Made by a program: the position numbers and the translations under genes. A DNA stretch of 64,000 nt. Origin: Pseudemcibacter aquimaris. Its GTDB lineage: Bacteria > Pseudomonadota > Alphaproteobacteria > Sphingomonadales > Emcibacteraceae. Every line of letters starts with the position of its first letter. Position 1 is the first letter of the stretch. Under the pieces are notes generated by a model, which was given only the letters and a program-made list of their open reading frames with translations, did not search any database and was not told the DNA's origin. The stretch is taken from the NCBI RefSeq assembly GCF_028869115.1, contig NZ_CP079800.1, forward strand, positions 2,418,001 to 2,482,000, read 5' to 3'. Positions 1 to 64,000 of this stretch are shown piece by piece.

Positions 1-199
1 TGCCATCCGCAAAGAAGCGGGCATTGCTCTGGAACTCAGCTGTGGTCAATGTCCAGGTGAGCCCGTCACCAGTCTGCCAGCTTTTACCAAGCGTGGACGT
101 GATGCGTCCATCGATCTTGTTGAAGGCATCATTGGCTGTCACCTCTTTCTGGTTTTGACCAGCTGCAATATGAGGAATAGCAAGATTAGGGGATGACAT
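1..199 (-). CDS. DUF2793-like phage tail protein, N-terminal part only
   Basis: Only the first 66 codons are inside the window; the gene continues past the left edge. The start ATG (199-197) lies directly beside the stop codon of the J-like gene at 200. The N-terminus contains IAAGQNQKEVTAND, the signature of DUF2793 proteins, which are late-operon tail or fibre proteins in alphaproteobacterial phages. The complete homologue is the P2 gene at 54495-55790. Its role, probably in the distal tail, is inferred from position after the tail-tip genes. Confidence 0.8.
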   Translation of the reverse strand, partial: MSSPNLAIPHIAAGQNQKEVTANDAFNKIDGRITSTLGKSWQTGDGLTWTLTTAEFQSNARFFADG

Positions 200-3100
200 T
201 TACACCTCCGCTTTGGCAGGAAAACCCCGCCCGATTGTTTCTGAAAGTTGATAGACTCGGATTTGAAGACTGGCTTGCGCTGACCCAAAATCCGCTATTT
301 GATCACTGGCTGAATAGCTGGCGGCCTCGCTTGTGAGCCCATACAGAGTGCGAAGGACCGACAGGCCATCAGCGGATAAAATATCCACCTCATAGCTTTC
401 AGACGTTTCTCCCAAAGGAACCACGCCCGTGCCATCACGCCAGTCACCGCCAAGGCGTGTTCGACGCTGCCAGTTGATAGCAAGATTGCCACTGCCATCC
501 CGACTGCCTGTCACATGAACCGGGGCATAGGGCTTGAGATCATTGCCCGCTGCACTAAAACGGTGCAGCTCTGTTTCGTCAAAAAGTGCTCCAAAACCAG
601 CAGCCCGCCATGAGCGGGACACGCCCACTTCTCCAAGGGCAAGGCTGAGAGCCTGAATGCTTTCTTTATTCAGCAGCACAAACTTGCTGCCCACCGCATG
701 GGTGGCAATGTCAGCGTCCGTTCCGCGCCTACCACGCAGCAAGCCTGTCAGCAGATAAGAGCCATCACCCTGCAGGGCCACGTCCCTGAACTGGATAATC
801 TCAGCGCTGCCGCTCTCTGGGATGATGACAGCCCCATTTGCTCCGCTCAGCATCTCTATTTGGGTGACACTTTCAAGGCGGTCCGCGCCGCTTGTCATAT
901 AGACCTTGAGACTGTTCACCTCATCGGTCGCAAAAGCAGATGTCGGCACATCAAGGGGCGCTGCGAGCACACCGTAGGCCATTTCATAGAGACTACGTCC
1001 CACCTGATCCCAGGTCAGCTCATCAGCACTTTTATAAAGGCTGCCACCCGTCCATGGGTTCTCAAGAGGACTGCCCATCAAATAATAAAGGCGGGAACCT
1101 GTCCCGCCTAAATCATCCGTATCCTGCAACAAAGGTATATTGAGGAGGATAAGCTCTGTGAAGCGATTGCTGGCAATCTGTTGAGCTATGATCTGGCCGC
1201 TATCGGCAATCACATCTGAGACATAAGTGGCAGGCTCAGAGGCAATCAGTTTTACCTTCATACTATAATCCCCACCAATATCGAGCCGCTCAATACGACT
1301 TGGAAAGCGCGAGCCGTTTGCCAGTTCAATGGTGATCACGTCAGCTGGATCAAGACCCAGATATTTCTGGTCGAAGGCCGCCTCATAGCGAGACCGCTCC
1401 ACCCAATTAGCATAAAGTGTTTTCTCAGCCACTTGCTTGGCGCTACCTGCTTCCAAAACCATGGGCAGATCAAGGCTCACCTGATTGTCAGAGCTTGTGG
1501 TCGCCACCGGATTTTGAATGCGTTTTGCAGCTGCTGTCCCTTGCACATAGTCCCGCGCCTTATCCATATAAAGAACCGAGACCCGGCCCGGCATTTCAAT
1601 GGCCTGAATACGGGTTTCAGAAAGACGCAGTGCAGGTTCTTCCTCGACAGCACCCAGTTCATCAACGGATACTGTAAGCGCGGAAGGGTTCCCTCTTGGA
1701 ATAAACTTGAGAAGATTATCGCTTTCCACCACATCAAAGAAGAAGGTGCTGGCAAGCGGCTCGAGCGCCCCTCTGATGGTGGTTTGGCGACCAAGGACAT
1801 ATCCCGGCACATTCCCTGTGAGTGCAGTGGTTTCAATATCAGCCAGACCAAAGCCTGCCTTCAAGCATAAGTCCTCCACGATGGAAGCAAGCGGATCACC
1901 GTCACCACCGCCGCGCCCCAGATAAAGCTTCGCCCAGCCGGAGGTGGAGCGCACAAGAATGGTTTCATTGGCTCCGTCAAAATACTGCGCCCCGCTTTCG
2001 CTTAATGGCCATGTTTCATCGAGGATGATATCGCCTGTTCGGGTATCCAGTTCAACGACACGGCTGCTGCGCATCAAGGCCCAGCGACTATTTGAGACAT
2101 AAGAGCCATTAAAGCCCGGCCCCTCATAATTGATCTGATGAGGGACAATGGTTTTCCAGACAATGCCCAGAGCTTCGCGCCATTTGATCGTATAGACATT
2201 CCCGCCAGACCCACTATTGGACATGCGGCACTGGAAGATGACGCTATCATCACTGGCATCATAGGTAAGGCCGCCCGCTTTGCCATAAAAGCCTGTCGCA
2301 CCAGCTTCAATATCACCGGGGCTAAAGCGCACCATTTCTTCAAAAGTGATACCGATGGTTTGCCCCATCAGGCTTTCATAACTTGCACCTGTTTGGACGC
2401 GCAGGCGGTAAAGCGCGAGTCCCGTGTGATTGGTGCTGGTATGGCTTGAGAGTATCCAGCCGTCACCATACCCTTCTGCTACAATGCCAGAGACCAGACC
2501 TCGCACCCGGGCATCAGCCACCGATTGTCCGCTGCCCCAAACATAAGCCATGTCCTTGGCGCGGAGCAGACCCACATCATCAAAGACAGACCCAGTGATC
2601 AAGAAGTCCTCTCGGCCCGTGGCTCCATAAGCGCTGATCATGGCAAGCCAGTTTCCTGCCACAAAACGGCTGGTGCTATTGCTTAGTCCTGTAGAGAGAA
2701 ACCCGAACCGTCCCACCTCACGCATGGAATTGGGATCAATCCGCAAGATGGGCCTGCTGTTGCTGGAACCCGTCACCAGATAAATATGACCATCTCGCCC
2801 AGTAAATAGGCTTGAGGGAAAATTGTTCGGTTCAGTGGATGTCACATCAGACATCAGGACCTGACGGTCTTCCTTCATAGTCTGCAGGTTAAACCGGCGA
2901 ATGCCAGCGAGCGACGGATTACTGCTGCTATCCACAAAATAGCCAATGGCCCGATCCCTATCGATGGCCAGTTCGTCAATTTGATAGCTATCAAGGGGAG
3001 CGCCTTCCCCCGTCGTAATAAAGTCCAGCAGCTGATAAGGCTGCAAGTTTGTTTTCTTGAAGGTGATCTCGGCGGTGATATTGGGAATACGATTACCAAA

Positions 3101-3685
3101 GTCAGCAAGCGCCAGATCCTCAAAGACCAGATAGCAAAGCCCCCTATGGGCAGGCGTATTGGCAGCCCCCAGATCACTCTCCATCAAAGGATCAGGCATT
3201 TGATGCTCATCCCCGGGGTAAAAGCGAAAATCGAGCCCGTCCTTCTTGGTGCGGTCTCCGGTGCCTGTCTTATCAAAGATTAGCTTGCCGTCGGCCCAGA
3301 GACGCAGCACATCCTCTGCCACACCTTCAGCAAAACCAAGGGCAAAGCTTGCAAAATAGCTATAGGTCACACTAGTCTGTGATCCACCGCCACCCCCTTT
3401 ACCGCCTGTGCGGGTGGTGGAGACATTCTTTTGTTCCCGAATACCTGAAGACCAGATCATCTGGCCTGCCATACGCACAGTGCCATAGCCAACAGCAATG
3501 GGAGAGCCATAGGCAGACCCCGTGACAGTCAAATCCCCAAGGCGGGGACCTTCCTGCGTGATATTAGGTCCTTTCGTTGGAAACAAAAGACTGCCTGCAG
3601 CCGCACCAATGAGCCATCCTGCACTGGCACCGATACCAATGGCTGAACCAAGGGCGGCTCCGCCTGCTGCAACCAATATGGCCAT
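200..3685 (-). CDS. J-like tail tip / host specificity protein
   Basis: A 1161-residue protein of the GTA gp15/Rcc01698-type phage tail family, expected at the tail tip where it contacts the host surface. The N-terminus is a Gly/Ala-rich hydrophobic stretch (about residues 3-35), followed by the conserved segment GSAYGSPIAVGYGTVRMAG and a Gly-rich loop. The C-terminal third contains the RGRRGTD element often seen in this family. I chose the ATG at 3685, which overlaps the NlpC/P60 stop (TAATG) and is preceded by GGAG; the frame stays open 17 codons further upstream. The P2 copy at 55791-59276 has exactly the same length with scattered substitutions. Confidence 0.9.
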   Translation of the reverse strand: MAILVAAGGAALGSAIGIGASAGWLIGAAAGSLLFPTKGPNITQEGPRLGDLTVTGSAYGSPIAVGYGTVRMAGQMIWSSGIREQKNVSTTRTGGKGGGGGSQTSVTYSYFASFALGFAEGVAEDVLRLWADGKLIFDKTGTGDRTKKDGLDFRFYPGDEHQMPDPLMESDLGAANTPAHRGLCYLVFEDLALADFGNRIPNITAEITFKKTNLQPYQLLDFITTGEGAPLDSYQIDELAIDRDRAIGYFVDSSSNPSLAGIRRFNLQTMKEDRQVLMSDVTSTEPNNFPSSLFTGRDGHIYLVTGSSNSRPILRIDPNSMREVGRFGFLSTGLSNSTSRFVAGNWLAMISAYGATGREDFLITGSVFDDVGLLRAKDMAYVWGSGQSVADARVRGLVSGIVAEGYGDGWILSSHTSTNHTGLALYRLRVQTGASYESLMGQTIGITFEEMVRFSPGDIEAGATGFYGKAGGLTYDASDDSVIFQCRMSNSGSGGNVYTIKWREALGIVWKTIVPHQINYEGPGFNGSYVSNSRWALMRSSRVVELDTRTGDIILDETWPLSESGAQYFDGANETILVRSTSGWAKLYLGRGGGDGDPLASIVEDLCLKAGFGLADIETTALTGNVPGYVLGRQTTIRGALEPLASTFFFDVVESDNLLKFIPRGNPSALTVSVDELGAVEEEPALRLSETRIQAIEMPGRVSVLYMDKARDYVQGTAAAKRIQNPVATTSSDNQVSLDLPMVLEAGSAKQVAEKTLYANWVERSRYEAAFDQKYLGLDPADVITIELANGSRFPSRIERLDIGGDYSMKVKLIASEPATYVSDVIADSGQIIAQQIASNRFTELILLNIPLLQDTDDLGGTGSRLYYLMGSPLENPWTGGSLYKSADELTWDQVGRSLYEMAYGVLAAPLDVPTSAFATDEVNSLKVYMTSGADRLESVTQIEMLSGANGAVIIPESGSAEIIQFRDVALQGDGSYLLTGLLRGRRGTDADIATHAVGSKFVLLNKESIQALSLALGEVGVSRSWRAAGFGALFDETELHRFSAAGNDLKPYAPVHVTGSRDGSGNLAINWQRRTRLGGDWRDGTGVVPLGETSESYEVDILSADGLSVLRTLYGLTSEAASYSASDQIADFGSAQASLQIRVYQLSETIGRGFPAKAEV

Positions 3686-4107
3686 TAGTCTGCTACTCCA
3701 TAAAAACGAAAGGCATGGATGGCTTTTTTCTGCCAATCCGCTGTGTAAATTTCTTCAACGACTTTGCGCCGCAATGCATGGGCATGGATGATCCAGGGCT
3801 GGTCTTCACCCGCCACATAAAAGGCCACATGACAGGGACTGATGCCGTCTGCAAAGAGGATCACATCACCTGTTTTTAGGTCCGCGATCCTGATCTCCTC
3901 CATGGCCTCGCGAAAAGCTGCAACAAAACGCCCAGCGTGGGGTGTGCGCCGATAGCCACTGACATCATGGTCAGCAAGACCAAGGGATCGGGCAACCAGA
4001 ACCACAAGCCCAGCGCAGTCAACCCCGGTAGATGACCGTCCCTGATGCCGCCACGGCCTGCCGAGCCAACTGCGGGCTGCCAGAATAATATCGTCTCTAT
4101 TTGGCAT
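3685..4107 (-). CDS. NlpC/P60 family tail peptidase
   Basis: A 140-residue NlpC/P60 cysteine peptidase, the GTA gp14 position. Such proteins sit at the tail tip and are thought to cut peptidoglycan during DNA entry. The catalytic Cys is in VDCAGLV (Cys31). The His is in CHVAFY (His93), and a further His pair follows at 108-110. The gene overlaps the end of the DUF2163 gene by 11 bp and its stop overlaps the next start, so the three tail-tip genes are probably translationally coupled. Confidence 0.93.
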   Translation of the reverse strand: MPNRDDIILAARSWLGRPWRHQGRSSTGVDCAGLVVLVARSLGLADHDVSGYRRTPHAGRFVAAFREAMEEIRIADLKTGDVILFADGISPCHVAFYVAGEDQPWIIHAHALRRKVVEEIYTADWQKKAIHAFRFYGVAD

Positions 4108-5704
4108 CAGGGTATCTCATCAATTCATCTTGCCCGGGCAGATAAGGCTCTCCCCGAAAGTTTAAGACATTTGCAAATTTGTCCCGGCAGGTGGCAAAAC
4201 GCTTGTCACAGCCCGGAGCCATCCGGAACCGATCACCGATCTCTGGCATAAAGGGCTGCGGGATAAAAAAGGACAGATCGCCCGTTACCGGATCAAAAGA
4301 TTTCACTTCCGAGGCCCGGCCTTTGTTGGCCCCGCTTTCCCAGACAAGCAGACCACCCGCAAACCAGCTACTATCGGCTCTCGGATCAGTCAGAGAAGCA
4401 TTTACCTGACGTGCATCAGTGAGGCTCAATACTTCACCCGCCCGAAACCATGCTTCTTCTGCTTCAAAGATGGCAGTGCCATCTGTGGTTTGATTGCCAA
4501 CAATAATATCAAAAACTGGCTGGCTTGAGGCTGTGATGCCTGCGCTGACACAGCGATAAAGCCGATCTTCAAAATCCGCACTGGAGCTCAGACCTTCGGT
4601 CATATCCCTTGCAATGATGCTCAGTGCATCAAAGGCAGCATTGGACTGGGTACCCGCCCCGCGCTGGTGCAACAGAGAGATTTTAACCTTCCGCGCTGCT
4701 GCAGGAATAGTCACGGCAAGGGCTTGTCTGAGCTCCCAACTGCCTGTGGGCAAAATAACTTCAAAGCCCGTATCCAGAATGGTTGATACATGCTGATCGG
4801 ATGCGTCCAACAATTCAACGATGACCCGCCCCATGTCACTGTCATAACTGTTACCCCGGGCAATGGAGACATCCAGCTCATAGGCAAGTGCGTCAATCTT
4901 GGCGTCGTCAATGGTTGGCACCAGATCCACGGTCTGGGTCACCTCGCCAGAGGCTGTACTGCCGCCTTCCAGATAGACACTCCCACTATAAAGCGGCAGT
5001 GCCCCATTGCTGGCATCATGGGTATCCCACTGGCCAGAGAGGCGGCTCCAGCCTGTTGGGGTGAAGGTACTTGCATCCTGCAGGCCGTCCGCTTCAAAGT
5101 CACCGTTGATAACAGGCAGAGCAAAGGTCACTTGCTCACCGCTGGTTCTAACCCGCACCAGGTCGCCAACACTATAGGCGGTCTCGCGCAAGATTTCTGG
5201 TGGCTCCAGATCGACCTTGCATCTCGCGTCCCCGAGATCAGCCCGGCATTCAGGGGTAAAGAGACCGCCAATTGTTTTGGAGAGCGCCTGCGTCATACCG
5301 CGCAGCTCTGTGAGAAAGACCCCGCTTTCTTTTAAGGTCACTTCCCCAAACCAGCCTCGGCGCAGGGCAATCTGACCCATGGACAGATCAGCCCAGTTGA
5401 CCAAGAAGACAAAGACCTCAGCTCCGTCAAAGAGACCTGCTCGCAAATATTCTTCCCGAATATCCTGACTGTCAAAAACGCCAGACACATCAAGGTTATC
5501 CACACTCATACTGCTGTCGCTGCTGATGGCTGAGCGTTCATAGCCCGCTTGCGCTTTATAAAGATCACCATCAAAACTGATATCCTGATCATGATCCGTA
5601 AAATGATAGCGAACCCCGTCAATGCGGATGATTTTCCAGCAAGTGGCCAAGCTAGAGACATCCCCTGCCAGATGCATAGCAAAGGCCGATGACATGGTTT
5701 TCAT
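4097..5704 (-). CDS. DUF2163 tail hub protein (GTA gp13-like)
   Basis: A 535-residue protein. The N-terminal half has DUF2163 features: a WKIIRIDGVRYHFTDHDQDI segment, and paired cysteines in FTPECRAD and ARCKVDL. The C-terminus (SFFIPQPFMPEIGDRFRM, then CDKRFATCRDKF and NFRGEPYLPG) matches the phage hub fold of GTA gp13. A long insertion of about 240 residues, with a carbohydrate-binding-like beta-rich look (GDFEADG, GWSRLSGQW), separates the two parts and makes the protein much longer than typical gp13. I use the ATG at 5704 because AAGGA lies 8 bp upstream; the frame is open 16 codons further. Confidence 0.88.
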   Translation of the reverse strand: MKTMSSAFAMHLAGDVSSLATCWKIIRIDGVRYHFTDHDQDISFDGDLYKAQAGYERSAISSDSSMSVDNLDVSGVFDSQDIREEYLRAGLFDGAEVFVFLVNWADLSMGQIALRRGWFGEVTLKESGVFLTELRGMTQALSKTIGGLFTPECRADLGDARCKVDLEPPEILRETAYSVGDLVRVRTSGEQVTFALPVINGDFEADGLQDASTFTPTGWSRLSGQWDTHDASNGALPLYSGSVYLEGGSTASGEVTQTVDLVPTIDDAKIDALAYELDVSIARGNSYDSDMGRVIVELLDASDQHVSTILDTGFEVILPTGSWELRQALAVTIPAAARKVKISLLHQRGAGTQSNAAFDALSIIARDMTEGLSSSADFEDRLYRCVSAGITASSQPVFDIIVGNQTTDGTAIFEAEEAWFRAGEVLSLTDARQVNASLTDPRADSSWFAGGLLVWESGANKGRASEVKSFDPVTGDLSFFIPQPFMPEIGDRFRMAPGCDKRFATCRDKFANVLNFRGEPYLPGQDELMRYPDAK

Positions 5705-5714
5705 ATGATTTTCC

Positions 5715-5743
5715 TTGATAAAGGCACCATTTTGACGTACATT
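5715..5743 (+). promoter_or_regulatory. Probable promoter of the DUF1778/GNAT pair
   Basis: TTGATA (5715-5720) and TACATT (5738-5743) are separated by exactly 17 bp. An AGGAG (5755-5759) follows before the antitoxin start. The P2 copy keeps the layout with TTGAAA and TACATT (61306-61334). The short GACGTAC palindrome between the boxes could be an autoregulatory operator; that is inference. Confidence 0.5.
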
Positions 5744-5763
5744 TAGACGCAAGAAGGAGCAAA

Positions 5764-6054
5764 ATGATGATTAGTGCAGCAGAGACAAAAGCAGACCGGC
5801 TGAATTTACGATTGAATTCAGATGTGAAGACCCGTGTCGAAAAAGCGGCCTCGCTTGAAGGCAAGACTGTGAGCCGTTACATAGTCGACACCATTGCCCG
5901 CACCTCTGCGGAAACCATCAGCAAACATGAAACAATGGCGCTGAGTCGACTGGACGCTGACAGCTTCCTAGATGCCCTGTCCAAGCCTGTTGTTTTCAAC
6001 AGCGCTATACAAGATGCCTTGCAGCAACATGGTGAGAAAGTTACTGCAAAATGA
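5764..6054 (+). CDS. DUF1778 (TacA-like) antitoxin
   Basis: A 96-residue DUF1778 antitoxin. The N-terminal ribbon-helix-helix segment KADRLNLRLNSDVKTRVEKA is typical of DNA-binding, autoregulating TacA/AtaR antitoxins; the C-terminal tail normally wraps the GNAT toxin. It lies on the strand opposite the tail genes, between the DUF2163 and DUF2460 genes, and overlaps the toxin start by 4 bp. There are two adjacent ATGs; the second (5767) gives better spacing (7 bp) to AGGAG. The copy in P2 differs at only a few residues. Confidence 0.93.
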   Translation: MMISAAETKADRLNLRLNSDVKTRVEKAASLEGKTVSRYIVDTIARTSAETISKHETMALSRLDADSFLDALSKPVVFNSAIQDALQQHGEKVTAK

Positions 6055-6551
6055 GTTCCTCCCCATATGTTATCGAGCCGCTCGACAAGCACCATAATCG
6101 AGCGGCTTTTTCTTGTGGCAATGAGGCTCTGGATCGGTACCTGCAAAAGCAAGCCTCTCAAGATATAAAGCGCAATGTCTCCCGGGTTTTCATACTGAGC
6201 GAAGCTGGCTCACCAGAAATCGTGGTTGGTTTTTACACCTTGAGTGCCCTTTCAATTAACGTTGATACATTACCAGAAGCCGTTAAGCGTAAGCTGCCAC
6301 GCCACCCGCTGCCTGCAGCCCTTTTGGGCCGTCTCGCAGTCTCTGAAAGCGCACACGGCACAGGTATCGGCAAACTTCTCCTTGCTGATGCAATCAAACG
6401 CACCATGGGCATTCAAGGAGACATGGCCATATACGCAATGGTCGTTGCTGCCATTGATGATAAAGCAGCTGCCTATTATACAAAGTTCGGTTTTACCGCA
6501 TTTGAAGACAACCCGGACCGGCTCTTCCTGCCTCTCAAATCACTCAGCTAA
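6051..6551 (+). CDS. GNAT-family acetyltransferase toxin (TacT-like)
   Basis: A 166-residue GNAT fold protein paired with a DUF1778 antitoxin. Known members (TacT, AtaT, ItaT) acetylate aminoacyl-tRNA and stop translation. The acetyl-CoA loop is GTGIGK (103-108) after GRLAV, and the conserved tyrosine region is AYYTKFGF (141-148). ATG overlaps the antitoxin stop. The gene ends 1 bp from the end of the convergent DUF2460 gene, so the pair exactly fills the gap between two late genes. Its function as a toxin is inferred from family and pairing. Confidence 0.92.
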   Translation: MSSSPYVIEPLDKHHNRAAFSCGNEALDRYLQKQASQDIKRNVSRVFILSEAGSPEIVVGFYTLSALSINVDTLPEAVKRKLPRHPLPAALLGRLAVSESAHGTGIGKLLLADAIKRTMGIQGDMAIYAMVVAAIDDKAAAYYTKFGFTAFEDNPDRLFLPLKSLS

Positions 6552-6552
6552 A

Positions 6553-7155
6553 TCATTCTCTGATCTCCACAATGGGGATTTCTGACCAACGGGCCAGATC
6601 ATAGGTTTCAATGGAAATATCCATCTGATCCGTATCGAAGCGTGCTGGCACATCAAATTCAAAGTCTGCGGTCACCGCCACGTCAACGGCTGGCGCTGAG
6701 GTGAAGGTGACAAGGCCGGTCGCATAATCCAAGCTCCAGCCCGTTGATGCCTCTACACCGTCCCGGTAAATCTTGAGCGTGCCCTGAACAGGCCGCGTGA
6801 TCTTACGGGTAAAACTCTCCGCCCCGCTGCTATAGACTTTCTGGAGGTTAAAGGTCTTGGTGGTACCGTCGCCTGTACCGATCAAACTGCTTGTCGCCTG
6901 AAAGTCGCTCCAATCCTTAAACCGAAAACCGTAAGCCCGACCGTAACGTGCCCGGAAAAAAGCAATCAGCGCTGCGATTTGTTCTCGCCGTTTAAGGCCA
7001 TGGGCCACATTCCAGCGGCCTCGTGCTTTTGACCAGTTCACATTGCGGCGTTCAAAACCGGAAACTGAGGCAATCACACTTGTTGAAAACCCCGGCCCAC
7101 CGCTCGCCCCATAAGAAATATCGCTGGGGAACTGAACATCATGAAATCCGCCCAT
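6553..7155 (-). CDS. DUF2460 tail protein (GTA gp12-like)
   Basis: A 200-residue DUF2460 protein, the distal tail component next to the tape measure in GTA-type tails. Family signatures visible are FHDVQFP and GFSTSVI at the N-terminus, then RGRWNVAHGL, and RYGRAYGFRFKDWSDF. In relatives it is followed directly by the DUF2163 gene. Here the toxin-antitoxin pair separates them, so the tail operon is interrupted by genes on the other strand. Confidence 0.92.
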   Translation of the reverse strand: MGGFHDVQFPSDISYGASGGPGFSTSVIASVSGFERRNVNWSKARGRWNVAHGLKRREQIAALIAFFRARYGRAYGFRFKDWSDFQATSSLIGTGDGTTKTFNLQKVYSSGAESFTRKITRPVQGTLKIYRDGVEASTGWSLDYATGLVTFTSAPAVDVAVTADFEFDVPARFDTDQMDISIETYDLARWSEIPIVEIRE

Positions 7156-7163
7156 TCTTCCTC

Positions 7164-9986
7164 CTATCTATTTCTGTTGGCCCGCTCAATGGCCCGAGCG
7201 GCATCGGCTGCTATCTGGTTCTGGCTTGCTCTGAAACTACCCGCATCATTGGTTTTGATATTCATCACCACAGTAACAGGAGCCGCACTCATGGGTTCCC
7301 GTTTGATCCTCTCAGGCGGGATTACGAGCTCACCGCGCCTTGCGATAATGGGCACTTCATCCGGCAACAACCCACCGCCCGCGATACCGCCTGTATGGAA
7401 ACGCGGTGCGCCGTCAAATGCGCCCACTGGGGCAAGTTTCATGGGAGCAGAGCCACCGATCATACCGCCTTCATGGAACATTCCAAAAAGGCCTGCGCCG
7501 CCGCCAAACATCCCGCCTAGCATTCCAGCAAGAGGGGCTGTGATGGCTTGGCGCACAGCAATCCGAGTGATATCTGCCATGATGCTATCAACCAGTGAGG
7601 AGAAGGAGATTTTTCCCGTGGTGACCATCTGGACAATCCCGTCTTCAATGCCTTGGAAAGCTTTACGGGTAATATCTTCTGTCATCAGCGCCATATCTTC
7701 GGCCTCAGACATGACAGACTGAAGACCACGTTTTACGCCGTCTGCCCAGTGGATGGAGTTTTGCAGATCCCGCTCCCGAGCATCCGCCATCATATGACTG
7801 AAGATTTCTTCAATCTGGGCTTTAAACCCTGCATACCCCCCTTTGGTCGCATCCAAGCCCTCAAGCGCCTCCTTGCGCCAGCGAATGGCTGACTGGATTG
7901 CCTGCTCGGTTTCTGAACCGAGGGCGGCATAAGCCTCCGTGATCTCTTCAACCGTTTCGATGTGGCGGCGGTTGCGTTCTTCCTGTTCGTCCTCCACCTT
8001 GGCCAAAGACATGCGACTGGCAATCAAGGCCCGTATTTTATCGGCATAGGCGGCTTCCGCACTTCCCGCTTTTGCTGTTAGATCAATACCAAGCCTGCGC
8101 AGCTCTTGTTCCTGCTCTTCCAACAAAAGAGCGTCCTGAAGAGCAGCCCCGCCTTCTTGCCTCGCCAGCATCAAGCGCCTTAAAGCGACTTCTTCCTGCT
8201 CCAGCTCTGCAATGTAATCCTGAATACGCTTAGTCTGCTTGTCTTCCTTTGGCTTTGGAACCGTGGCAGGTTGGCTCGCACCCCCAGTTTGATTGGGCAC
8301 CGCTGAGTTATTGTTATTGGCTGGTGCTGTTACGCTAGTACGAATACGTTCAATCTCCGCCCGGGCACGACTGGCTGCAAGTTCAGCGGCTTTTAGGGCA
8401 AGAACCTGCTCCTGGATTTCTTTGGCGTTTTCCGTGAACTCAGGATATTTTACCGCCAATTTCCAGATGGCTTCCCGGTATTGGTCTGCATTGATGCGGC
8501 CCGTCTGGAAAGCCCGTCTGACTTGATAAAGATCGGCCTGCAACTTTGTGCCAAAGCGAGAAAATTGGTCCCAAAAATCTCCAATGCCTCCAGTTCTAAG
8601 CTGCTGGGTAACCGCTTTGACATTGTCGTTCGCAATACCCAGCTTTTCTGTCCAGCGGGCCAAGGCTTCATTGCGCGAGGCCGCATTCAGGCTTTCAATA
8701 TCATCTGTGGTCTCGGAGATTTTGGCGCGAAGCTCTTCCATCTCATTGGCATGGTCTTTTGCAGCCTTACCTGCTGCGTCATGACCTTCAGCCAATTTAT
8801 AAAGTGCAACTCCAGCCAAAATGGCAATACCCGCAGGACCGCCGAGAAGCAGCATCACATTGCGCAAACCTGCCATGGCAAGGGTCGCAAGCTTTGCAGC
8901 CCCTTCCATAATCACCATACGAGCTGCCGCCAAACTGGAGACCTGGGCCAGCATTTTGAAACCGACCACTGTGCCCGCGTTACCGAGCATAGCAACATTC
9001 ATAGCTGTAATGGCCCCGCCTACGGTTCGAGCAATGAGGAGCGCCCCCAAGCCTTCTACGACCACATCCATATGCGTAATAAGAAGGCCGAGACCGTCAG
9101 CTGCCACACGAAGTGCAGCACCCAATGTTTCACCAAGGGAACGAGCGGCTTCACTGCCACTGTCCGTGGCATCCTTGAGGCTCAAGGCCACATCGCGGAT
9201 GGCGTCATTCAGCCCGCCCGCACCAACCTCCCGGGCAAGGCGAGCAAAGTTATCCTGAATGTTTGAGAAAACCCCGCCAAGGGTCTTCATCTGCTCGGAC
9301 ATGGCTCCCGCAAATTGCACATTCCCGATCCGGCGTAGATAGGCTTCTATTTCTTCGGCATTCTTGCCAACCGTTGTGGTGATCCCCTGAAAGGTGAAGG
9401 AGACTTGATCACCTTGGCTTTTCGCCTTGATGCCAAACTCTTTCAGTCGCTCAAATTCACCGGTCGCAGCGTCAGCAATGGCCTCCACAAACTGCATGAG
9501 GTTTTTGCCCATGGCAGAGGCTGTATTACCGTAAGAACGCAGCGCCTCCTCACTGGGATCAAGACCGAGCGCCTTTAATTTGATAAAGGCTTCGGTGATC
9601 TGCTCCACATTGAAGGGCGTTTCACTGGCAAAATCCTCAATCAGCTTGAAAGCCCGATCAGCGGCTTCTGCTGATCCGGTCACTGTTTTCAAACTGGCAT
9701 TCAGTTTCTCAAATTCACGGTTGGTCGAGACAATAAAGCCAAGGGTTCTGCTGATCCCCTGAATACCTGCATAGGCCCCGATCAAACCAGCGGCCTGTCG
9801 AAAAACGCCATTGAGGGCACGCGCTGACGCATCAACCGCCCGAATGCCCGCACTTGCGGGTTTGGTCGCCCCCGAAATCCGGTTAAAGGCAGCGGTGCCT
9901 TCCTGCCCCAAGCGCCCGAACTCACGGCGCAGTTTATCGCCTCCAGTCGCCTGCAAACGAATGGAGAGTTTTTTCTCTCGAGCCAT
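7164..9986 (-). CDS. Tape measure protein (lambda H-like)
   Basis: A 940-residue tail length tape measure. The N-terminus holds long amphipathic helices (LRREFGRLGQEGTAAFNR onward) and the conserved VEQITEAFIKLKALGLDP segment. Hydrophobic helices lie around residues 335-400, then an Asn/Pro-rich linker (about 555-590) and a coiled coil. The C-terminus carries the Gly-rich FHEGGMIGG / FHTGGIAGGG repeats and the DEVPIIARRGELVIP motif common to lambda-type tape measures. It follows the G/GT chaperone genes as in lambda. The linker is the part that differs most from the P2 copy. Confidence 0.93.
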   Translation of the reverse strand: MAREKKLSIRLQATGGDKLRREFGRLGQEGTAAFNRISGATKPASAGIRAVDASARALNGVFRQAAGLIGAYAGIQGISRTLGFIVSTNREFEKLNASLKTVTGSAEAADRAFKLIEDFASETPFNVEQITEAFIKLKALGLDPSEEALRSYGNTASAMGKNLMQFVEAIADAATGEFERLKEFGIKAKSQGDQVSFTFQGITTTVGKNAEEIEAYLRRIGNVQFAGAMSEQMKTLGGVFSNIQDNFARLAREVGAGGLNDAIRDVALSLKDATDSGSEAARSLGETLGAALRVAADGLGLLITHMDVVVEGLGALLIARTVGGAITAMNVAMLGNAGTVVGFKMLAQVSSLAAARMVIMEGAAKLATLAMAGLRNVMLLLGGPAGIAILAGVALYKLAEGHDAAGKAAKDHANEMEELRAKISETTDDIESLNAASRNEALARWTEKLGIANDNVKAVTQQLRTGGIGDFWDQFSRFGTKLQADLYQVRRAFQTGRINADQYREAIWKLAVKYPEFTENAKEIQEQVLALKAAELAASRARAEIERIRTSVTAPANNNNSAVPNQTGGASQPATVPKPKEDKQTKRIQDYIAELEQEEVALRRLMLARQEGGAALQDALLLEEQEQELRRLGIDLTAKAGSAEAAYADKIRALIASRMSLAKVEDEQEERNRRHIETVEEITEAYAALGSETEQAIQSAIRWRKEALEGLDATKGGYAGFKAQIEEIFSHMMADARERDLQNSIHWADGVKRGLQSVMSEAEDMALMTEDITRKAFQGIEDGIVQMVTTGKISFSSLVDSIMADITRIAVRQAITAPLAGMLGGMFGGGAGLFGMFHEGGMIGGSAPMKLAPVGAFDGAPRFHTGGIAGGGLLPDEVPIIARRGELVIPPERIKREPMSAAPVTVVMNIKTNDAGSFRASQNQIAADAARAIERANRNR

Positions 9987-10010
9987 TATTCTTGTTCCGG
10001 ATATTTGGGG

Positions 10011-10247
10011 TTAGTTTTGCTCCAGGTCCTTAAAACCAAGAGCGACGCCAAGGGCGACTTCTGGCAGAAACTCCGCCATAGCTTGAGTGTCATATCCCAG
10101 CGTCTCGCCCAACTTCAGAGCTTCTGTTACCGGGAATTTACGTTCAATCGTGGGAGATAGTTTAATGAGGAGATCCCAAGCCTGCCAGCCTTCCAGACTT
10201 TGCATCTCATGTTCATGATAAGGGCAGCGTTTGCCCTCTATGCCTTT
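10011..10247 (-). CDS. Tail chaperone T-like extension, reached by -1 frameshift
   Basis: This frame is -1 relative to the upstream chaperone gene. It is open without a stop from the A-rich site at 10244-10250 to 10011. Read from the shift it encodes [14 protein letters not shown] followed by a small helical domain ([17 protein letters not shown]) of the tail assembly chaperone type. An internal ATG at 10205 could start it alone, but I see no good ribosome site there. In lambda, GpGT is made by the same -1 shift and binds the tape measure. Confidence 0.75.
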
Positions 10248-10759
10248 TTGACCTTTTGCGCAGGGGCTGTCGCTTTCTCTGCAGCTAGCACAGTAGGCTG
10301 ACCCGTCGCTGGCGTGCCACCTGGCGCGGGCCTTGAGCCGTTTTTTTCCGCTTCCAGCAATTCCTTCAATCCCGTGTATTGCTGTCGGAAGGTTTCTGCA
10401 ATTACCCAGTAAGCAGAAAATAGCTCTTCGATTTTCTCAGGCGTTGCAGGAGCATTCTGGTCATCATCAGCTTCCAGCACACCTTCCCATTCGATAATAG
10501 CTGACTGCGCCAAACCGAGCGTGAGATATTGCTCTGCAAGGGCCTCGCGGATGCTTGGGTTTTCAAGATCAGGCAGATCCGTGATTGTAGCTCCCACATC
10601 TTTAAGCGAGCGATATTCTTCACCCAGCTTCTGGAGTTTCTGGTTCATCTCGGCGCGCGCCTGATAAAATACAGCACTGGTACAGGGGCGCACCTTCACG
10701 CGCACGCCTGCACCAAGGTCAATCCAATAAGGTTCCTTGGGAAGATTGAGTTTAAGCAT
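10238..10759 (-). CDS. Tail assembly chaperone (lambda G-like)
   Basis: A 173-residue tail assembly chaperone located between the major tail protein and tape measure, as lambda G. It has the beta-rich start [20 protein letters not shown], a helical core, and a disordered Ala/Pro/Lys tail that ends in the slippery codons. I chose ATG 10759 (MLKLNLP), preceded by AAAGAG; an in-frame ATG lies 10 codons upstream. It probably covers the tape measure during tail assembly together with the frameshifted GT product. Confidence 0.82.
10244..10250 (-). promoter_or_regulatory. Candidate -1 slippery site (C AAA AAG)
   Basis: On the minus strand the chaperone gene reads GTC AAA AAG GCA TAG here. A one-base backward slip on AAA AAG puts ribosomes into the open T-like frame and bypasses the stop three codons later. 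The heptamer is not a perfect X XXY YYZ, but A AAG sites do support shifting in bacteria. I did not find an obvious strong downstream pseudoknot by eye. Confidence 0.6.
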
Positions 10760-10840
10760 TTTTGTCTCTTTCTGTTGACCAGCGTTCAAACAGCATTAAG
10801 CTGTAGCCAATCCCATCTGTTGAATTCGTTCACAGACCGC

Positions 10841-10871
10841 GAGGCCCCGATTATGGGGCCTCTGCTTTTTT
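10841..10871 (+). terminator. Perfect hairpin with T-run, plus-strand polarity
   Basis: GAGGCCCC (10841-10848) and GGGGCCTC (10855-10862) form a perfect 8-bp stem with a 6-nt loop, followed on the plus strand by TTTTTT (10866-10871). By polarity it would stop plus-strand transcription entering the tail genes. On the minus strand it sits directly after the major tail protein stop, where a stem could protect mRNA or reduce downstream expression. The T-run favours a plus-strand terminator. Confidence 0.6.
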
Positions 10872-11814
10872 AAGCGTAATCCGTCATATCGTTGGTGAGT
10901 GTGATGGTGAGCATCTTGCCAAGCACATCATCCTTGGCCCCTTGGAAATCATAGGTGGCTTCAATGCCGCCCGGTCCGCTGACACTGCGCTTTGGCTTTG
11001 GCAGATAGACCTCATGGGCGATGATCTGCAGTTTCTGATTGGCATCGATGGTATAGCTGAGCTCCAGGTCAATGGGCGTACCAGCACGGGCTGCATCCAT
11101 GAGCGTGGTGTCACTGTAGCGCACAGTGATTGAGCCTGAGAGGCTGGACATGCCCGGCTCAATAGCTGCCACCATGCCGTCATCCCGGATAGTTTCCACT
11201 TTCTCCAGATTATTGCTGTAAGTGATCGATGCTGTGGTCACATCCCCAAGATCTGCACCGCCTTGTTTGATTGATCCCTGAAACTGAGAAAAGCGCGTAT
11301 AGATCGCCTCACCCGGCGAAGCATCGCGGGTTGCAGCAGCTGCAATCTCGCCCTGACCAATAAGACCGAGCGTCACCTGGGCTTCCCCTGATCTTTGAAA
11401 GTTGAAGGCCATGCTATTGACCCTGACGCCTGCAAAGAGCGGAAAGTCTGGCACTTCGGGCATCCCTAGCTCCAAACTCAGGCTCGGCAGACTGATACCG
11501 CCAGATTCAAAATCATGGGTATAAGGACCTGCACCGACAGATACGGGAACACCAAAGGCTCCTTTCAGCCAATAACCGATGTTTCTGAGGTCCACTGGCA
11601 CGACCAGATCACCTTCCACATTGATCACATCCTGAAAAGGTGCGGTTGGGTCACGACCAAGGCCAAGCACACTGGTTTCAAGCAAACCTTGCTCAGAATC
11701 CAGTGTCGAAGAAATAAAGGGGACTTTCATGAAGCTGCCTGCCAGAGGCGCTTCTCCATATGTTGTTTCAAAGCCAAGCAACAGCCTGACATTCCATCCA
11801 TAAGCTCTCGCCAT
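10870..11814 (-). CDS. Major tail tube protein (lambda V-like)
   Basis: A 314-residue phage tail tube protein. The N-terminus (RAYGWNVRLLLGFETTYG, then FMKVPFISSTLDSEQGL) and the pattern of alternating beta strands fit the Phage_tube family that builds the tail tube. It has a strong ribosome site (AAGGAG, 6 bp) and lies between the U-like and G-like genes as in lambda. A hairpin follows its stop codon, fitting a transcript that needs high abundance of this subunit. Confidence 0.88.
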   Translation of the reverse strand: MARAYGWNVRLLLGFETTYGEAPLAGSFMKVPFISSTLDSEQGLLETSVLGLGRDPTAPFQDVINVEGDLVVPVDLRNIGYWLKGAFGVPVSVGAGPYTHDFESGGISLPSLSLELGMPEVPDFPLFAGVRVNSMAFNFQRSGEAQVTLGLIGQGEIAAAATRDASPGEAIYTRFSQFQGSIKQGGADLGDVTTASITYSNNLEKVETIRDDGMVAAIEPGMSSLSGSITVRYSDTTLMDAARAGTPIDLELSYTIDANQKLQIIAHEVYLPKPKRSVSGPGGIEATYDFQGAKDDVLGKMLTITLTNDMTDYA

Positions 11815-11825
11815 AGCTGGCTCCT

Positions 11826-12260
11826 TCAGGTTAAGGGATTAGATGTTGAATATTCGAGATAAACAGGGATGACTGCCGCCTTGAGGGCCGGAGCCCCTTC
11901 AATGGCTTCGTCCATAAACTCGGGACTGCCGAGACGGGCAAAGTCCACCGCGCCAGATAATGTCTGGTCACCAAGAACAGCCGCTGCGATTTGAGCAAGC
12001 AGGCCATCGATCAGAAGATCCCGAGAGGGCGCGTCCTTGTCCTGCACAATCACCTCAATCTCAGCGCGGTGCTCAAAGTGATAGCGCACAGGAGATAATG
12101 TGATTTCCGGACTGCCTAGATCACCATCGCGCAAGATCAACAGACCCGTATTTGGAATAGCCGTTGGCAGGATCTCACTGCGGAGTACTACCGGGCCTGT
12201 CACGCCCGATTGCAGGCACAAAAAAAGACCCTGAAGGGCCTGTTCGCGAGCTGAGGTCAT
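11826..12260 (-). CDS. Minor tail / tail terminator protein (lambda U position)
   Basis: A 144-residue protein with a start (MTSAREQALQGL) preceded by GGAG at good spacing. The frame is open 25 codons further into the upstream gene, which I discard. The HRAEIEVIVQDKD segment and LLAQIAAAV helix are typical of small tail-completion proteins. I assign the U role from synteny (between Z-like and V-like genes) rather than from a strong motif. Confidence 0.72.
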   Translation of the reverse strand: MTSAREQALQGLFLCLQSGVTGPVVLRSEILPTAIPNTGLLILRDGDLGSPEITLSPVRYHFEHRAEIEVIVQDKDAPSRDLLIDGLLAQIAAAVLGDQTLSGAVDFARLGSPEFMDEAIEGAPALKAAVIPVYLEYSTSNPLT

Positions 12261-12277
12261 AACTTCTCCAGTAAGGA

Positions 12278-12937
12278 CTATTTGATACTGTCTTTCCAAT
12301 GCCGCAGCACAAACTCCGGCAAACGGCTGTGCCATTTGATGGCTTCCGGTTCAAAACGGATCAGTTTGGGCAATTTGACCTGCGGCACGAGCCAGAACAT
12401 CACCACAGATGACAAGCCATTACCGGTTTTAAGGGCTCTCTGACTGGCTTTTCTAAACCCGCGCAGTTCCCCAGTTTTTCGGGAATAGGATGCCCGCATA
12501 TTTTGGGCAACCAACAGACTGGGGCCTCGTTTGCGATAAACAAACTGCAGCCTCATACCTCTGGCTTTTTCCAGATTACCCGGCGTGACCCGTTTGCCCA
12601 TTACCCGCTTTGGCGCATTAGGTGTGGGAATAGCCAGCCAGAAGCCGTCCTTGGCGCGGATCACTTGTCCCTCTTCAAAACCTTCCATGATCTTCTGGGC
12701 TTTGGTGTAAACCAGCCCAGCAGCCTTGAGGCTTTCACCGCGACGGGGATAAACGTCCCCGCGCCATGTCCTCGCCAGCCTCGGCCCAAGACCACTGGCA
12801 ACCACTTGGGATCGCATGGATTGTTTCAAACCAGACGTGGCTTGACGCACTGCCTTGGTGACAGCTCTTTCGCCCATCAGAAGTTCTTTCTTCAAATAAG
12901 CATCCAGATTGCCTTCAAGCGCAGCCTTTAGTCTCAT
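12278..12937 (-). CDS. DUF6441-like minor tail protein (lambda Z position)
   Basis: A 219-residue basic protein. The N-terminus has long helices with many Arg/Lys (ERAVTKAVRQATSGLKQSM), then a region with WRGDVYPRRGESLKAAGLVY. The look matches the DUF6441 family found in alphaproteobacterial phage head-tail regions, at the lambda Z / HK97 gp10 position. Such proteins connect head and tail. It overlaps the preceding FII-like gene by 4 bp (ATGA). The family name is from recall, the position is clear. Confidence 0.7.
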   Translation of the reverse strand: MRLKAALEGNLDAYLKKELLMGERAVTKAVRQATSGLKQSMRSQVVASGLGPRLARTWRGDVYPRRGESLKAAGLVYTKAQKIMEGFEEGQVIRAKDGFWLAIPTPNAPKRVMGKRVTPGNLEKARGMRLQFVYRKRGPSLLVAQNMRASYSRKTGELRGFRKASQRALKTGNGLSSVVMFWLVPQVKLPKLIRFEPEAIKWHSRLPEFVLRHWKDSIK

Positions 12938-13242
12938 GCTTTCACCAGATCCAATTTCCAGATCAGACCGTGCTGATCTTTTTGTGGTTCACCCTGAATG
13001 CTGTAGGACACCGCACCAATAGTGAGCCCATCTCCGGCTTTCGGATTCGGGACAACCGAGACCAACAGCTCCGCCATTTGGCTGCCTGTATGAATTTGGG
13101 TTTCCCGAAAGTCATAAATCTGATCAGGGATCTTGAGCACTGCTTTGCAGGGAATTGGATCGCCAACAGTTGGCTGATAGGTCGCATCGACAGCTAGCTT
13201 TTCAAAGAGTTTAAGCGCAGCCCGTTCAAAGGCGGGGATCAT
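12934..13242 (-). CDS. Head-tail joining protein (lambda FII position)
   Basis: A 102-residue small beta-rich protein with a pattern of short strands (GDPIPCKAVLKIPDQ, MAELLVSVVPNPKAGDGLTI, then WKLDLVKA) seen in FII-type connectors. It overlaps both neighbours by ATGA. The role, a ring between portal/gpW and tail terminator, is assigned by lambda synteny. Confidence 0.75.
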   Translation of the reverse strand: MIPAFERAALKLFEKLAVDATYQPTVGDPIPCKAVLKIPDQIYDFRETQIHTGSQMAELLVSVVPNPKAGDGLTIGAVSYSIQGEPQKDQHGLIWKLDLVKA

Positions 13243-13565
13243 GTCTCCGCCTTATTAAACTGCTCCCAAGCAAGATCACGCTGCTGACTTGTTATATCCT
13301 TATCAAGAATATCTTCCAGAGCTTTAACGAGCGGCTTGCCGTCCTTGCCAAAACCATCTGCGTCCAAAACAGAGATGGCATCCAGCATAGCTGACATGTC
13401 ACCATCATCAGAGGCTGTCGTTTCAATCGAAGAGGCAGACGTGGCTGCTTTGACAAAACCAAGCTTGATCAAACGCTCCGCATCTGCCTTTTCAAGGTCA
13501 GTGGTCTCACCGGGTTTAACGGTAAATTGGCGGCCCTGCAGGCTAGAAATTGCAATTACCTTCAT
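13239..13565 (-). CDS. Small acidic head protein (lambda FI position)
   Basis: A 108-residue protein. I use ATG 13565 (MKVIAISS), preceded by GGGAGGGTGAT; the frame is open another 38 codons into the capsid gene, which is not credible coding sequence. The N-terminal 45 residues resemble a small basic head-associated domain (GRQFTVKPGETTDLEKADAE), followed by an acidic low-complexity linker and a short helical end. Lambda FI, at this position, helps terminase docking on the prohead; here that is only inferred. Confidence 0.68.
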   Translation of the reverse strand: MKVIAISSLQGRQFTVKPGETTDLEKADAERLIKLGFVKAATSASSIETTASDDGDMSAMLDAISVLDADGFGKDGKPLVKALEDILDKDITSQQRDLAWEQFNKAET

Positions 13566-13576
13566 ATCACCCTCCC

Positions 13577-14611
13577 TTATGCCACAGTTGCAGCGAGAGA
13601 GGCGTTCGGGCGATAAGGCACCACCAGCGGTGCAGACTGCATCAAAAGCCAGCGCACAGCAGGATCTTCTTCGAGCCATGACTTGGAGAAATAGCGCTGA
13701 GCCTTAAAGCCCGCCTTTTCATCCATAATCATGCCGTAGCAGCGCGTGCCTTCCAGCTGATTGCGGCTGACCAGCAGCACCGTATTGTCCGGCAAGAGAT
13801 TTGTCAGCGTGCCATTGTCGGCGATGTAGACATCGTTATAGACATAGAAGTCAAAATCCCCGATGGAGCCCACATACCGCGCTTTTTCGCTGCCTTGACC
13901 GCGCACCATCGGATCAGTGGAGATGCTGGCATTGGTACCGCGACGGATTTCAAGCTGTCCCTTCACCTGATTATTGTTGCGGAACAAACGCCATGCTTTC
14001 GGGTCCATGATGACCGTTCGAGCTACAGCACCGGATTTTTCCTGAATGAGCCCCGCCCAGTCTTCAAGCTGGTCAAGGGCTGGTGCCGTCACATCATCCC
14101 ATTTGGCTGTGCCTGTGAGTGCCACGGTCAAAGCCGCATCACGCTTAAAGTCCACCACCTGGGTTGGATAATCCTCACCGCTCACGGTCACACGACCGCT
14201 CAGCAAGGCTTCCGTTGCCATTACTTCTTCGCGGCGCGTCAGGTTCTCAAGCTGGTTACGCAAAGAGCGGTTCACGGCTGCTTCCATGCGCCGACTGGCT
14301 GGCAAGCTGCCGCCAATCTTTTCACCGATCAGGCGTTTGATCGGCGTATTCGCATCAAAGCGGCGCTTGTCTTTTACATAGGCAGGCTTGAAGCTCTGAG
14401 TGCTAAAGCCTTCCTGATCAACAACGCGGCCTGCCACCAAAGGGGACACGAAAGGCGCGATGCGCGGCTTGGACTGATCTACATCGAAGTGGATTTCTTC
14501 AGACTCTTCCGTCTGCATCTGCCCAAAGAATGTATCCAGCAAAAAGGAAGCCGGTCGCTCCAAATATTCAACGGTCCGGTTCAGGACAAAGGTAGAGAAA
14601 ATATCGACCAT
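13577..14611 (-). CDS. Major capsid protein (lambda E family)
   Basis: A 344-residue major capsid protein of the Phage_cap_E family. Recognisable are VEYLERPASFLLDTFFG at the N-terminus, APFVSPLVAGRVVDQEGF, then the KPAYVKDKRRFDANTPIKR segment typical of gpE-like proteins. It follows the decoration protein gene by 3 bp, as lambda D-E. Confidence 0.94.
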   Translation of the reverse strand: MVDIFSTFVLNRTVEYLERPASFLLDTFFGQMQTEESEEIHFDVDQSKPRIAPFVSPLVAGRVVDQEGFSTQSFKPAYVKDKRRFDANTPIKRLIGEKIGGSLPASRRMEAAVNRSLRNQLENLTRREEVMATEALLSGRVTVSGEDYPTQVVDFKRDAALTVALTGTAKWDDVTAPALDQLEDWAGLIQEKSGAVARTVIMDPKAWRLFRNNNQVKGQLEIRRGTNASISTDPMVRGQGSEKARYVGSIGDFDFYVYNDVYIADNGTLTNLLPDNTVLLVSRNQLEGTRCYGMIMDEKAGFKAQRYFSKSWLEEDPAVRWLLMQSAPLVVPYRPNASLAATVA

Positions 14612-14614
14612 CTT

Positions 14615-14998
14615 TTAAGCCTCCTGATTTTTGCGCAAGAAGATGCTGTCAGGTCCCAATGTTTTGAGGGACTCTTCAAAGGTTGCCGCGCTATGGCCAG
14701 AGCCAAAGAGCAAGGCAGTGATGTTAAATTCACCCGCGTGATAGACGACAGCGTCTGCATCACCCGCCGTCACATCGATGTCTTCGGCGAGAATGGCGAC
14801 AGGCTTTTCTGAACCGTCCACAGCAGCTGCATCACTAAGCGTGTAAAAGCCATTTGCTGTAATCCGGCCAAGAACAGCGCCGCGATGAAGGGTAATCGCT
14901 CCCGTGATGGTTTCTGTGCGCTGAATGGAGGGGAATTCCCCGGAGTGAAGATTGTCGGGCGTATAGGCACCCTGATCTGTAAAACCTTGTGCGGTCAT
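14615..14998 (-). CDS. Head decoration protein (lambda D family)
   Basis: A 127-residue lambda D-like protein that should bind as trimers on the expanded capsid. It contains SGEFPSIQRTETITGA, LHRGAVLGRITANGFY, and PVAILAEDIDVTAGDAD with a late YHAGEFN segment, all characteristic of the HDPD family. It sits immediately upstream of the capsid gene. Confidence 0.92.
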   Translation of the reverse strand: MTAQGFTDQGAYTPDNLHSGEFPSIQRTETITGAITLHRGAVLGRITANGFYTLSDAAAVDGSEKPVAILAEDIDVTAGDADAVVYHAGEFNITALLFGSGHSAATFEESLKTLGPDSIFLRKNQEA

Positions 14999-15015
14999 AG
15001 GATGTCTCCTGTTGA

Positions 15016-15369
15016 TTAATAAGAAGCGAGACGTTTGGCGACATCTTCATCCGCTTCTTCGTCTTCTTCCCGGCTTGGGGTGATTGTTGGGTTTGGAATT
15101 TCATCCATGGCGGCCTGAAACCCTGATGCCTCAGCATGTGACTGCTGCTCTTTGGGCGCTTTTGAAAGCAGTGCCACAGCAGCCTCCACCGTCATGTCGG
15201 TTTCAAAAGCAAGATGCTTGGCAAGCTCGCTGCGATCCGCTGCTTCTGTGTGCGATAAGATCTCTTTCAAGCGATCTCGTTCCGCTTTAATACCGCCCCC
15301 TTGAGCTTCTTGTTCAAGACTGGCCGTCAGGTCGGGATAAGCCTCCCGCAGGCTTTTGATGTCATCCAT
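15016..15369 (-). CDS. Nested scaffold protein (lambda Nu3-like internal start)
   Basis: Inside the protease gene, in the same frame, an ATG at 15369 (MDDIKSLREAYPDL) is preceded by a near-perfect ribosome site AGGAG (15376-15380) with 6-nt spacing. Starting there gives 117 residues that are helical and charged, as expected for a capsid scaffold. Lambda makes Nu3 from the end of gene C in exactly this way. The internal start is seen; the scaffold role is inferred by analogy. Confidence 0.72.
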   Translation of the reverse strand: MDDIKSLREAYPDLTASLEQEAQGGGIKAERDRLKEILSHTEAADRSELAKHLAFETDMTVEAAVALLSKAPKEQQSHAEASGFQAAMDEIPNPTITPSREEDEEADEDVAKRLASY

Positions 15370-16239
15370 ATTTTTCTCCTGTGGACTTATCGAATTTGAG
15401 GAAGACGCCTGCATGCGCTCACCTCCACCATTACCCCCAAGTTCACTCAGGAGTTTTTCAAAAGAGCCAACACGGTCAGCCAGACCTTGGCTCACCGCAT
15501 CACCGCCGATGAACACATCGCCGCTGCCGTAATATTCCTGGACATGGGCCGCAGTTGCGCCGCGATATTTGGCGACCGCGTCAACAAAGACACCTGCCAT
15601 GGCATCAATGCGCTTTTGCAATCTGGCGCGCCCCTCATCGGAGCCGGGATCTAATCGCTTAAAGGGGCTCTGCGAAGACACCACTTCAACCGTGTCTGTA
15701 TCCTTGCCGCCTTGATAAACGCCCACCACACCGATGGAGCCAAGGGCACTGGTCTTTGAAACCACAATTTCGTCTGCTGCTGCAGCAATCCAATAGGCAC
15801 CAGAGGCCGCATCGCCGGATGCATAAGCAATGACGGGTTTTCTGCCGCGTGCCTCATAGATCATGTCGGCAAGCTCAGCGCAGCCATTTACCTCACCGCC
15901 CGGAGAGTCGATATTAAGGACAATTGCCTGAACCTCGGGGTTCTCCAGCGCTGCGGTAAAATCCTTGGCCAGCAGTTCATAAGAGGATGCGCCGCTTACC
16001 TGCGTAAACAGGTTGGCATAACGAAAAAGCGGCCCAACCAAAGGCAGGACCGCTATATTCTCTCTCATTTCCAGACGGTGCGTATTTTGGAGTTCCCGTC
16101 CCAGCTTGGCGGCCACCGCTTCCGGGGGCTCATTCTGCCTTGCGGCAATATCCAATATGGTCTCAAGGCCCGCTGGCGTTATTGCCCAAGGTTCACCGGC
16201 TGCCTTGTTCCAAGCCATCCTGTTCCATAGTTTCATCAT
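15016..16239 (-). CDS. Head maturation protease, S49/ClpP fold (lambda C-like)
   Basis: A 407-residue S49-family (SppA-like) peptidase that processes the prohead. The oxyanion and nucleophile regions are visible: NIDSPGGEVNGCAELAD, then SGDAASGAYWIAAAADEI with the catalytic serine in ASGAYW, and TSALGSIGVVGVY. The C-terminal quarter is an acidic, helical scaffold segment. Three ATGs in a row occur at the start; the middle one (16239) has AGGAT 5 bp upstream. The gene overlaps the portal end by about 47 bp. An open extension of 70 codons upstream lies entirely inside the portal gene and is discarded. Confidence 0.92.
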   Translation of the reverse strand: MMKLWNRMAWNKAAGEPWAITPAGLETILDIAARQNEPPEAVAAKLGRELQNTHRLEMRENIAVLPLVGPLFRYANLFTQVSGASSYELLAKDFTAALENPEVQAIVLNIDSPGGEVNGCAELADMIYEARGRKPVIAYASGDAASGAYWIAAAADEIVVSKTSALGSIGVVGVYQGGKDTDTVEVVSSQSPFKRLDPGSDEGRARLQKRIDAMAGVFVDAVAKYRGATAAHVQEYYGSGDVFIGGDAVSQGLADRVGSFEKLLSELGGNGGGERMQASSSNSISPQEKNMDDIKSLREAYPDLTASLEQEAQGGGIKAERDRLKEILSHTEAADRSELAKHLAFETDMTVEAAVALLSKAPKEQQSHAEASGFQAAMDEIPNPTITPSREEDEEADEDVAKRLASY

Positions 16240-17713
16240 CATTATCCTGTTTGTCCTCAGCTGCCATAGTCGGAGTGGAAAGACCAAGTTCGCGCATCTT
16301 CGCTTGTTCTCGTGCACGCTGCTCGAGCACTTCTTCCCAGTCCAACCCTTGGGAGGCACATTCCTCTTCCAGTGTGGAAAGACCGTTTTCCATGCGAATG
16401 CGGGAGGCTTCCGCTTCCTTGACCGGATCAATCCAGCCGCGACCGGGGCCAATCCATTTAGAGCGCGTCCATGCCGCCCGGTTTTGATAAAAGCCCGGAG
16501 CTTCCACCAAGCCCTTACTTATGGCTTCCTCCAGCCACAGCTCATAGACAGGCCGTGCCCAATAGGTTGCAAGCCACTGCCTGCGGCCCATGAAATAGCG
16601 CCATGCTTCCATGAGTGCGGCTCGCGCACTGGAATAATTGGTCTTGGAAAAGTCCTTCATCAGCAGTTCATACGGAATGTTCAATCCCGTTCCGACATGC
16701 CTCAGGACATTCTCCACAAACTGGCCGTATCCGCTATTAGGACGGCTTGGTGTAAAGGGCGAGACCTTATCCCCCGGAAAGACCGGAATGATGGCACCGC
16801 CCTGAAGTCGCACCTTCCACTCATTACGCGCTGCGATATAATCATCCACGCTGCCGCCGAACATTTCTCCGATGGCCTCGCCGTCCAGCGGGGTTTCAAT
16901 AAAGGCAGCGATCATGGCGTTGACCACAGCGGCCTGCAGCTCACTACGCTCATAATGATCAAGCATTTTAAAGAGCGGCATGACACTTGTTAAAAGCGGT
17001 TTGCCTCGCTTTTGACCGCTGCGCTCAAAATCTGCGATATGCAACACCCGCCTGCGACCAAAGGCCGTCTGAATGGGTATGCGCTGCCAATCATCTTCAA
17101 CACCGAGAGAGATCAGCACATCCCCAGGATGGTTCTTTCTGATCCAATAGGCTTTTGGCGCACCATATTGATCGATCTCAATACCGCCGCGCAGGCGCTT
17201 ACCGTCCTGCTTCCCGTCCGGATTGCTCAAGCGGTCTGGTTCCACAAGCTGGATGACCGTTGAGAAGCTGCGACCTTTTAACCATAAGGGTAAAGCCAGT
17301 GCTTCCCCGTTTAACATGGAAGATCGAAACACCTGCGAGGTCATGCCTGCAAAGGTCAAGGATCTGGCGGCATCACAGTCGGTTGTCTCCGCCCAACTGC
17401 GCCACTGGGATTCAACCTGGCGGGACCATTCATCAGCCCACGCCTTATCCTTCCCAAGTGACTTATAGTCAGGCTGAGCGGCCAAACGGAGCCCAGTCCC
17501 CACCACATTATCTGTCAGTGTCTGGATTGCGCCAGAGGCAACGCCGTGATTGCGGACAAGGTCCCGCGATCTGGAGACCAAAGTCCCCAGCTCAGGAATT
17601 AGATCACTGTCAGCAGATCCGGCATGAGGGAGCCATGAGGCCAACTCTCGAGCCGTCGTTGATGCAGCGCGGTGCGCCGTATCTGGCTGGCTTGATGTTT
17701 TATTAGGTTGCAT
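16193..17713 (-). CDS. Portal protein (lambda B family)
   Basis: A 506-residue lambda-type portal (Phage_portal_2). It shows the N-terminal SRDLVRNHGVASGAIQTLTD and NVVGTGLRL segments and the conserved QLVEPDRLSNP and RRVLHIADFERSGQKRGKPL motifs. The ATG at 17713 has GGAG 5 bp upstream. It should form the dodecameric ring for DNA entry. The ParD/RelE pair starts just upstream on the other strand. Confidence 0.95.
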   Translation of the reverse strand: MQPNKTSSQPDTAHRAASTTARELASWLPHAGSADSDLIPELGTLVSRSRDLVRNHGVASGAIQTLTDNVVGTGLRLAAQPDYKSLGKDKAWADEWSRQVESQWRSWAETTDCDAARSLTFAGMTSQVFRSSMLNGEALALPLWLKGRSFSTVIQLVEPDRLSNPDGKQDGKRLRGGIEIDQYGAPKAYWIRKNHPGDVLISLGVEDDWQRIPIQTAFGRRRVLHIADFERSGQKRGKPLLTSVMPLFKMLDHYERSELQAAVVNAMIAAFIETPLDGEAIGEMFGGSVDDYIAARNEWKVRLQGGAIIPVFPGDKVSPFTPSRPNSGYGQFVENVLRHVGTGLNIPYELLMKDFSKTNYSSARAALMEAWRYFMGRRQWLATYWARPVYELWLEEAISKGLVEAPGFYQNRAAWTRSKWIGPGRGWIDPVKEAEASRIRMENGLSTLEEECASQGLDWEEVLEQRAREQAKMRELGLSTPTMAAEDKQDNDDETMEQDGLEQGSR

Positions 17714-17735
17714 TTTTACTCCATATTACCTATTA

Positions 17736-17741
17736 TATAAT
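17736..17741 (+). promoter_or_regulatory. TATAAT box before the ParD-like antitoxin
   Basis: A perfect TATAAT lies 28 bp before the preferred antitoxin start (17770), in the 56-bp AT-rich space between it and the portal gene. I see no clear -35 box at 17 bp. It implies the pair has its own plus-strand promoter rather than depending on phage late transcription. Confidence 0.4.
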
Positions 17742-17769
17742 CATAAGCGCCATGAAGAGAGACATCAAA

Positions 17770-17982
17770 ATGCCAACTACAATCAAGCTTTCAGACGAGT
17801 TAATCAGTGAAGCAAAGCGATATGCTGCTGTTTACAGTCGCTCAACACCCAAACAGATCGAATATTGGTCACGCATTGGAAAGATTGCAGAAGAAAACCC
17901 TGACTTACCCTATAGCTTCATTCAGGAAATTCTCCTTGCCAAACAAGAAGAAACAGAGCCGTTTGAGTTTTCCCAAGACTAA
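17770..17982 (+). CDS. ParD-like antitoxin
   Basis: A 70-residue protein beginning MPTTIKLSDELISEAKRYA, the ribbon-helix-helix start of ParD-like type II antitoxins, and including RSTPKQIEYWSRIGKIAEENP, a hallmark of the ParD_like family. An ATG 6 codons upstream (17752) is in frame, but it would lie almost at the expected transcription start, and 17770 has a purine-rich site (AAGAGAG) before it. It is followed after 3 bp by the toxin gene and lies opposite to the head operon. Confidence 0.87.
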   Translation: MPTTIKLSDELISEAKRYAAVYSRSTPKQIEYWSRIGKIAEENPDLPYSFIQEILLAKQEETEPFEFSQD

Positions 17983-17985
17983 ACT

Positions 17986-18264
17986 ATGAAAATCTTACAA
18001 AAACCGTCGTTCAAAAAGGCCTATAAGAAATTAAAGCCCAACCAAAAAGCCGACATGGATGATGCAATCCGGGCGATCATAGCTGATCCTGAACTTGGGC
18101 AGCTCAAGACTGGCGAATTATCAGATATCCTTGTCTATAAATTTAAAATGGTAAACCAGCTCACTTTACTGGCTTACAGCTACGAGGATCAAACAATCAC
18201 GTTGACACTCGTTGCACTGGGTTCCCACGAAAACTTCTACCGCGACCTAAAGAAAACCATTTAA
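17986..18264 (+). CDS. RelE/ParE-family toxin
   Basis: A 92-residue RelE/ParE fold toxin: basic N-terminal helices (FKKAYKKLKPNQKADMDDAI), then GELSDILVYKFKMVNQLTLLAYSY with the family's central strands, and the late ALGSHENFYRDLKK segment. Members of this group either cut mRNA at the ribosome or inhibit gyrase; sequence alone does not say which. Its end overlaps the end of the convergent gpW gene by 4 bp, so it tightly fills the space between portal and gpW genes. Confidence 0.87.
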   Translation: MKILQKPSFKKAYKKLKPNQKADMDDAIRAIIADPELGQLKTGELSDILVYKFKMVNQLTLLAYSYEDQTITLTLVALGSHENFYRDLKKTI

Positions 18265-18488
18265 AACTCCACATAGATGGGCTTACGCCTGACACCTCCC
18301 TGCTTGCGCTGAATGTCAAACTTCAGGTGTGCGATATATTTTTCCAGATTTGCGACATCAGCCGACTGATAGGACACCGCGCCATAACCGCCGATATTGA
18401 CCGAGACTTCTTTCGCTCCGGTCATCAGTAAATGGTAAGCATCCTCGGCTTCTGTCAGCCGTGATTGCAATATGGCTAAATCTGTCAT
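18261..18488 (-). CDS. Head-tail connector gpW
   Basis: A 75-residue gpW-family protein. It has the helical N-terminus LAILQSRLTEAEDAYHLLMTG, the beta hairpin with GGYGAVSYQSAD, and a second helix. In lambda, W lies between terminase A and portal B, and plugs the portal after packaging. Here the ParD/RelE pair separates it from the portal gene. Confidence 0.9.
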   Translation of the reverse strand: MTDLAILQSRLTEAEDAYHLLMTGAKEVSVNIGGYGAVSYQSADVANLEKYIAHLKFDIQRKQGGVRRKPIYVEF

Positions 18489-18497
18489 CAGGTTTCC

Positions 18498-20525
18498 TTA
18501 TAAATACGGATCATCAGCCATTTGAACCGGACGCTGCTTTAACCGATCACTTAAATGAACAGGCTCAGACACCTGCGGCTGATCAACTACCGGAGCCGTC
18601 GGCACAGGCTTGCCCAAGCTTTCTTCAAGCTGAAGCCAATGACGCTCCATAAATCGATCAAGGCCGTAAATGCTCGCTGCCGCTCGGGCATAAACCCGGC
18701 AGTCCAGCGCCTCATTATTGCGTGTGGGGTCTTTCTCCCACACAGCGCGGGGATACCCTTTGTGAATACGGATGATCCGTTTTTCCGCTGTCAGCTGCTT
18801 AAAATATTCTTCCCCATATTGCGGAAAATGACAGCTACCAGCCGGATAAGTTTCACCCAGTTCCAGCTCTTTTTCTGTGGGCCAATCCAGTTTGAGCCAG
18901 CGGTAAAGTTCAACTTTGGCCACGGGACCAGAAACATTCCAGACCCGAAGGCCGCGTCTGCGACCTCCAACATCAGCTTTCGACACGCTCAAGATCAGCG
19001 CCGTATCCCGGTCCTGACCCTTGATTGCCACCACAGTGCGTGGTTGGCTGGCACGCGCACCGCCTGCGCCCCAAACGGCTTGGGGGTGGCCCTTCACCCA
19101 GCCATAAACATCCTGTGTGGCATAGCCGGAGTCCACCGCCATCACGCGAATGGGCATGGTATGTCCGGTTTCGTGGAGCCAGTCTCTATTCAGAAGTTTT
19201 TCAAGTTCCTGCCAGACCTCACGCCTTGCCGTATCGCCAGCAATAACCTCATAGCCGACTGACCAGCTTTCTTTGTTTCGGCCCCATGCAACAATCTCGC
19301 ATTCAAGGCGATCTTTTTGCACATCGACACCAGCCGTCAGAAACAAACCGCCTTTTGGGATAGTATTTTCTGTATAGGTTTCACGGCGTTCATATAGCCG
19401 GTGCCAATCTGGGGCTTCATGTTCTTCTTCAAACGGCTCACCTAGAACCGTATTGACGAAGCTTTTCATTAATTCAGGGTGTTCGCCTGCCTGCTCAAAC
19501 ATATGAGCCGCCTCTGACCAGCTAAACCAGCCAACTGGGCTATAGAGCGAGGACAGGTGATATCCGACTGTTCTGCCATCACCCTCTTTTGATGCCACCC
19601 AGCGCCCTGCCGCCAACATGGCTGTTTTGTGATGTTCTGCGATATGTTCTTCACAAGATTCACACTCATAAACCACATCCTTTGGCTGCCCTTCTTTCCA
19701 GCGAAGCTGACTGAAGCGCAAAGGCTGCATATGGTCGCAGTGTGGGCAAGGCACATGGAAATAGCGTTGATCTGAATGCTCAAATTCCCGCGCTATGCGG
19801 GACAATCCCTTTAATGTCGGCGTACTCACCAGCAGAACCTTCCTGCGCCCCTGAAAGGTCGCACTTCGGCGCTCTGCCAGCAAAATAGGATCGCCTTCAC
19901 CTTCAACATCGCCGGGATAACCGTCCACTTCATCCATAAAGAGATACCGAGCAGGCATGGACCGCAGTCCAACTGCCGAGTTTGCGCCCGTCATAACGAG
20001 CACACCGCCCGGAAACTCTTTAGACAGCACCGTATTGCCGGAATCCCGTGACCTGGACGGCTTCACCCGTGCCTTTAATTCTTTTGAATCCTCAAGAAGA
20101 GGATCAATCCGCTGCTTGGAGTTCCTTTTGGCCATCTCCACCGTTGGGGCAACTGCCATCATCGGCCCGGGTGCCATATGGATCACATAACCAATCCAAT
20201 TGTTACCCGCCTCGGTTCCACCGATCTGGGCACCCTTCATGAAAATCACACGCTGTACCGGCTCATGGCTGGACAGCATGTCCATAATCTCACGCAGATA
20301 AGGTGTACGTTCTGTGCGCCATCGCCCGGGTTCTGCCGCTGATTTAGGTGACAGGTAGCGATAGCGATCAGACCATTCAGAAATCGTCAAAAAGGGATCA
20401 GGCTCCAGCCCGCCAAGCCATGCTTGCTCAACAGCATCCGCACCGTCATAAAATTCTGTGCTCCCTGCATCATTCCCGGAAATTGGGTTTGACGGCGGCA
20501 AGCTCGCTGAGGTGCTCTCGGACAT
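18498..20525 (-). CDS. Terminase large subunit (lambda GpA family)
   Basis: A 675-residue GpA-type terminase that cuts concatemers and powers DNA packaging. A Walker A-like segment MKGAQIGGTEAG lies at 96-107, the Walker B acidic pair in YLFMDEVDGYP at 198-199, and the ALDCRVYARAA region near the C-terminus is typical of the nuclease end. A cysteine quartet (CPHCDHMQ ... CESCEEH) is present as in many GpA proteins. The start at 20525 overlaps the small subunit end by 56 bp and has GGAAAG upstream. GpA/Nu1 homology implies cos-type packaging. Confidence 0.95.
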   Translation of the reverse strand: MSESTSASLPPSNPISGNDAGSTEFYDGADAVEQAWLGGLEPDPFLTISEWSDRYRYLSPKSAAEPGRWRTERTPYLREIMDMLSSHEPVQRVIFMKGAQIGGTEAGNNWIGYVIHMAPGPMMAVAPTVEMAKRNSKQRIDPLLEDSKELKARVKPSRSRDSGNTVLSKEFPGGVLVMTGANSAVGLRSMPARYLFMDEVDGYPGDVEGEGDPILLAERRSATFQGRRKVLLVSTPTLKGLSRIAREFEHSDQRYFHVPCPHCDHMQPLRFSQLRWKEGQPKDVVYECESCEEHIAEHHKTAMLAAGRWVASKEGDGRTVGYHLSSLYSPVGWFSWSEAAHMFEQAGEHPELMKSFVNTVLGEPFEEEHEAPDWHRLYERRETYTENTIPKGGLFLTAGVDVQKDRLECEIVAWGRNKESWSVGYEVIAGDTARREVWQELEKLLNRDWLHETGHTMPIRVMAVDSGYATQDVYGWVKGHPQAVWGAGGARASQPRTVVAIKGQDRDTALILSVSKADVGGRRRGLRVWNVSGPVAKVELYRWLKLDWPTEKELELGETYPAGSCHFPQYGEEYFKQLTAEKRIIRIHKGYPRAVWEKDPTRNNEALDCRVYARAAASIYGLDRFMERHWLQLEESLGKPVPTAPVVDQPQVSEPVHLSDRLKQRPVQMADDPYL

Positions 20526-21000
20526 ATCTTTCCAACATTACATGTAGCTTATGGGCATCCACTTCCAGATCCGCTGCCATCTGGCTGGAAATTCGAGAAG
20601 GCCATGATGTCCAGGCATCCCGCTCCTGCCGGGCCAGCCGAAACACATGGGCTATCGCCGCATCCCGGTCGATCAATTCTCCCTTGAGCTGTTTGAGTTT
20701 GACGCGGCCCGTTTGAGCCTTCAGGACTTCATTAGCTGTTCGTGCCTGCATGAAGGTGGTTCCACCTGCATGACTGCCAGATTCTTTCAGCGTTTCTTCA
20801 ACGGCCTCTACAGCAGACTTTGGGACGGCTTTAACTTTTTGCCGCACGGTTGAGGTGTTGCGCTTCCAATCGGCATTGGCTTTTTCAACATCAATGCTGC
20901 CATCAGCCTCAGCCGTAATGCGTCCTTGCTTGATCGCTTTGCGCACTGCCGTATCACTCACACCGCGCCTTCGCGCATATTCCCGAATGGATACGCCCAT
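20470..21000 (-). CDS. Terminase small subunit (Nu1-like)
   Basis: A 176-residue protein with an N-terminal HTH (SIREYARRRGVSDTAVRKAIKQGRI) like Nu1, which binds cos and recruits the large subunit. The middle has the THFMQARTANEVLKAQ-like helices and a KLKQLKGELIDRDA segment typical of DNA-packaging Nu1 proteins. It is the first gene of the head operon; the cos site should lie in the 75-bp space just upstream or within the neighbouring small gene, but I could not recognise it. Confidence 0.88.
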   Translation of the reverse strand: MGVSIREYARRRGVSDTAVRKAIKQGRITAEADGSIDVEKANADWKRNTSTVRQKVKAVPKSAVEAVEETLKESGSHAGGTTFMQARTANEVLKAQTGRVKLKQLKGELIDRDAAIAHVFRLARQERDAWTSWPSRISSQMAADLEVDAHKLHVMLERYVREHLSELAAVKPNFRE

Positions 21001-21076
21001 CTTCTCTAACCGCCTCTATTTACTTGATATCCAGCCCCTTCCAAGCATTCATGAATTCAGGAAATGGAGACAAAAC

Positions 21077-21289
21077 ATGGATACAAAAACAATCAACGCA
21101 GCGGTCAAAGCCAATATGGAAGCCCTCAAGGATATCCTCGCAATTGCCGCTGAACTGGCAAGTGAGGGCCACGGAAATATGGTTGAAGACAATCGCAACG
21201 GCGCTATCGGCACCATCGCTGATCTGGACAAAATGCTAGAGGCTGCCAAAGCCCTGCAAGCCGCCTGCCTTGTGCTTCACAAAAAATAG
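21077..21289 (+). CDS. Small plus-strand protein of unknown function
   Basis: A 70-residue protein (MDTKTINAAVKANMEALK start), preceded by GGAG with 7-bp spacing. It is almost entirely helical, with Ala-rich amphipathic segments and a LVLHKK end, and no family that I recognise. It lies alone on the plus strand between the terminase small subunit and the methyltransferase, both minus. A terminator follows it, which supports that it is a real independent unit. Confidence 0.65.
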   Translation: MDTKTINAAVKANMEALKDILAIAAELASEGHGNMVEDNRNGAIGTIADLDKMLEAAKALQAACLVLHKK

Positions 21290-21357
21290 ACTTCCCAACG
21301 GGCCGGGCAGACGCTAAAAGGACTACAACAACACCTCCCACGCCTCTCAAAGAAGCG

Positions 21358-21375
21358 CCTCTTCGGAGGTTTTTT
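21358..21375 (+). terminator. UUCG-loop terminator after the small gene
   Basis: CCTC-TTCG-GAGG (21358-21369) followed by TTTTTT (21370-21375) on the plus strand. A longer outer pairing ACCTCC (21333-21338) with GGAGGT (21365-21370) is an alternative fold. It ends right at the stop codon of the convergent methyltransferase gene. Confidence 0.7.
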
Positions 21376-22621
21376 ATTCTTCAGCCAGCTCCGCATATGT
21401 TTTTTGGTGTTCTGCGTGGATTGCATCCAATCCCGTCATCTCCTGCCATCGCTTGATGATTACATCTACATATTGCGGATCAAGTTCAATCAATCTTGCC
21501 TGACGGCCTGTATGCTCAGCACCAATCAGTGTTGAGCCAGACCCACCAAAGGGGTCCAGAATAATATCTTTGGTTTTGCTGGAGTTCTTGATGGCTCTCA
21601 CCACCAGATCCACGGGTTTCATGGTTGGGTGGAGATCGTTTTTGCGTGGCTTGTTATAGAACCAGACATCGCCCTGATCGCGAGCCCCGCACCAATAGCG
21701 CTCATTGCCTTCCTTCCAGCCATAGAGGATCGGCTCATACTGACGCTGATAATCTGAGCGCCCGAGCGTGAAAGTGTTTTTGGCCCAAATGATAAAAGTG
21801 GACCATTTCCCGCCAGCGCTTCTAAAAGCGCTTTGCAAAGTGTCTAGCTCGCTTGAACTCATGCAGATATAAAGCCCACCTTTGGTGACCTTCAGCATAT
21901 TTTCGCAGGCAGCTGTAAGGAATGCCTCAAAATCATCGCCCAGGTTATCATTCATGATCTTGCGACCGGCCTTGGAACCACCTTTGCTCGACAACTTGTC
22001 TTTGGGCGTGTCGCCATAGTTCACATTGTAAGGCGGGTCAGTGAAGGTCATGTCAGCAAACTCGCTGCCCATGAGCAGGGCCATATCTTCCGCTTTAGTC
22101 GCATTACCGCAGAGCAGTTTATGGTCTCCCAAAATCCAGAGATCACCTGTTTTGCTTACAGGATTTTCTTCTGCTTCAGGAATATCACCGTCCAGATCCT
22201 CAGCGCCGTCTTCATCCAACGCCACCAAGAGGTCATCGATTTCTGATCCATCAAAACCAAGTAGGTCCAGATCGAAATCATCTTCAGACAACTCAGCCAG
22301 TTCAAGGCGCAGCATTTCTTCATCCCAGCCCGCATTCTCTGCAATCCGGTTATCTGCAATCACCAAAGCCCTGCGCTGACTTTCCGTGAGATAATCAAGG
22401 CGAATAGCTGGCACCTGATCCAAGCCCAGTTTCTGGGCTGCGAGCAAACGTCCGTGGCCCGCGATCAAAATATCATCGCCGCCAATCAAGACTGGATTTA
22501 CAAAACCGAACTCCGCAATGGAGGCTGCAATTTGAGCCACCTGTTCCGGGCCATGGGTTCTGGCGTTCCGGGCATAGGGGATTAACTGCTCGGTCGCAAT
22601 TTGCTCAACCTGCAAACTCAT
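21374..22621 (-). CDS. ParB-like domain / DNA methyltransferase fusion
   Basis: A 415-residue protein. Residues 5-95 are a ParB/Srx-like nuclease fold (IPYARNARTH, FGFVNPVLI, AGHGRLLAAQKLG). After an acidic linker comes a beta-class amino-methyltransferase with DPPY (195-198) and the AdoMet motif FGGSGST near 358-364. The combination is common in phages and modifies phage DNA, probably against host restriction. I use ATG 22621 (preceded by AAGAGAAG), discarding 60 poorly composed upstream codons. The modified base, adenine-N6 or cytosine-N4, cannot be decided from sequence. Confidence 0.9.
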   Translation of the reverse strand: MSLQVEQIATEQLIPYARNARTHGPEQVAQIAASIAEFGFVNPVLIGGDDILIAGHGRLLAAQKLGLDQVPAIRLDYLTESQRRALVIADNRIAENAGWDEEMLRLELAELSEDDFDLDLLGFDGSEIDDLLVALDEDGAEDLDGDIPEAEENPVSKTGDLWILGDHKLLCGNATKAEDMALLMGSEFADMTFTDPPYNVNYGDTPKDKLSSKGGSKAGRKIMNDNLGDDFEAFLTAACENMLKVTKGGLYICMSSSELDTLQSAFRSAGGKWSTFIIWAKNTFTLGRSDYQRQYEPILYGWKEGNERYWCGARDQGDVWFYNKPRKNDLHPTMKPVDLVVRAIKNSSKTKDIILDPFGGSGSTLIGAEHTGRQARLIELDPQYVDVIIKRWQEMTGLDAIHAEHQKTYAELAEE

Positions 22622-22871
22622 ATTCTTCTCTTTTGGATATCTGCAAACCTGTCCGCGAACTGCGAACCTGATTTTTTGTTCTGACGCTAGAAAAGTCCCG
22701 GGCGCAGCCCCCCCGCATAGGGTTGGTGCGCAGGAAGGACCCGTGGCTCTCAGATGTGCTATGGATTTCGCTTGAATCTCTCGAAACGACTGCTGGAACA
22801 CCCTGTGCCCGCAAGTCTCCCGAGCTTGATCAAAATATAGCCTAAAACAGCCCGTTTTGTCTCAGCGAAAA

Positions 22872-22886
22872 GTGTCCGGCGGACAC
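22872..22886. repeat. GTGTCCG/CGGACAC palindrome
   Basis: A 15-bp perfect palindrome around a single G, inside the 269-bp gap between the methyltransferase and the DUF6362 gene. With a 1-3 nt loop it is more likely a protein-binding site than a terminator. I see nothing else convincing in this gap. Confidence 0.4.
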
Positions 22887-22890
22887 CTTT

Positions 22891-23328
22891 CTATCTGCTA
22901 CTCTCCCTTGCCAGGTCAATGATATGCCGACGGGACCGCTTGGTCGGGGCGTGCTGTCTGTTGAGCTTGAGCGTGATCAGGCACAGGCCGTAGAGCCAGT
23001 GTTCGTGGGCAGCGGATCGTTTGAGACCAACCGTCCAGCAGACAGTCTTCCAGCGAGCCCCAGATGCCCTGAGCCAGACGATCTTACCGTCTACAGGCTC
23101 AAGCCCCACTGTCCACGATAGACACTCTTCCATGCGGGTGATGGCATCAGGCAACGGCCATGGCTTCAGCGGCTTCACATCCTTCTGCCCCACCAGATCA
23201 GAAAACTCCGGGGTGATCTCTGGCCACACGGTGTAATATCCCTGCAGCTTCTTCTCAGGCAGCCGCCTTAAGACTGATGCTGCTTCTGCCAAGCGCTCTT
23301 CAACTTCGGTGATCGTCCATTTCTTCAT
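22891..23328 (-). CDS. DUF6362-like phage protein with HTH
   Basis: A 145-residue protein with the segments VLRRLPEKKLQGYYTVWPEI, LPDAITRMEECLSWTVGLEP and KIVWLRASGARWKTVCWTVG, which I recall as DUF6362, found widely in alphaproteobacterial prophages. The C-terminal part reads as a helix-turn-helix, so a late-gene regulator similar in position to Q/ArpU proteins (last gene of the early operon) is plausible. It overlaps the DUF6378 gene by ATGA. Function is inferred only. Confidence 0.7.
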   Translation of the reverse strand: MKKWTITEVEERLAEAASVLRRLPEKKLQGYYTVWPEITPEFSDLVGQKDVKPLKPWPLPDAITRMEECLSWTVGLEPVDGKIVWLRASGARWKTVCWTVGLKRSAAHEHWLYGLCLITLKLNRQHAPTKRSRRHIIDLARESSR

Positions 23329-23597
23329 GTCTGACCTCCCTTGCTGGTGACCTCATGGAGACAAGCCGCATAACCAGCGACATCCAGAATGCTATCTGCA
23401 TGACAGGGATCATGTGCGAGCCGGGCCATCTTGAGATCAATCATGCACATGGCGACCTGGTCAGCTGTCACCTGTGTGCCCAGTGCTATGGTCCAGCGCT
23501 TTGCTATGCAATCGAAGAGCTCTGATGCGTTGCCGTAGGCAGCTTTACGCTCCGCAAATGTCTCAGCGGCGCGTTTCAACAAAAATTCCCCACTCAT
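23325..23597 (-). CDS. DUF6378-like small phage protein
   Basis: A 90-residue protein (FLLKRAAETFAERKAAYG, then CMIDLKMARLAHDPCHADSI, and AGYAACLHE) matching the pattern of DUF6378, a small conserved protein in phage replication regions. The fold of this family looks like an all-helical MazG-like or dCTPase-like core, but no catalytic motif is clear here. It overlaps both neighbours by 4 bp. Confidence 0.65.
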   Translation of the reverse strand: MSGEFLLKRAAETFAERKAAYGNASELFDCIAKRWTIALGTQVTADQVAMCMIDLKMARLAHDPCHADSILDVAGYAACLHEVTSKGGQT

Positions 23598-24058
23598 GCC
23601 GCTCCTCCTTCAAACTGTGACTTTGCCAGGTTCAGCAAAGCCAGCGCATCAGCCTCATTGTCATCAACGGGATTAAATCCCAGCACCTCAACTGCCTTGA
23701 TTATTTGGGCCTTAGTTGCATTGCCTTTGCCTGTGATGTGTTTCTTGATCGTGCCGACCGGGATGCCCTGATAGGGAATTTCTTCGGCCTCACACCAGCT
23801 GCTCAGCTGGCTTAAAAAGCCCCCATAGGCATGAGCGGCATCTACGCCCATGTGACGGCGTACTTCCTCAAAGCAGACCATCTCAATGCCGCCTGCCAGC
23901 GTGTTCATTTCCTGAAGCCATGACTGGAAACGCAAATAGCGCATTCCACCCCCTTCAAAGCGGCCCGGCTTAAACGACTGTGAGCCGCTAGTGATGTTGG
24001 TTGATTGACTGAGCGCCCACCCCGTGGTGGTGCCCAGATCGAGTGCAAGAATGATCAT
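23594..24058 (-). CDS. RuvC-like Holliday junction nuclease
   Basis: A 154-residue RNase H-fold nuclease of the phage RuvC type. The first acidic residue is in LALDLGTTTGWA (D7), the second in VCFEEVRRH, and the C-terminal pair in DDNEADALAL. It should resolve branched DNA before packaging. I use ATG 24058, with AAGGAGAG upstream. The reading frame remains open for 112 more codons, back through the repeat cluster to an ATG at 24394 that overlaps the primase stop and has a strong ribosome site, so a 266-residue form is possible. Confidence 0.85.
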   Translation of the reverse strand: MIILALDLGTTTGWALSQSTNITSGSQSFKPGRFEGGGMRYLRFQSWLQEMNTLAGGIEMVCFEEVRRHMGVDAAHAYGGFLSQLSSWCEAEEIPYQGIPVGTIKKHITGKGNATKAQIIKAVEVLGFNPVDDNEADALALLNLAKSQFEGGAA

Positions 24059-24125
24059 GCAATTCTCTCCTTCTTTTTCATGGTGATTGATGAACGGTGA
24101 ACGACACTCCCTTCCCGCACGGGAT

Positions 24126-24164
24126 GAGTGCCACCCACAGGGGCACTCTCTCCCGTAGGGAGAG
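24126..24164. repeat. Two adjacent perfect hairpins
   Basis: GAGTGCC/GGCACTC (24126-24132 with 24142-24148) is followed immediately by CTCTCCC-GTA-GGGAGAG (24148-24164). The second resembles short palindromes scattered in intergenic DNA of many alphaproteobacteria. They sit between the 11-bp repeat cluster and the RuvC start. Confidence 0.55.
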
Positions 24165-24173
24165 GGGGTTGTG

Positions 24174-24371
24174 TGACAAACTGGAAAAACTGATAACAGA
24201 CTGTAATCATTGACGAATTTCCAGTCCGTCAAGTTTGTCATCCAGTTCGTCATGACAAACTGGATTTTTTCACCTAAGTGACTGTAAATATTGAGATATT
24301 GATCACCAATCCAGTTTGTCACATCGGTCAGTTTGTCAAAAAACTGGTCCAGTTTGTCACCCTGTTTGGCA
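24174..24371. repeat. Cluster of 11-bp iteron-like repeats (TGACAAACTGG)
   Basis: Perfect copies of TGACAAACTGG or its complement CCAGTTTGTCA start at 24174, 24253, 24311 and 24349. One-mismatch copies start at 24230, 24242 and 24328, and two-mismatch copies at 24221 and 24361. They occur in both orientations; the copies at 24242 and 24253 abut as an inverted pair. Together with 24059-24173 this fills the space between the primase/helicase and RuvC genes. A cluster like this beside the replicative primase gene could be the phage replication origin or a multi-site operator. Confidence 0.8.
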
Positions 24372-24390
24372 GACATTTTGAGGGCAAAAA

Positions 24391-26562
24391 TCATGGATTA
24401 CCCTCCTCGTAATAGAGCCAGACAAGAGGGTCTTCGACAGGCAAAGCTGCAGCCGTGGACCTGCATTTATAGTGTGATGGCAGAACTGGAATAACACTTG
24501 AGGTGACCTCACCGGTTTCAGGATCGACAACATCATCACCACCAGCGATGCGCATATCTTCCACACACATGAAGCCGTATTTGGTTCTGGCAGACTGGGC
24601 GATCCCATATTGCTCAGCATCTCTGAAGAACTTGATGTAGCCTTTGGTCGACAAGACATCCAAGCGCCTGCGAATGGTGGTCTCCCCGCCCAGTCCAGCA
24701 CTATTCTCAAATGCCTGACAAAACTGGTTCATAGTGTAGACGCGCCCAGACTTTGCCTCTTCAAAGAGGATCTGAAGGATCACGTCATGCTTGCGCCTGC
24801 GCTCAGCGTCCAGCTTCTCCCCGTAGTCCTGATTGACCAAACGCTCGCTGTTTTTGTCGAGCTCCATCCAGCGCCCATCGAGCTTATCAACGAGCTTGTA
24901 TGGGAGAGCTGGACCGTTGCGCAGTTCAAAATAGAGGTTACGCTCAGTCCTGCTTTCATCGGGCCTGAACAGCAGAAGACCGGACGAATAAAATCCCCGC
25001 ATAGCACTGGCACCCGATAGTGCCTGAAACGGATCTTCTTCCAGCTGCTTTTTAGGAAGCTTTCTTGTGTGATGAACGAGAATAACCGCTGCGTCTGGAT
25101 TGACCATTTTGGCAAGCCTCTCGACCCGTTCGGTCAAGAAGAACATCATGGCTGCGTTGTCATTTTCGCCGCCGCCATCACTGCCGCCATCAAAGACATT
25201 ACGAATGGGATCAATGGCAATGATGTCTGGCCCGTCCGGGAATCTGGACAGGATGGCTCTTGCCAACTGCTCCACACCCTCACTGTTCAGAAGCAAGCGC
25301 AGTTGCGGCGTGAGAATGAGATTGCGCCCAGCGCGGGCTCTCAGCTCACTGGAGACAGCCAGCGTCTGCACACGTTCTCGCAAGTAATGATATTGAACCT
25401 CAGCCTGAAAATAGAAAATCTTCAGTGCCCCAGAGGGCGACATACCGAGAAATTCCTCGCCCGCTGCCAAATGGATAAACCACGACAACAGGAAATCACT
25501 CTTGCCCACTTTGGGTGCGCCGCCAAAAACCAGAATACTACCAGGCGTCATCACACGCGGTGCGACCAGGTCTGCAGGCATTGGGCTCGTGTCAGCAATC
25601 AGCTCTTCAAGCGCGAAGGATGGAATGGCCGGGCGCACATCCCCCTCCAAAAGCGTGGGCACATCAAAACCTTCAGCAACCGCGTCAGCCGCATCCCACT
25701 TTTCTGGTTTGCCTGATGGGATGGAGAGAACTGTTACACTGGCTGCACCGAATCTTGGCAGTGCCGCCAAGAGCTTCTGGGCATAGGCATATCCAGCCTC
25801 ATCATTATCAGGCCAGATGATAACCTGCTTACCCTTCAGCGGAGACCAGTCGGTTTTATCCAGAGGGGCCTTAGCACCAAACATGGCCGTTGTTGCTGCG
25901 ATACCGATAGAAGCTAAAGCATCAGCGCATTTTTCTCCTTCCACCAGAACCACCCGGCCTGACTGGAGTATCTCCGGCAAATTATAGAGGGGCCGAATGT
26001 CAGGCGCTTTCATCTTGCGGCTCTGCACATCCCACGGCCTAAACTCCTTGCCTGCCTCTGTGTCATAGCGATAGACGCAGGCTAATAACTGGCCGTCCGC
26101 ATCCAGATAATCCCATTTAGCACTATAGGCTCCCAGCTCATCCACAATGGGTGCGGCAGGTTTGGTATCACTCGAACGCTCGGGCGCAATGCCCAGCCAG
26201 TCTTCAAGCCTTTGCAGCAGTTCGCCAAAGTCATGATGGCTGTTCAAACCCCATACAGATGCAAACAGATCAAAGACATCACCGCCTTCTCCTGTGGCAA
26301 AGTCATGCCACATCCCGGCTTTGCTGCCCGTGAGATCAACGCTTAAGCTTTGACCTTTGCTCCCGCTCGTATCCCCAACAACAAACCGCCCATGCCTTTT
26401 GCTGCCAGCCGGGAACAACTGGAACAGATAGCCTTCAAGGCTGCCAAGCAACTGTGCCTTAACGGGTGCCTTGCGATCCGGCTGGTCGGTATGAACCGCC
26501 TCGGTTTGGTCATTGGCTGAATTAAAATCAAACCACGGTGATGTTGGAGAAGACGCTTGCAT
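24391..26562 (-). CDS. Phage primase-helicase (TOPRIM plus RepA-like ATPase)
   Basis: A 723-residue replication protein. The N-terminal domain (about 40-130) includes GMWHDFATGEGGDVFDLF, typical of the zinc-less primase N-region of phage/plasmid primases. A TOPRIM domain follows with VEGEKCAD (207-214) and PDNDEAG (251-257). Then an AAA_25 RepA-like hexameric helicase with Walker A GGAPKVGKS (347-355) and IIAIDPIRNVFDG. The C-terminus has winged-helix character. The start at 26562 has AAGGAGG and overlaps the upstream stop (TAATG). It likely primes and unwinds at the phage origin, possibly the repeat cluster just downstream. Confidence 0.9.
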   Translation of the reverse strand: MQASSPTSPWFDFNSANDQTEAVHTDQPDRKAPVKAQLLGSLEGYLFQLFPAGSKRHGRFVVGDTSGSKGQSLSVDLTGSKAGMWHDFATGEGGDVFDLFASVWGLNSHHDFGELLQRLEDWLGIAPERSSDTKPAAPIVDELGAYSAKWDYLDADGQLLACVYRYDTEAGKEFRPWDVQSRKMKAPDIRPLYNLPEILQSGRVVLVEGEKCADALASIGIAATTAMFGAKAPLDKTDWSPLKGKQVIIWPDNDEAGYAYAQKLLAALPRFGAASVTVLSIPSGKPEKWDAADAVAEGFDVPTLLEGDVRPAIPSFALEELIADTSPMPADLVAPRVMTPGSILVFGGAPKVGKSDFLLSWFIHLAAGEEFLGMSPSGALKIFYFQAEVQYHYLRERVQTLAVSSELRARAGRNLILTPQLRLLLNSEGVEQLARAILSRFPDGPDIIAIDPIRNVFDGGSDGGGENDNAAMMFFLTERVERLAKMVNPDAAVILVHHTRKLPKKQLEEDPFQALSGASAMRGFYSSGLLLFRPDESRTERNLYFELRNGPALPYKLVDKLDGRWMELDKNSERLVNQDYGEKLDAERRRKHDVILQILFEEAKSGRVYTMNQFCQAFENSAGLGGETTIRRRLDVLSTKGYIKFFRDAEQYGIAQSARTKYGFMCVEDMRIAGGDDVVDPETGEVTSSVIPVLPSHYKCRSTAAALPVEDPLVWLYYEEGNP

Positions 26563-27317
26563 TATGCCTCCTTCCAACATCGATCCTGCCAGTCACAAAA
26601 ACGGCAGAGATAAAATGTCGGCGCATCACTGATGCGCGGCAGAAGTTCTCCAGCCTCACAGGCTTTGATAATGTTCACCGCCTTGTCGCTCATCTTTTGC
26701 GCAAGCTCAGCATTAAACGGCACCAGCTCATGGTGGATTTCTGCGGTGTCTTTATTGACCGCCGTGAAGAAAGCTGGGTTGGAAGAAATCCCTTCAACCG
26801 ATCCTTCCATATAGGCCTGATAAATAGCCATCTGAGCCGCATAGATTGGTTTGGATTTGACGACACCTTTTTTGACAGTGTCTGCCCATGACTTGGCATT
26901 CATAGACTTGCACTCCCAGAGCATCGGAAATGTAAGCTTCAAGCTCGGCGGAGCAGCGGTGATAATCCCGTCCACATGACCTTTGATACGGCCACCCGCA
27001 ACCGAGAAGCCAAACTGCTGGCCGTTTGGTTTTTCCGTGAAAATCTCAAAGCCTGCCTGACGCAACCAATCAATGGCTAAATCTTCGAACAGGTGGCCTG
27101 CCGCAAAAATCCGCAGCAACTGCCCGGAGAAATCCCGCCCTTCATCCTTCGGGGCATTCTGAAACTCGAACTGCAAAGCGCGGGCGCATTCAACACCCAA
27201 ACGGGACGCACCGAGATAGCTACGCGGTGTTTCGCTTGCGGACTTTGTGGTCAGCGCCACATCGATCTTATCGTTGACGCGATCTGCAAAGCTTTCTTTT
27301 GAATTAAAATCTAACAT
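26562..27317 (-). CDS. PD-(D/E)XK exonuclease with Fe-S cysteines (Cas4/AddB-like)
   Basis: A 251-residue nuclease. The active-site pattern is D116 in KGHVDGII, E135-C-K137 in LWECKSM, with the Q162/Y166 helix (YAAQMAIYQAY). Four cysteines, Cys44 and Cys238, Cys241, Cys247, match the Fe-S cluster layout of Cas4 and AddB-type nucleases. In phages this enzyme resects DNA ends for recombination together with an annealing protein such as the Sak4-like ATPase encoded upstream. Confidence 0.88.
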   Translation of the reverse strand: MLDFNSKESFADRVNDKIDVALTTKSASETPRSYLGASRLGVECARALQFEFQNAPKDEGRDFSGQLLRIFAAGHLFEDLAIDWLRQAGFEIFTEKPNGQQFGFSVAGGRIKGHVDGIITAAPPSLKLTFPMLWECKSMNAKSWADTVKKGVVKSKPIYAAQMAIYQAYMEGSVEGISSNPAFFTAVNKDTAEIHHELVPFNAELAQKMSDKAVNIIKACEAGELLPRISDAPTFYLCRFCDWQDRCWKEA

Positions 27318-27703
27318 CAGAAAGGGATCTCCTCTGATGTAGGAAACTGCTGGCGCAAATTATCCTGATAGGCCGTAACCACGGTTTCGATGAGGGCCAA
27401 GACTTCGTCTTTTTGATAGTCAGCCAAAGGACGGTTCATTCCGATGCTGGCCACATATTCGCCGAGCGGCACCAAGGCAGCTTCCATGGCTGCACTCTCA
27501 TTTTTTGTCGGATCAATCATCCGGTTATTTCCTTTCTTCTTCCATGCGGACCAAGCCCTCTGGCAAGGGATGGAGCAGAATTTTCTGTAACTTGTTTCTC
27601 GCGCTTTGCTGCCTCGGGCGCTCCGTGCATCAAACCATCCGAAGCCTCGGGCTTGCCTGTCGCACACCGCACAAAAGACTGGCCCGGACGAGACGCGTGT
27701 CAT
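27317..27703 (-). CDS. Small zinc-finger-like phage protein (DUF6511-like)
   Basis: A 128-residue protein. The N-terminal part has C11-x2-C14 and C43-x3-C47 (CAVCDRQ, FCSIPCQRAW), a probable zinc site. The C-terminal part (about 60-125) is helical, with EAALVPLGEYVASIGMNRPL and a repeated AYQDNLRQ-like end, resembling DUF6511. It overlaps the helicase gene by ATGA. Function is unknown; its position suggests a role in recombination or replication. Confidence 0.68.
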   Translation of the reverse strand: MTRVSSGPVFCAVCDRQARGFGWFDARSARGSKARETSYRKFCSIPCQRAWSAWKKKGNNRMIDPTKNESAAMEAALVPLGEYVASIGMNRPLADYQKDEVLALIETVVTAYQDNLRQQFPTSEEIPF

Positions 27704-29367
27704 GCCGCCAGGTCTTCTGCCGAGCGCATGACGAGCTGCTGGATAGAGCCACGGTTAAATTGGAACTTGAGCAGGGCTGATGCCTGATAGCGTGTCAGAC
27801 TAAAGTCCATCCGGTAGTCAGCGGGCAGCAAGGCGAGCTGTTTTGCCGTGGCGGACTGATTGAGCCAGCCTTTGGTCTTGTGAGCCGTCTCATCACTTTC
27901 ATAGTCATTGAGCCAGTCATCTGCGGACGCCAGACATATTGTGCGTTCACCCACACTGAGGAGACGCACGATCTTTCCGTCCACCCCACCAACAGCATAC
28001 CAACGCCCGCCCAGATAAAAGATGCCAGCCCATGCTTTGAACCCACAGGCCATCAAGGCCAAGTCATCACCGAACAGATCAACCCAGCGGAAAGAAGATC
28101 GCTTCAAAAGATCCACCTCAGACATGATAAAGTCCGACAAAGGGGTGCCTTCTGTGGTTTCTGTCTCGAACACGTGGGAGCAAATGGAACATTCACGACT
28201 GCTGATCGGCACCATCGCATGGCATTCCGGACATTCCTTTTGGGGAGCCTCACCGTCGCCAGTGCGCAGATCCAAATCTACATCCTGTTCAAGAGACCCA
28301 TGCAGCAAGCTGGATGTGCCGAAGTCCAAAACGATACAGTCGGTTTTGACAACACCCGGAAACTCTTCAGGATCAACGGTCCTAAGCCCCCTGCCTACCA
28401 TTTGAATCATAGTCGATTTGTATGAGGAAGGCCGCAGCAGGATCACACATGAAGTTGGGGGATGGTCCCAACCCTCCGTCAGAACTGCCACATTGACGAC
28501 AACCTGAATGTCTCCATCACCATAAGCCTTCAAGATTGCAGCACGGCTTTTTGAAGACAACTCGCCGTGAATAGCGGCTGCTGCCACGCCATGCGCATTA
28601 AAGGCATCGCTCACATTCTGTGCATGGCTGATGGTCGAACAAAAGACCACTGTCGGACGATCATGGGCTTTATCCTGCCAGTGCTTGATTACCGCATCAG
28701 TAATGGGCGAGCGGTTCATGATGGCATCCACTTGTGCCATATCGAAATCATCGACAGACTTGCGGACTTGGGTAAGCTCTTTCTGTGCGCCCACATCAAT
28801 GACGAAGGTGCGCGGCGGCACCAAATGCCCCGATGCGATCAATTCCCCAATGGCGATTTGATCACCTACATTGGAGAAAACAGGTCTGAGCCCCTGCTTG
28901 TCTCCCCTGTTAGGTGTCGCGGTAACACCGAAGAGTTTGAGATCCGGGTTCTGGTCATATGCCTGATCTATTACCCGTCGATAGCTATCTGCTGCCGCAT
29001 GATGCGCTTCATCAATAACCAACAGATCAAGCTTCGGCATGGCTTTGACATTTGCCTGTCTGGAGAGCGTCTGGACCATGGCGAAGGTTGTCTGGCCGGA
29101 CCAGTCTTTGTTGGTCGCATCAAAACGGGACGTCCTGGCCCCTCTATTGACGCGCTTGAACTTGGCTTCATTTTGACCTGTCAGCTCATCACGGTGTGCG
29201 AGCACACATACCTTGGCATCACTGTCTGCCACATAGCCGCCTGCGACACCCGATAGCATGATGGTCTTGCCCGCACCTGTCGGGGCCACACCGAGCGTGT
29301 TGCCGTGTTCATGGAGCGCCGCCGTGCAGCGCTCCACAAAGGTCTTTTGTCTGGGACGTAAAATCAT
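27700..29367 (-). CDS. DEAD/DEAH-box helicase
   Basis: A 555-residue SF2 helicase. Walker A is APTGAGKT (28-35), motif II is DEAH (119-122), motif III SAT-like is GVTATPNRGD, and motif VI is QMVGRGLRTVD. After the second RecA lobe it carries a CPECHAMVPISSRECSIC zinc ribbon and a C-terminal domain with KAWAGIFYLGGRWYAVGG. It belongs to the phage family that acts in replication or recombination, located between the SSB-like and nuclease genes. Confidence 0.9.
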   Translation of the reverse strand: MILRPRQKTFVERCTAALHEHGNTLGVAPTGAGKTIMLSGVAGGYVADSDAKVCVLAHRDELTGQNEAKFKRVNRGARTSRFDATNKDWSGQTTFAMVQTLSRQANVKAMPKLDLLVIDEAHHAAADSYRRVIDQAYDQNPDLKLFGVTATPNRGDKQGLRPVFSNVGDQIAIGELIASGHLVPPRTFVIDVGAQKELTQVRKSVDDFDMAQVDAIMNRSPITDAVIKHWQDKAHDRPTVVFCSTISHAQNVSDAFNAHGVAAAAIHGELSSKSRAAILKAYGDGDIQVVVNVAVLTEGWDHPPTSCVILLRPSSYKSTMIQMVGRGLRTVDPEEFPGVVKTDCIVLDFGTSSLLHGSLEQDVDLDLRTGDGEAPQKECPECHAMVPISSRECSICSHVFETETTEGTPLSDFIMSEVDLLKRSSFRWVDLFGDDLALMACGFKAWAGIFYLGGRWYAVGGVDGKIVRLLSVGERTICLASADDWLNDYESDETAHKTKGWLNQSATAKQLALLPADYRMDFSLTRYQASALLKFQFNRGSIQQLVMRSAEDLAA

Positions 29368-29376
29368 GACCGCCTC

Positions 29377-29949
29377 CTACTGCGCCCAGCTCGGGCGGTT
29401 CGGATTAGCAGGGGCTGCAGCAGGCGCATCGGGAGCCGGGGCAACATGATTACCCATCAACGCGGCATAATCCTTGTTGTCCGGTGTGATCGCCAAACGG
29501 ATCTCGTTTTTGTCATCACCGTTTTGATCTTTGCCCACATCAATCTTCGCCAGAAACTCAATGCCATCCAGGTCAGCCAAACCGGAGATGCGCCGCTTGT
29601 TTTGCGCTTCTGGTGACGTGTCTTTTGGCAGCAACTTGCGCGAAGAGTTCAGGATGCCCTTGATGAAAGAGCGGCCCATGTTGGCCCAATCAGGCCCCTT
29701 TGGACTGTAGAGGCCAATCAGGCTCCAGACCTTGCGACGGGCATAGGGACCATCTGTCACAACAAACTCGCAGGACAGATAGATTGATCCGGTAGTGTCA
29801 CTGCGTGTTGCGTAGCCACCAGTCCAGCCATGTGTATGGTCATCATAACCGCCCGGACGGATGGTCATTCTCACTTTCGCCAAGGTTCCCTTTGGGATCA
29901 GGTCGTAATTATTCTGCTCATCAGCAGAGTTGAAATCATTCCATGTCAT
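29377..29949 (-). CDS. Putative phage single-strand DNA-binding protein
   Basis: A 190-residue protein starting MTWNDFNSADEQNNYDLIPK, with an OB-like beta region (LAKVRMTIRPGG, YLSCEFVVTDGPYARRKVW, EFLAKIDVGKDQNGDDKNEI) and a disordered Ala/Pro tail. The start resembles DUF669-type proteins that are SSB-like and always sit beside Sak4-type ATPases. A good ribosome site precedes ATG 29949. The same opening motif, FNSA(N/D)(D/E)Q, appears in the N-terminus of the primase. Confidence 0.72.
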   Translation of the reverse strand: MTWNDFNSADEQNNYDLIPKGTLAKVRMTIRPGGYDDHTHGWTGGYATRSDTTGSIYLSCEFVVTDGPYARRKVWSLIGLYSPKGPDWANMGRSFIKGILNSSRKLLPKDTSPEAQNKRRISGLADLDGIEFLAKIDVGKDQNGDDKNEIRLAITPDNKDYAALMGNHVAPAPDAPAAAPANPNRPSWAQ

Positions 29950-29951
29950 GA

Positions 29952-30827
29952 TTATTGCTCCTCGCCCTGCTGTGGGCCGTTATCTTGGGATTGCTGTGGG
30001 AAGTGATGCTGCAGGCGCTCTGCTGCTGGCTGAACCGGCTGATGAATTTTGCCCATCAAACTGTCGAGCCGTGGCTCTTCCATCATCTCAAGGCGGCCAG
30101 AGCGGTCCTTTGCCGGATAGCCATAAGGGTTGATGGTATGTGTGATGAATGCGCGGTAGGCCGGGCCTTCTTCTGGCTTGATCTCAGCCATCGTAATCAC
30201 CTGATCCACGATGCCAGGCAGCTCCAATCCGGTTTTTGCACCCTCAATCTGTGGGGCAAAGACCTTGCGATTGAAGTCATCCAGACGCTCATCAAGGATG
30301 CCGACAAACCAGATGTTTTTGTCTCTGGTATGCTGGAGATGCGTAAGCCATGCGATCATCTCCTGACCATGAAGGCCGTAAGCCCCCCGAGTATCAGGCT
30401 TGCCTGTGCGATCAGACATGGCTTGGGGTTGCCCCTTGCACCAGTTGAAACACAGCCGTCCGGCGACAGTGATGCTATCAATGAAAACTGTCTTGTATTT
30501 GCTCAAAACATCCGCGCTGCCGAACTGTTCACACACGGCATCAAAGTGCGCCTGACTATATGGCTGATCATCACGCAGCGAGGGGTTGGGTCCGCCAATA
30601 AAGACAGCAAAGTCCCGACATTCCTGCCAAGTGCGCGGACGGATGCTATCACCCGTCCAGCCTTCAATAGCCAGGTCACCGGCTTCCAGATCCATGAAGA
30701 GGGTTTCATTGGCTGGCAGCGTCCAGAGCAAGGATGTCTTGCCAATGCCAGACTTGCCGAAGATCACGCCTTTGACCCCACGGGTCTCATTCAGGCGTTC
30801 ATCCGCAGAAATAATAGGAAGGCTCAT
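29952..30827 (-). CDS. RecA-like ATPase, Sak4-type recombination protein
   Basis: A 291-residue AAA_24 protein. Walker A is FGKSGIGKTS (23-32), a Walker B-like strand is YKTVFIDSITV, and the DLEAGDLAIEGW segment after Walker A is typical of phage Sak4 proteins that pair homologous single strands. The C-terminus is Gln-rich and disordered. The N-terminal and C-terminal genes around it (HTH protein and SSB-like protein) form a standard phage recombination cassette. Confidence 0.85.
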   Translation of the reverse strand: MSLPIISADERLNETRGVKGVIFGKSGIGKTSLLWTLPANETLFMDLEAGDLAIEGWTGDSIRPRTWQECRDFAVFIGGPNPSLRDDQPYSQAHFDAVCEQFGSADVLSKYKTVFIDSITVAGRLCFNWCKGQPQAMSDRTGKPDTRGAYGLHGQEMIAWLTHLQHTRDKNIWFVGILDERLDDFNRKVFAPQIEGAKTGLELPGIVDQVITMAEIKPEEGPAYRAFITHTINPYGYPAKDRSGRLEMMEEPRLDSLMGKIHQPVQPAAERLQHHFPQQSQDNGPQQGEEQ

Positions 30828-31039
30828 TTTGCGCCTCCCTGAATGTAGGTGTTTTCTGTGGTGCTTTGACGCATTTGATTGGCCTCAAATGCTTCAATGT
30901 CCTCAACACGGTAAACAACCCGACCACCGAGTTTCATAAAGGCAGGGCCTTCGCCCAACCAACGCCACCGTTCCAAGGTGCGCTCGCTCAAGTTCCAACG
31001 ATCGGCGAGCTCGATCTGATTTAAATGCTTAATGGACAT
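30824..31039 (-). CDS. AlpA/excisionase-like HTH protein
   Basis: A 71-residue MerR/AlpA-type winged HTH (LNQIELADRWNLSERTLERW, LGGRVVYRVEDIEAFEA). It is the first gene of the early minus-strand operon and overlaps the ATPase gene by ATGA. It could be the phage excisionase, a Cro-like regulator or an early activator. Its fold resembles the C-terminal extension of the P2 integrase, although the sequences are clearly different. Confidence 0.82.
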   Translation of the reverse strand: MSIKHLNQIELADRWNLSERTLERWRWLGEGPAFMKLGGRVVYRVEDIEAFEANQMRQSTTENTYIQGGAK

Positions 31040-31233
31040 CTGCCATTCCTTTCGCTTGCTTCAAATTGCAAAGAAAGAATGGCCTGTTATTCGAAATTCG
31101 TCGTGGGGACTAAATGTGGATGATTGGTGGATATATAACCCACATCAAAGGGGACGAATGAGGGGTGAGGAAGGGATGTCTGGGGGATGACTGATGCCGA
31201 ACACGGCACAGATGAAGGAAAAAGAGCGGGGGA
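31040..31233. promoter_or_regulatory. Early-operon control region with candidate operators
   Basis: A gene-free 194-bp stretch ahead of the early operon. It holds TGTGGAT (31115-31121), GGTGGAT (31126-31132) and the opposite ACCCACA (31138-31144). The outer pair, ATGTGG (31114-31119) and CCACAT (31140-31145), is a perfect inverted repeat. The same half-site (ATCCACA) is doubled beside the repressor promoter at 32010-32025. I read them as repressor sites; the early promoter itself I could not fix by eye. Confidence 0.5.
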
Positions 31234-31941
31234 TCAGCTTTTACGCACATCCACGTTTAAACGGTAAAGACCACGTTTGTTTGAGACGATCAAATCACGC
31301 CATGACGGGTTTTTCTGGGATTTAAAGACATCCTGCATGCGATGGGATTGAGAACCAGCTTCTGCCAGAACCTGCTTGCCGGATCGCCACATCCCCCCAT
31401 CCAGCATAGATTGATGCAAGCGAGCGACGACCTCCGCCTGAATAGGCCCAAGGGTATAGGTTTTGCCACTCAGGGAAACCTCTGTGAAATCCTTGTTATG
31501 CTTGAATCCATGATTTGATGGATGATCCACATCCCCCGTCAAATTGTGTTTCAACTCAACGCGGTCACGCTCTTCCCGGCGAATTACAAGCTCTTTGGTC
31601 GTTACATGCAATCCAGCTTCGGGGGAAAGCAGGTGCGAATATTCCATGTGGGGCGCGTCAAAAGCTGAGATGACAGAAGAGCCATTTGTGAAAATCTTAT
31701 AAGCATCGAAGTCTCTCAGATCTTGCAGCCCCTTAAACCGATCCTGAGAACAGGGCACAGTAAAGCCCTGACCTGTTTCTGCATCTTCTTCAATGTATCC
31801 GGTTTCAATGACAACGCCGAACAAACGAATTGAAACCTTGAGCAGACCGTTTTCAGCCAAATAAACCAAATCCCGCCGGGGCATCCCCCAACGGGCTTCA
31901 ATTTCTTCGAGCGTGAAGTAGTCTTTCTCAATGAAGCTCAT
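31234..31941 (-). CDS. Unknown DNA-binding-like protein next to the repressor
   Basis: A protein of about 235 residues with no family that I recognise. Near the N-terminus, FTLEEIEARWGMPRRDLVYLAENGLL looks like a helix-turn-helix. The C-terminal 80 residues (SGKTYTLGPIQAEVVARLHQ, then WRDLIVSNKRGLYRLNV) look like a winged-helix fold. It lies divergent from the S24 repressor, where Cro or an antirepressor would be expected. Start choice is uncertain: ATG 31941 is taken, but the frame is open to a GTG at 31989 that would overlap the repressor promoter. Confidence 0.6.
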   Translation of the reverse strand: MSFIEKDYFTLEEIEARWGMPRRDLVYLAENGLLKVSIRLFGVVIETGYIEEDAETGQGFTVPCSQDRFKGLQDLRDFDAYKIFTNGSSVISAFDAPHMEYSHLLSPEAGLHVTTKELVIRREERDRVELKHNLTGDVDHPSNHGFKHNKDFTEVSLSGKTYTLGPIQAEVVARLHQSMLDGGMWRSGKQVLAEAGSQSHRMQDVFKSQKNPSWRDLIVSNKRGLYRLNVDVRKS

Positions 31942-31982
31942 CAAAATATTAACCCTGCAATCAAGCGCCATACCATAAACGC

Positions 31983-32011
31983 TTGACACAGACTAATCAA
32001 TCCTTTTTAAT
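31983..32011 (+). promoter_or_regulatory. Strong sigma70-type promoter of the repressor
   Basis: TTGACA (31983-31988) and TTTAAT (32006-32011) with an exact 17-bp spacer, about 30 bp before the repressor ATG. Two direct copies of ATCCACA (32010-32016 and 32019-32025) overlap the -10 box and expected start, suggesting autoregulation. Confidence 0.75.
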
Positions 32012-32040
32012 CCACAATATCCACACCATGAGGATAAGTT

Positions 32041-32709
32041 ATGAAATATACGATGGCTGATAGATTGAAAGCGCGGACCCGCCAATTGGGTCTCAACGCT
32101 GGTCAAGTCGCAGAGATGGCTAATATCAACAGATCATTTGTCTATGATATTATGCGTGGTCGATCTGGTAATCCAAACCTAGAGAAACTCGACAAACTCT
32201 CAGATGCTATCAAGGTAGAGCGAAACTGGCTGCTCCATGGTATGGGAGATGTTGAGGGTGAAAACCCCATCATGGAAGATCCGGATGAAGCCTTTGTCGC
32301 CGTGCCATCAGTCAAGCTGACAGCCTCTATGGGCGGAGGGCGTGAAGTCATTGAAGACGTCGAGCACGGTGAGCCCTATCATTTTCAGAGCTCGTGGATA
32401 AAACATAAATTACAAGCCGACCCCAAGAACCTGAAGATCATGCATGTGGAAGGTGACAGCATGATGCCCACACTGCATGACGGCGATGTGGTACTTGTTG
32501 ACGTAGGGCGAAAGTCACCCACCCCTCCAGGCATATTTATTCTTCATGATGGCATGGGGCTGGTTGCCAAGAGGCTCGAGAACATTCCAAATAATGATCC
32601 CCCAATGGTTCGGGTGATCTCAGACAATAACTTTTACTCCCCATATGAACGCACGCTTGATGAAGTAAATATCATTGGCAAGGTTCGATGGTATGCGCGG
32701 GAGATATAG
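32041..32709 (+). CDS. Phage repressor, XRE HTH plus S24 peptidase
   Basis: A 222-residue CI-type repressor. The N-terminal HTH spans about 6-60 (LGLNAGQVAEMANINRSFVYDI). The C-terminal S24 LexA-like domain has the nucleophile Ser140 in VEGDSMMPT and Lys177 in GLVAKRLE. SOS-triggered RecA-dependent self-cleavage is the usual way such proteins release lytic genes, though the expected Ala-Gly site is not obvious (an Ala-Ser at about 95-96 in TASMGGG is the nearest). GAGG lies 7 bp before ATG. A divergent early operon lies to its left, plus-strand lysogeny genes follow. Confidence 0.93.
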   Translation: MKYTMADRLKARTRQLGLNAGQVAEMANINRSFVYDIMRGRSGNPNLEKLDKLSDAIKVERNWLLHGMGDVEGENPIMEDPDEAFVAVPSVKLTASMGGGREVIEDVEHGEPYHFQSSWIKHKLQADPKNLKIMHVEGDSMMPTLHDGDVVLVDVGRKSPTPPGIFILHDGMGLVAKRLENIPNNDPPMVRVISDNNFYSPYERTLDEVNIIGKVRWYAREI

Positions 32710-33393
32710 TTGATCAGGTTCAAGCCGATACCAGATGCATCTGATGCCCTGAAGCTCTCTCCTATGATGAATGCGTCGGAGAGGCTACTCTCCTACATTG
32801 AAGAACATGATGGGATTGGCCTGACGCCGTCGAAGGCTTTCAAACGGGTCTTTGTGGAATGGGCTGCAGGTGAGTTTAACTGGCCGGGCTATTCGAAAGA
32901 CGAGCTGTTCAAGTTCAACAAAGTGCTGAATGAAATCGACTTTCCCCCACTCATGGATCTCCATGACCTATTGATTACCCTTAAAATTGGCCGCCACTAC
33001 AAAGGCAAGTTCAAACTCACGAAGACAGGCAAGGAACTGTTTAAACAGCCCGGTCGCTTGTTTGGAGTGATGATCCCCATCTATTTGTTTGAGGTGGATC
33101 ATCACCGCTTTTCCAGACGCTCCGATAGCCTAATGGGAAACTGGGACATTTTTCTAAATGTAATAGGCGACCTCACAACCAATGGGGCCACGGGCGGCCA
33201 GATCAGAAGGGCCTTATACGGCGAGCATGAGGGCACAGACTTCGATTACACTCTGAGCAATTTATATGTGCATGTCCTGCGTCCCCTGTGCTGGACTGGC
33301 CTTCTCCTCGAAAAAGAAGGTGAAAAGCTCAGAAGAAATGAAACGAGCCTATTCGTAAAAACACTGCTGTGGGATGAGGCTCTTGAGCTATGA
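32710..33393 (+). CDS. Unknown protein in repressor operon
   Basis: A 227-residue protein that starts with TTG directly after the repressor stop; GGGAG stands 6 bp before it. I see no known family. It begins with a winged-helix-like part (GIGLTPSKAFKRVFVEWAA), contains a KFKLTKTGKELFKQPGRLF segment like those of replication-initiator or DNA-binding proteins, and ends with a helical domain rich in Leu. The tight coupling to the repressor (no gap) and to the nuclease gene (ATGA overlap) says it is expressed in the lysogen. Confidence 0.68.
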   Translation: MIRFKPIPDASDALKLSPMMNASERLLSYIEEHDGIGLTPSKAFKRVFVEWAAGEFNWPGYSKDELFKFNKVLNEIDFPPLMDLHDLLITLKIGRHYKGKFKLTKTGKELFKQPGRLFGVMIPIYLFEVDHHRFSRRSDSLMGNWDIFLNVIGDLTTNGATGGQIRRALYGEHEGTDFDYTLSNLYVHVLRPLCWTGLLLEKEGEKLRRNETSLFVKTLLWDEALEL

Positions 33394-34067
33394 AGCAGAA
33401 ACTCATCCATACAACGGCAACCGCATTCTCATTACTCGTCCTATCAACTGTATGTCAGGCAGAAGACCTCCAAGGCACAGCCTCCGTGATTGATGGAGAC
33501 ACACTCGAAATCCACGGCACACGCATCAGGTTGCATGGCATCGACACACCAGAGAGCAAACAAACCTGTGTGGCCAATGGGTCAACGTACCGGTGCGGCC
33601 AGAAAGCAGCCCTCGCTCTTTCTGACAAGATCCAAAGATCACCTATCCGTTGTACAGTGAAGGACACTGATCGATATGGCCGCTCAATAGCTGTTTGTTA
33701 CAAGAACGGCGAAGACTTGAACTCATGGATGGTTTCTCAGGGGTGGGCAGTCGCATATCGTCGATATTCTAAAGATTATGTGTCTCAGGAACAGTCCGCC
33801 AAAAGTAATAAAGCTGGCATATGGGCAGGTGACTTTGTGCTGCCTTGGGAATGGCGTCGAGGAAAGCGATTAACTCAGGTGGTGTCATCCGACCGAAACG
33901 GCGAATGCAAAATTAAGGGCAATATCAGCAGTAAAGGTAAGAAAATTTATCATGTCCCGGGTGGTCGTTGGTATGAGAAGACTCGGATCGACGAGAGCAA
34001 AGGCGAGCGCTTTTTTTGTTCAGAGCAGGAAGCCAAAGCCGCAGGGTGGAGGAAATCCTCTTATTAA
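33390..34067 (+). CDS. Secreted thermonuclease (SNase) with Excalibur/sunset-like C-terminus
   Basis: A 225-residue staphylococcal-nuclease-type enzyme. Residues 1-24 are a signal peptide (LLVLSTVCQA then AED). The SNase domain (about 26-150) has VIDGDTLEI, RIRLHGIDTPESKQ, DRYGRSIAVCY, and QGWAVAYRRYSKDY with the usual Asp, Arg and Glu catalytic positions. The last 55 residues (KGNISSKGKKIYHVPGGRWY, GERFFCSEQEAKAAGWRKS) are the small sunset-type domain seen behind such nucleases. It lies in the repressor operon, so it is probably made in lysogeny and acts in the periplasm or outside. Confidence 0.88.
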   Translation: MKQKLIHTTATAFSLLVLSTVCQAEDLQGTASVIDGDTLEIHGTRIRLHGIDTPESKQTCVANGSTYRCGQKAALALSDKIQRSPIRCTVKDTDRYGRSIAVCYKNGEDLNSWMVSQGWAVAYRRYSKDYVSQEQSAKSNKAGIWAGDFVLPWEWRRGKRLTQVVSSDRNGECKIKGNISSKGKKIYHVPGGRWYEKTRIDESKGERFFCSEQEAKAAGWRKSSY

Positions 34068-34116
34068 GCGCCTAAACACTCGCCTATTAATTCTAGACAT
34101 TCTATCTATCAGTGCG

Positions 34117-34151
34117 TAGTCTAAACTACCTGTAACTTTTAGACGAAACTA
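34117..34151. repeat. Direct repeat TAGtCtAAACTA upstream of the helicase gene
   Basis: Two 12-bp copies, TAGTCTAAACTA (34117-34128) and TAGACGAAACTA (34140-34151), two mismatches, start 23 bp apart in the 117-bp gap before the helicase gene. A third partial element TAGACATTCTA lies at 34094-34104. They may be operator sites for the cargo promoter. Confidence 0.4.
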
Positions 34152-34184
34152 TAGGGCCGTCAATCGGCGCTACGAGCAGATAGT

Positions 34185-36992
34185 ATGAAAATAGATAATT
34201 TTAAGCCACTAAAAGTGCGCTGGCCTCAATTATATGAGTATGCCCACCACGCAGAACAGTACGTTCACTCTGACCCCCACACTGCAATTATCAAGCTAAG
34301 ATGTTTTGCCGAACAGCTAGTGGGCACACTATACAGAGAACTAAACCTTCCATGTGATAGAAATGATGCGTTCTTCGAAAAGTTAACAGCTAAAGCATGT
34401 GTCGAAGTAGTGGACGAAGCTATTCTTCAAAAACTACATACAATTCGTATTCTTGGGAACAAAGCAGCTCATGGTGAGCAAGTGGAGACAGACGGTGCCC
34501 TGTCACTGCTGTATGATGCTTATGTGATCGGCCAGTGGATCTTCAAAACTTACAGCGGTTCCTTTGAAGAACAATATCCGGCTTTTGAGGAACCACTTCC
34601 GCCATCTAATGTTGGCGATGCGCTGCTCGAAAAAAACAAATTATTGAATAGCCAGCTTGAAGATGTGAAAGCTGAGTTGGCTCAGCTTCAGAAGTCTGAA
34701 CTTGAAGCACAGATAAAAAATAGAGAATTGCAACATTCTCTTAACGAAGCAGAGCTTCAAAGATTCAAAAACGCCTCAACCCGTGCGATTGAAACCATTG
34801 ATACCCGTTCTCACCCCTACCAAAACGACATTGATTTAAAGGACATTTTTGCATCCTACACATTAACTAACGACCAACAGAAACTGGTTAGTCGACTTGA
34901 GAGTTTTCTGAATGGGTCAAACGAAAAGCTATTCTTATTGCAAGGTTATGCGGGAACAGGGAAAACTTTTATTACAAAAGGACTAACAGAATATTTTCGC
35001 GCGATTGGACGAAATTTTGTCTTAGCGGCTCCGACAGGTAAGGCTTCTAAAGTAATCGCTGATAAAACTAAGTGCCAAGCATCTACTATTCACAAAGCTA
35101 TTTATTCCTTCAAGGACATTTCTGAATACCGGGAGGACGGTTTAGACGGGTCTCAGACATACAAATATTATGCTCAACTGGCTGTTAACGACCATTCTGC
35201 GGATACCGTATTTATTGTCGATGAGGCCTCAATGGTGTCAGATATCTATAGTGAAGAGGAATTCTTTCGATTTGGTTCCGGCTATTTACTCCAAGATTTC
35301 ATGGATTTTGTGAACCTTGATCATAATGACCATAACAAGAAAGTTATTTTCATAGGCGACAACGCTCAGCTTCCGCCAGTCGGCATGAAGTATTCCCCTG
35401 CATTAAACCCCCAGCATCTTCAAAAGAAATATAATAAGATTTCTTTGAGTTTTGAGTTAAGAGAAGTCGTTCGCCAGAAGGCTGATAGTGGAGTAATTGC
35501 AAATTCAATTAAGTTAAGAGACTCAATTGATAAATCTGTATTCAACCAATTAGACTTTAACTGCGAGTATCCAGACATTAAAGAAGTTGATTACTCCGAT
35601 CTGATATCCTGCTACTTAGACAGCTGTAATGCAAAAATCAATGCTGAGTCAATTATACTAGCCCATTCGAACGCAGACGTCGCTGCATACAATCGAAGGG
35701 TGCGTGAACACTTCTTCCCTGAACAGTCCGATATAGCAAGCGGCGACAAGGTGATGGCAGTAAGCAATAACTATGCATACGGCGTCGACATTTTTAATGG
35801 TGATTTTGGCTTGATACGGGAAGTACTCGGTTCACCTGAAACGCGGACACAAGTTATAAAGAGAAAGAACTCAGAGACTGATGTTGTCGAGGAAATTGAA
35901 GTCCCAATCACCTTCAGAAACGTTAATATTGGTTTCAAAGACCTTGATGGTCGAGCACATTTTTTTAATGCTAAAGTGGTCGAAAATTTAATCTACAGCG
36001 ATCACCCTAGTCTAACATCTGATGAGAACAAGGCTCTCTACCTTGATTTCTGCATACGAAACCCGAAGCTAAAGCCAAATACGTTAGAATTCAAAGAAGC
36101 GCTTAGATCAGACCTATACTTCAATGCTCTAAGAGTGAAGTTTGGATATGCTATCACTTGTCACAAAGCTCAAGGCAGTGAATGGAACAACGTATTTGTA
36201 AAATGCCGAACACACCAAAGCCAACTTACCTCAGATTATTTTAGATGGATATACACTGCTATCACGCGGACAAAGCAGAACTTGTTTCTCCTAGATCCAC
36301 CAAAAATTAAAATCGGTTCAGGGATCAAAGTTGTATCGTCTCCCAATTCACATCGGGAAATCCCGGAAGCAACTGTTCTTAATACGCACAAGACAAACCA
36401 AACTCAGAACAGCTTCACAGCAACAGAACCGCTATATGGAATTCCGCCTAATGCGCACTTTTCAAACAATCTTCTAAAACGAGTTCAAGCCACCATTAAA
36501 GACAAGAGCGAAACAATCCAAGATATTGAGCTCAAACAATACCAAGACATCTATTTCTTTAAGAACGACGACGATGCTGCAAGGATAGATATCAGATACA
36601 ATGGAAAGCAAAAAATTACCGCTATCACAACGCCTAAGCAAACAGCCTTCAGCCTTGAACTGTTGGAAATGCTCTCGCCTCTAAAGGGAGAAATTATTCT
36701 CGCCGCGTCAGAACCCCAGAATGAACTCATGGATTTTGGTGAAGATTTTCTCAACGCCTTTCACGAAAGACTTAGCCCAATTGCCAGCGAAAACGGTTTG
36801 ATAATTAGCAGTGTTGAACCATTGGATTGGAACCAAAGGTACCATTTCACTTCTGGAAATGAGAGAGCCGTTGTTGATATATTCTATAATGGGAAAAAAC
36901 AATTTACTAAATGCGCATTGGTTAAAACCGCATGCACATCCACTGCCTTTTCAAACTCCGTTCTGAAATTAATAATGGAAGAGTTAGGCTAA
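34185..36992 (+). CDS. DUF4145-like / RecD-UvrD-type helicase with tandem C-terminal repeats
   Basis: A 935-residue protein. Residues 1-125 resemble DUF4145 (LRCFAEQLVGTLYRELN, IRILGNKAAHGEQV), as at the N-terminus of some restriction and defence proteins. A coiled coil follows (150-200). The SF1 helicase core has Walker A GYAGTGKT (254-261), DEAS (346-349), GDNAQLPPVG, and the late YAITCHKAQGSEWNNV. The C-terminus has two copies of an unknown domain of about 75 residues (roughly 762-834 and 859-935), each with a DI-x-YNGK core. It is AT-rich compared with phage structural genes and overlaps the next gene by TAATG. I infer a defence role; a DNA repair role is possible. Confidence 0.8.
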   Translation: MKIDNFKPLKVRWPQLYEYAHHAEQYVHSDPHTAIIKLRCFAEQLVGTLYRELNLPCDRNDAFFEKLTAKACVEVVDEAILQKLHTIRILGNKAAHGEQVETDGALSLLYDAYVIGQWIFKTYSGSFEEQYPAFEEPLPPSNVGDALLEKNKLLNSQLEDVKAELAQLQKSELEAQIKNRELQHSLNEAELQRFKNASTRAIETIDTRSHPYQNDIDLKDIFASYTLTNDQQKLVSRLESFLNGSNEKLFLLQGYAGTGKTFITKGLTEYFRAIGRNFVLAAPTGKASKVIADKTKCQASTIHKAIYSFKDISEYREDGLDGSQTYKYYAQLAVNDHSADTVFIVDEASMVSDIYSEEEFFRFGSGYLLQDFMDFVNLDHNDHNKKVIFIGDNAQLPPVGMKYSPALNPQHLQKKYNKISLSFELREVVRQKADSGVIANSIKLRDSIDKSVFNQLDFNCEYPDIKEVDYSDLISCYLDSCNAKINAESIILAHSNADVAAYNRRVREHFFPEQSDIASGDKVMAVSNNYAYGVDIFNGDFGLIREVLGSPETRTQVIKRKNSETDVVEEIEVPITFRNVNIGFKDLDGRAHFFNAKVVENLIYSDHPSLTSDENKALYLDFCIRNPKLKPNTLEFKEALRSDLYFNALRVKFGYAITCHKAQGSEWNNVFVKCRTHQSQLTSDYFRWIYTAITRTKQNLFLLDPPKIKIGSGIKVVSSPNSHREIPEATVLNTHKTNQTQNSFTATEPLYGIPPNAHFSNNLLKRVQATIKDKSETIQDIELKQYQDIYFFKNDDDAARIDIRYNGKQKITAITTPKQTAFSLELLEMLSPLKGEIILAASEPQNELMDFGEDFLNAFHERLSPIASENGLIISSVEPLDWNQRYHFTSGNERAVVDIFYNGKKQFTKCALVKTACTSTAFSNSVLKLIMEELG

Positions 36993-38887
36993 TGCTTTCC
37001 AGTCGAGATGTATTTGCCAAGCGCAAGGAAGGCGAAATTGACGAAGCCTATCAAATGGCACTCCAATTAATGAAGAATTCTGAAATTGATGATTGGGATA
37101 GAAAAGCTTTCGGATGGTGCCTTATTGATCTTATCAAACGTGATACCAAGTTAAGCGATTTCAGCAAAATTGAAATTTATGGAAATCAACTAAGACCCTT
37201 GAAGGTAGACCCTTCTGACAAAGTATTCAGGGATCAAAAGGAATACGCTCTCAAACTATGTAACCCGAATGCCAAAATTATTCTTGAAGCCAAAAGTCAC
37301 AGCAAAAACGGCAATCATCAGCAGGCGTTAAATATATATCGGGATCTAATTCATAGGGGGGATAATTCCGCAGAAACACATACCAGTGCGGCTTGGGAGC
37401 TTTATAAGACTGCAAAGTCCATGATTAGCCAAGATCCTGCTAATCATCATGGCGCAAAAAGATTATTGAACGAGTACCTTCACCTCAATACTGAAAAGCC
37501 CTCGCTGCTGCATTCTTGTTTCCTACAACTAGCTGACAAGATTGCTATAGCGGGCAAACTAAACATGGGTGCGTTCGTTAGCATATGGAACTTAGAAAAC
37601 CTTCGTTATGAAGACTATGAACCGTTCATTACGAATGATGGAGAAACCTATCCTTCCCTAGCTGAAAAAGTCTTACAGCACGCCTGCAAAGATTCTTTTA
37701 GTCGTGAAGCTAAAAGCGAACTAATTTACCTATTGCCATTCGTTGAAAACTGCATCAGCCAATTTCCTGAAAACTTATGGCTAAAACTCAGCCAAACAAA
37801 AATATATTTAGGAATTGGTCAAAGTGACAAAGCACGTTCTGTTGGCTTACAGGTTGTAAAGAACAAGCCAAACAATTATTGGACCTGGGAGCTGCTTGGT
37901 GACATCTACGCCGGAGATGAGCCCGATATCAGCCTTTCCTGCTACTGCAAATCCTTGCTTTGTGAGAAAGACATAAACTTCATAACAAAGGTTAAACTTA
38001 AGCTCACGAATATTTTGATTGCACGTAACCTCCTTGCCGAAGCAAAATTTGAAGTTCAAGAAATCTCGAAATTCAAACAAGAAAAAGGCCAAAAGGTCCC
38101 AGACGAGTTAACCGAAATCATTAATCTGCCCTGGTTTGAAGGTCAAAAAGAGCTGAAATCCAACGAAGCCCTTTACCTGAAATATTCCGTCAACGCTGAT
38201 GAATTGCTAATATCTGATATGCCTTGGAAGAAAGCGGTATTAGGCGAGAAGTTCACAACAAAATCAAATCCAAACAAACCTCGTCGCAAAATATATATTG
38301 AAGATCATAATCACCCTATTGAAATTTCGATTCCTGAATCCAGAATAAATTTGCCCCAAAAGAGACATGGTCTTTCTATCGCGCTGAAAGGCGAAGAAGA
38401 TCTAGATGGTCGCTTTCAGATCTATTCTCTACAGCCAAGAGAAGCTGAGGACTGGGATATCTTCGGAAAATATATCGGCGTTGTAGACAACGTTAACCAT
38501 CAGAAAAAGTTATTACATTTTATGGTTAGCCGCCAAATTGATGGAATCATTCATTTCTCTGAATTAGAATCTATCTTCTCACTTGGCGCAGCAATCGAGC
38601 TACGACTAGCAACGTATAAATCAAAGAAGGGAACTGGCTTTCGCGTTCTGACAGCATCCAAAACTGACAAATCTCCCCCTTCCGAGTTAATTAAACAGTT
38701 TGAAAGTAATGTTTCCGCAGACAGGGGAATGGGCTTTACTGATGACAATATATTCATCCCGCCCCCATTAATGGAGCAGCACTCTATATACGATCAATGT
38801 ACAGTCAATGGTACGGCAATATTAAGCTACAACAAGAAACGCTCCGAATGGGGCTGGCGAGCATTAGAAATTCATAGTGTTGAATAA
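36992..38887 (+). CDS. TPR / OB-fold partner protein
   Basis: A 631-residue protein starting MLSSRDVFAKRKEGEID at the ATG that overlaps the helicase stop. Residues 10-400 are helical repeats of TPR type (DEAYQMALQLMKN, HQQALNIYRDLIHRG, WTWELLGDIYAGD). The C-terminal 190 residues look like two OB/S1-or cold-shock-like domains, the second with GMGFTDDNIFIPPPLME and WGWRALEI. I recall similar proteins as DUF7017-type but am not sure. The tight coupling implies a complex with the helicase, perhaps sensing nucleic acid by its OB folds. Confidence 0.72.
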   Translation: MLSSRDVFAKRKEGEIDEAYQMALQLMKNSEIDDWDRKAFGWCLIDLIKRDTKLSDFSKIEIYGNQLRPLKVDPSDKVFRDQKEYALKLCNPNAKIILEAKSHSKNGNHQQALNIYRDLIHRGDNSAETHTSAAWELYKTAKSMISQDPANHHGAKRLLNEYLHLNTEKPSLLHSCFLQLADKIAIAGKLNMGAFVSIWNLENLRYEDYEPFITNDGETYPSLAEKVLQHACKDSFSREAKSELIYLLPFVENCISQFPENLWLKLSQTKIYLGIGQSDKARSVGLQVVKNKPNNYWTWELLGDIYAGDEPDISLSCYCKSLLCEKDINFITKVKLKLTNILIARNLLAEAKFEVQEISKFKQEKGQKVPDELTEIINLPWFEGQKELKSNEALYLKYSVNADELLISDMPWKKAVLGEKFTTKSNPNKPRRKIYIEDHNHPIEISIPESRINLPQKRHGLSIALKGEEDLDGRFQIYSLQPREAEDWDIFGKYIGVVDNVNHQKKLLHFMVSRQIDGIIHFSELESIFSLGAAIELRLATYKSKKGTGFRVLTASKTDKSPPSELIKQFESNVSADRGMGFTDDNIFIPPPLMEQHSIYDQCTVNGTAILSYNKKRSEWGWRALEIHSVE

Positions 38888-38980
38888 AATATGATTTGGA
38901 TAATTCCACCCATTGCCCAATCACAACGAGTCCACTGTCCAGAACGATTTTCCCTTTAATTATAAGGGCTTCGCTGTCTC

Positions 38981-39001
38981 TTTAGTGCATTTTTAGTGCA
39001 C
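38981..39001. repeat. Left arm-type integrase site pair (TTTAGTGCA)
   Basis: TTTAGTGCAT (38981-38990) and TTTAGTGCAC (38992-39001), same orientation, start 11 bp apart. They lie about 70 bp left of the attachment core. An identically spaced pair lies on the other side at 39268-39288. Paired sites one helical turn apart on both flanks fit arm binding by a tyrosine integrase. Confidence 0.65.
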
Positions 39002-39008
39002 TAAGCAA

Positions 39009-39033
39009 AAAACCGCCCCAAAGGGACGGTTTT
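39009..39033 (-). terminator. Hairpin with flanking A/T runs
   Basis: An 11-bp stem with one mismatch (39009-39019 with 39023-39033) and AAA loop, flanked by A and T tracts, so it could act in both directions. On the minus strand it follows the tRNA 3' fragment, as a tRNA terminator would, which suggests the phage carries a replacement terminator behind the tRNA end it rebuilds. Confidence 0.6.
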
Positions 39034-39070
39034 CTGACTTTCGTATCTCTTTGATATACAAAGAGAATTT

Positions 39071-39116
39071 TGGTTGCGGGGGCAGGATTTGAACCTGCGG
39101 CCTTCAGGTTATGAGC
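39071..39116 (-). other. Hybrid att core: 3' part of initiator tRNA-Met
   Basis: On the minus strand this 46-bp segment runs from the anticodon loop (GCTCATAACC, anticodon CAT at 39113-39111) through the TPsiC arm (GGTTCAAATCC) to the 3' end CCGCAACCA, matching the 3' portion of proteobacterial tRNA-fMet. The 5' half is missing and the anticodon stem cannot pair with the bases before it, so it is not a functional tRNA. Phages that integrate in tRNA genes leave such a fragment at the distal end. The intact gene should lie to the right, outside the window. Confidence 0.88.
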
Positions 39117-39421
39117 GGATGCTAAGAAACTGTTTTTATTGTTCTTTACACCCTTTAGAATTGCGAAATAGCACCCTAACCTTTTGATATGTGGCACTTA
39201 GTTTTATGAGTCGGGGCCCAACTGTTTTCGCTCCGCTTCTTACCGATTATCAGGAACATTTGCTCCCTTTAGTGCACTTTTAGTGCACGTTTTTAAGGGC
39301 CATACGCAGCAATTCTCTGGGCTAATTTTGTTTTCGCGCTGCTTGATTATCCCCTTGATATAACTTGATAATAACGTCGTTCCAAGCATCCTTGTACGCA
39401 TAGAAATTCAAATTTGTGTAG
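39117..39421. other. Attachment-arm DNA between core and integrase, no gene
   Basis: A 305-bp gene-free stretch that holds the right arm-site pair and the integrase leader. It also contains TTGATA (39355-39360) and a second CTTGATA 11 bp later, near the integrase start, which may belong to its promoter. A short minus-strand reading frame across the core is only a translation of the tRNA sequence and I do not call it a gene. Confidence 0.6.
39268..39288. repeat. Right arm-type integrase site pair (TTTAGTGCAC)
   Basis: Two perfect copies, 39268-39277 and 39279-39288, 11 bp apart, same orientation as the left pair. They lie between the attachment core and the integrase gene. Confidence 0.65.
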
Positions 39422-40831
39422 ATGCTTATGCCAAAACTAACCAAAACATATGTCGAAAGAGCCCAACCAAAAGACAAGCCCTACTTCTTGTTTGATGACA
39501 GCTTGAGCGGTTTCTGCCTGCGTATTACCCCGAACGGCAAGAAAACATATTACGTTCAGTATATGGTGAACAAGAAGATCAAGCGTGTGATTATCGGCAG
39601 ACACGGCATCTTCACCACCGAGCGCGCACGCAATCAGGCAATTGTTTTGCTTGGTGAAATTAAAGCTGGCGCAGATCCCCAGAAAGAAAAGTCTCAACGC
39701 CGTCAAGAGCTATATGTCACTCAGCTTGCTGAACGGTACATGGATGAACATGTTGCTCAACATTGTAAGCCTTCTACCCGTGACGGCTACCGTCGTTACC
39801 TGGACAAGCACATCCTTCCATTCTTTGGCGACATGAAGATCCGTGACGTCCAGCGTTCTGATGTGGCTGAGTTTCACCACTCGCTTCGACACATTCCTTA
39901 TGAGGCCAATCGTTGCCTTGAGGTGATTTCCAAAATGTTCAACCTCGCTGAGATGTGGGGATTACGTGACGACCACACCAACCCAAGACGCCATATCAAG
40001 AAATACCCATCAAAGGCGCGTGAGCGGTACCTGAGCGAGGCAGAGGTAAAACGCCTGAGCACAGTCCTTGAAGAGGTCAAACGCTACCCAGACGAAAACC
40101 TAGCTGCAGCCTACTGTATTCAGTTGCTCCTGCTGACCGGTTGCCGTCTGGGTGAAATCCGTTCTCTCAAGTGGGACTATGTTGATCGCAAGCTGCAAGT
40201 GCTCAAACTGCCGGATTCAAAGACTGGTGCCAAATATGTATATGTCGGTAACACCGTCTTCAATCTTCTGGACGAGATATACGACCATCCAGCGCGTCCT
40301 GCAGACAACCCATATGTTATCTGGGGCCTGAATGATGGCTGTCATCTCGACAACGTCCAAAAGCCATGGCGGCGGTTCCGTAAGATGGCTGGGATAGAAG
40401 ATGTTCGTATTCACGACCTACGCCACAGTTTTGCATCTTTTGCTGTCAGCAAGGGCATGAGCCTTGCGATGATTGGGCGACTTCTAGGACATACCCAAGT
40501 TCAAACCACCGCCCGATATGCACATCTCATGGCAGCGCCTATGACAGAGGCAGCCAGCCAGGTGACAGATGTTCTTGGAGAGCTAATGAACCTGGACACT
40601 GAGGTGAAGGAGCAAAAACCTCGATGCTGCAAGCCAAAGGGCGTTATTGCTGGCACCAACATTAAAGCCCCAACTTTCCTATCTTCCGATCAAGCCGCTA
40701 AATATCTTAATGTCGCCCCTCGACTTATGGAAAACTGGCGGTGGCGCAAGGTAGGCCCTAAATTCGTCAAGGTGGGTAATCGGGTCCGGTATGAGCTGGA
40801 TGATCTGAAGTCATTCATTTCTAATAATTAG
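39422..40831 (+). CDS. Tyrosine integrase with C-terminal excisionase-like HTH
   Basis: A 469-residue phage integrase. The N-terminus is DUF4102-like (FDDSLSGFCLRITPNGKKTYY). The core-binding domain spans about 95-190. The catalytic residues are Arg242 in TGCRLGEIR, Lys267 in SKTG, His331-x-x-Arg334 in HDLRHSF, His357 in GHTQ and Tyr366 in TARYAHL. After the usual end, residues 418-469 form an extra AlpA/MerR-type HTH (FLSSDQAAKYLNVAPRLMENW, VGNRVRYELDDLKSFI). It is transcribed away from the core. A GTGGTT/AACCAC stem follows. The start (39422 or the ATG 2 codons later) lacks a clear ribosome site. Confidence 0.95.
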   Translation: MLMPKLTKTYVERAQPKDKPYFLFDDSLSGFCLRITPNGKKTYYVQYMVNKKIKRVIIGRHGIFTTERARNQAIVLLGEIKAGADPQKEKSQRRQELYVTQLAERYMDEHVAQHCKPSTRDGYRRYLDKHILPFFGDMKIRDVQRSDVAEFHHSLRHIPYEANRCLEVISKMFNLAEMWGLRDDHTNPRRHIKKYPSKARERYLSEAEVKRLSTVLEEVKRYPDENLAAAYCIQLLLLTGCRLGEIRSLKWDYVDRKLQVLKLPDSKTGAKYVYVGNTVFNLLDEIYDHPARPADNPYVIWGLNDGCHLDNVQKPWRRFRKMAGIEDVRIHDLRHSFASFAVSKGMSLAMIGRLLGHTQVQTTARYAHLMAAPMTEAASQVTDVLGELMNLDTEVKEQKPRCCKPKGVIAGTNIKAPTFLSSDQAAKYLNVAPRLMENWRWRKVGPKFVKVGNRVRYELDDLKSFISNN

Positions 40832-40853
40832 ACGCAACTTCACACGCAAAAAC

Positions 40854-40879
40854 AACCACCCTCTGCACCATTGGTGGTT
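40854..40879 (+). terminator. Stem-loop after the integrase
   Basis: AACCACC (40854-40860) and GGTGGTT (40873-40879) form a perfect 7-bp stem with a 12-nt loop. No T-run follows directly, so termination is likely but not certain. Confidence 0.5.
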
Positions 40880-40964
40880 ATCATATTGACACACACATAA
40901 ATATCATATACCCCTATACACTACTTTATAGCCGCTAATGGCAAGCTATAAATCGGGGAGCAAT

Positions 40965-41870
40965 ATGGCTGCAGGGGATAACACCAAAGCAAAACTGGCA
41001 GAAATCAGCCAAGCACAGAAAGAGCGTCTATTTCATATAGACTTCAAACTCTATTTTCTGGGCTCGATAAACAGGTCTGATTTGGTCGAGCGATTCGGGA
41101 TCAAAGAAGCCGCAGCTTCTCGGGATCTATCCCAATATAAAGAACTATCTCCTGAAAACCTTGAATATGACACCAAGGTTAAAACCTATATTCAGCGTAA
41201 GGGCTTTAAGCCGCTTTTTGAGTATTCCGGCAGCCAAACACTGGCAGCACTTCTTCATGGCTTTGGTGACGACTATGTTAGCCCTGAGCACTCTTTGGTC
41301 CCTGCAGAAGCACCAACAGAATTAAACTTCCCGAACATCGATATTTTGGCTGCGATAACCCGCGCCATTCACAATGAAACACCGCTTGAGGTCACTTACC
41401 TATCTTTATCAAGTGGCAGCTCGAAACGAGAGTTTGTTCCATTCGCATTAGTTGACAATGGTCTTCGCTGGCATGTGCGTGGTTTTGATCGAGCAAGAGA
41501 GCGCTTTTCTGATTTTGTCATTAACAGGATCGCCAGCGCTAAACGTGCAAAGAACACATCAATATTGTCTCACGAGACAAAAGACGCGGACAAACAGTGG
41601 AACCGCATTGTTGAGATGCATATCGTTCCACATCCTGCCCTTAAGCATCCAGAAGCCATCAGCCTTGAATATGGCATGGATGAAGGGTTGTTAAACGTGG
41701 AGGTTCGGGCAGCTGTTGCTGGCTACCTTCTACGCAAGTGGAATGTAGACTGCACCGAAAATCACAAATTAGACGGGCCAGAGTATCATCTATGGCTGAA
41801 AAACACCCCAACCCTTTACGGCGTTGAAAACCTTGCGATTGCACCGGGTTATACAAGGAATGATCCATGA
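40965..41870 (+). CDS. WYL-domain transcription regulator (BrxR/CapW-like)
   Basis: A 301-residue regulator with an N-terminal winged HTH (RSDLVERFGIKEAAASRDLSQY), a WYL domain (ITRAIHNETPLEVTYLSL, VPFALVDNGLRWHVRGFDRA) and a C-terminal WCX-like part. Such proteins repress defence operons such as BREX, CBASS and restriction systems until nucleic-acid ligands bind. I use the second ATG (40965), with GGGGAG 4 bp before it. A TTGACA at 40886-40891 lies upstream. The type I restriction genes start 70 bp after its stop, on the same strand. Confidence 0.88.
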   Translation: MAAGDNTKAKLAEISQAQKERLFHIDFKLYFLGSINRSDLVERFGIKEAAASRDLSQYKELSPENLEYDTKVKTYIQRKGFKPLFEYSGSQTLAALLHGFGDDYVSPEHSLVPAEAPTELNFPNIDILAAITRAIHNETPLEVTYLSLSSGSSKREFVPFALVDNGLRWHVRGFDRARERFSDFVINRIASAKRAKNTSILSHETKDADKQWNRIVEMHIVPHPALKHPEAISLEYGMDEGLLNVEVRAAVAGYLLRKWNVDCTENHKLDGPEYHLWLKNTPTLYGVENLAIAPGYTRNDP

Positions 41871-41940
41871 AAACGTCAATATTTTATGAAACACAATTAA
41901 TGGCATATCGATTTAAAACGAATAATAAGAGGAATTCCGT

Positions 41941-43484
<1,544 letters not shown>

Positions 43485-43488
<4 letters not shown>

Positions 43489-44633
43489 GCGATCTAAACT
43501 ATCTGGAAAAGCTGCTTGATGGTGCTGAGGTTGGGTGGTTGCCTTTAGGTGATGTGACCCAATATGAGCAACCTACTAGGTATCTTGTGAAAACAAAGAA
43601 TTATGATGATGCGTTTAAAACACCCGTTTTAACAGCAGGGAAAACTTTTATTCTCGGATATACAGATGAAACTGACGGCATAAATAAAGCCTCCAAAAAT
43701 CCTGTGATAATTTTTGACGACTTTACTACAGCAAACAAATGGGTTGATTTTGACTTCAAAGCAAAATCATCCGCCATGAAAATGATTTCATCAAGTGATG
43801 ACAACAAATTCATTCTAAAATATGTTTATTATTGGATGAACACTTTACCAAGTGACCTTGTTGACGGCGATCATAAACGACAATGGATCAGTAACTTTTG
43901 CAATAAAAAAATCCCCATCCCCTGCCCAGATGATCCAGAAAAGTCGTTGGCAATACAGGCGGAGATTGTGCGCATCCTCGACGCTTTCACCGAGCTTACA
44001 GCCGAGCTTACAGCCGAGCTTACAGCCGAGCTTACAGCCCGCAAAAAACAATACAACTACTACCGCGATCAACTGCTAACTTTTGATGAGGGTGAAGACA
44101 TTATAAAAATGTCAATGGGGGAAGTTTACGGTTTTCAATACGGTAAAGGTAACACCATTCCATCTAAAGGTGGTCAATACCCCGTTTACGGCAGCAATGG
44201 CGTTGTCGGCAGCCATGATCAATATAATAGCGAAGACTCTCCAGTCATTGGTCATATTGGCGCATATGCTGGTATTGTTAATTGGGGAGAGGGTAAGCAT
44301 TTTGTAACTTACAATGGGGTTATCTGCAGACATAAATCAGAAAAAGTGCTGCCAAAATATGCTTACTATCTTTTATTGCTTCAAGACTATGGTTCGAAAT
44401 CCAACAGTGCATCACAGCCTTTTGTTTCATATCATATTCTAGAAGCCCCTGAAGTTTTAGTTCCATCATTAGAAGAACAAGCCCGCATTGTGGCCATTCT
44501 AGATAAGTTTGATGCACTAACCAATTCCATTAGCGAAGGCCTGCCACGTGAAATCGAGCTGCGCCAGAAGCAATATGAATATTACCGTGACTTGTTGCTG
44601 AGCTTCCCAAAGTCTGAGGAGGTAGCGGCATGA
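43485..44633 (+). CDS. hsdS: Type I restriction-modification, specificity subunit (EcoR124-like)
   Basis: A 382-residue HsdS. Two target recognition domains (about 10-160 and 205-350) each lead into conserved helices: [16 protein letters not shown] with [14 protein letters not shown], and [17 protein letters not shown] with [13 protein letters not shown]. The central helix holds the TAEL-type repeats known from EcoR124 and EcoDXXI, which set the spacer between the two half-sites. The recognition sequence cannot be derived by eye. Overlaps with hsdM and hsdR are 4 bp each. Confidence 0.95.
43992..44039 (+). repeat. Four tandem 12-bp repeats in hsdS (TAEL-type)
   Basis: Four perfect copies of GAGCTTACAGCC at 43992-44003, 44004-44015, 44016-44027 and 44028-44039, encoding E-L-T-A four times (residues 170-185). 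In EcoR124I and its derivative the same kind of 12-bp repeat occurs two and three times, and changes the spacer from 6 to 7 bases. Confidence 0.97.
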
Positions 44634-47600
44634 CTGAGGTGACTAAGCCCATTGCTGAAGGCAATAATTTCATCGTTCTTGATAAATATACCAAGGAATG
44701 GGAAGCGACTGAGAGCTATCAAAGCGAAAATGATCTAGAGCGAGAGCTTGTTCAGGACCTTGTCAATCAAGGCTATGAGTTTTTACCCGCGCTCACCACA
44801 CCTGAAGCCATGCTCGCCAATGTTCGGCTGCAACTTCAAACGCTAAATGGTATTGAATTTGCTGACGGTGAATGGGCGCGCTTTGTCGAAACCTACCTCG
44901 ACAAACCCAGCGATGGCATTGTGGATAAAACCCGTAAAATTCATGACGACTATATTCATGATTTTGTTTTTGATGATGGGCGTATCCAGAACATCTATTT
45001 GGTGGATAAGAAGAATATTGCACGCAACAAAGTGCAGGTGATCAAACAGTTTGAGCAAACAGGAAGTCACGCCAACCGTTATGATGTCACGATCCTTGTG
45101 AACGGTTTGCCACTGGTGCAGATTGAGCTAAAAAAACGCGGCGTGGCAATCCGCGAAGCCTTTAATCAGATACACCGTTACAGCAAAGAAAGCTTTAACA
45201 GCGATAATTCGCTTTATAAGTACTTGCAGCTATTCGTGATCTCTAACGGCACGGACAGTCGCTATTTCGCCAACACAGTTCAGCGTAATAAAAACAGTTT
45301 TGATTTCACCATGAACTGGGCCAAGTCTGATAACAGTCTGATTAAAGACCTGAAGGATTTTACAGCCACCTTCTTCCAGAAAAATGTACTATTGAATGTG
45401 TTGCTTCATTATTCCGTTTATGACGTTAGCGATACCCTGTTGGTCATGCGCCCCTATCAGATCGCTGCCACTGAACGCATCATGTGGAAAATCAAGAGTT
45501 CTTTTGAAAGCAAAAGCTGGAGCAAGCCAGAAAGTGGCGGTTATATCTGGCACACCACTGGATCAGGGAAAACGCTCACCAGCTTTAAGGCGGCACGACT
45601 GGCCACAGAATTAGACTTTATCGACAAGGTTTTCTTTGTTGTGGACCGTAAAGACCTCGATTTTCAGACAATGAAGGAATATCAGCGATTTTCACCTGAT
45701 AGCGTGAATGGGTCTGACAGTACTGCAGGCTTAAAGCGCAACATTGAAAAGCAAGACAACAAAATTATCGTCACCACCATCCAAAAGCTTAATAACCTGA
45801 TGAAAAGCGAAGGTGACTTAGCCATCTACAACAAACAGGTCGTGTTTATCTTTGATGAATGCCACAGAAGCCAGTTTGGTGAAGCACAAAAGAACCTTCA
45901 AAAGAACTTCAAGCGCTATTACCAGTTTGGCTTCACAGGTACACCTATCTTCCCGCAAAATGCACTGGGCTCAGAGACAACAGCAAGCGTCTTTGGGCGT
46001 GAGCTGCATTCCTATGTGATAACGGATGCCATTCGCGATGAGAAGGTGTTGAAGTTCAAGGTCGACTATAATGATGTGCGCCCACAATTTAAGGCTATTG
46101 AAACTGAGCAAGACCTTCAAAAACTAAGTGCGGCTGAGAACAAATTAGCCTTATTGCATCCAGAACGCATCAACGAAATATCACAGTATATTCTGACTAA
46201 CTTCAGGCAGAAAACGCACAGATTGCATGGTGGCAATAACGGCTTTAATGCCATGTTTGCTGTCAGCAGTGTAGACGCTGCAAAGTCATACTATGAGACC
46301 CTTAATAATTTGCAGGCTGAGAGTGAAAAGCCTTTAAAAATTGCTACGATCTTTTCTTTTGCAGCGAATGAGGAACAAGATTCTGTCGGTGCAATCCCGG
46401 ATGAAAGCTTTGATGTCTCAGCGATGAACAGTAGTGCAAAGGAGTTCTTGAGCGCTGCGATCAAAGATTATAACGGATTTTTTAAGACCAACTTCAGCGT
46501 CGACAGTAACGGGTTCCAGAACTACTACCGCGATTTGGCTAAACGGGTTAAGACAAAAGAAATTGATTTACTCATTGTGGTCGGTATGTTCCTGACTGGT
46601 TTTGACGCCCCAACTATGAACACTTTGTTTGTAGATAAAAACCTTCGCTATCACGGGTTAATGCAGGCATTCTCGCGCACTAACCGCATTTATGATGCCA
46701 CCAAGACCTTTGGCAACATTGTGACATTCCGCGATCTTGAGACAGCAACCATTGATGCCATTACCCTATTTGGTGACAGAAACACAAAAAACGTGGTGCT
46801 GGAAAAAAGCTATAAAGAATATATGGACGGCTTCACGGACAATGCTACAGGTGAAGCTCGGAGAGGTTTTATTGAAGTTGTAAAGGAGCTGGAAGAAAGG
46901 TTCCCGAACCCTGAAGAAATAGTAAAAGAGGCAGACAAAAAAGCCTTTGCTAAACTTTTCGGGGAATATCTACGCGTTGAAAATGTACTGCAAAACTATG
47001 ATGAATTTGCCAGTCTCAAGGCTCTTCAGGATGTGGATGCCACAGACGCGGACGCCCTTAAAGCATTTCAAGAAGAGCACCATCTAAGTGATGATGAGTT
47101 ATCAGCACTTCAGGCTATTAAATTACCTGCCGATCGCAAGGTACAAGATTATCGGTCCTCTTATAACGATATTCGTGATTGGCTTCGCCGGGAGAAAGCT
47201 GCTGACGAGAAGGATCAAGCCACTATTGATTGGGATGATGTTGTCTTTGAGGTTGACCTACTTAAATCTCAGGAAATTAATCTGGATTATATCCTTGAAC
47301 TAATTTTTGAAAAAAACAAGAAAACCAAAAACAAATCAGAATTGGTCGATGAGGTGCGTCGGGTTATTCGTGCCAGCCTTGGCAACAGGGCTAAAGAAAG
47401 CCTTCTTGTCGACTTTATCAATCAAACCGACCTTGATGGAATTGGTGATAAAGCCACCGTCATTGACGCCTTTTTCACATTTGCTCAAGCTGAGCAAAAG
47501 CGTGAAGCCGAAGCACTCATCAATGATGAGAATTTAAATAGTGACGCTGCCAAGCGATATTTAACCACTTCGATCAAAAGAGAATACGCCAGTGAAAATG

Positions 47601-47731
47601 GGACAGAGTTGAATGCACTTTTGCCGAAAATGAGTCCTTTAAATCCTCAATATTTGACCAAGAAGCAGAATGTTTTTCAGAAAATTGCTGCCTTTGTTGA
47701 AAAGTTTAAAGGGGTTGGCGGTGAAATATAG
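44630..47731 (+). CDS. hsdR: Type I restriction-modification, motor/nuclease subunit
   Basis: A 1033-residue HsdR of the EcoR124 (type IC) kind. The PD-(D/E)XK nuclease site is Asp152 (RYDVTI) with Glu166-x-Lys168 (QIELKKRG). The SF2 translocase has Walker A HTTGSGKT (308-315), DECH (409-412), GFTGTPIF, and motif VI-like [13 protein letters not shown] helical C-terminal domain binds the M2S core. All key residues are present, so the system looks intact. Confidence 0.96.
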
Positions 47732-47832
47732 AAAGTTTTTCCACGATACATGTAGGAAAACCATTGTAAAGAGAAGGCCTGTACACCACGAGGTTAAGGC
47801 AAGCAATAATTCAGTATACGGGGGGTCGCAAA

Positions 47833-50800
47833 ATGCCTGATGGTGATCAAAAGAAGAATGATGAATTTCTATCATTGATTCGTTCAAAGATTGAAAATTT
47901 ACGACCTAAGCTGCTTGATTTAAGTCGCAGAAACCCTCTCTTATCCACCCGTTTCTCCACGCGATCTAATGCTATTGTTCGCGTTGTAGATGAGCTTCCT
48001 GGTAACGTTTTTGATGATATTTCGTCTGGGAAAAGCATGCGTCTCTCTCCTTTACCTGCCTTGGAGGATGACCCTAAAGATGAACAAACTAGGGAATTTC
48101 AAAACGCTCTTTCCGATGCGCGTTTAACAGATGAAGTCTATATTACTTTCTTAGAAAACATCGATCAAAATAGTGACACATATATTGAGGATAGTTTTCG
48201 CGCAGAGAGAGATTTAAAAGATAGAGTTAGAGAAACTCTAAATATGCCAGTTAGACAAACTTCATCTGACCTCTCTCTATCGCAACATGCCATTAACAAT
48301 GGAATTTCACCATCATATGAATTGCCTGATCCTAGTGTTCTACATGAAGATGGGCGACATACTGATGCCGACATTCAAACACTACTATTACCCGACATTC
48401 TAGAGCGTCGAATGAACGCGCTCATGACCAAATGCAGGACCTGGGTGCAGGAGACTGGCATTAATGTATTACATATTGCATTTGGCTTTTTAGAATGGAC
48501 TGAAGCAAAAGTTAGTAAAACATCGTATTCACCATTAGTTCTCCTTCCTGTAGAGCTCAAACGTAACAAAACGAAAGACGGGCTTGAGTTTTGGATAAAC
48601 GGCATAGGGGATGAAGCTGAAATAAACACCGTTCTAGCTGAAAAATTACGAATTGATTTTGGCATCGAGTTACCTGAGTTGAATGGCAATACTATTGAAA
48701 GCTATCTGAAAGAAATAGCAGAACTTTCACCCAAAAACTTAGGATGGAGAGTAAGACGACAAATTGCAGTCGGTGTTTTTCCCTCAGCTCGCATGGCAAT
48801 GTACCATGACCTAGATACAAATTCTGGCCGTTATGACAATCATGAGGTTATTGCTGAATTATTTGGAGGCACACCAGTACAAGCTGGAGAATCACCTTTT
48901 GGGGAAGAATATGAGGTAGATGCTCCTCATATTGAAAAGAAAGTTCCTTATTTAGTAAGAGACGCTGATTCCTCACAATTTAGTGCAATCGTTGATGTAG
49001 CGGATGGCAAAAATCTAGCTGTCGAAGGTCCACCAGGTTCGGGCAAATCCCAAACTATTGTTAATACGATTGCAGCCGCTTTGGCAGACGGCAAAAAAGT
49101 CCTTTTCGTTGCCGAAAAAATGGCTGCTCTTGACGTAGTGAAATCACGGTTAGAGGCCGTAGGCTTAGGAGAATTTTTACTTTCTCTTCAGGCAAGTCGA
49201 TCCACTAAAGAGCAAGTGATTAACTCATTGCGCGACCGAGTGGAAATGGAATCAGGAGAAGCCCCATATAACTACGAGTCTAAAGTTGCCGAATTTCGAA
49301 AACTTCGTTCAGAAATTTCTTCTTATATTGATGTGATTGCTACCGAACATGGAAACACAGGCCTAACTGTGTATGACATACTTGGGAAATCAATAGCTAC
49401 CAATGAAACTCTTCGATCCCTTCCCAAACAACTTCAATCAATAACATTCAAAAATACAGAACAATTTACGCATGAAAAAATCGAGGAAATCGAAGAAATA
49501 TGCACCCATATTGAAGAAGCATGGGCGACGGCATCAGGAGCAGACATTTATTGGAAAAAGTCAACTATTGTCAACATCGACCCTTTTATAACAGAAGAAA
49601 TTCTTGAACGCTCAAAAACTACTGCAGAACTTTTTCAGAGCTTGCTCCTTATTCGTCAAGAATTGCCAAGTTATCGGGTGGATGAAGATTTACCTGTATG
49701 CCAAGCAGAAGATATCATTTCCATTTTTACTAACCACCTATCCACTATTGAGGAAATGAACTTACCACTTTTAAAGCGCATATTAAACAATCAAGCTCTT
49801 TCGTTAGTCAAAAACTACATAGAACAATGTAACATAATTCAATCCGAAATTAACTCTCTAGAATCTAACCTTGAAAAACCTCTAAAGTCATCGCGCATTG
49901 AGGAACTAAAGACACTGACCAAGCTAGTAGATAAAATTTCAACTCCTGGCGTTTCTTATGAACAAATCAAAAAAACTCGTGAAGAAAATGAAAACCAAAA
50001 AATCAATTACAAGGCAATTATCGAGTTTGTAGGGCCTATGGTAAAATTGCTCCCAGAGAGTAAAAGCTGGAGCCTAAATTCAATATTAGATGCCTGCGAT
50101 CACATTCATTCAACATCACGAGAAACACTGTCACTTAGAAACAACACATTTTCTGACCCTTCTGCCTTTACTATTTTCCAGAAGGGGCTTGAAAGAGCAA
50201 ATCAGTTACGTGAAAAAAAGGTAGAATTAGAACAAAATATTTCGACAAATGCTCTACCAAGCTATTCGGACATATCCGACCACGCTGCGATAATTGAATC
50301 TAGCGGCATATTTTCCTTTTTATCTTCCGACTTCAGAAGATCAAAGCGTTTTTACGTCTCGCATTCCAAGGACAAAGATTTTGATAAAGTAAGAGCTTCT
50401 ACAAAGTTAAAAGAGTTATCTGAATGGTTGGCTGAAAAAGAAAAATTTGAAAAGGACCATCAGCTAATAGGGCTTATGGGAGTCAAATATGCTGGTTTAG
50501 ATACCGACTTCCAAGCCATAGAGAAAATTTTCAACTATTATAAGCATGTAGATGAAAGTTTCTCCGGCGGAGACAATATTAGCTTAAGAAAGTTCCTTAA
50601 GGATGGAGATCTTGATATATTACTATCTTTTCCAAAGGTGGAGCTTGATGCTGATATTAGAAAAAACCTCAATTCCACATATAGTGAAGCTGAGAAAGAG
50701 TTAAAATTAATTGACAACAAACTAGTAGATTTCGATGCGATAGCTAGTGAAATAGAAGAGTTGTCAAATTTTATTAAATACAAAAAGATTGCTAACACCA

Positions 50801-53334
50801 GCTGGCTAACAAAAATAACAAAGGAACTCGAAAAAACTCAAGATTCTATTGATTCCATCAATAACAACCATGAAATAAAAGACATTCTTAGAGAACAATT
50901 TAAAGGCTTTGAGTTCGAATCTCAAGAAATCGAATCTGAACTAAAGCTAGCAGAGTCTATGCTTGCTACTAGTTCCGAGAATAGAGAAATCATACAACAT
51001 TCGATCGACGACAAAAATTACAAGGAACTTCACAAAAATCTAGAGAAATTAGTTCACCTAGAAGCAGAATCTGAAAATAGTATCAATAACCTATCAGAAC
51101 TCACAGGCATAGATACAGATTGCTTTATGCAAGAAAATGGACTTCTTGAAACAGCAGAGTTTCTTGAAAAGGCCTCAGAAGATAAAGAGGGTTTGATAAT
51201 CTATTCTAACCTGCATTCAAGTATCGAAAAGTTGAGGGACCACAAATACGATATAATCATTGACCAACTTATGGATAGCGAAAACGGATTCAAAGATTTT
51301 GCTAAAATTATGAGATCAATCATATCTCGGTCATTGGCAAAAAGCGTTTACTCTTCTTACGGTGACACACTTGCACAATTCAACGGCATTAAACTTGATG
51401 ACTTGCGCTCAAAAATAGCAAAAATTGATAGAGAATTGATCAATTTATCTAAGCAACATTTGCGCAATAAAATATTTAATTCATCATACCCTCCGATGGG
51501 CATTGGTTCTGGTCGCAAGTCAACTTGGACAGAGTATTCATTGATACACAATGAAATTAGCAAGACGAGGCGATATGTTCCTGTAAGAGACCTTACGAAG
51601 AGGGCTGGAAAAGCTCTGATTGAGCTTAAACCTTGTTGGATGATGTCTCCCTTAGCTGTTGCTCAATACATACAGCAAGGGGCTATTGATTTTGATCTGG
51701 TAATTATCGATGAAGCATCTCAAATGACGCCTGAGGATGCTGTTGGAGCCATTCTTAGAGGTAAAAAAGCAATGGTAGTAGGTGACACAAATCAATTACC
51801 ACCAACAAGCTTTTTTCATAAAATATTCGAAGATGAAGATGCTGATGAAGATGAAAGTGTAACTGAGGAATCAATTCTCGAAATGGCAAATTCTGCTTTC
51901 AGGCCTGCTCGCCGCCTACGCTGGCACTATCGCTCAAGGCATTCTGGACTTATCGCGTTCTCTAATCATCATGTTTATAACGATGACCTCATCGTTTTTC
52001 CATCTGCATCTGAAGATGCCATTAATATGGGTGTTAAACTTGTAGCAGTGGAAGGTCGTTATTCATCAGGAACTAACGCTGATGAAGCCAAAGTAATGGT
52101 TGATCAAATAATCAAGTTTATGCGCCACTCCCCAGAGCGATCCCTCGGTGTGGTAACTTTAAATCAAAAACAAAGAGACCTAATTCAAGAAGAATTTGAA
52201 TATGCACTGAAGGATGACATAAAAGCCGCACGTTACCTAGACAAGTGGGATGAACAAAATGAGGGACTTGAATCTTTTTTCATTAAAAACCTAGAGAACG
52301 TTCAGGGGGATGAAAGAGATGTCATATTTATCGGCACAGTTTATGGTCCGGAAAAAATTGGCGGGCCTGTAATGCAGAGATTTGGTCCTATCAATGGAGT
52401 GGCAGGAAAAAGGCGATTGAATGTTCTCTTCTCAAGAGCCAAGGAACAAATTGTTACATTTTCATCAATGAAAAGTAGTGACATCAAAGCAGAGGAAGAT
52501 GGTAATCAAGGGGTATACATGTTGAAGCGCTGGCTCGAGTATTCGGCAACAGGCGTACTCCATGCTGGAAGTCAAACAAATAAGGAACCAGATTCAGATT
52601 TTGAAATTCATGTTATTGAACAGTTAAAATCTATTGGTTGTGAACCTGTTCCTCAAGTGGGTGTTGCAGGTTACTTTATTGACATAGGTGTTAAGCATCC
52701 AGAGTGGCCTCATGGCTTCATACTGGGAGTAGAGTGTGATGGGGCCACATATCATTCTTCAAAGTCCGCTCGTGATAGAGACCGTTTGAGACAAGAAGTG
52801 CTTGAAGGTTTAGGTTGGCACTTTCATAGAATTTGGTCTACCGATTGGTTTAGCGACGCTCAATCTGAAGTCAGTAAATTGCGTGAAGTTGTATTAAAGA
52901 GGCTAAAATACCTTAAGGAAAATGAGAATAAGTTTGTAAAGCCTGCGACATCAAAAGTAGATGCCTCAAAGACAAAGAAAGCAGTTTCTTCAACTAGGGA
53001 AAAACAATTTTCATCGAACGCTAAACAAAAGTCCCAAATAATTTCACAGGCAAAACTACCAAACCCAACGCCACCTCAAAATTCATCTAATGATATAGAT
53101 GAAGGAGCTGCAAAGATTGGTGACAAAGTTTTGGTGAAATACTTGGAAGGCACGAAAAGTGAATTTGAAATCACATTAAGTGACACAGAAAACATACCGT
53201 CAAAAAGAATTGTTCATATTGATGAACCTCTAGGAGAGGCTGTCCTTGGCGCAATGGAAGGAGAGGATGTCGAAGTGTGGATTGGTGGCCAAAAGAGGAA
53301 TGCCCAAATATTGAAAATCACCTCGACAAAATAA
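47833..53334 (+). CDS. DUF4011 / SF1 helicase / Vsr-like nuclease / GreA-like giant protein
   Basis: An 1833-residue protein. The N-terminus is DUF4011 (LDLSRRNPLLSTRF, 28-41). Helicase motifs: Walker A GPPGSGKS (399-406), DEAS (1293-1296) then GDTNQLPPTSFF, and RRLNVLFSRAKEQIV. Between them lies a very long coiled-coil insert (about 550-1250). The nuclease domain at about 1587-1690 has Asp1617 and Glu1634-x-Asp1636 (GVECDG), like MTES_1575/Vsr enzymes. Residues 1757-1833 (KIGDKVLVKYLEG, PLGEAVLGAMEGEDVEVWI) look like the C-terminal domain of GreA. It is AT-rich. Probable single-gene antiphage protein; I know of no name that fits fully. Confidence 0.85.
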   Translation: MPDGDQKKNDEFLSLIRSKIENLRPKLLDLSRRNPLLSTRFSTRSNAIVRVVDELPGNVFDDISSGKSMRLSPLPALEDDPKDEQTREFQNALSDARLTDEVYITFLENIDQNSDTYIEDSFRAERDLKDRVRETLNMPVRQTSSDLSLSQHAINNGISPSYELPDPSVLHEDGRHTDADIQTLLLPDILERRMNALMTKCRTWVQETGINVLHIAFGFLEWTEAKVSKTSYSPLVLLPVELKRNKTKDGLEFWINGIGDEAEINTVLAEKLRIDFGIELPELNGNTIESYLKEIAELSPKNLGWRVRRQIAVGVFPSARMAMYHDLDTNSGRYDNHEVIAELFGGTPVQAGESPFGEEYEVDAPHIEKKVPYLVRDADSSQFSAIVDVADGKNLAVEGPPGSGKSQTIVNTIAAALADGKKVLFVAEKMAALDVVKSRLEAVGLGEFLLSLQASRSTKEQVINSLRDRVEMESGEAPYNYESKVAEFRKLRSEISSYIDVIATEHGNTGLTVYDILGKSIATNETLRSLPKQLQSITFKNTEQFTHEKIEEIEEICTHIEEAWATASGADIYWKKSTIVNIDPFITEEILERSKTTAELFQSLLLIRQELPSYRVDEDLPVCQAEDIISIFTNHLSTIEEMNLPLLKRILNNQALSLVKNYIEQCNIIQSEINSLESNLEKPLKSSRIEELKTLTKLVDKISTPGVSYEQIKKTREENENQKINYKAIIEFVGPMVKLLPESKSWSLNSILDACDHIHSTSRETLSLRNNTFSDPSAFTIFQKGLERANQLREKKVELEQNISTNALPSYSDISDHAAIIESSGIFSFLSSDFRRSKRFYVSHSKDKDFDKVRASTKLKELSEWLAEKEKFEKDHQLIGLMGVKYAGLDTDFQAIEKIFNYYKHVDESFSGGDNISLRKFLKDGDLDILLSFPKVELDADIRKNLNSTYSEAEKELKLIDNKLVDFDAIASEIEELSNFIKYKKIANTSWLTKITKELEKTQDSIDSINNNHEIKDILREQFKGFEFESQEIESELKLAESMLATSSENREIIQHSIDDKNYKELHKNLEKLVHLEAESENSINNLSELTGIDTDCFMQENGLLETAEFLEKASEDKEGLIIYSNLHSSIEKLRDHKYDIIIDQLMDSENGFKDFAKIMRSIISRSLAKSVYSSYGDTLAQFNGIKLDDLRSKIAKIDRELINLSKQHLRNKIFNSSYPPMGIGSGRKSTWTEYSLIHNEISKTRRYVPVRDLTKRAGKALIELKPCWMMSPLAVAQYIQQGAIDFDLVIIDEASQMTPEDAVGAILRGKKAMVVGDTNQLPPTSFFHKIFEDEDADEDESVTEESILEMANSAFRPARRLRWHYRSRHSGLIAFSNHHVYNDDLIVFPSASEDAINMGVKLVAVEGRYSSGTNADEAKVMVDQIIKFMRHSPERSLGVVTLNQKQRDLIQEEFEYALKDDIKAARYLDKWDEQNEGLESFFIKNLENVQGDERDVIFIGTVYGPEKIGGPVMQRFGPINGVAGKRRLNVLFSRAKEQIVTFSSMKSSDIKAEEDGNQGVYMLKRWLEYSATGVLHAGSQTNKEPDSDFEIHVIEQLKSIGCEPVPQVGVAGYFIDIGVKHPEWPHGFILGVECDGATYHSSKSARDRDRLRQEVLEGLGWHFHRIWSTDWFSDAQSEVSKLREVVLKRLKYLKENENKFVKPATSKVDASKTKKAVSSTREKQFSSNAKQKSQIISQAKLPNPTPPQNSSNDIDEGAAKIGDKVLVKYLEGTKSEFEITLSDTENIPSKRIVHIDEPLGEAVLGAMEGEDVEVWIGGQKRNAQILKITSTK

Positions 53335-53356
53335 TTAAATTACAAGGTTGAATGAA

Positions 53357-53779
53357 CTATTTCGCCTTCCCCCCAAACTTCTCAACTGTTCGCATAGCTC
53401 CAAGCCCCAGCAGAGACAGCAGCACAGTGACCAATGTTTCTGTGCCTGTCAGCTCCGGCAGCTCAGTCACATGCGGGAAGAAGTTAACCGTTATCCAGCT
53501 GAGCAGATCAAACAATATAAAATGCCACAGTAACGCAAAACCACACACCCAGCCGATGAAAGGTCGCCACCCCGCAACAAATATGGATCTGTGACCGGCT
53601 TCAATCTTGTTAAGTTCGATTTGGGCGAGGCTCGGCTGCATCATCAATTTGGCTTTTATAATCTGCGCTGCCTGTTTTTCTTCGTCGGTTTCAACAAAAC
53701 GGTCGATGACATTGGCGACCCCTTCTGCTGCAGTGATGACGCCGCCACCGATGATAGACCCGAATAGTTTTTTAAGCAT
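53357..53779 (-). CDS. Holin of three TM segments (GTA-release type)
   Basis: A 140-residue protein with hydrophobic segments near residues 8-22 (FGSIIGGGVITAAEGVA), 70-92 (FIGWVCGFALLWHFILFDLL) and 112-128 (TLVTVLLSLLGLGAM), and EAGHRSIFVAGWRPFIG, which is a signature of the 3TM holin family used in gene transfer agent release. It overlaps the endolysin gene by 8 bp. It makes pores so the endolysin reaches the cell wall. It is convergent with the giant helicase gene, 22 bp apart. Confidence 0.9.
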   Translation of the reverse strand: MLKKLFGSIIGGGVITAAEGVANVIDRFVETDEEKQAAQIIKAKLMMQPSLAQIELNKIEAGHRSIFVAGWRPFIGWVCGFALLWHFILFDLLSWITVNFFPHVTELPELTGTETLVTVLLSLLGLGAMRTVEKFGGKAK

Positions 53780-54176
53780 CTGTCACCTCCACCAATTCAA
53801 AGTGAACCAGATCATCAAAATTATTGTCCCGGACTTCTGTATCCCGGTCCCAGTCACCGCCCCAGCGCAAATTGATACCCATAGATCTGGCTAGGCCAAT
53901 TACATAGCCCGCAAACAATGTCTGGCGCTCCCTGTCATTCCAATTGATGGGATAGGCCGCCACATCCACGGCCAGAGACGGAACTGCATTATGCTTCCCG
54001 TTTGGCCAACCGACCTGACTTTTACCTTCAGCGACCATCTGGTTCTGGCGGGCCTTGTCACGATGCCCTTCAAGGATGGTGCAATCAAACTCTCGGATCA
54101 CCTCATGAAAAACCCGCTGCAAGAGTGAGTGGCAGGTGGCAAGGTTATTCAACGATTTCTCGGAAAAGGCGGGCAT
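53772..54176 (-). CDS. M15-type endolysin (L-Ala-D-Glu/D-Ala peptidase)
   Basis: A 134-residue peptidase of the VanY/M15 type, common as phage endolysin. Zinc ligands fit His in GWPNGKHNAVPS, Asp in SLAVDVAAYP and His in DLVHFEL. ILEGHRDKARQN near residue 34 carries the conserved Arg. It has no signal peptide, so it needs the neighbouring holin. Confidence 0.9.
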   Translation of the reverse strand: MPAFSEKSLNNLATCHSLLQRVFHEVIREFDCTILEGHRDKARQNQMVAEGKSQVGWPNGKHNAVPSLAVDVAAYPINWNDRERQTLFAGYVIGLARSMGINLRWGGDWDRDTEVRDNNFDDLVHFELVEVTDA

Positions 54177-54466
54177 TATGAACCTCCTCCAAAAAGTTTA
54201 AATTTGATCGCCACCCCCGCCATCAAGGCGAGCAACAGTCCTGTGGTGATTAACCTGACTGCCGTTGCCCATGCTGTGCGTTTAGCAAGGCGCAGGGCGC
54301 TTAAGAGCGAGCGAAGTTCATGAATGTCGTCGGCAGCATCTTCGCCGTCGAGCCCAACATTCTTGAGGGCCTGTAAGGCTCCCTTACGGGCTGCACGCTC
54401 AAGCAATGCTTCAAAGTCTTCTTCGGGCATGACGATATGCCCGCCCTCATGATCAGGTGGTGTCAT
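54176..54466 (-). CDS. DUF6127-like membrane protein
   Basis: A 96-residue protein with an N-terminal acidic helix (EEDFEALLERAARKGALQAL), the DDIHELRSLLSALRLAKRTAW segment of DUF6127, and one TM helix at about 68-88 (AVRLITTGLLLALMAGVAI). It stands beside endolysin and holin, so a role in lysis, as an auxiliary holin or spanin-like factor, is possible but not shown. Confidence 0.75.
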   Translation of the reverse strand: MTPPDHEGGHIVMPEEDFEALLERAARKGALQALKNVGLDGEDAADDIHELRSLLSALRLAKRTAWATAVRLITTGLLLALMAGVAIKFKLFGGGS

Positions 54467-54494
54467 AGTCTTTTCCTTATTTGGTGTATTGAGT

Positions 54495-55790
54495 TTAGGT
54501 GCCGAGCGCCGCGCTCAGGGCAATGGTCAGATCAGCCAGCGTGGCGTCTGCCGGGTTTGGTGCAATCACACTGATCCTGTCGCCTGCGGCAAAGCTCACC
54601 TCACTAGCATTTGTGAAGGTCCCAACATTGCTGCCAATGGCAAAGTCGATACTGCCAAAGGACACGCCGTTCTTTTGAAGGTCCAGAGAGGTCGCTGCCG
54701 TGGCTGTAATATCAGCATAAGCCTGTGATCCAGTCAGTCCGATTGGTAAGACTGCGGCGCGGGTGAATATCTGACTGTGCAGTAGTTCCTCTGCTGATGG
54801 GGTGCCTGTTTTTGCAAAAGCAACATCTAGCGACGGTGCCTGTTGATCTGTGGTTTCGACAACCTCAAGGCAGATCCAAGTGCGGTCCAGGTTTTTCACC
54901 TCGGCTGACGATCCCACATAGACCATCAGCTCAAAATAATCGCCTGCCATCACCTCCATCACCGCGCTTGTGATATTGCGCATCTGATTGCTGTAACCGC
55001 TGTCGCCCCGCACAATGAAGGAACCTCCGCCAAGGACAGAGGTACCATTTTTTCTGATCTCAATGAGTTGATTGGTTGGTGAGGTTTGCCATTCCAGATT
55101 TGCCGTCAAACGCACTCGGGTCACACCTGCAGGCACTGTCAAACGGCTGGGCGTACCGCCATCCCAAAAGCTATCGGTATCATAGGATGCGGCCTCCCAT
55201 GGGATCGCCGCATAAGCGCCCGTACTCGGGATGACATAATTGCTGTTTAGCCTGAGCAACGCTCCCTTGAACGGCAATAGCGTACGGCTGTAAATGCCTG
55301 CTGATTGGTTTGACCAGCTTGTTCCATCAAAGCGCAGGAAGTCACCACTGACCGGAGACGGCGCAGTCACGTCCGTGAGATCAACGAGCGCCGATGCCGC
55401 ATCACCCGTTTGCCCCACCACATAAAGCGTGTTGGCCCCCGTGGCGTATATAAGCGCATGATCACCTGGGGCTAGCGTTACCGTTGCTGTTCCACTGCCC
55501 GTGGTCACCAGCATATTGACGCTTGTAGCATTACGACAAAGGAACGGCGCTCGCACTGACGGAATGCTGAGGGTTATATCACCGTCCGGCGTCCCATCCG
55601 CATAAAAGCGGGCATTGCTTTGGAACTCTTCTGTGGTCAATGTCCAGGTTAGACTATCACCAGCCTGCCAGCTTTTACCAAGCGTGGACGTGATACGCCC
55701 ATCGATCTTGTTGAAAGCATCATTGGCTGTAACCTCTTTCTGGTTTTGGCCTGCTGCAATATGGGGAATAGCAAGATTGGGGGATGACAT
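54495..55790 (-). CDS. DUF2793-like tail fibre protein
   Basis: A 431-residue protein with the DUF2793 start (LAIPHIAAGQNQKEVTANDA), an apparent beta-rich middle with VTTGSGTATVTLAPGDHALI, and a C-terminal domain of beta strands (VRLTANLEWQTSP, GDYFELMVYVGSSAEV, ARF-type repeats). The last third may be a receptor-binding fibre domain. The homologue in P1 is cut by the left window edge (1-199). Confidence 0.85.
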   Translation of the reverse strand: MSSPNLAIPHIAAGQNQKEVTANDAFNKIDGRITSTLGKSWQAGDSLTWTLTTEEFQSNARFYADGTPDGDITLSIPSVRAPFLCRNATSVNMLVTTGSGTATVTLAPGDHALIYATGANTLYVVGQTGDAASALVDLTDVTAPSPVSGDFLRFDGTSWSNQSAGIYSRTLLPFKGALLRLNSNYVIPSTGAYAAIPWEAASYDTDSFWDGGTPSRLTVPAGVTRVRLTANLEWQTSPTNQLIEIRKNGTSVLGGGSFIVRGDSGYSNQMRNITSAVMEVMAGDYFELMVYVGSSAEVKNLDRTWICLEVVETTDQQAPSLDVAFAKTGTPSAEELLHSQIFTRAAVLPIGLTGSQAYADITATAATSLDLQKNGVSFGSIDFAIGSNVGTFTNASEVSFAAGDRISVIAPNPADATLADLTIALSAALGT

Positions 55791-58700
55791 TTACACCTCC
55801 GCTTTGGCAGGAAAACCCCGCCCGATTGTTTCTGAAAGTTGATAGACCCGGATTTGAAGGCTGGCCTGAGCCATCCCAAAATCCGCTATTTGATCACTGG
55901 CTGAATAACTGGCTGTCTCACTTGTAAGCCCATCAAGGGTGCGAACGACCGACAGGCCATCAGCGGATAAAATATCCACTTCATAACCCTCAGATGTTTC
56001 GCCCAAGGGGACAACACCTGTGCCATCACGCCAGTCACCGCCAAGACGGGTGCGGCGCTGCCAGCTCATAGAGAGATTACCGCCACCATCCCGATTGCCT
56101 GTCACATGAACCGGGGCATAAGGCTTGAGGTCATTACCTGCAGCGCTAAAACGGTGCAGTTCTGTCTCATCAAAAAGCGCTCCAAAACCCACTGCTCGCC
56201 ATGAACGGGATACACCCACCTCACCAAGGGCAAGACTGAGCGCTTGAATGCTTTCCCTGTCCAGCAGCACAAACTTGCTGCCCACTGCATGTGTTGCAAT
56301 CTCAGCGTCTGTGCCGCGCCTGCCGCGAAGCAAGCCGGTGAGCAAATAGGAACCATCCCCCTGCAGGGTCACGTCCCTAAACTGGACAATCTCAGTCCCG
56401 CCGCTTTCCGGGATGATAACGGCACCATTAGCACCACTTAACATTTCTGCTTGGGTGATGCTCTCAAGGCGATCTGCGCCGCTGGTCATATAGATCTTGA
56501 GACTGTTCACCTCATCGGTCGCAAATGGAGATGTGGGCACCTCAAGGGGTGCGGCGAGCACCCCATAAGCCATCTCATAAAGACTGCGTCCTACCTGATC
56601 CCAGGTCAGCTCGTCAGCGCTTTTATAAAGACTGCCGCCCGTCCATGGGTTTTCCAGAGGACTGCCCATCAAATAATAAAGGCGGGAACCTGTCCCGCCT
56701 AAATCATCCGTATCCTGCAGCAAAGGTATAGTGAGTAAAATAAGCTCCGTGAAGCGATTGCTGGCAATTTGCTGCTGGATGATCTGCCCGCTATCCGCAA
56801 CCACATCTGATACATAAGTGGCAGGCTCAGAAGCAATCAGCTTGAGCTTTATGCTATAATCCCCGCCTATATCCAGCCGTTCAATGCGGCTTGGAAAGCG
56901 CGAGCCGTTTGCAAGCTCGATGGTGATCACGTCAGCTGGATCAAGGCCCAGATATTTCTGGTCAAAGGCGGCCTCATAGCGGGATCGTTCCACCCAGTTG
57001 GCATAGAGGGTTTTCTCAGCCACTTGCTTGGCACTCCCAGCTTTCAAAACCATGGGCAGATCCAGACTGACTTGATTATCCGAGCTTGTGGTTGCCACCG
57101 GATTTTGAATACGCTTTGCGGCTGCTGTGCCTTGCACATAGTCCCGCGCCTTATCCATATAAAGTACCGATACCCGACCCGGCAATTCAATAGCCTGAAT
57201 ACGGGTTTCAGAAAGACGCAGTGCAGGCTCTTCTTCAACAGCACCCAGTTCGTCACCGGACACTGTGAGCGCGGAAGGGTTGCCTCTTGGGATGAATTTG
57301 AGGAGATTGTCGCTTTCCACCACATCAAAGAAGAAGGTGCTGGCAAGCGGCTCAAGCGCCCCTCTGATGGTGGTTTGGCGGCCAAGTACATATCCCGGCA
57401 CACTCCCAGTGAGCGCAGTGGTTTCAATATCAGCCAGACCAAAGCCCGCCTTCAAGCATAGGTCCTCAACGATGGAAGCAAGGGGATCACCGTCACCGCC
57501 GCCGCGCCCCAGATAAAGCTTGGCCCAGCCGGATGTGGAGCGCACAAGAATGGTTTCATTGGCCCCATCAAAATATTGGGCACCGCTTTCGCTTAATGGC
57601 CATGATTCATCGAGGATGATCTCGCCGGTGCGGGTATCAAGTTCAATGACACGGCTACTGCGCATCAAAGCCCAACGGCTGTTTGAAACATAAGAGCCGT
57701 TAAAACCCGGCCCCTCATAATTGATCTGATGAGGGACAATAGTTTTCCAGACGATACCCAGAGCTTCGCGCCATTTGATCGTATAGATATTCCCGCCAGA
57801 TCCACTGTTCGAGATGCGGCACTGGAAAATGACGCTATCGTCACTGGCATCATAGGTGAGACCTCCTGCTGTTCCATAAAAGCCAGTCGCACCAGCTTCA
57901 ATATCCGCAGGGCTAAAGCGCACCATTTCTTCAAACATTACACCAATGCTTTGACCCATCAGGCTTTCATAACTCGCACCTGTTTGAACCCGCAGGCGAT
58001 AAAGCGCCAACCCCGTATGATTGGTGCTTGTGTGGCTTGAGAGTATCCAACCATCACCGTAACCTTCTGCCACAATGCCTGAGACCAACCCTCGCACCCG
58101 GGCATCCGCCACCGATTGTCCGCTACCCCAAACATAAGCCATATCTTTGGCGCGGAGCAGTCCCACATCATCAAAGACAGATCCTGTGAGCAAAAAATCT
58201 TCACGGCCCGTGGCCCCATAAGCGCTGATCATGGCAAGCCAACTGCCTGCCACAAAGCGACTGGTGCTATTGCTGAGACCCGTTGAAAGAAACCCGAACC
58301 GTCCAACCTCGCGCATAGAATTCGGATCAATCCGCAAAATAGGTCTGCTATTGCTGGAACCCGTCACCAGATAAATATGACCATCTCGCCCAGCAAATAG
58401 GCGTGAAGGAAAATTATTGGGTTCAGTGGATGTCACATCCGACATCAGAACCTGGCGGTCTTCCTTCATAGTTTGCAGGTTAAACCGGCGAATGCCCGCT
58501 AGCGACGGGTTACTGCTGCTATCGACAAAATAACCAACAGCGCGATCCCTATCGATGGCCAGTTCATCAATCTGGTAACTATCAAGGGGAGCGCCTTCCC
58601 CTGTCGTGATAAAGTCCAACAGCTGATAAGGCTGCAGGTTTGTTTTCTTAAAGGTAATCTCGGCAGTGATATTGGGAATACGGTTGCCAAAATCAGCAAG

Positions 58701-59276
58701 CGCCAGATCCTCAAAGACCAGATAGCAAAGCCCGCGATGAGCAGGCGTATTGGCAGCCCCCAGATCACTTTCCATCAAAGGGTCTGGCAGTTGGTGTTCG
58801 TCCCCGGGATAAAAGCGAAAGTTAAGCCCATCCTTTTTAGTTCGATCTCCTGTGCCTGTCTTATCAAAGATCAATTTGCCGTCAGCCCAGAGCCGCAGCA
58901 CATCTTCTGCCACGCCTTGAGCGAAACCAAGGGCAAAGCTTGCAAAATAGCTATAGGTGACACTGGTCTGTGATCCACCGCCGCCACCTTTACCGCCAGT
59001 GCGCGTGGTAGAAACATTCTTCTGTTCCCGAATACCTGACGACCAGATCATCTGGCCTGCCATACGCACAGTCCCATAACCAACGGCGATGGGAGAGCCA
59101 TAGGCGGAGCCTGTCACTGTCAAATCCCCAAGCCGGGGACCTTCCTGTGTGATATTGGGACCTTTCGTTGGAAACAAAAGACTACCTGCAGCCGCACCAA
59201 TGAGCCATCCGGCACTGGCCCCAATGCCAATGGCAGAACCAAGGGCGGCTCCGCCTGCTGCAACCAATATGGCCAT
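55791..59276 (-). CDS. J-like tail tip protein, P2 copy
   Basis: The P2 counterpart of 200-3685, with the same 1161-residue length and the same start arrangement (ATG 59276 overlapping the NlpC/P60 stop). Scattered substitutions are spread across it, for example IGVMFEEM for IGITFEEM, SGDELG for SVDELG, and VRTLDGLTSE for LRTLYGLTSE. No cluster of changes marks a new receptor specificity, so both phages probably use the same receptor. Confidence 0.9.
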   Translation of the reverse strand: MAILVAAGGAALGSAIGIGASAGWLIGAAAGSLLFPTKGPNITQEGPRLGDLTVTGSAYGSPIAVGYGTVRMAGQMIWSSGIREQKNVSTTRTGGKGGGGGSQTSVTYSYFASFALGFAQGVAEDVLRLWADGKLIFDKTGTGDRTKKDGLNFRFYPGDEHQLPDPLMESDLGAANTPAHRGLCYLVFEDLALADFGNRIPNITAEITFKKTNLQPYQLLDFITTGEGAPLDSYQIDELAIDRDRAVGYFVDSSSNPSLAGIRRFNLQTMKEDRQVLMSDVTSTEPNNFPSRLFAGRDGHIYLVTGSSNSRPILRIDPNSMREVGRFGFLSTGLSNSTSRFVAGSWLAMISAYGATGREDFLLTGSVFDDVGLLRAKDMAYVWGSGQSVADARVRGLVSGIVAEGYGDGWILSSHTSTNHTGLALYRLRVQTGASYESLMGQSIGVMFEEMVRFSPADIEAGATGFYGTAGGLTYDASDDSVIFQCRISNSGSGGNIYTIKWREALGIVWKTIVPHQINYEGPGFNGSYVSNSRWALMRSSRVIELDTRTGEIILDESWPLSESGAQYFDGANETILVRSTSGWAKLYLGRGGGDGDPLASIVEDLCLKAGFGLADIETTALTGSVPGYVLGRQTTIRGALEPLASTFFFDVVESDNLLKFIPRGNPSALTVSGDELGAVEEEPALRLSETRIQAIELPGRVSVLYMDKARDYVQGTAAAKRIQNPVATTSSDNQVSLDLPMVLKAGSAKQVAEKTLYANWVERSRYEAAFDQKYLGLDPADVITIELANGSRFPSRIERLDIGGDYSIKLKLIASEPATYVSDVVADSGQIIQQQIASNRFTELILLTIPLLQDTDDLGGTGSRLYYLMGSPLENPWTGGSLYKSADELTWDQVGRSLYEMAYGVLAAPLEVPTSPFATDEVNSLKIYMTSGADRLESITQAEMLSGANGAVIIPESGGTEIVQFRDVTLQGDGSYLLTGLLRGRRGTDAEIATHAVGSKFVLLDRESIQALSLALGEVGVSRSWRAVGFGALFDETELHRFSAAGNDLKPYAPVHVTGNRDGGGNLSMSWQRRTRLGGDWRDGTGVVPLGETSEGYEVDILSADGLSVVRTLDGLTSETASYSASDQIADFGMAQASLQIRVYQLSETIGRGFPAKAEV

Positions 59277-59698
59277 TAGTCTGCTACTCCATAAAAACGA
59301 AAGGCATGGATGGCCTTCTTCTGCCAATCCGCTGTGTAAATTTCTTCAACGACTTTGCGCCGTAAGGCGTGCGCATGGATGATCCGAGGCTGGTCTTCAC
59401 CCGCCGCATAAAAGGCCACATGACAGGGACTGGTGCCGTCTGCAAAAAGGATCACGTCGCCTGTCTTTAGGTCCGCGATCCTGATCTCTTCCATGGCCTC
59501 ACGGAAAGCTGCAACAAAACGCCCGGCATGAGGTGTGCGCCGATAACCGCTTACATCATGGTCAGCAAGACCAAGGGAGCGGGCAACCAGAACCACAAGC
59601 CCAGCACAGTCAATCCCGGTTGATGAGCGTCCCTGATGTCGCCACGGCCTGCCAAGCCAACTGCGGGCAGCCATAATAATATCGTCTCTATTTTGCAT
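59276..59698 (-). CDS. NlpC/P60 tail peptidase, P2 copy
   Basis: The 140-residue counterpart of 3685-4107. The catalytic Cys31 (now in IDCAGLV) and His93 (CHVAFY) are kept. Differences are few (starts MQNRDDIIM, FADGTSP). Overlaps with both neighbours are the same as in P1. Confidence 0.93.
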   Translation of the reverse strand: MQNRDDIIMAARSWLGRPWRHQGRSSTGIDCAGLVVLVARSLGLADHDVSGYRRTPHAGRFVAAFREAMEEIRIADLKTGDVILFADGTSPCHVAFYAAGEDQPRIIHAHALRRKVVEEIYTADWQKKAIHAFRFYGVAD

Positions 59699-61295
59699 CG
59701 GGGTATCTCATCAATTCATCTTGGCCGGGCAGATAAGGCTCTCCCCGGAAGTTTAAGACATTTGCAAACTTGTCCCGGCAGGTGGCAAAACGCTTGTCAC
59801 ACCCCGGAGCCATACGGAACCGATCACCGATCTCTGGCATAAAGGGCTGCGGGATAAAAAAGGACAGATCGCCCGTTACCGGATCAAAGGATTTCACTTC
59901 GGAAGCACGACCTTTGTTGGAGCCGCTTTCCCAGACAAGCAGCCCGCCTGCAAACCAGCTATTATCGGCTCTCGGGTCAGCGAGAGAAATGTTTACCTGA
60001 CGCGCATCGCTGAGGCTTAAAATCTCACCGCCTCGGAACCATGCTTCTTCCGCTTCAAAGATGGCTGTGCCGTCTGTGGTTTGAGTGCCAACAATAATAT
60101 CAAAGGCAGGCTGGGTGGTGGCCGTCACACCTGCGGTCACACAGCGATAAACCCGATTTTCAAAATCCGCACTGGAACTCAAACCTTCGGTCATATCCCG
60201 CGCAAGTATGCTCAGTGCGTCAAAGGCAGCATTAGACTGGGTACCCGCCCCGCGTTGATGCAACAGAGACACTTTAATCTTCCGCGCTGTTGCCGGTATA
60301 GTCACGGCAAGGGCCTGCCTAAGCTCCCAGCTACCTGTTGGCAAAATAACTTCAAAGCCCGTATCCAGAATGGTCGAGACAAGCTGATCAGATGCATCCA
60401 ACAATTCAACAACCACCCGCCCCATATCACTGTCATAACTATTACCCCGGGCAATGGAGACATCCAGCTCATAGGCAAGTGCGTCAATCTTGGCCTCGTC
60501 AATGGTTGGCACCAGATCCACGGTCTGGGTGACCTCACCAGAGGCTGTGCTGCCGCCTTCCAGGTAGGCACTCCCACTATAAAGCGGCAGTGCCCCATTA
60601 CTGGCATCATGGGTGTCCCATTGGCCAGAGAGGCGGCTCCAACCTGTTGGGGTGAAGGTGCTGGCATCCTGTAGGCCGTCTGCTTCAAAATCACCGTTAA
60701 CAATAGGCAGAGAAAAGGTCACTTGCTCACCGCTGGTTCTGACCCGGACCAAATCACCAACACTGTAGGCTGTATCGCGCAAGATTTCTGGTGGCTCCAG
60801 ATCTACCTTGCATTTGGTGTCACCGAAATCAGCTCGGCATTCGGGTGTAAAAAGACCTCCGATTGTTTTGGAGAGCGCCTGCGTCATACCGCGCAGCTCT
60901 GTCAGGAAGACCCCGTTTTCTTTTAAGGTCACTTCCCCAAACCAGCCTCGGCGCAGGGCAATCTGACCCATGGACAGATCAGCCCAATTGACCAGAAAAA
61001 CAAAGACCTCAGCCCCGTCAAAGAGACCTGCTCGCAAATCTTCTTCCCGAATATCCTGACTGTCAAAAACGCCGGACACATCCAGATTATCCACACTCAT
61101 ACTGCTATCACTGCTGATGGCCGAGCGTTCATAGCCCGCTTGCGCTTTATACAGATCGCCGTCAAAGCTGATGTCCTGGTCATGATCTGTAAAATGATAG
61201 CGCACCCCGTCAGTGCGGATGATTTTCCAGCAAGTTGCCAAGCTGGAGACATCCCCAGCCAAATGCGCCGCAAAGGTTGCAGACATGGTTTTCAT
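59688..61295 (-). CDS. DUF2163 tail hub protein, P2 copy
   Basis: The 535-residue counterpart of 4097-5704, with ATG 61295 and AAGGA 8 bp upstream. The large central insertion is retained at identical length. Substitutions cluster modestly in the C-terminal third (YRCVTAGVTATTQPAFDI against YRCVSAGITASSQPVFDI). Confidence 0.88.
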   Translation of the reverse strand: MKTMSATFAAHLAGDVSSLATCWKIIRTDGVRYHFTDHDQDISFDGDLYKAQAGYERSAISSDSSMSVDNLDVSGVFDSQDIREEDLRAGLFDGAEVFVFLVNWADLSMGQIALRRGWFGEVTLKENGVFLTELRGMTQALSKTIGGLFTPECRADFGDTKCKVDLEPPEILRDTAYSVGDLVRVRTSGEQVTFSLPIVNGDFEADGLQDASTFTPTGWSRLSGQWDTHDASNGALPLYSGSAYLEGGSTASGEVTQTVDLVPTIDEAKIDALAYELDVSIARGNSYDSDMGRVVVELLDASDQLVSTILDTGFEVILPTGSWELRQALAVTIPATARKIKVSLLHQRGAGTQSNAAFDALSILARDMTEGLSSSADFENRVYRCVTAGVTATTQPAFDIIVGTQTTDGTAIFEAEEAWFRGGEILSLSDARQVNISLADPRADNSWFAGGLLVWESGSNKGRASEVKSFDPVTGDLSFFIPQPFMPEIGDRFRMAPGCDKRFATCRDKFANVLNFRGEPYLPGQDELMRYPDAK

Positions 61296-61305
61296 ATGAA
61301 TTTCC

Positions 61306-61334
61306 TTGAAATAGGCACCATTTTGACGTACATT
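61306..61334 (+). promoter_or_regulatory. Promoter of the P2 DUF1778/GNAT pair
   Basis: TTGAAA (61306-61311) and TACATT (61329-61334) with a 17-bp spacer, matching the P1 promoter position. The -35 differs by one base (TTGATA in P1); the spacing and the GACGTAC element are kept. Confidence 0.5.
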
Positions 61335-61354
61335 TAGGCACAAGAAGGAGCAAA

Positions 61355-61645
61355 ATGATGATTACAGCAGCAGAGACGAAAGCAGACCGGCTGAATTTAC
61401 GGTTGAATTCAGATGTAAAGACCCGTGTCGAAAAAGCGGCCTCGCTTGAAGGCAAGACGGTGAGCCGTTATATCGTTGACACTATTGCCCGTACCTCTGC
61501 TGAAACCATCAGCAAGCACGAAACAATGGCGCTGAGCCGACAGGATGCAGACAGCTTCCTTGATGCCCTGTCCAAGCCCGTTGTTTTCAACAGCGCCTTA
61601 CAAGATGCCTTGCAGCAACATGGTGAGAAAGTTACTGCAAAATGA
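61355..61645 (+). CDS. DUF1778 antitoxin, P2 copy
   Basis: The 96-residue counterpart of 5764-6054 with about three substitutions (MMITAAE, SRQDADS, NSALQ). The ribbon-helix-helix region is unchanged. Each antitoxin should therefore bind both operators and probably neutralise both toxins. Confidence 0.93.
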   Translation: MMITAAETKADRLNLRLNSDVKTRVEKAASLEGKTVSRYIVDTIARTSAETISKHETMALSRQDADSFLDALSKPVVFNSALQDALQQHGEKVTAK

Positions 61646-62142
61646 GTTCCTCCCCATATGTTATCGAGCCGCTCGACAAGCACCATAATCGAGCGGCTTT
61701 TTCTTGTGGCAATGAAGCTCTGGATCGGTACCTGCAAAAGCAAGCCTCTCAAGATATCAAGCGCAATGTCTCCCGGGTTTTCATCCTGAGCGAAGCGGGT
61801 TCACCTGAAACCGTGCTCGGCTTTTATACCTTGAGCGCCCTCTCCATAGACGTTGAAACCTTGCCCGAAACCATTAAGCGCAAATTACCGAGACATCCAC
61901 TACCTGCAGCCCTTTTGGGCCGTCTCGCAGTCTCTGATAGCGCCCACGGCACAGGTATCGGCAAACTTCTCCTTGCTGATGCGATCAAACGCACCATGGG
62001 CATTCAAGGGGACATGGCCATTTATGCGATGGTTGTTGATGCCATTGATGATAAAGCAGTCACCTATTATACAAAGTTCGGTTTTACCGCATTTGAAGAC
62101 AACCCGGACCGGCTCTTCCTGCCTCTCAAATCAATCAGCTAA
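61642..62142 (+). CDS. GNAT toxin, P2 copy
   Basis: The 166-residue counterpart of 6051-6551. The acetyl-CoA loop GTGIGK and the YYTKFGF segment are unchanged. Differences cluster at about residues 57-83 (ETVLGFY, SIDVETLPETIKRKLP) and 132-141, the regions outside the catalytic core. It ends 1 bp before the end of the convergent tail gene, as in P1. Confidence 0.92.
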   Translation: MSSSPYVIEPLDKHHNRAAFSCGNEALDRYLQKQASQDIKRNVSRVFILSEAGSPETVLGFYTLSALSIDVETLPETIKRKLPRHPLPAALLGRLAVSDSAHGTGIGKLLLADAIKRTMGIQGDMAIYAMVVDAIDDKAVTYYTKFGFTAFEDNPDRLFLPLKSIS

Positions 62143-62143
62143 G

Positions 62144-62746
62144 TCATTCTCTGATCTCCACAATGGGGATTTCTGACCAACGGGCCAGATCATAGGTTTC
62201 AATAGAAATATCCATCTGATCCGTATCGAAGCGAGCAGGCACATCAAATTCAAAGTCTGCAGTCACCGCCACATCAACGGCTGGCGCTGAGGTGAAGGTG
62301 ACAAGTCCAGTCGCTTCATCAATACTCCAGCCACTGGTTGCTTCCACACCGTCCCGGTAAATCTTGATCGTACCCGGCACTGGCCGCGTGATCTTGCGGG
62401 TAAAACTCTCCGCCCCGCTGCTATAGACTTTCTGGAGGTTAAAGGTCTTGGTGGTACCGTCGCCTGTACCGATCAGGCTGCTTGTAGCCTGAAAGTCGCT
62501 CCAATCCTTAAACCGAAATCCATAAGCCCGACCATACCGCGCCCGGAAAAAAGCAATCAGCGCTGCGATCTGTTCTCGCCGCTTCAGCCCGTGAGCCACA
62601 TTCCAGCGCCCTCTAGCCTTTGACCAGTTCACATTGCGGCGCTCAAAACCGGAAACTGAGGCAATCACACTTGTTGAAAACCCCGGCCCACCGCTAGCCC
62701 CATAAGAAATATCTGTGGGGAACTGAACATCATGAAATCCGCTCAT
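62144..62746 (-). CDS. DUF2460 tail protein, P2 copy
   Basis: The 200-residue counterpart of 6553-7155. The conserved RYGRAYGFRFKDWSDF region is identical. Changes concentrate at residues 125-150 (VPGTIKIYRDGVEATSGWSI), a surface-like beta hairpin. Confidence 0.92.
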   Translation of the reverse strand: MSGFHDVQFPTDISYGASGGPGFSTSVIASVSGFERRNVNWSKARGRWNVAHGLKRREQIAALIAFFRARYGRAYGFRFKDWSDFQATSSLIGTGDGTTKTFNLQKVYSSGAESFTRKITRPVPGTIKIYRDGVEATSGWSIDEATGLVTFTSAPAVDVAVTADFEFDVPARFDTDQMDISIETYDLARWSEIPIVEIRE

Positions 62747-62754
62747 TCTTCCTC

Positions 62755-64000
62755 CTATCTATTTCTGTTGGCTCGCTCAATGGCCCGAGCGGCATCGGCT
62801 GCAATCTGATTCTGACTGGCTCTGAAACTACCCGCATCATTGGTTTTAATATTCATGACCACAGTGACCGGAGCCGCATTCATCGGCTCCCGCTTTATCC
62901 TCTCAGGCGGGATTACAAGTTCACCGCGCCTTGCGATAATGGGCACTTCATCCGGCAACAAACCGCCGCCCGCAATGCCGCCTGTATGGAAACGCGGTGC
63001 ACCATCAAATGCGCCCACCGGGGCAAGTTTCATGGGAGCAGAGCCACCGATCATGCCGCCTTCATGGAACATCCCAAAAAAACCAGCGCCGCCGCCGAAC
63101 ATACCACCCATCATTCCTGCAAGCGGTGCCATGATCGCTTGGCGAACAGCCATCCTTGTGATATCTGCCATGATGCTATCAACCAGTGAGGAAAAAGAGA
63201 TTTTCCCCGTGGTGACCATCTGGACAATCCCGTCCTCAATGCCTTGGAAAGCTTTACGGGTGATGTCTTCTGTCATCAGCGCCATATCTTCGGCCTCAAG
63301 CATGACAGACTGCAAACCACGTTTTACGCCGTCCGCCCAGTGGATGGAGTTTTGCAGATCCCGCTCCCGAGCATCCGCCATCATATGACTGAAAATTTCT
63401 TCAATCTGGGCTTTGAACCCAGCGTAGCCTTCCTTGGTCGCATCCAACCCTTCAAGCGCTTCCTTGCGCCAGCGAATGGCTGACTGGATTGCCTGCTCGG
63501 TTTCCGAGCCGAGCGCTGCATAGGCTTTCGTGATTTCTTCAACTGTTTCAATGTGGCGGCGGTTACGTTCTTCCTGCTCATCTTCCACCTTGGCTAAAGA
63601 CATGCGACTGGCAATCAAGGCCCGTATTTTCTCCGCATAGGCCGCTTCAGCGCTTCCGGCTTTTGCAGTTAGATCAATACCAAGCCTGCGCAACTCTTGT
63701 TCCTGCGCTTCCAACAAAAGAGCGTCCTGAAGCGCCGCGCCGCCTTCTTGCCTTGCCAGCATCAAGCGTCTTAAAGCGACCTCTTCCTGCTCCAGCTCTG
63801 CAATGTAATCCTGAATGCGCTTGGTCTGCTTGTCTTCCTTTGGCGGTTTGACACGTCCTGTCTGACCGACTGCACCTGTTGGATTGGTGACTGTTGGACT
63901 GACACCATTCTCTGGTGTCGTTACACCTGTACGAATACGTTCAATCTCCGCCCGGGCACGACTGGCAGCAAGTTCAGCGGCTTTTAGGGCAAGCACCTGC
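62755..64000 (-). CDS. Tape measure protein, P2 copy (C-terminal part)
   Basis: The C-terminal 415 residues or so of the P2 tape measure; the rest lies beyond the right window edge. The FHTGGIAGGG and DEVPIIARRGELVIP end is identical to P1. The Pro/Asn-rich linker just before KEDKQTKRIQD is rewritten over about 30 residues at unchanged length (PENGVSPTVTNPTGAVG against PANNNNSAVPNQTGGAS), which suggests that length matters while sequence does not. Confidence 0.93.
   Translation of the reverse strand, partial: QVLALKAAELAASRARAEIERIRTGVTTPENGVSPTVTNPTGAVGQTGRVKPPKEDKQTKRIQDYIAELEQEEVALRRLMLARQEGGAALQDALLLEAQEQELRRLGIDLTAKAGSAEAAYAEKIRALIASRMSLAKVEDEQEERNRRHIETVEEITKAYAALGSETEQAIQSAIRWRKEALEGLDATKEGYAGFKAQIEEIFSHMMADARERDLQNSIHWADGVKRGLQSVMLEAEDMALMTEDITRKAFQGIEDGIVQMVTTGKISFSSLVDSIMADITRMAVRQAIMAPLAGMMGGMFGGGAGFFGMFHEGGMIGGSAPMKLAPVGAFDGAPRFHTGGIAGGGLLPDEVPIIARRGELVIPPERIKREPMNAAPVTVVMNIKTNDAGSFRASQNQIAADAARAIERANRNR

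Follow-up and report, generated by a model that had tools for sequence, protein, structure and literature searches.

What does the 3' half of an initiator tRNA gene, its 5' half absent, represent between the end of one phage and the integrase gene of another? The question is raised by a 46-bp tRNA-fMet fragment at positions 39071-39116 (core 39072-39116) of the window, by which we mean the whole 64-kb stretch of DNA analysed (G000:C1:2418001-2482000, within a single 3.37-Mb contig of listed completeness 100%). ARAGORN called zero tRNA genes in these 64 kb. The first-pass annotation had read the fragment as a hybrid attachment site in a double lysogen, and had predicted a further core copy at the left end of the first prophage (P1) and an intact tRNA-fMet gene at the right end of the second (P2). 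Both exist in the flanking genome, and we hold with high confidence that the locus is a tandem double lysogen of P1 and P2 at tRNA-fMet, with a truncated third phage (P0) to its left. The features of the window are as follows.

1..39116, no strand: P1 prophage, right 39 kb (whole unit, genome 2405009-2457116)
200..9986, minus: P1 genes for tail tip, assembly and tape measure (the P2 copies begin at 55791 and extend beyond the window end)
13577..21000, minus: P1 genes for major capsid, portal, and large and small terminase
30824..31039, minus: P1 HTH_17 protein of 71 aa, close to the switch region; candidate excisionase
32041..32709, plus: P1 S24/HTH repressor, 214/222 residues identical to the P2 repressor
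34185..38887, plus: P1 right-end cargo, PDC-M16A/M16B candidate defence pair with TOTE-type domains
38981..39001, plus: paired motif TTTAGTGCATTTTTAGTGCAC, P1 right end, putative integrase arm site
39006..39033, minus: terminator-like hairpin just 3' of the tRNA 3' half, on the P1 right end (z -4.64)
39071..39116, minus: tRNA-fMet 3' fragment, the middle of three att cores; 3' half with CCA end, ending at the anticodon loop
39072..64000, no strand: P2 prophage, left 25 kb (whole unit, genome 2457072-2511878)
39268..39288, plus: paired motif TTTAGTGCACTTTTAGTGCAC, P2 left (integrase) end, putative integrase arm site
39422..40831, plus: P2 tyrosine integrase, 469 aa; arm-binding, SAM-like and catalytic domains and a C-terminal HTH_17
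40938..53334, plus: P2 left-end cargo, WYL protein, type I restriction-modification (hsdM, hsdS, hsdR) and an 1833-aa Hhe/PDC-S37-like helicase-nuclease

Three cores and two related prophages

The assembled genome contains three collinear cores, at 2405009-2405053 (left), 2457072-2457116 (middle) and 2511834-2511878 (right), the middle core lying 52 kb from the left and 55 kb from the right. At the right core the tRNA gene is whole: a tRNA-fMet(cat) on the minus strand (2511833-2511909), with 5S rRNA on the same strand at a distance of 121 bp and a 5-kb masked stretch beyond. An integrase gene follows the left and the middle cores on the same strand, one per unit and each adjoining its own junction; 305 bp separate the middle core from the start of the P2 gene. 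The array has an intact tRNA-fMet at one end and a displaced tRNA 3' fragment at each further junction. Immediately around the middle core the earlier description holds in its particulars, since leftward of the fragment come P1 cargo and then phage genes, rightward the integrase at 39422, and the DNA beyond 39116 belongs to a phage. A second, identical tRNA-fMet gene at 3238758 adjoins 5S and large-subunit rRNA, and no fragment lies beside it within the 16 kb examined. Terminator-like hairpins mark the ends of all three phages (z of -4.64 for P1, -6.03 for P2 and -4.26 for P0) and also the second tRNA-fMet locus (-3.79); the P1 hairpin is included in the span singled out by the first-pass annotation, which starts at 39009.

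The layout of a short repeated element accords with this order. At up to 2 mismatches, the 3.37-Mb genome has four copies of the paired motif TTTAGTGCAYTTTTAGTGCAC and a reversed control has none: one copy is on the integrase side of the left core (2405205, 1 mismatch), one on each side of the middle core (2456981 and 2457268), and one on the phage side of the right core (2511743). Within the window, TTTAGTGCAY has four copies, all flanking the middle core, where 0.21 are expected. Chance is ruled out by the three matching cores, the enrichment of TTTAGTGCAY and the absence of the paired motif from the reversed control. The motif pairs are probably integrase arm sites. The middle site resembles a reconstituted attP to which each phage has given one arm, and single arms at the outer sites with both in the middle are what a tandem double lysogen (attL-attP-attR) should show. 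Tandem double lysogens of phage lambda have the order attL, prophage, attP, prophage, attR, with both arms around one core at the middle site and one-armed outer sites, as found here; the present locus differs from lambda in its initiator tRNA target, in having two non-identical phages and in the truncated third phage outside. The same two-armed junction is present in a metagenome-assembled contig (L012), the left side of which is 84-85% like the right end of P1 and P2 over 135-145 bp, and which encodes an integrase 83% like that of P2; this is either a second tandem junction or a circular form.

Both units are phage by gene content, P1 directly and P2 through its homologues. P1 (52,108 bp) carries tail, capsid, portal, terminase, primase, helicase, exonuclease and annealing genes, that is, both late and early phage functions. 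P2 (54,807 bp) aligns with it over 36,033 bp at 90.69% identity, and its homologues of the P1 tail, portal, terminase, primase, helicase and exonuclease proteins are 88-99% identical and in the same gene order; this protein comparison omitted the P2 capsid and the P1 annealing gene, both masked by longer antisense frames, and at the capsid position P2 has a 344-codon frame of the same length as the P1 capsid. The earlier claim that tail genes recur to the right of the P2 cargo is borne out by proteins of 1178, 140 and 551 aa (200-5752 in P1, 55791-61343 in P2), which are 93-96% identical. P2 may be defective, because a 1.5-kb insertion with a 400-aa frame lies between its structural genes and its RuvC-like gene is split across two frames. 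By large terminase (18498-20525), the closest named phages among 20 matches listed are Wolbachia phage WO and Rhodobacter RcBaka-like phages, at 50-54%, and the integrase is only distantly related, the top-ranked phage match being 33%. The C-terminal HTH_17 of the integrase resembles (39%) the free-standing 71-aa protein of this phage family that is the candidate excisionase.

Formation and maintenance of the tandem

The two temperate phages, which are related and have near-identical tyrosine integrases (457 of 469 residues identical, 12 differences), would each have inserted at the anticodon-loop end of the tRNA gene, an integrase-mediated crossover joining the phage-borne tRNA 3' half to the host 5' half; the crossover is placed there because sequence identity stops at that point. 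As each phage would bring a tRNA 3' half and a terminator of its own, the tRNA would be rebuilt at the right end while P1 and P2 share the middle site, an attP-like hybrid of P1 right arm, core and P2 left arm, and the right end of P0 would supply the leftmost core. We infer that both P1 and P2 were inserted by integrase.

Among the alternatives, the one that survives best, unlikely as we judge it, is that the second phage entered through homologous recombination with the resident prophage and not by integrase at the att site. Some 36 kb of about 91% identity were on offer for such an event and its end product would look alike, but the longest identical run between P1 and P2 is 290 bp, identity per 500-bp window ranges over 80-97% and a near-identical tract is absent, so that no crossover mark is seen inside the shared genes; moreover, the arms and cores are enough for site-specific entry. 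An assembly artefact, joining prophages of the two tRNA-fMet loci or of mixed strains, seems very improbable. The genome does have two identical tRNA-fMet genes, each adjoining 5S rRNA; against this, the contig is single and of full listed completeness, two prophages about 9% apart are not easily collapsed or cross-joined, and the attP-like junction is exact, with a similar two-armed junction in the independent L012 (possibly a circular form). In-place duplication of one prophage followed by divergence, which would account for the shared gene order, can be dismissed given the roughly 9% divergence, the different cargo at both ends, and a 13-kb viral contig whose late proteins, 91-100% identical to those of P1 or P2, indicate that such phages exist separately.

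The double lysogen brings together two phages that are expected, from sequence, to belong to one immunity group. Their repressors are not of the differing kind found in a heteroimmune pair: they differ at 8 of 222 residues, and 89 of the 98 bp preceding the repressor start are identical. The arriving second phage should therefore have met immunity and would need co-infection or transfer of the whole locus, which makes co-infection or joint capture likelier than superinfection; four of the eight repressor changes fall inside the HTH match, however, so repressor specificity could still differ. Unlike the homologous middle, the cargo differs between P1 and P2 at both core-adjoining ends. In addition to the right-end pair of P1 and the left-end genes of P2 given above, the P1 left end has a HindIII-like nuclease, a DUF1156 methylase and two transposase genes, and the P2 right end a DUF2779 protein. 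Such differing defence cargo may favour the keeping of both prophages.

Tandem prophages are already known, and the P1-P2 arrangement is an unusually clear and complete case of a known kind. In Mycobacterium abscessus, prophiT36-2a and prophiT36-2b likewise share a single tRNA att site (tRNA-Thr) in tandem, an arrangement explained by recombination of attP with attL or attR; they differ from the present pair in that their repressors are not closely related and their immunity is integration-dependent, where those of P1 and P2 are 96% identical (PMC9934374). Similarly, a Sulfitobacter study describes similar temperate phages, phi-A and phi-D, with a common tRNA att site and proposes tandem polylysogens; these were not stably kept, whereas the P1-P2 pair is present in an assembled genome and has different cargo (PMC7305329). 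The Islander survey gives 125 tandems of at least two and four of at least three in a table of 3919 islands, and its arrays resemble P1 and P2 in having an integrase and a tRNA fragment for each unit (PMC4383910).

A truncated phage on the left flank

Native chromosome on both flanks is usual for a tandem lysogen, and not strictly required; on the left it is not what was found. The left flank is a 7.2-kb truncated third phage followed by a host-like EamA gene. Over 7,033 bp (2397840-2404872) this DNA matches an IMG/VR contig at 99.8% identity; the contig ends at the equivalent of 2404872 and has, on its other side, terminase, portal and capsid genes 67-77% like those of P1 and P2. In the present genome the match is cut short within a frame that combines AbiEii-like and EamA-like parts. 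The region (G000:C1:2397840-2405053) encodes a serine recombinase and a DUF2924 protein. Judged by its sequence, P0 is thus what is left of a third phage, truncated and encoding a serine recombinase. The DNA beyond the left end of P1 being truncated phage and not native chromosome, the leftmost core is probably the right-end core of P0 rather than the original 3' half of the host gene; native host DNA at this place was considered and rejected on account of the viral match. The double-lysogen reading of the first-pass annotation stands, but the annotation had missed P0, with its serine recombinase, at the border of the leftmost core.

A relative of P0 in Micavibrio (L030), 70% identical, extends up to and through a core and is followed by a different integrase. 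When the left-flank DNA was searched in 32 family genomes it matched the present genome alone, and no empty site was found among them. Cores were also sought, at up to 3 mismatches, in three virus records with P0 relatives, and none was found in these records, which stop before or near the expected place of the core. Another serine recombinase gene of the P0 type, 53% identical, lies at G000:C1:915718-917010. Of 30 loci with relatives of the P0-type recombinase, seven (L263-L266, L268, L271 and L272) have a tRNA-Ser gene no more than 400 bp downstream.

Several recombinase types beside the initiator tRNA

The hybrid att site proposed by the earlier annotation is upheld, but appears as part of something wider that it did not recognise: a tRNA-fMet stacking hotspot among related genomes, where recombinase genes of several types adjoin the cores. 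A tRNA-fMet match was present in 18 of the 32 family genomes searched, and fragments were counted in three of these genomes, most of the others being split into many contigs. The three tRNA-fMet genes of G004 are accompanied by three, three and one fragments, one much decayed; in G002 the counts are one and one; and G003 has none beside its two genes. The two three-fragment loci of G004 (C1:2720001-2853000 and 3900001-4047000; L086-L100) have differing recombinase genes beside the cores. Set beside the Islander tandems, this one genome already has two such loci, each with three fragments of putative elements. In an order-wide search, at least 210 of 297 genomes had a tRNA match among those listed, with few candidates scored per genome.

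Tyrosine integrases of at least two kinds adjoin the cores of the G002 and G004 units, and a further kind, of 406 aa, scores below the Pfam cut-off for Phage_integrase. For 31 relatives of the P2 integrase in the genome_contigs set, a core lies within 2 kb upstream in 16, and within 450 bp in 13 of those. The T-stem is variable, with 14 haplotypes among 50 distinct contexts, but pairing is kept: strict Watson-Crick cells number 241 of 250, against a mean of 169 and a maximum of 188 in 1000 shuffles, a comparison among related sequences that does not translate into a probability.

Large serine recombinases adjoin the same site. In G002, G004B, G001 and L027 the frame of such a gene enters the core antisense and ends inside it. 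Relatives were found in 32 of a class-wide sample of 385 genomes (E up to 1e-60); the 30 loci kept gave 28 frames, 12 of which end 43 bp into the tRNA-fMet core. Three of the other 16 are near a different tRNA call (Met, Thr or Glu), and 13 are without a tRNA in the stretch scanned. Frames reading antisense into the tRNA-fMet 3' half have tails of the type VAGxGFEPxTFRL (L103:141-1946, L106, L096, L075, L214-L240), and the string GFEPTTFRL had no occurrence in the literature searched. In G473, three uninterrupted tRNA loci from two relatives delimit a 44-kb insertion at 3017664-3061723; a block of 14 bp is shared at the tRNA 3' end, and inverted repeats are visible by eye at both junctions. 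As proof of serine-mediated integration this insertion is weakened by the tyrosine integrase gene at its left end, which lies beside a fragment resembling the 3' end of another tRNA.

From these observations we lean, with confidence little better than even, towards the view that the 3' end of the rRNA-linked initiator tRNA is a docking site common to at least four recombinase types (two tyrosine and two large-serine) whose elements stack in tandem, in genomes that are probably alphaproteobacterial. The present host would itself belong to that class, going by the names of relatives of its integrase. Arrivals would swap in their own T-arm and terminator, one serine family would read into the tRNA and take its last residues from that gene, and the P1-P2 hybrid attP would be one junction of the stack. 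Such a serine family would run contrary to the statement by the Islander authors in 2014 that tyrosine recombinases alone were known to target tRNA genes (PMC4383910). Among the titles and first lines of abstracts listed by a literature search, thin on subscription papers, none described serine recombinases targeting tRNA genes, which does not establish novelty. The mixed-recombinase hotspot is the more novel part of our results.

The locus provides a complete three-site case of stacked related prophages with predicted shared immunity and different defence systems, and so bears on the coexistence of homoimmune prophages. The hotspot would mean that an essential initiator tRNA gene is rebuilt again and again by mobile DNA, and the serine integrases that may target it, if they truly do, would offer a ready-made, conserved integration site.
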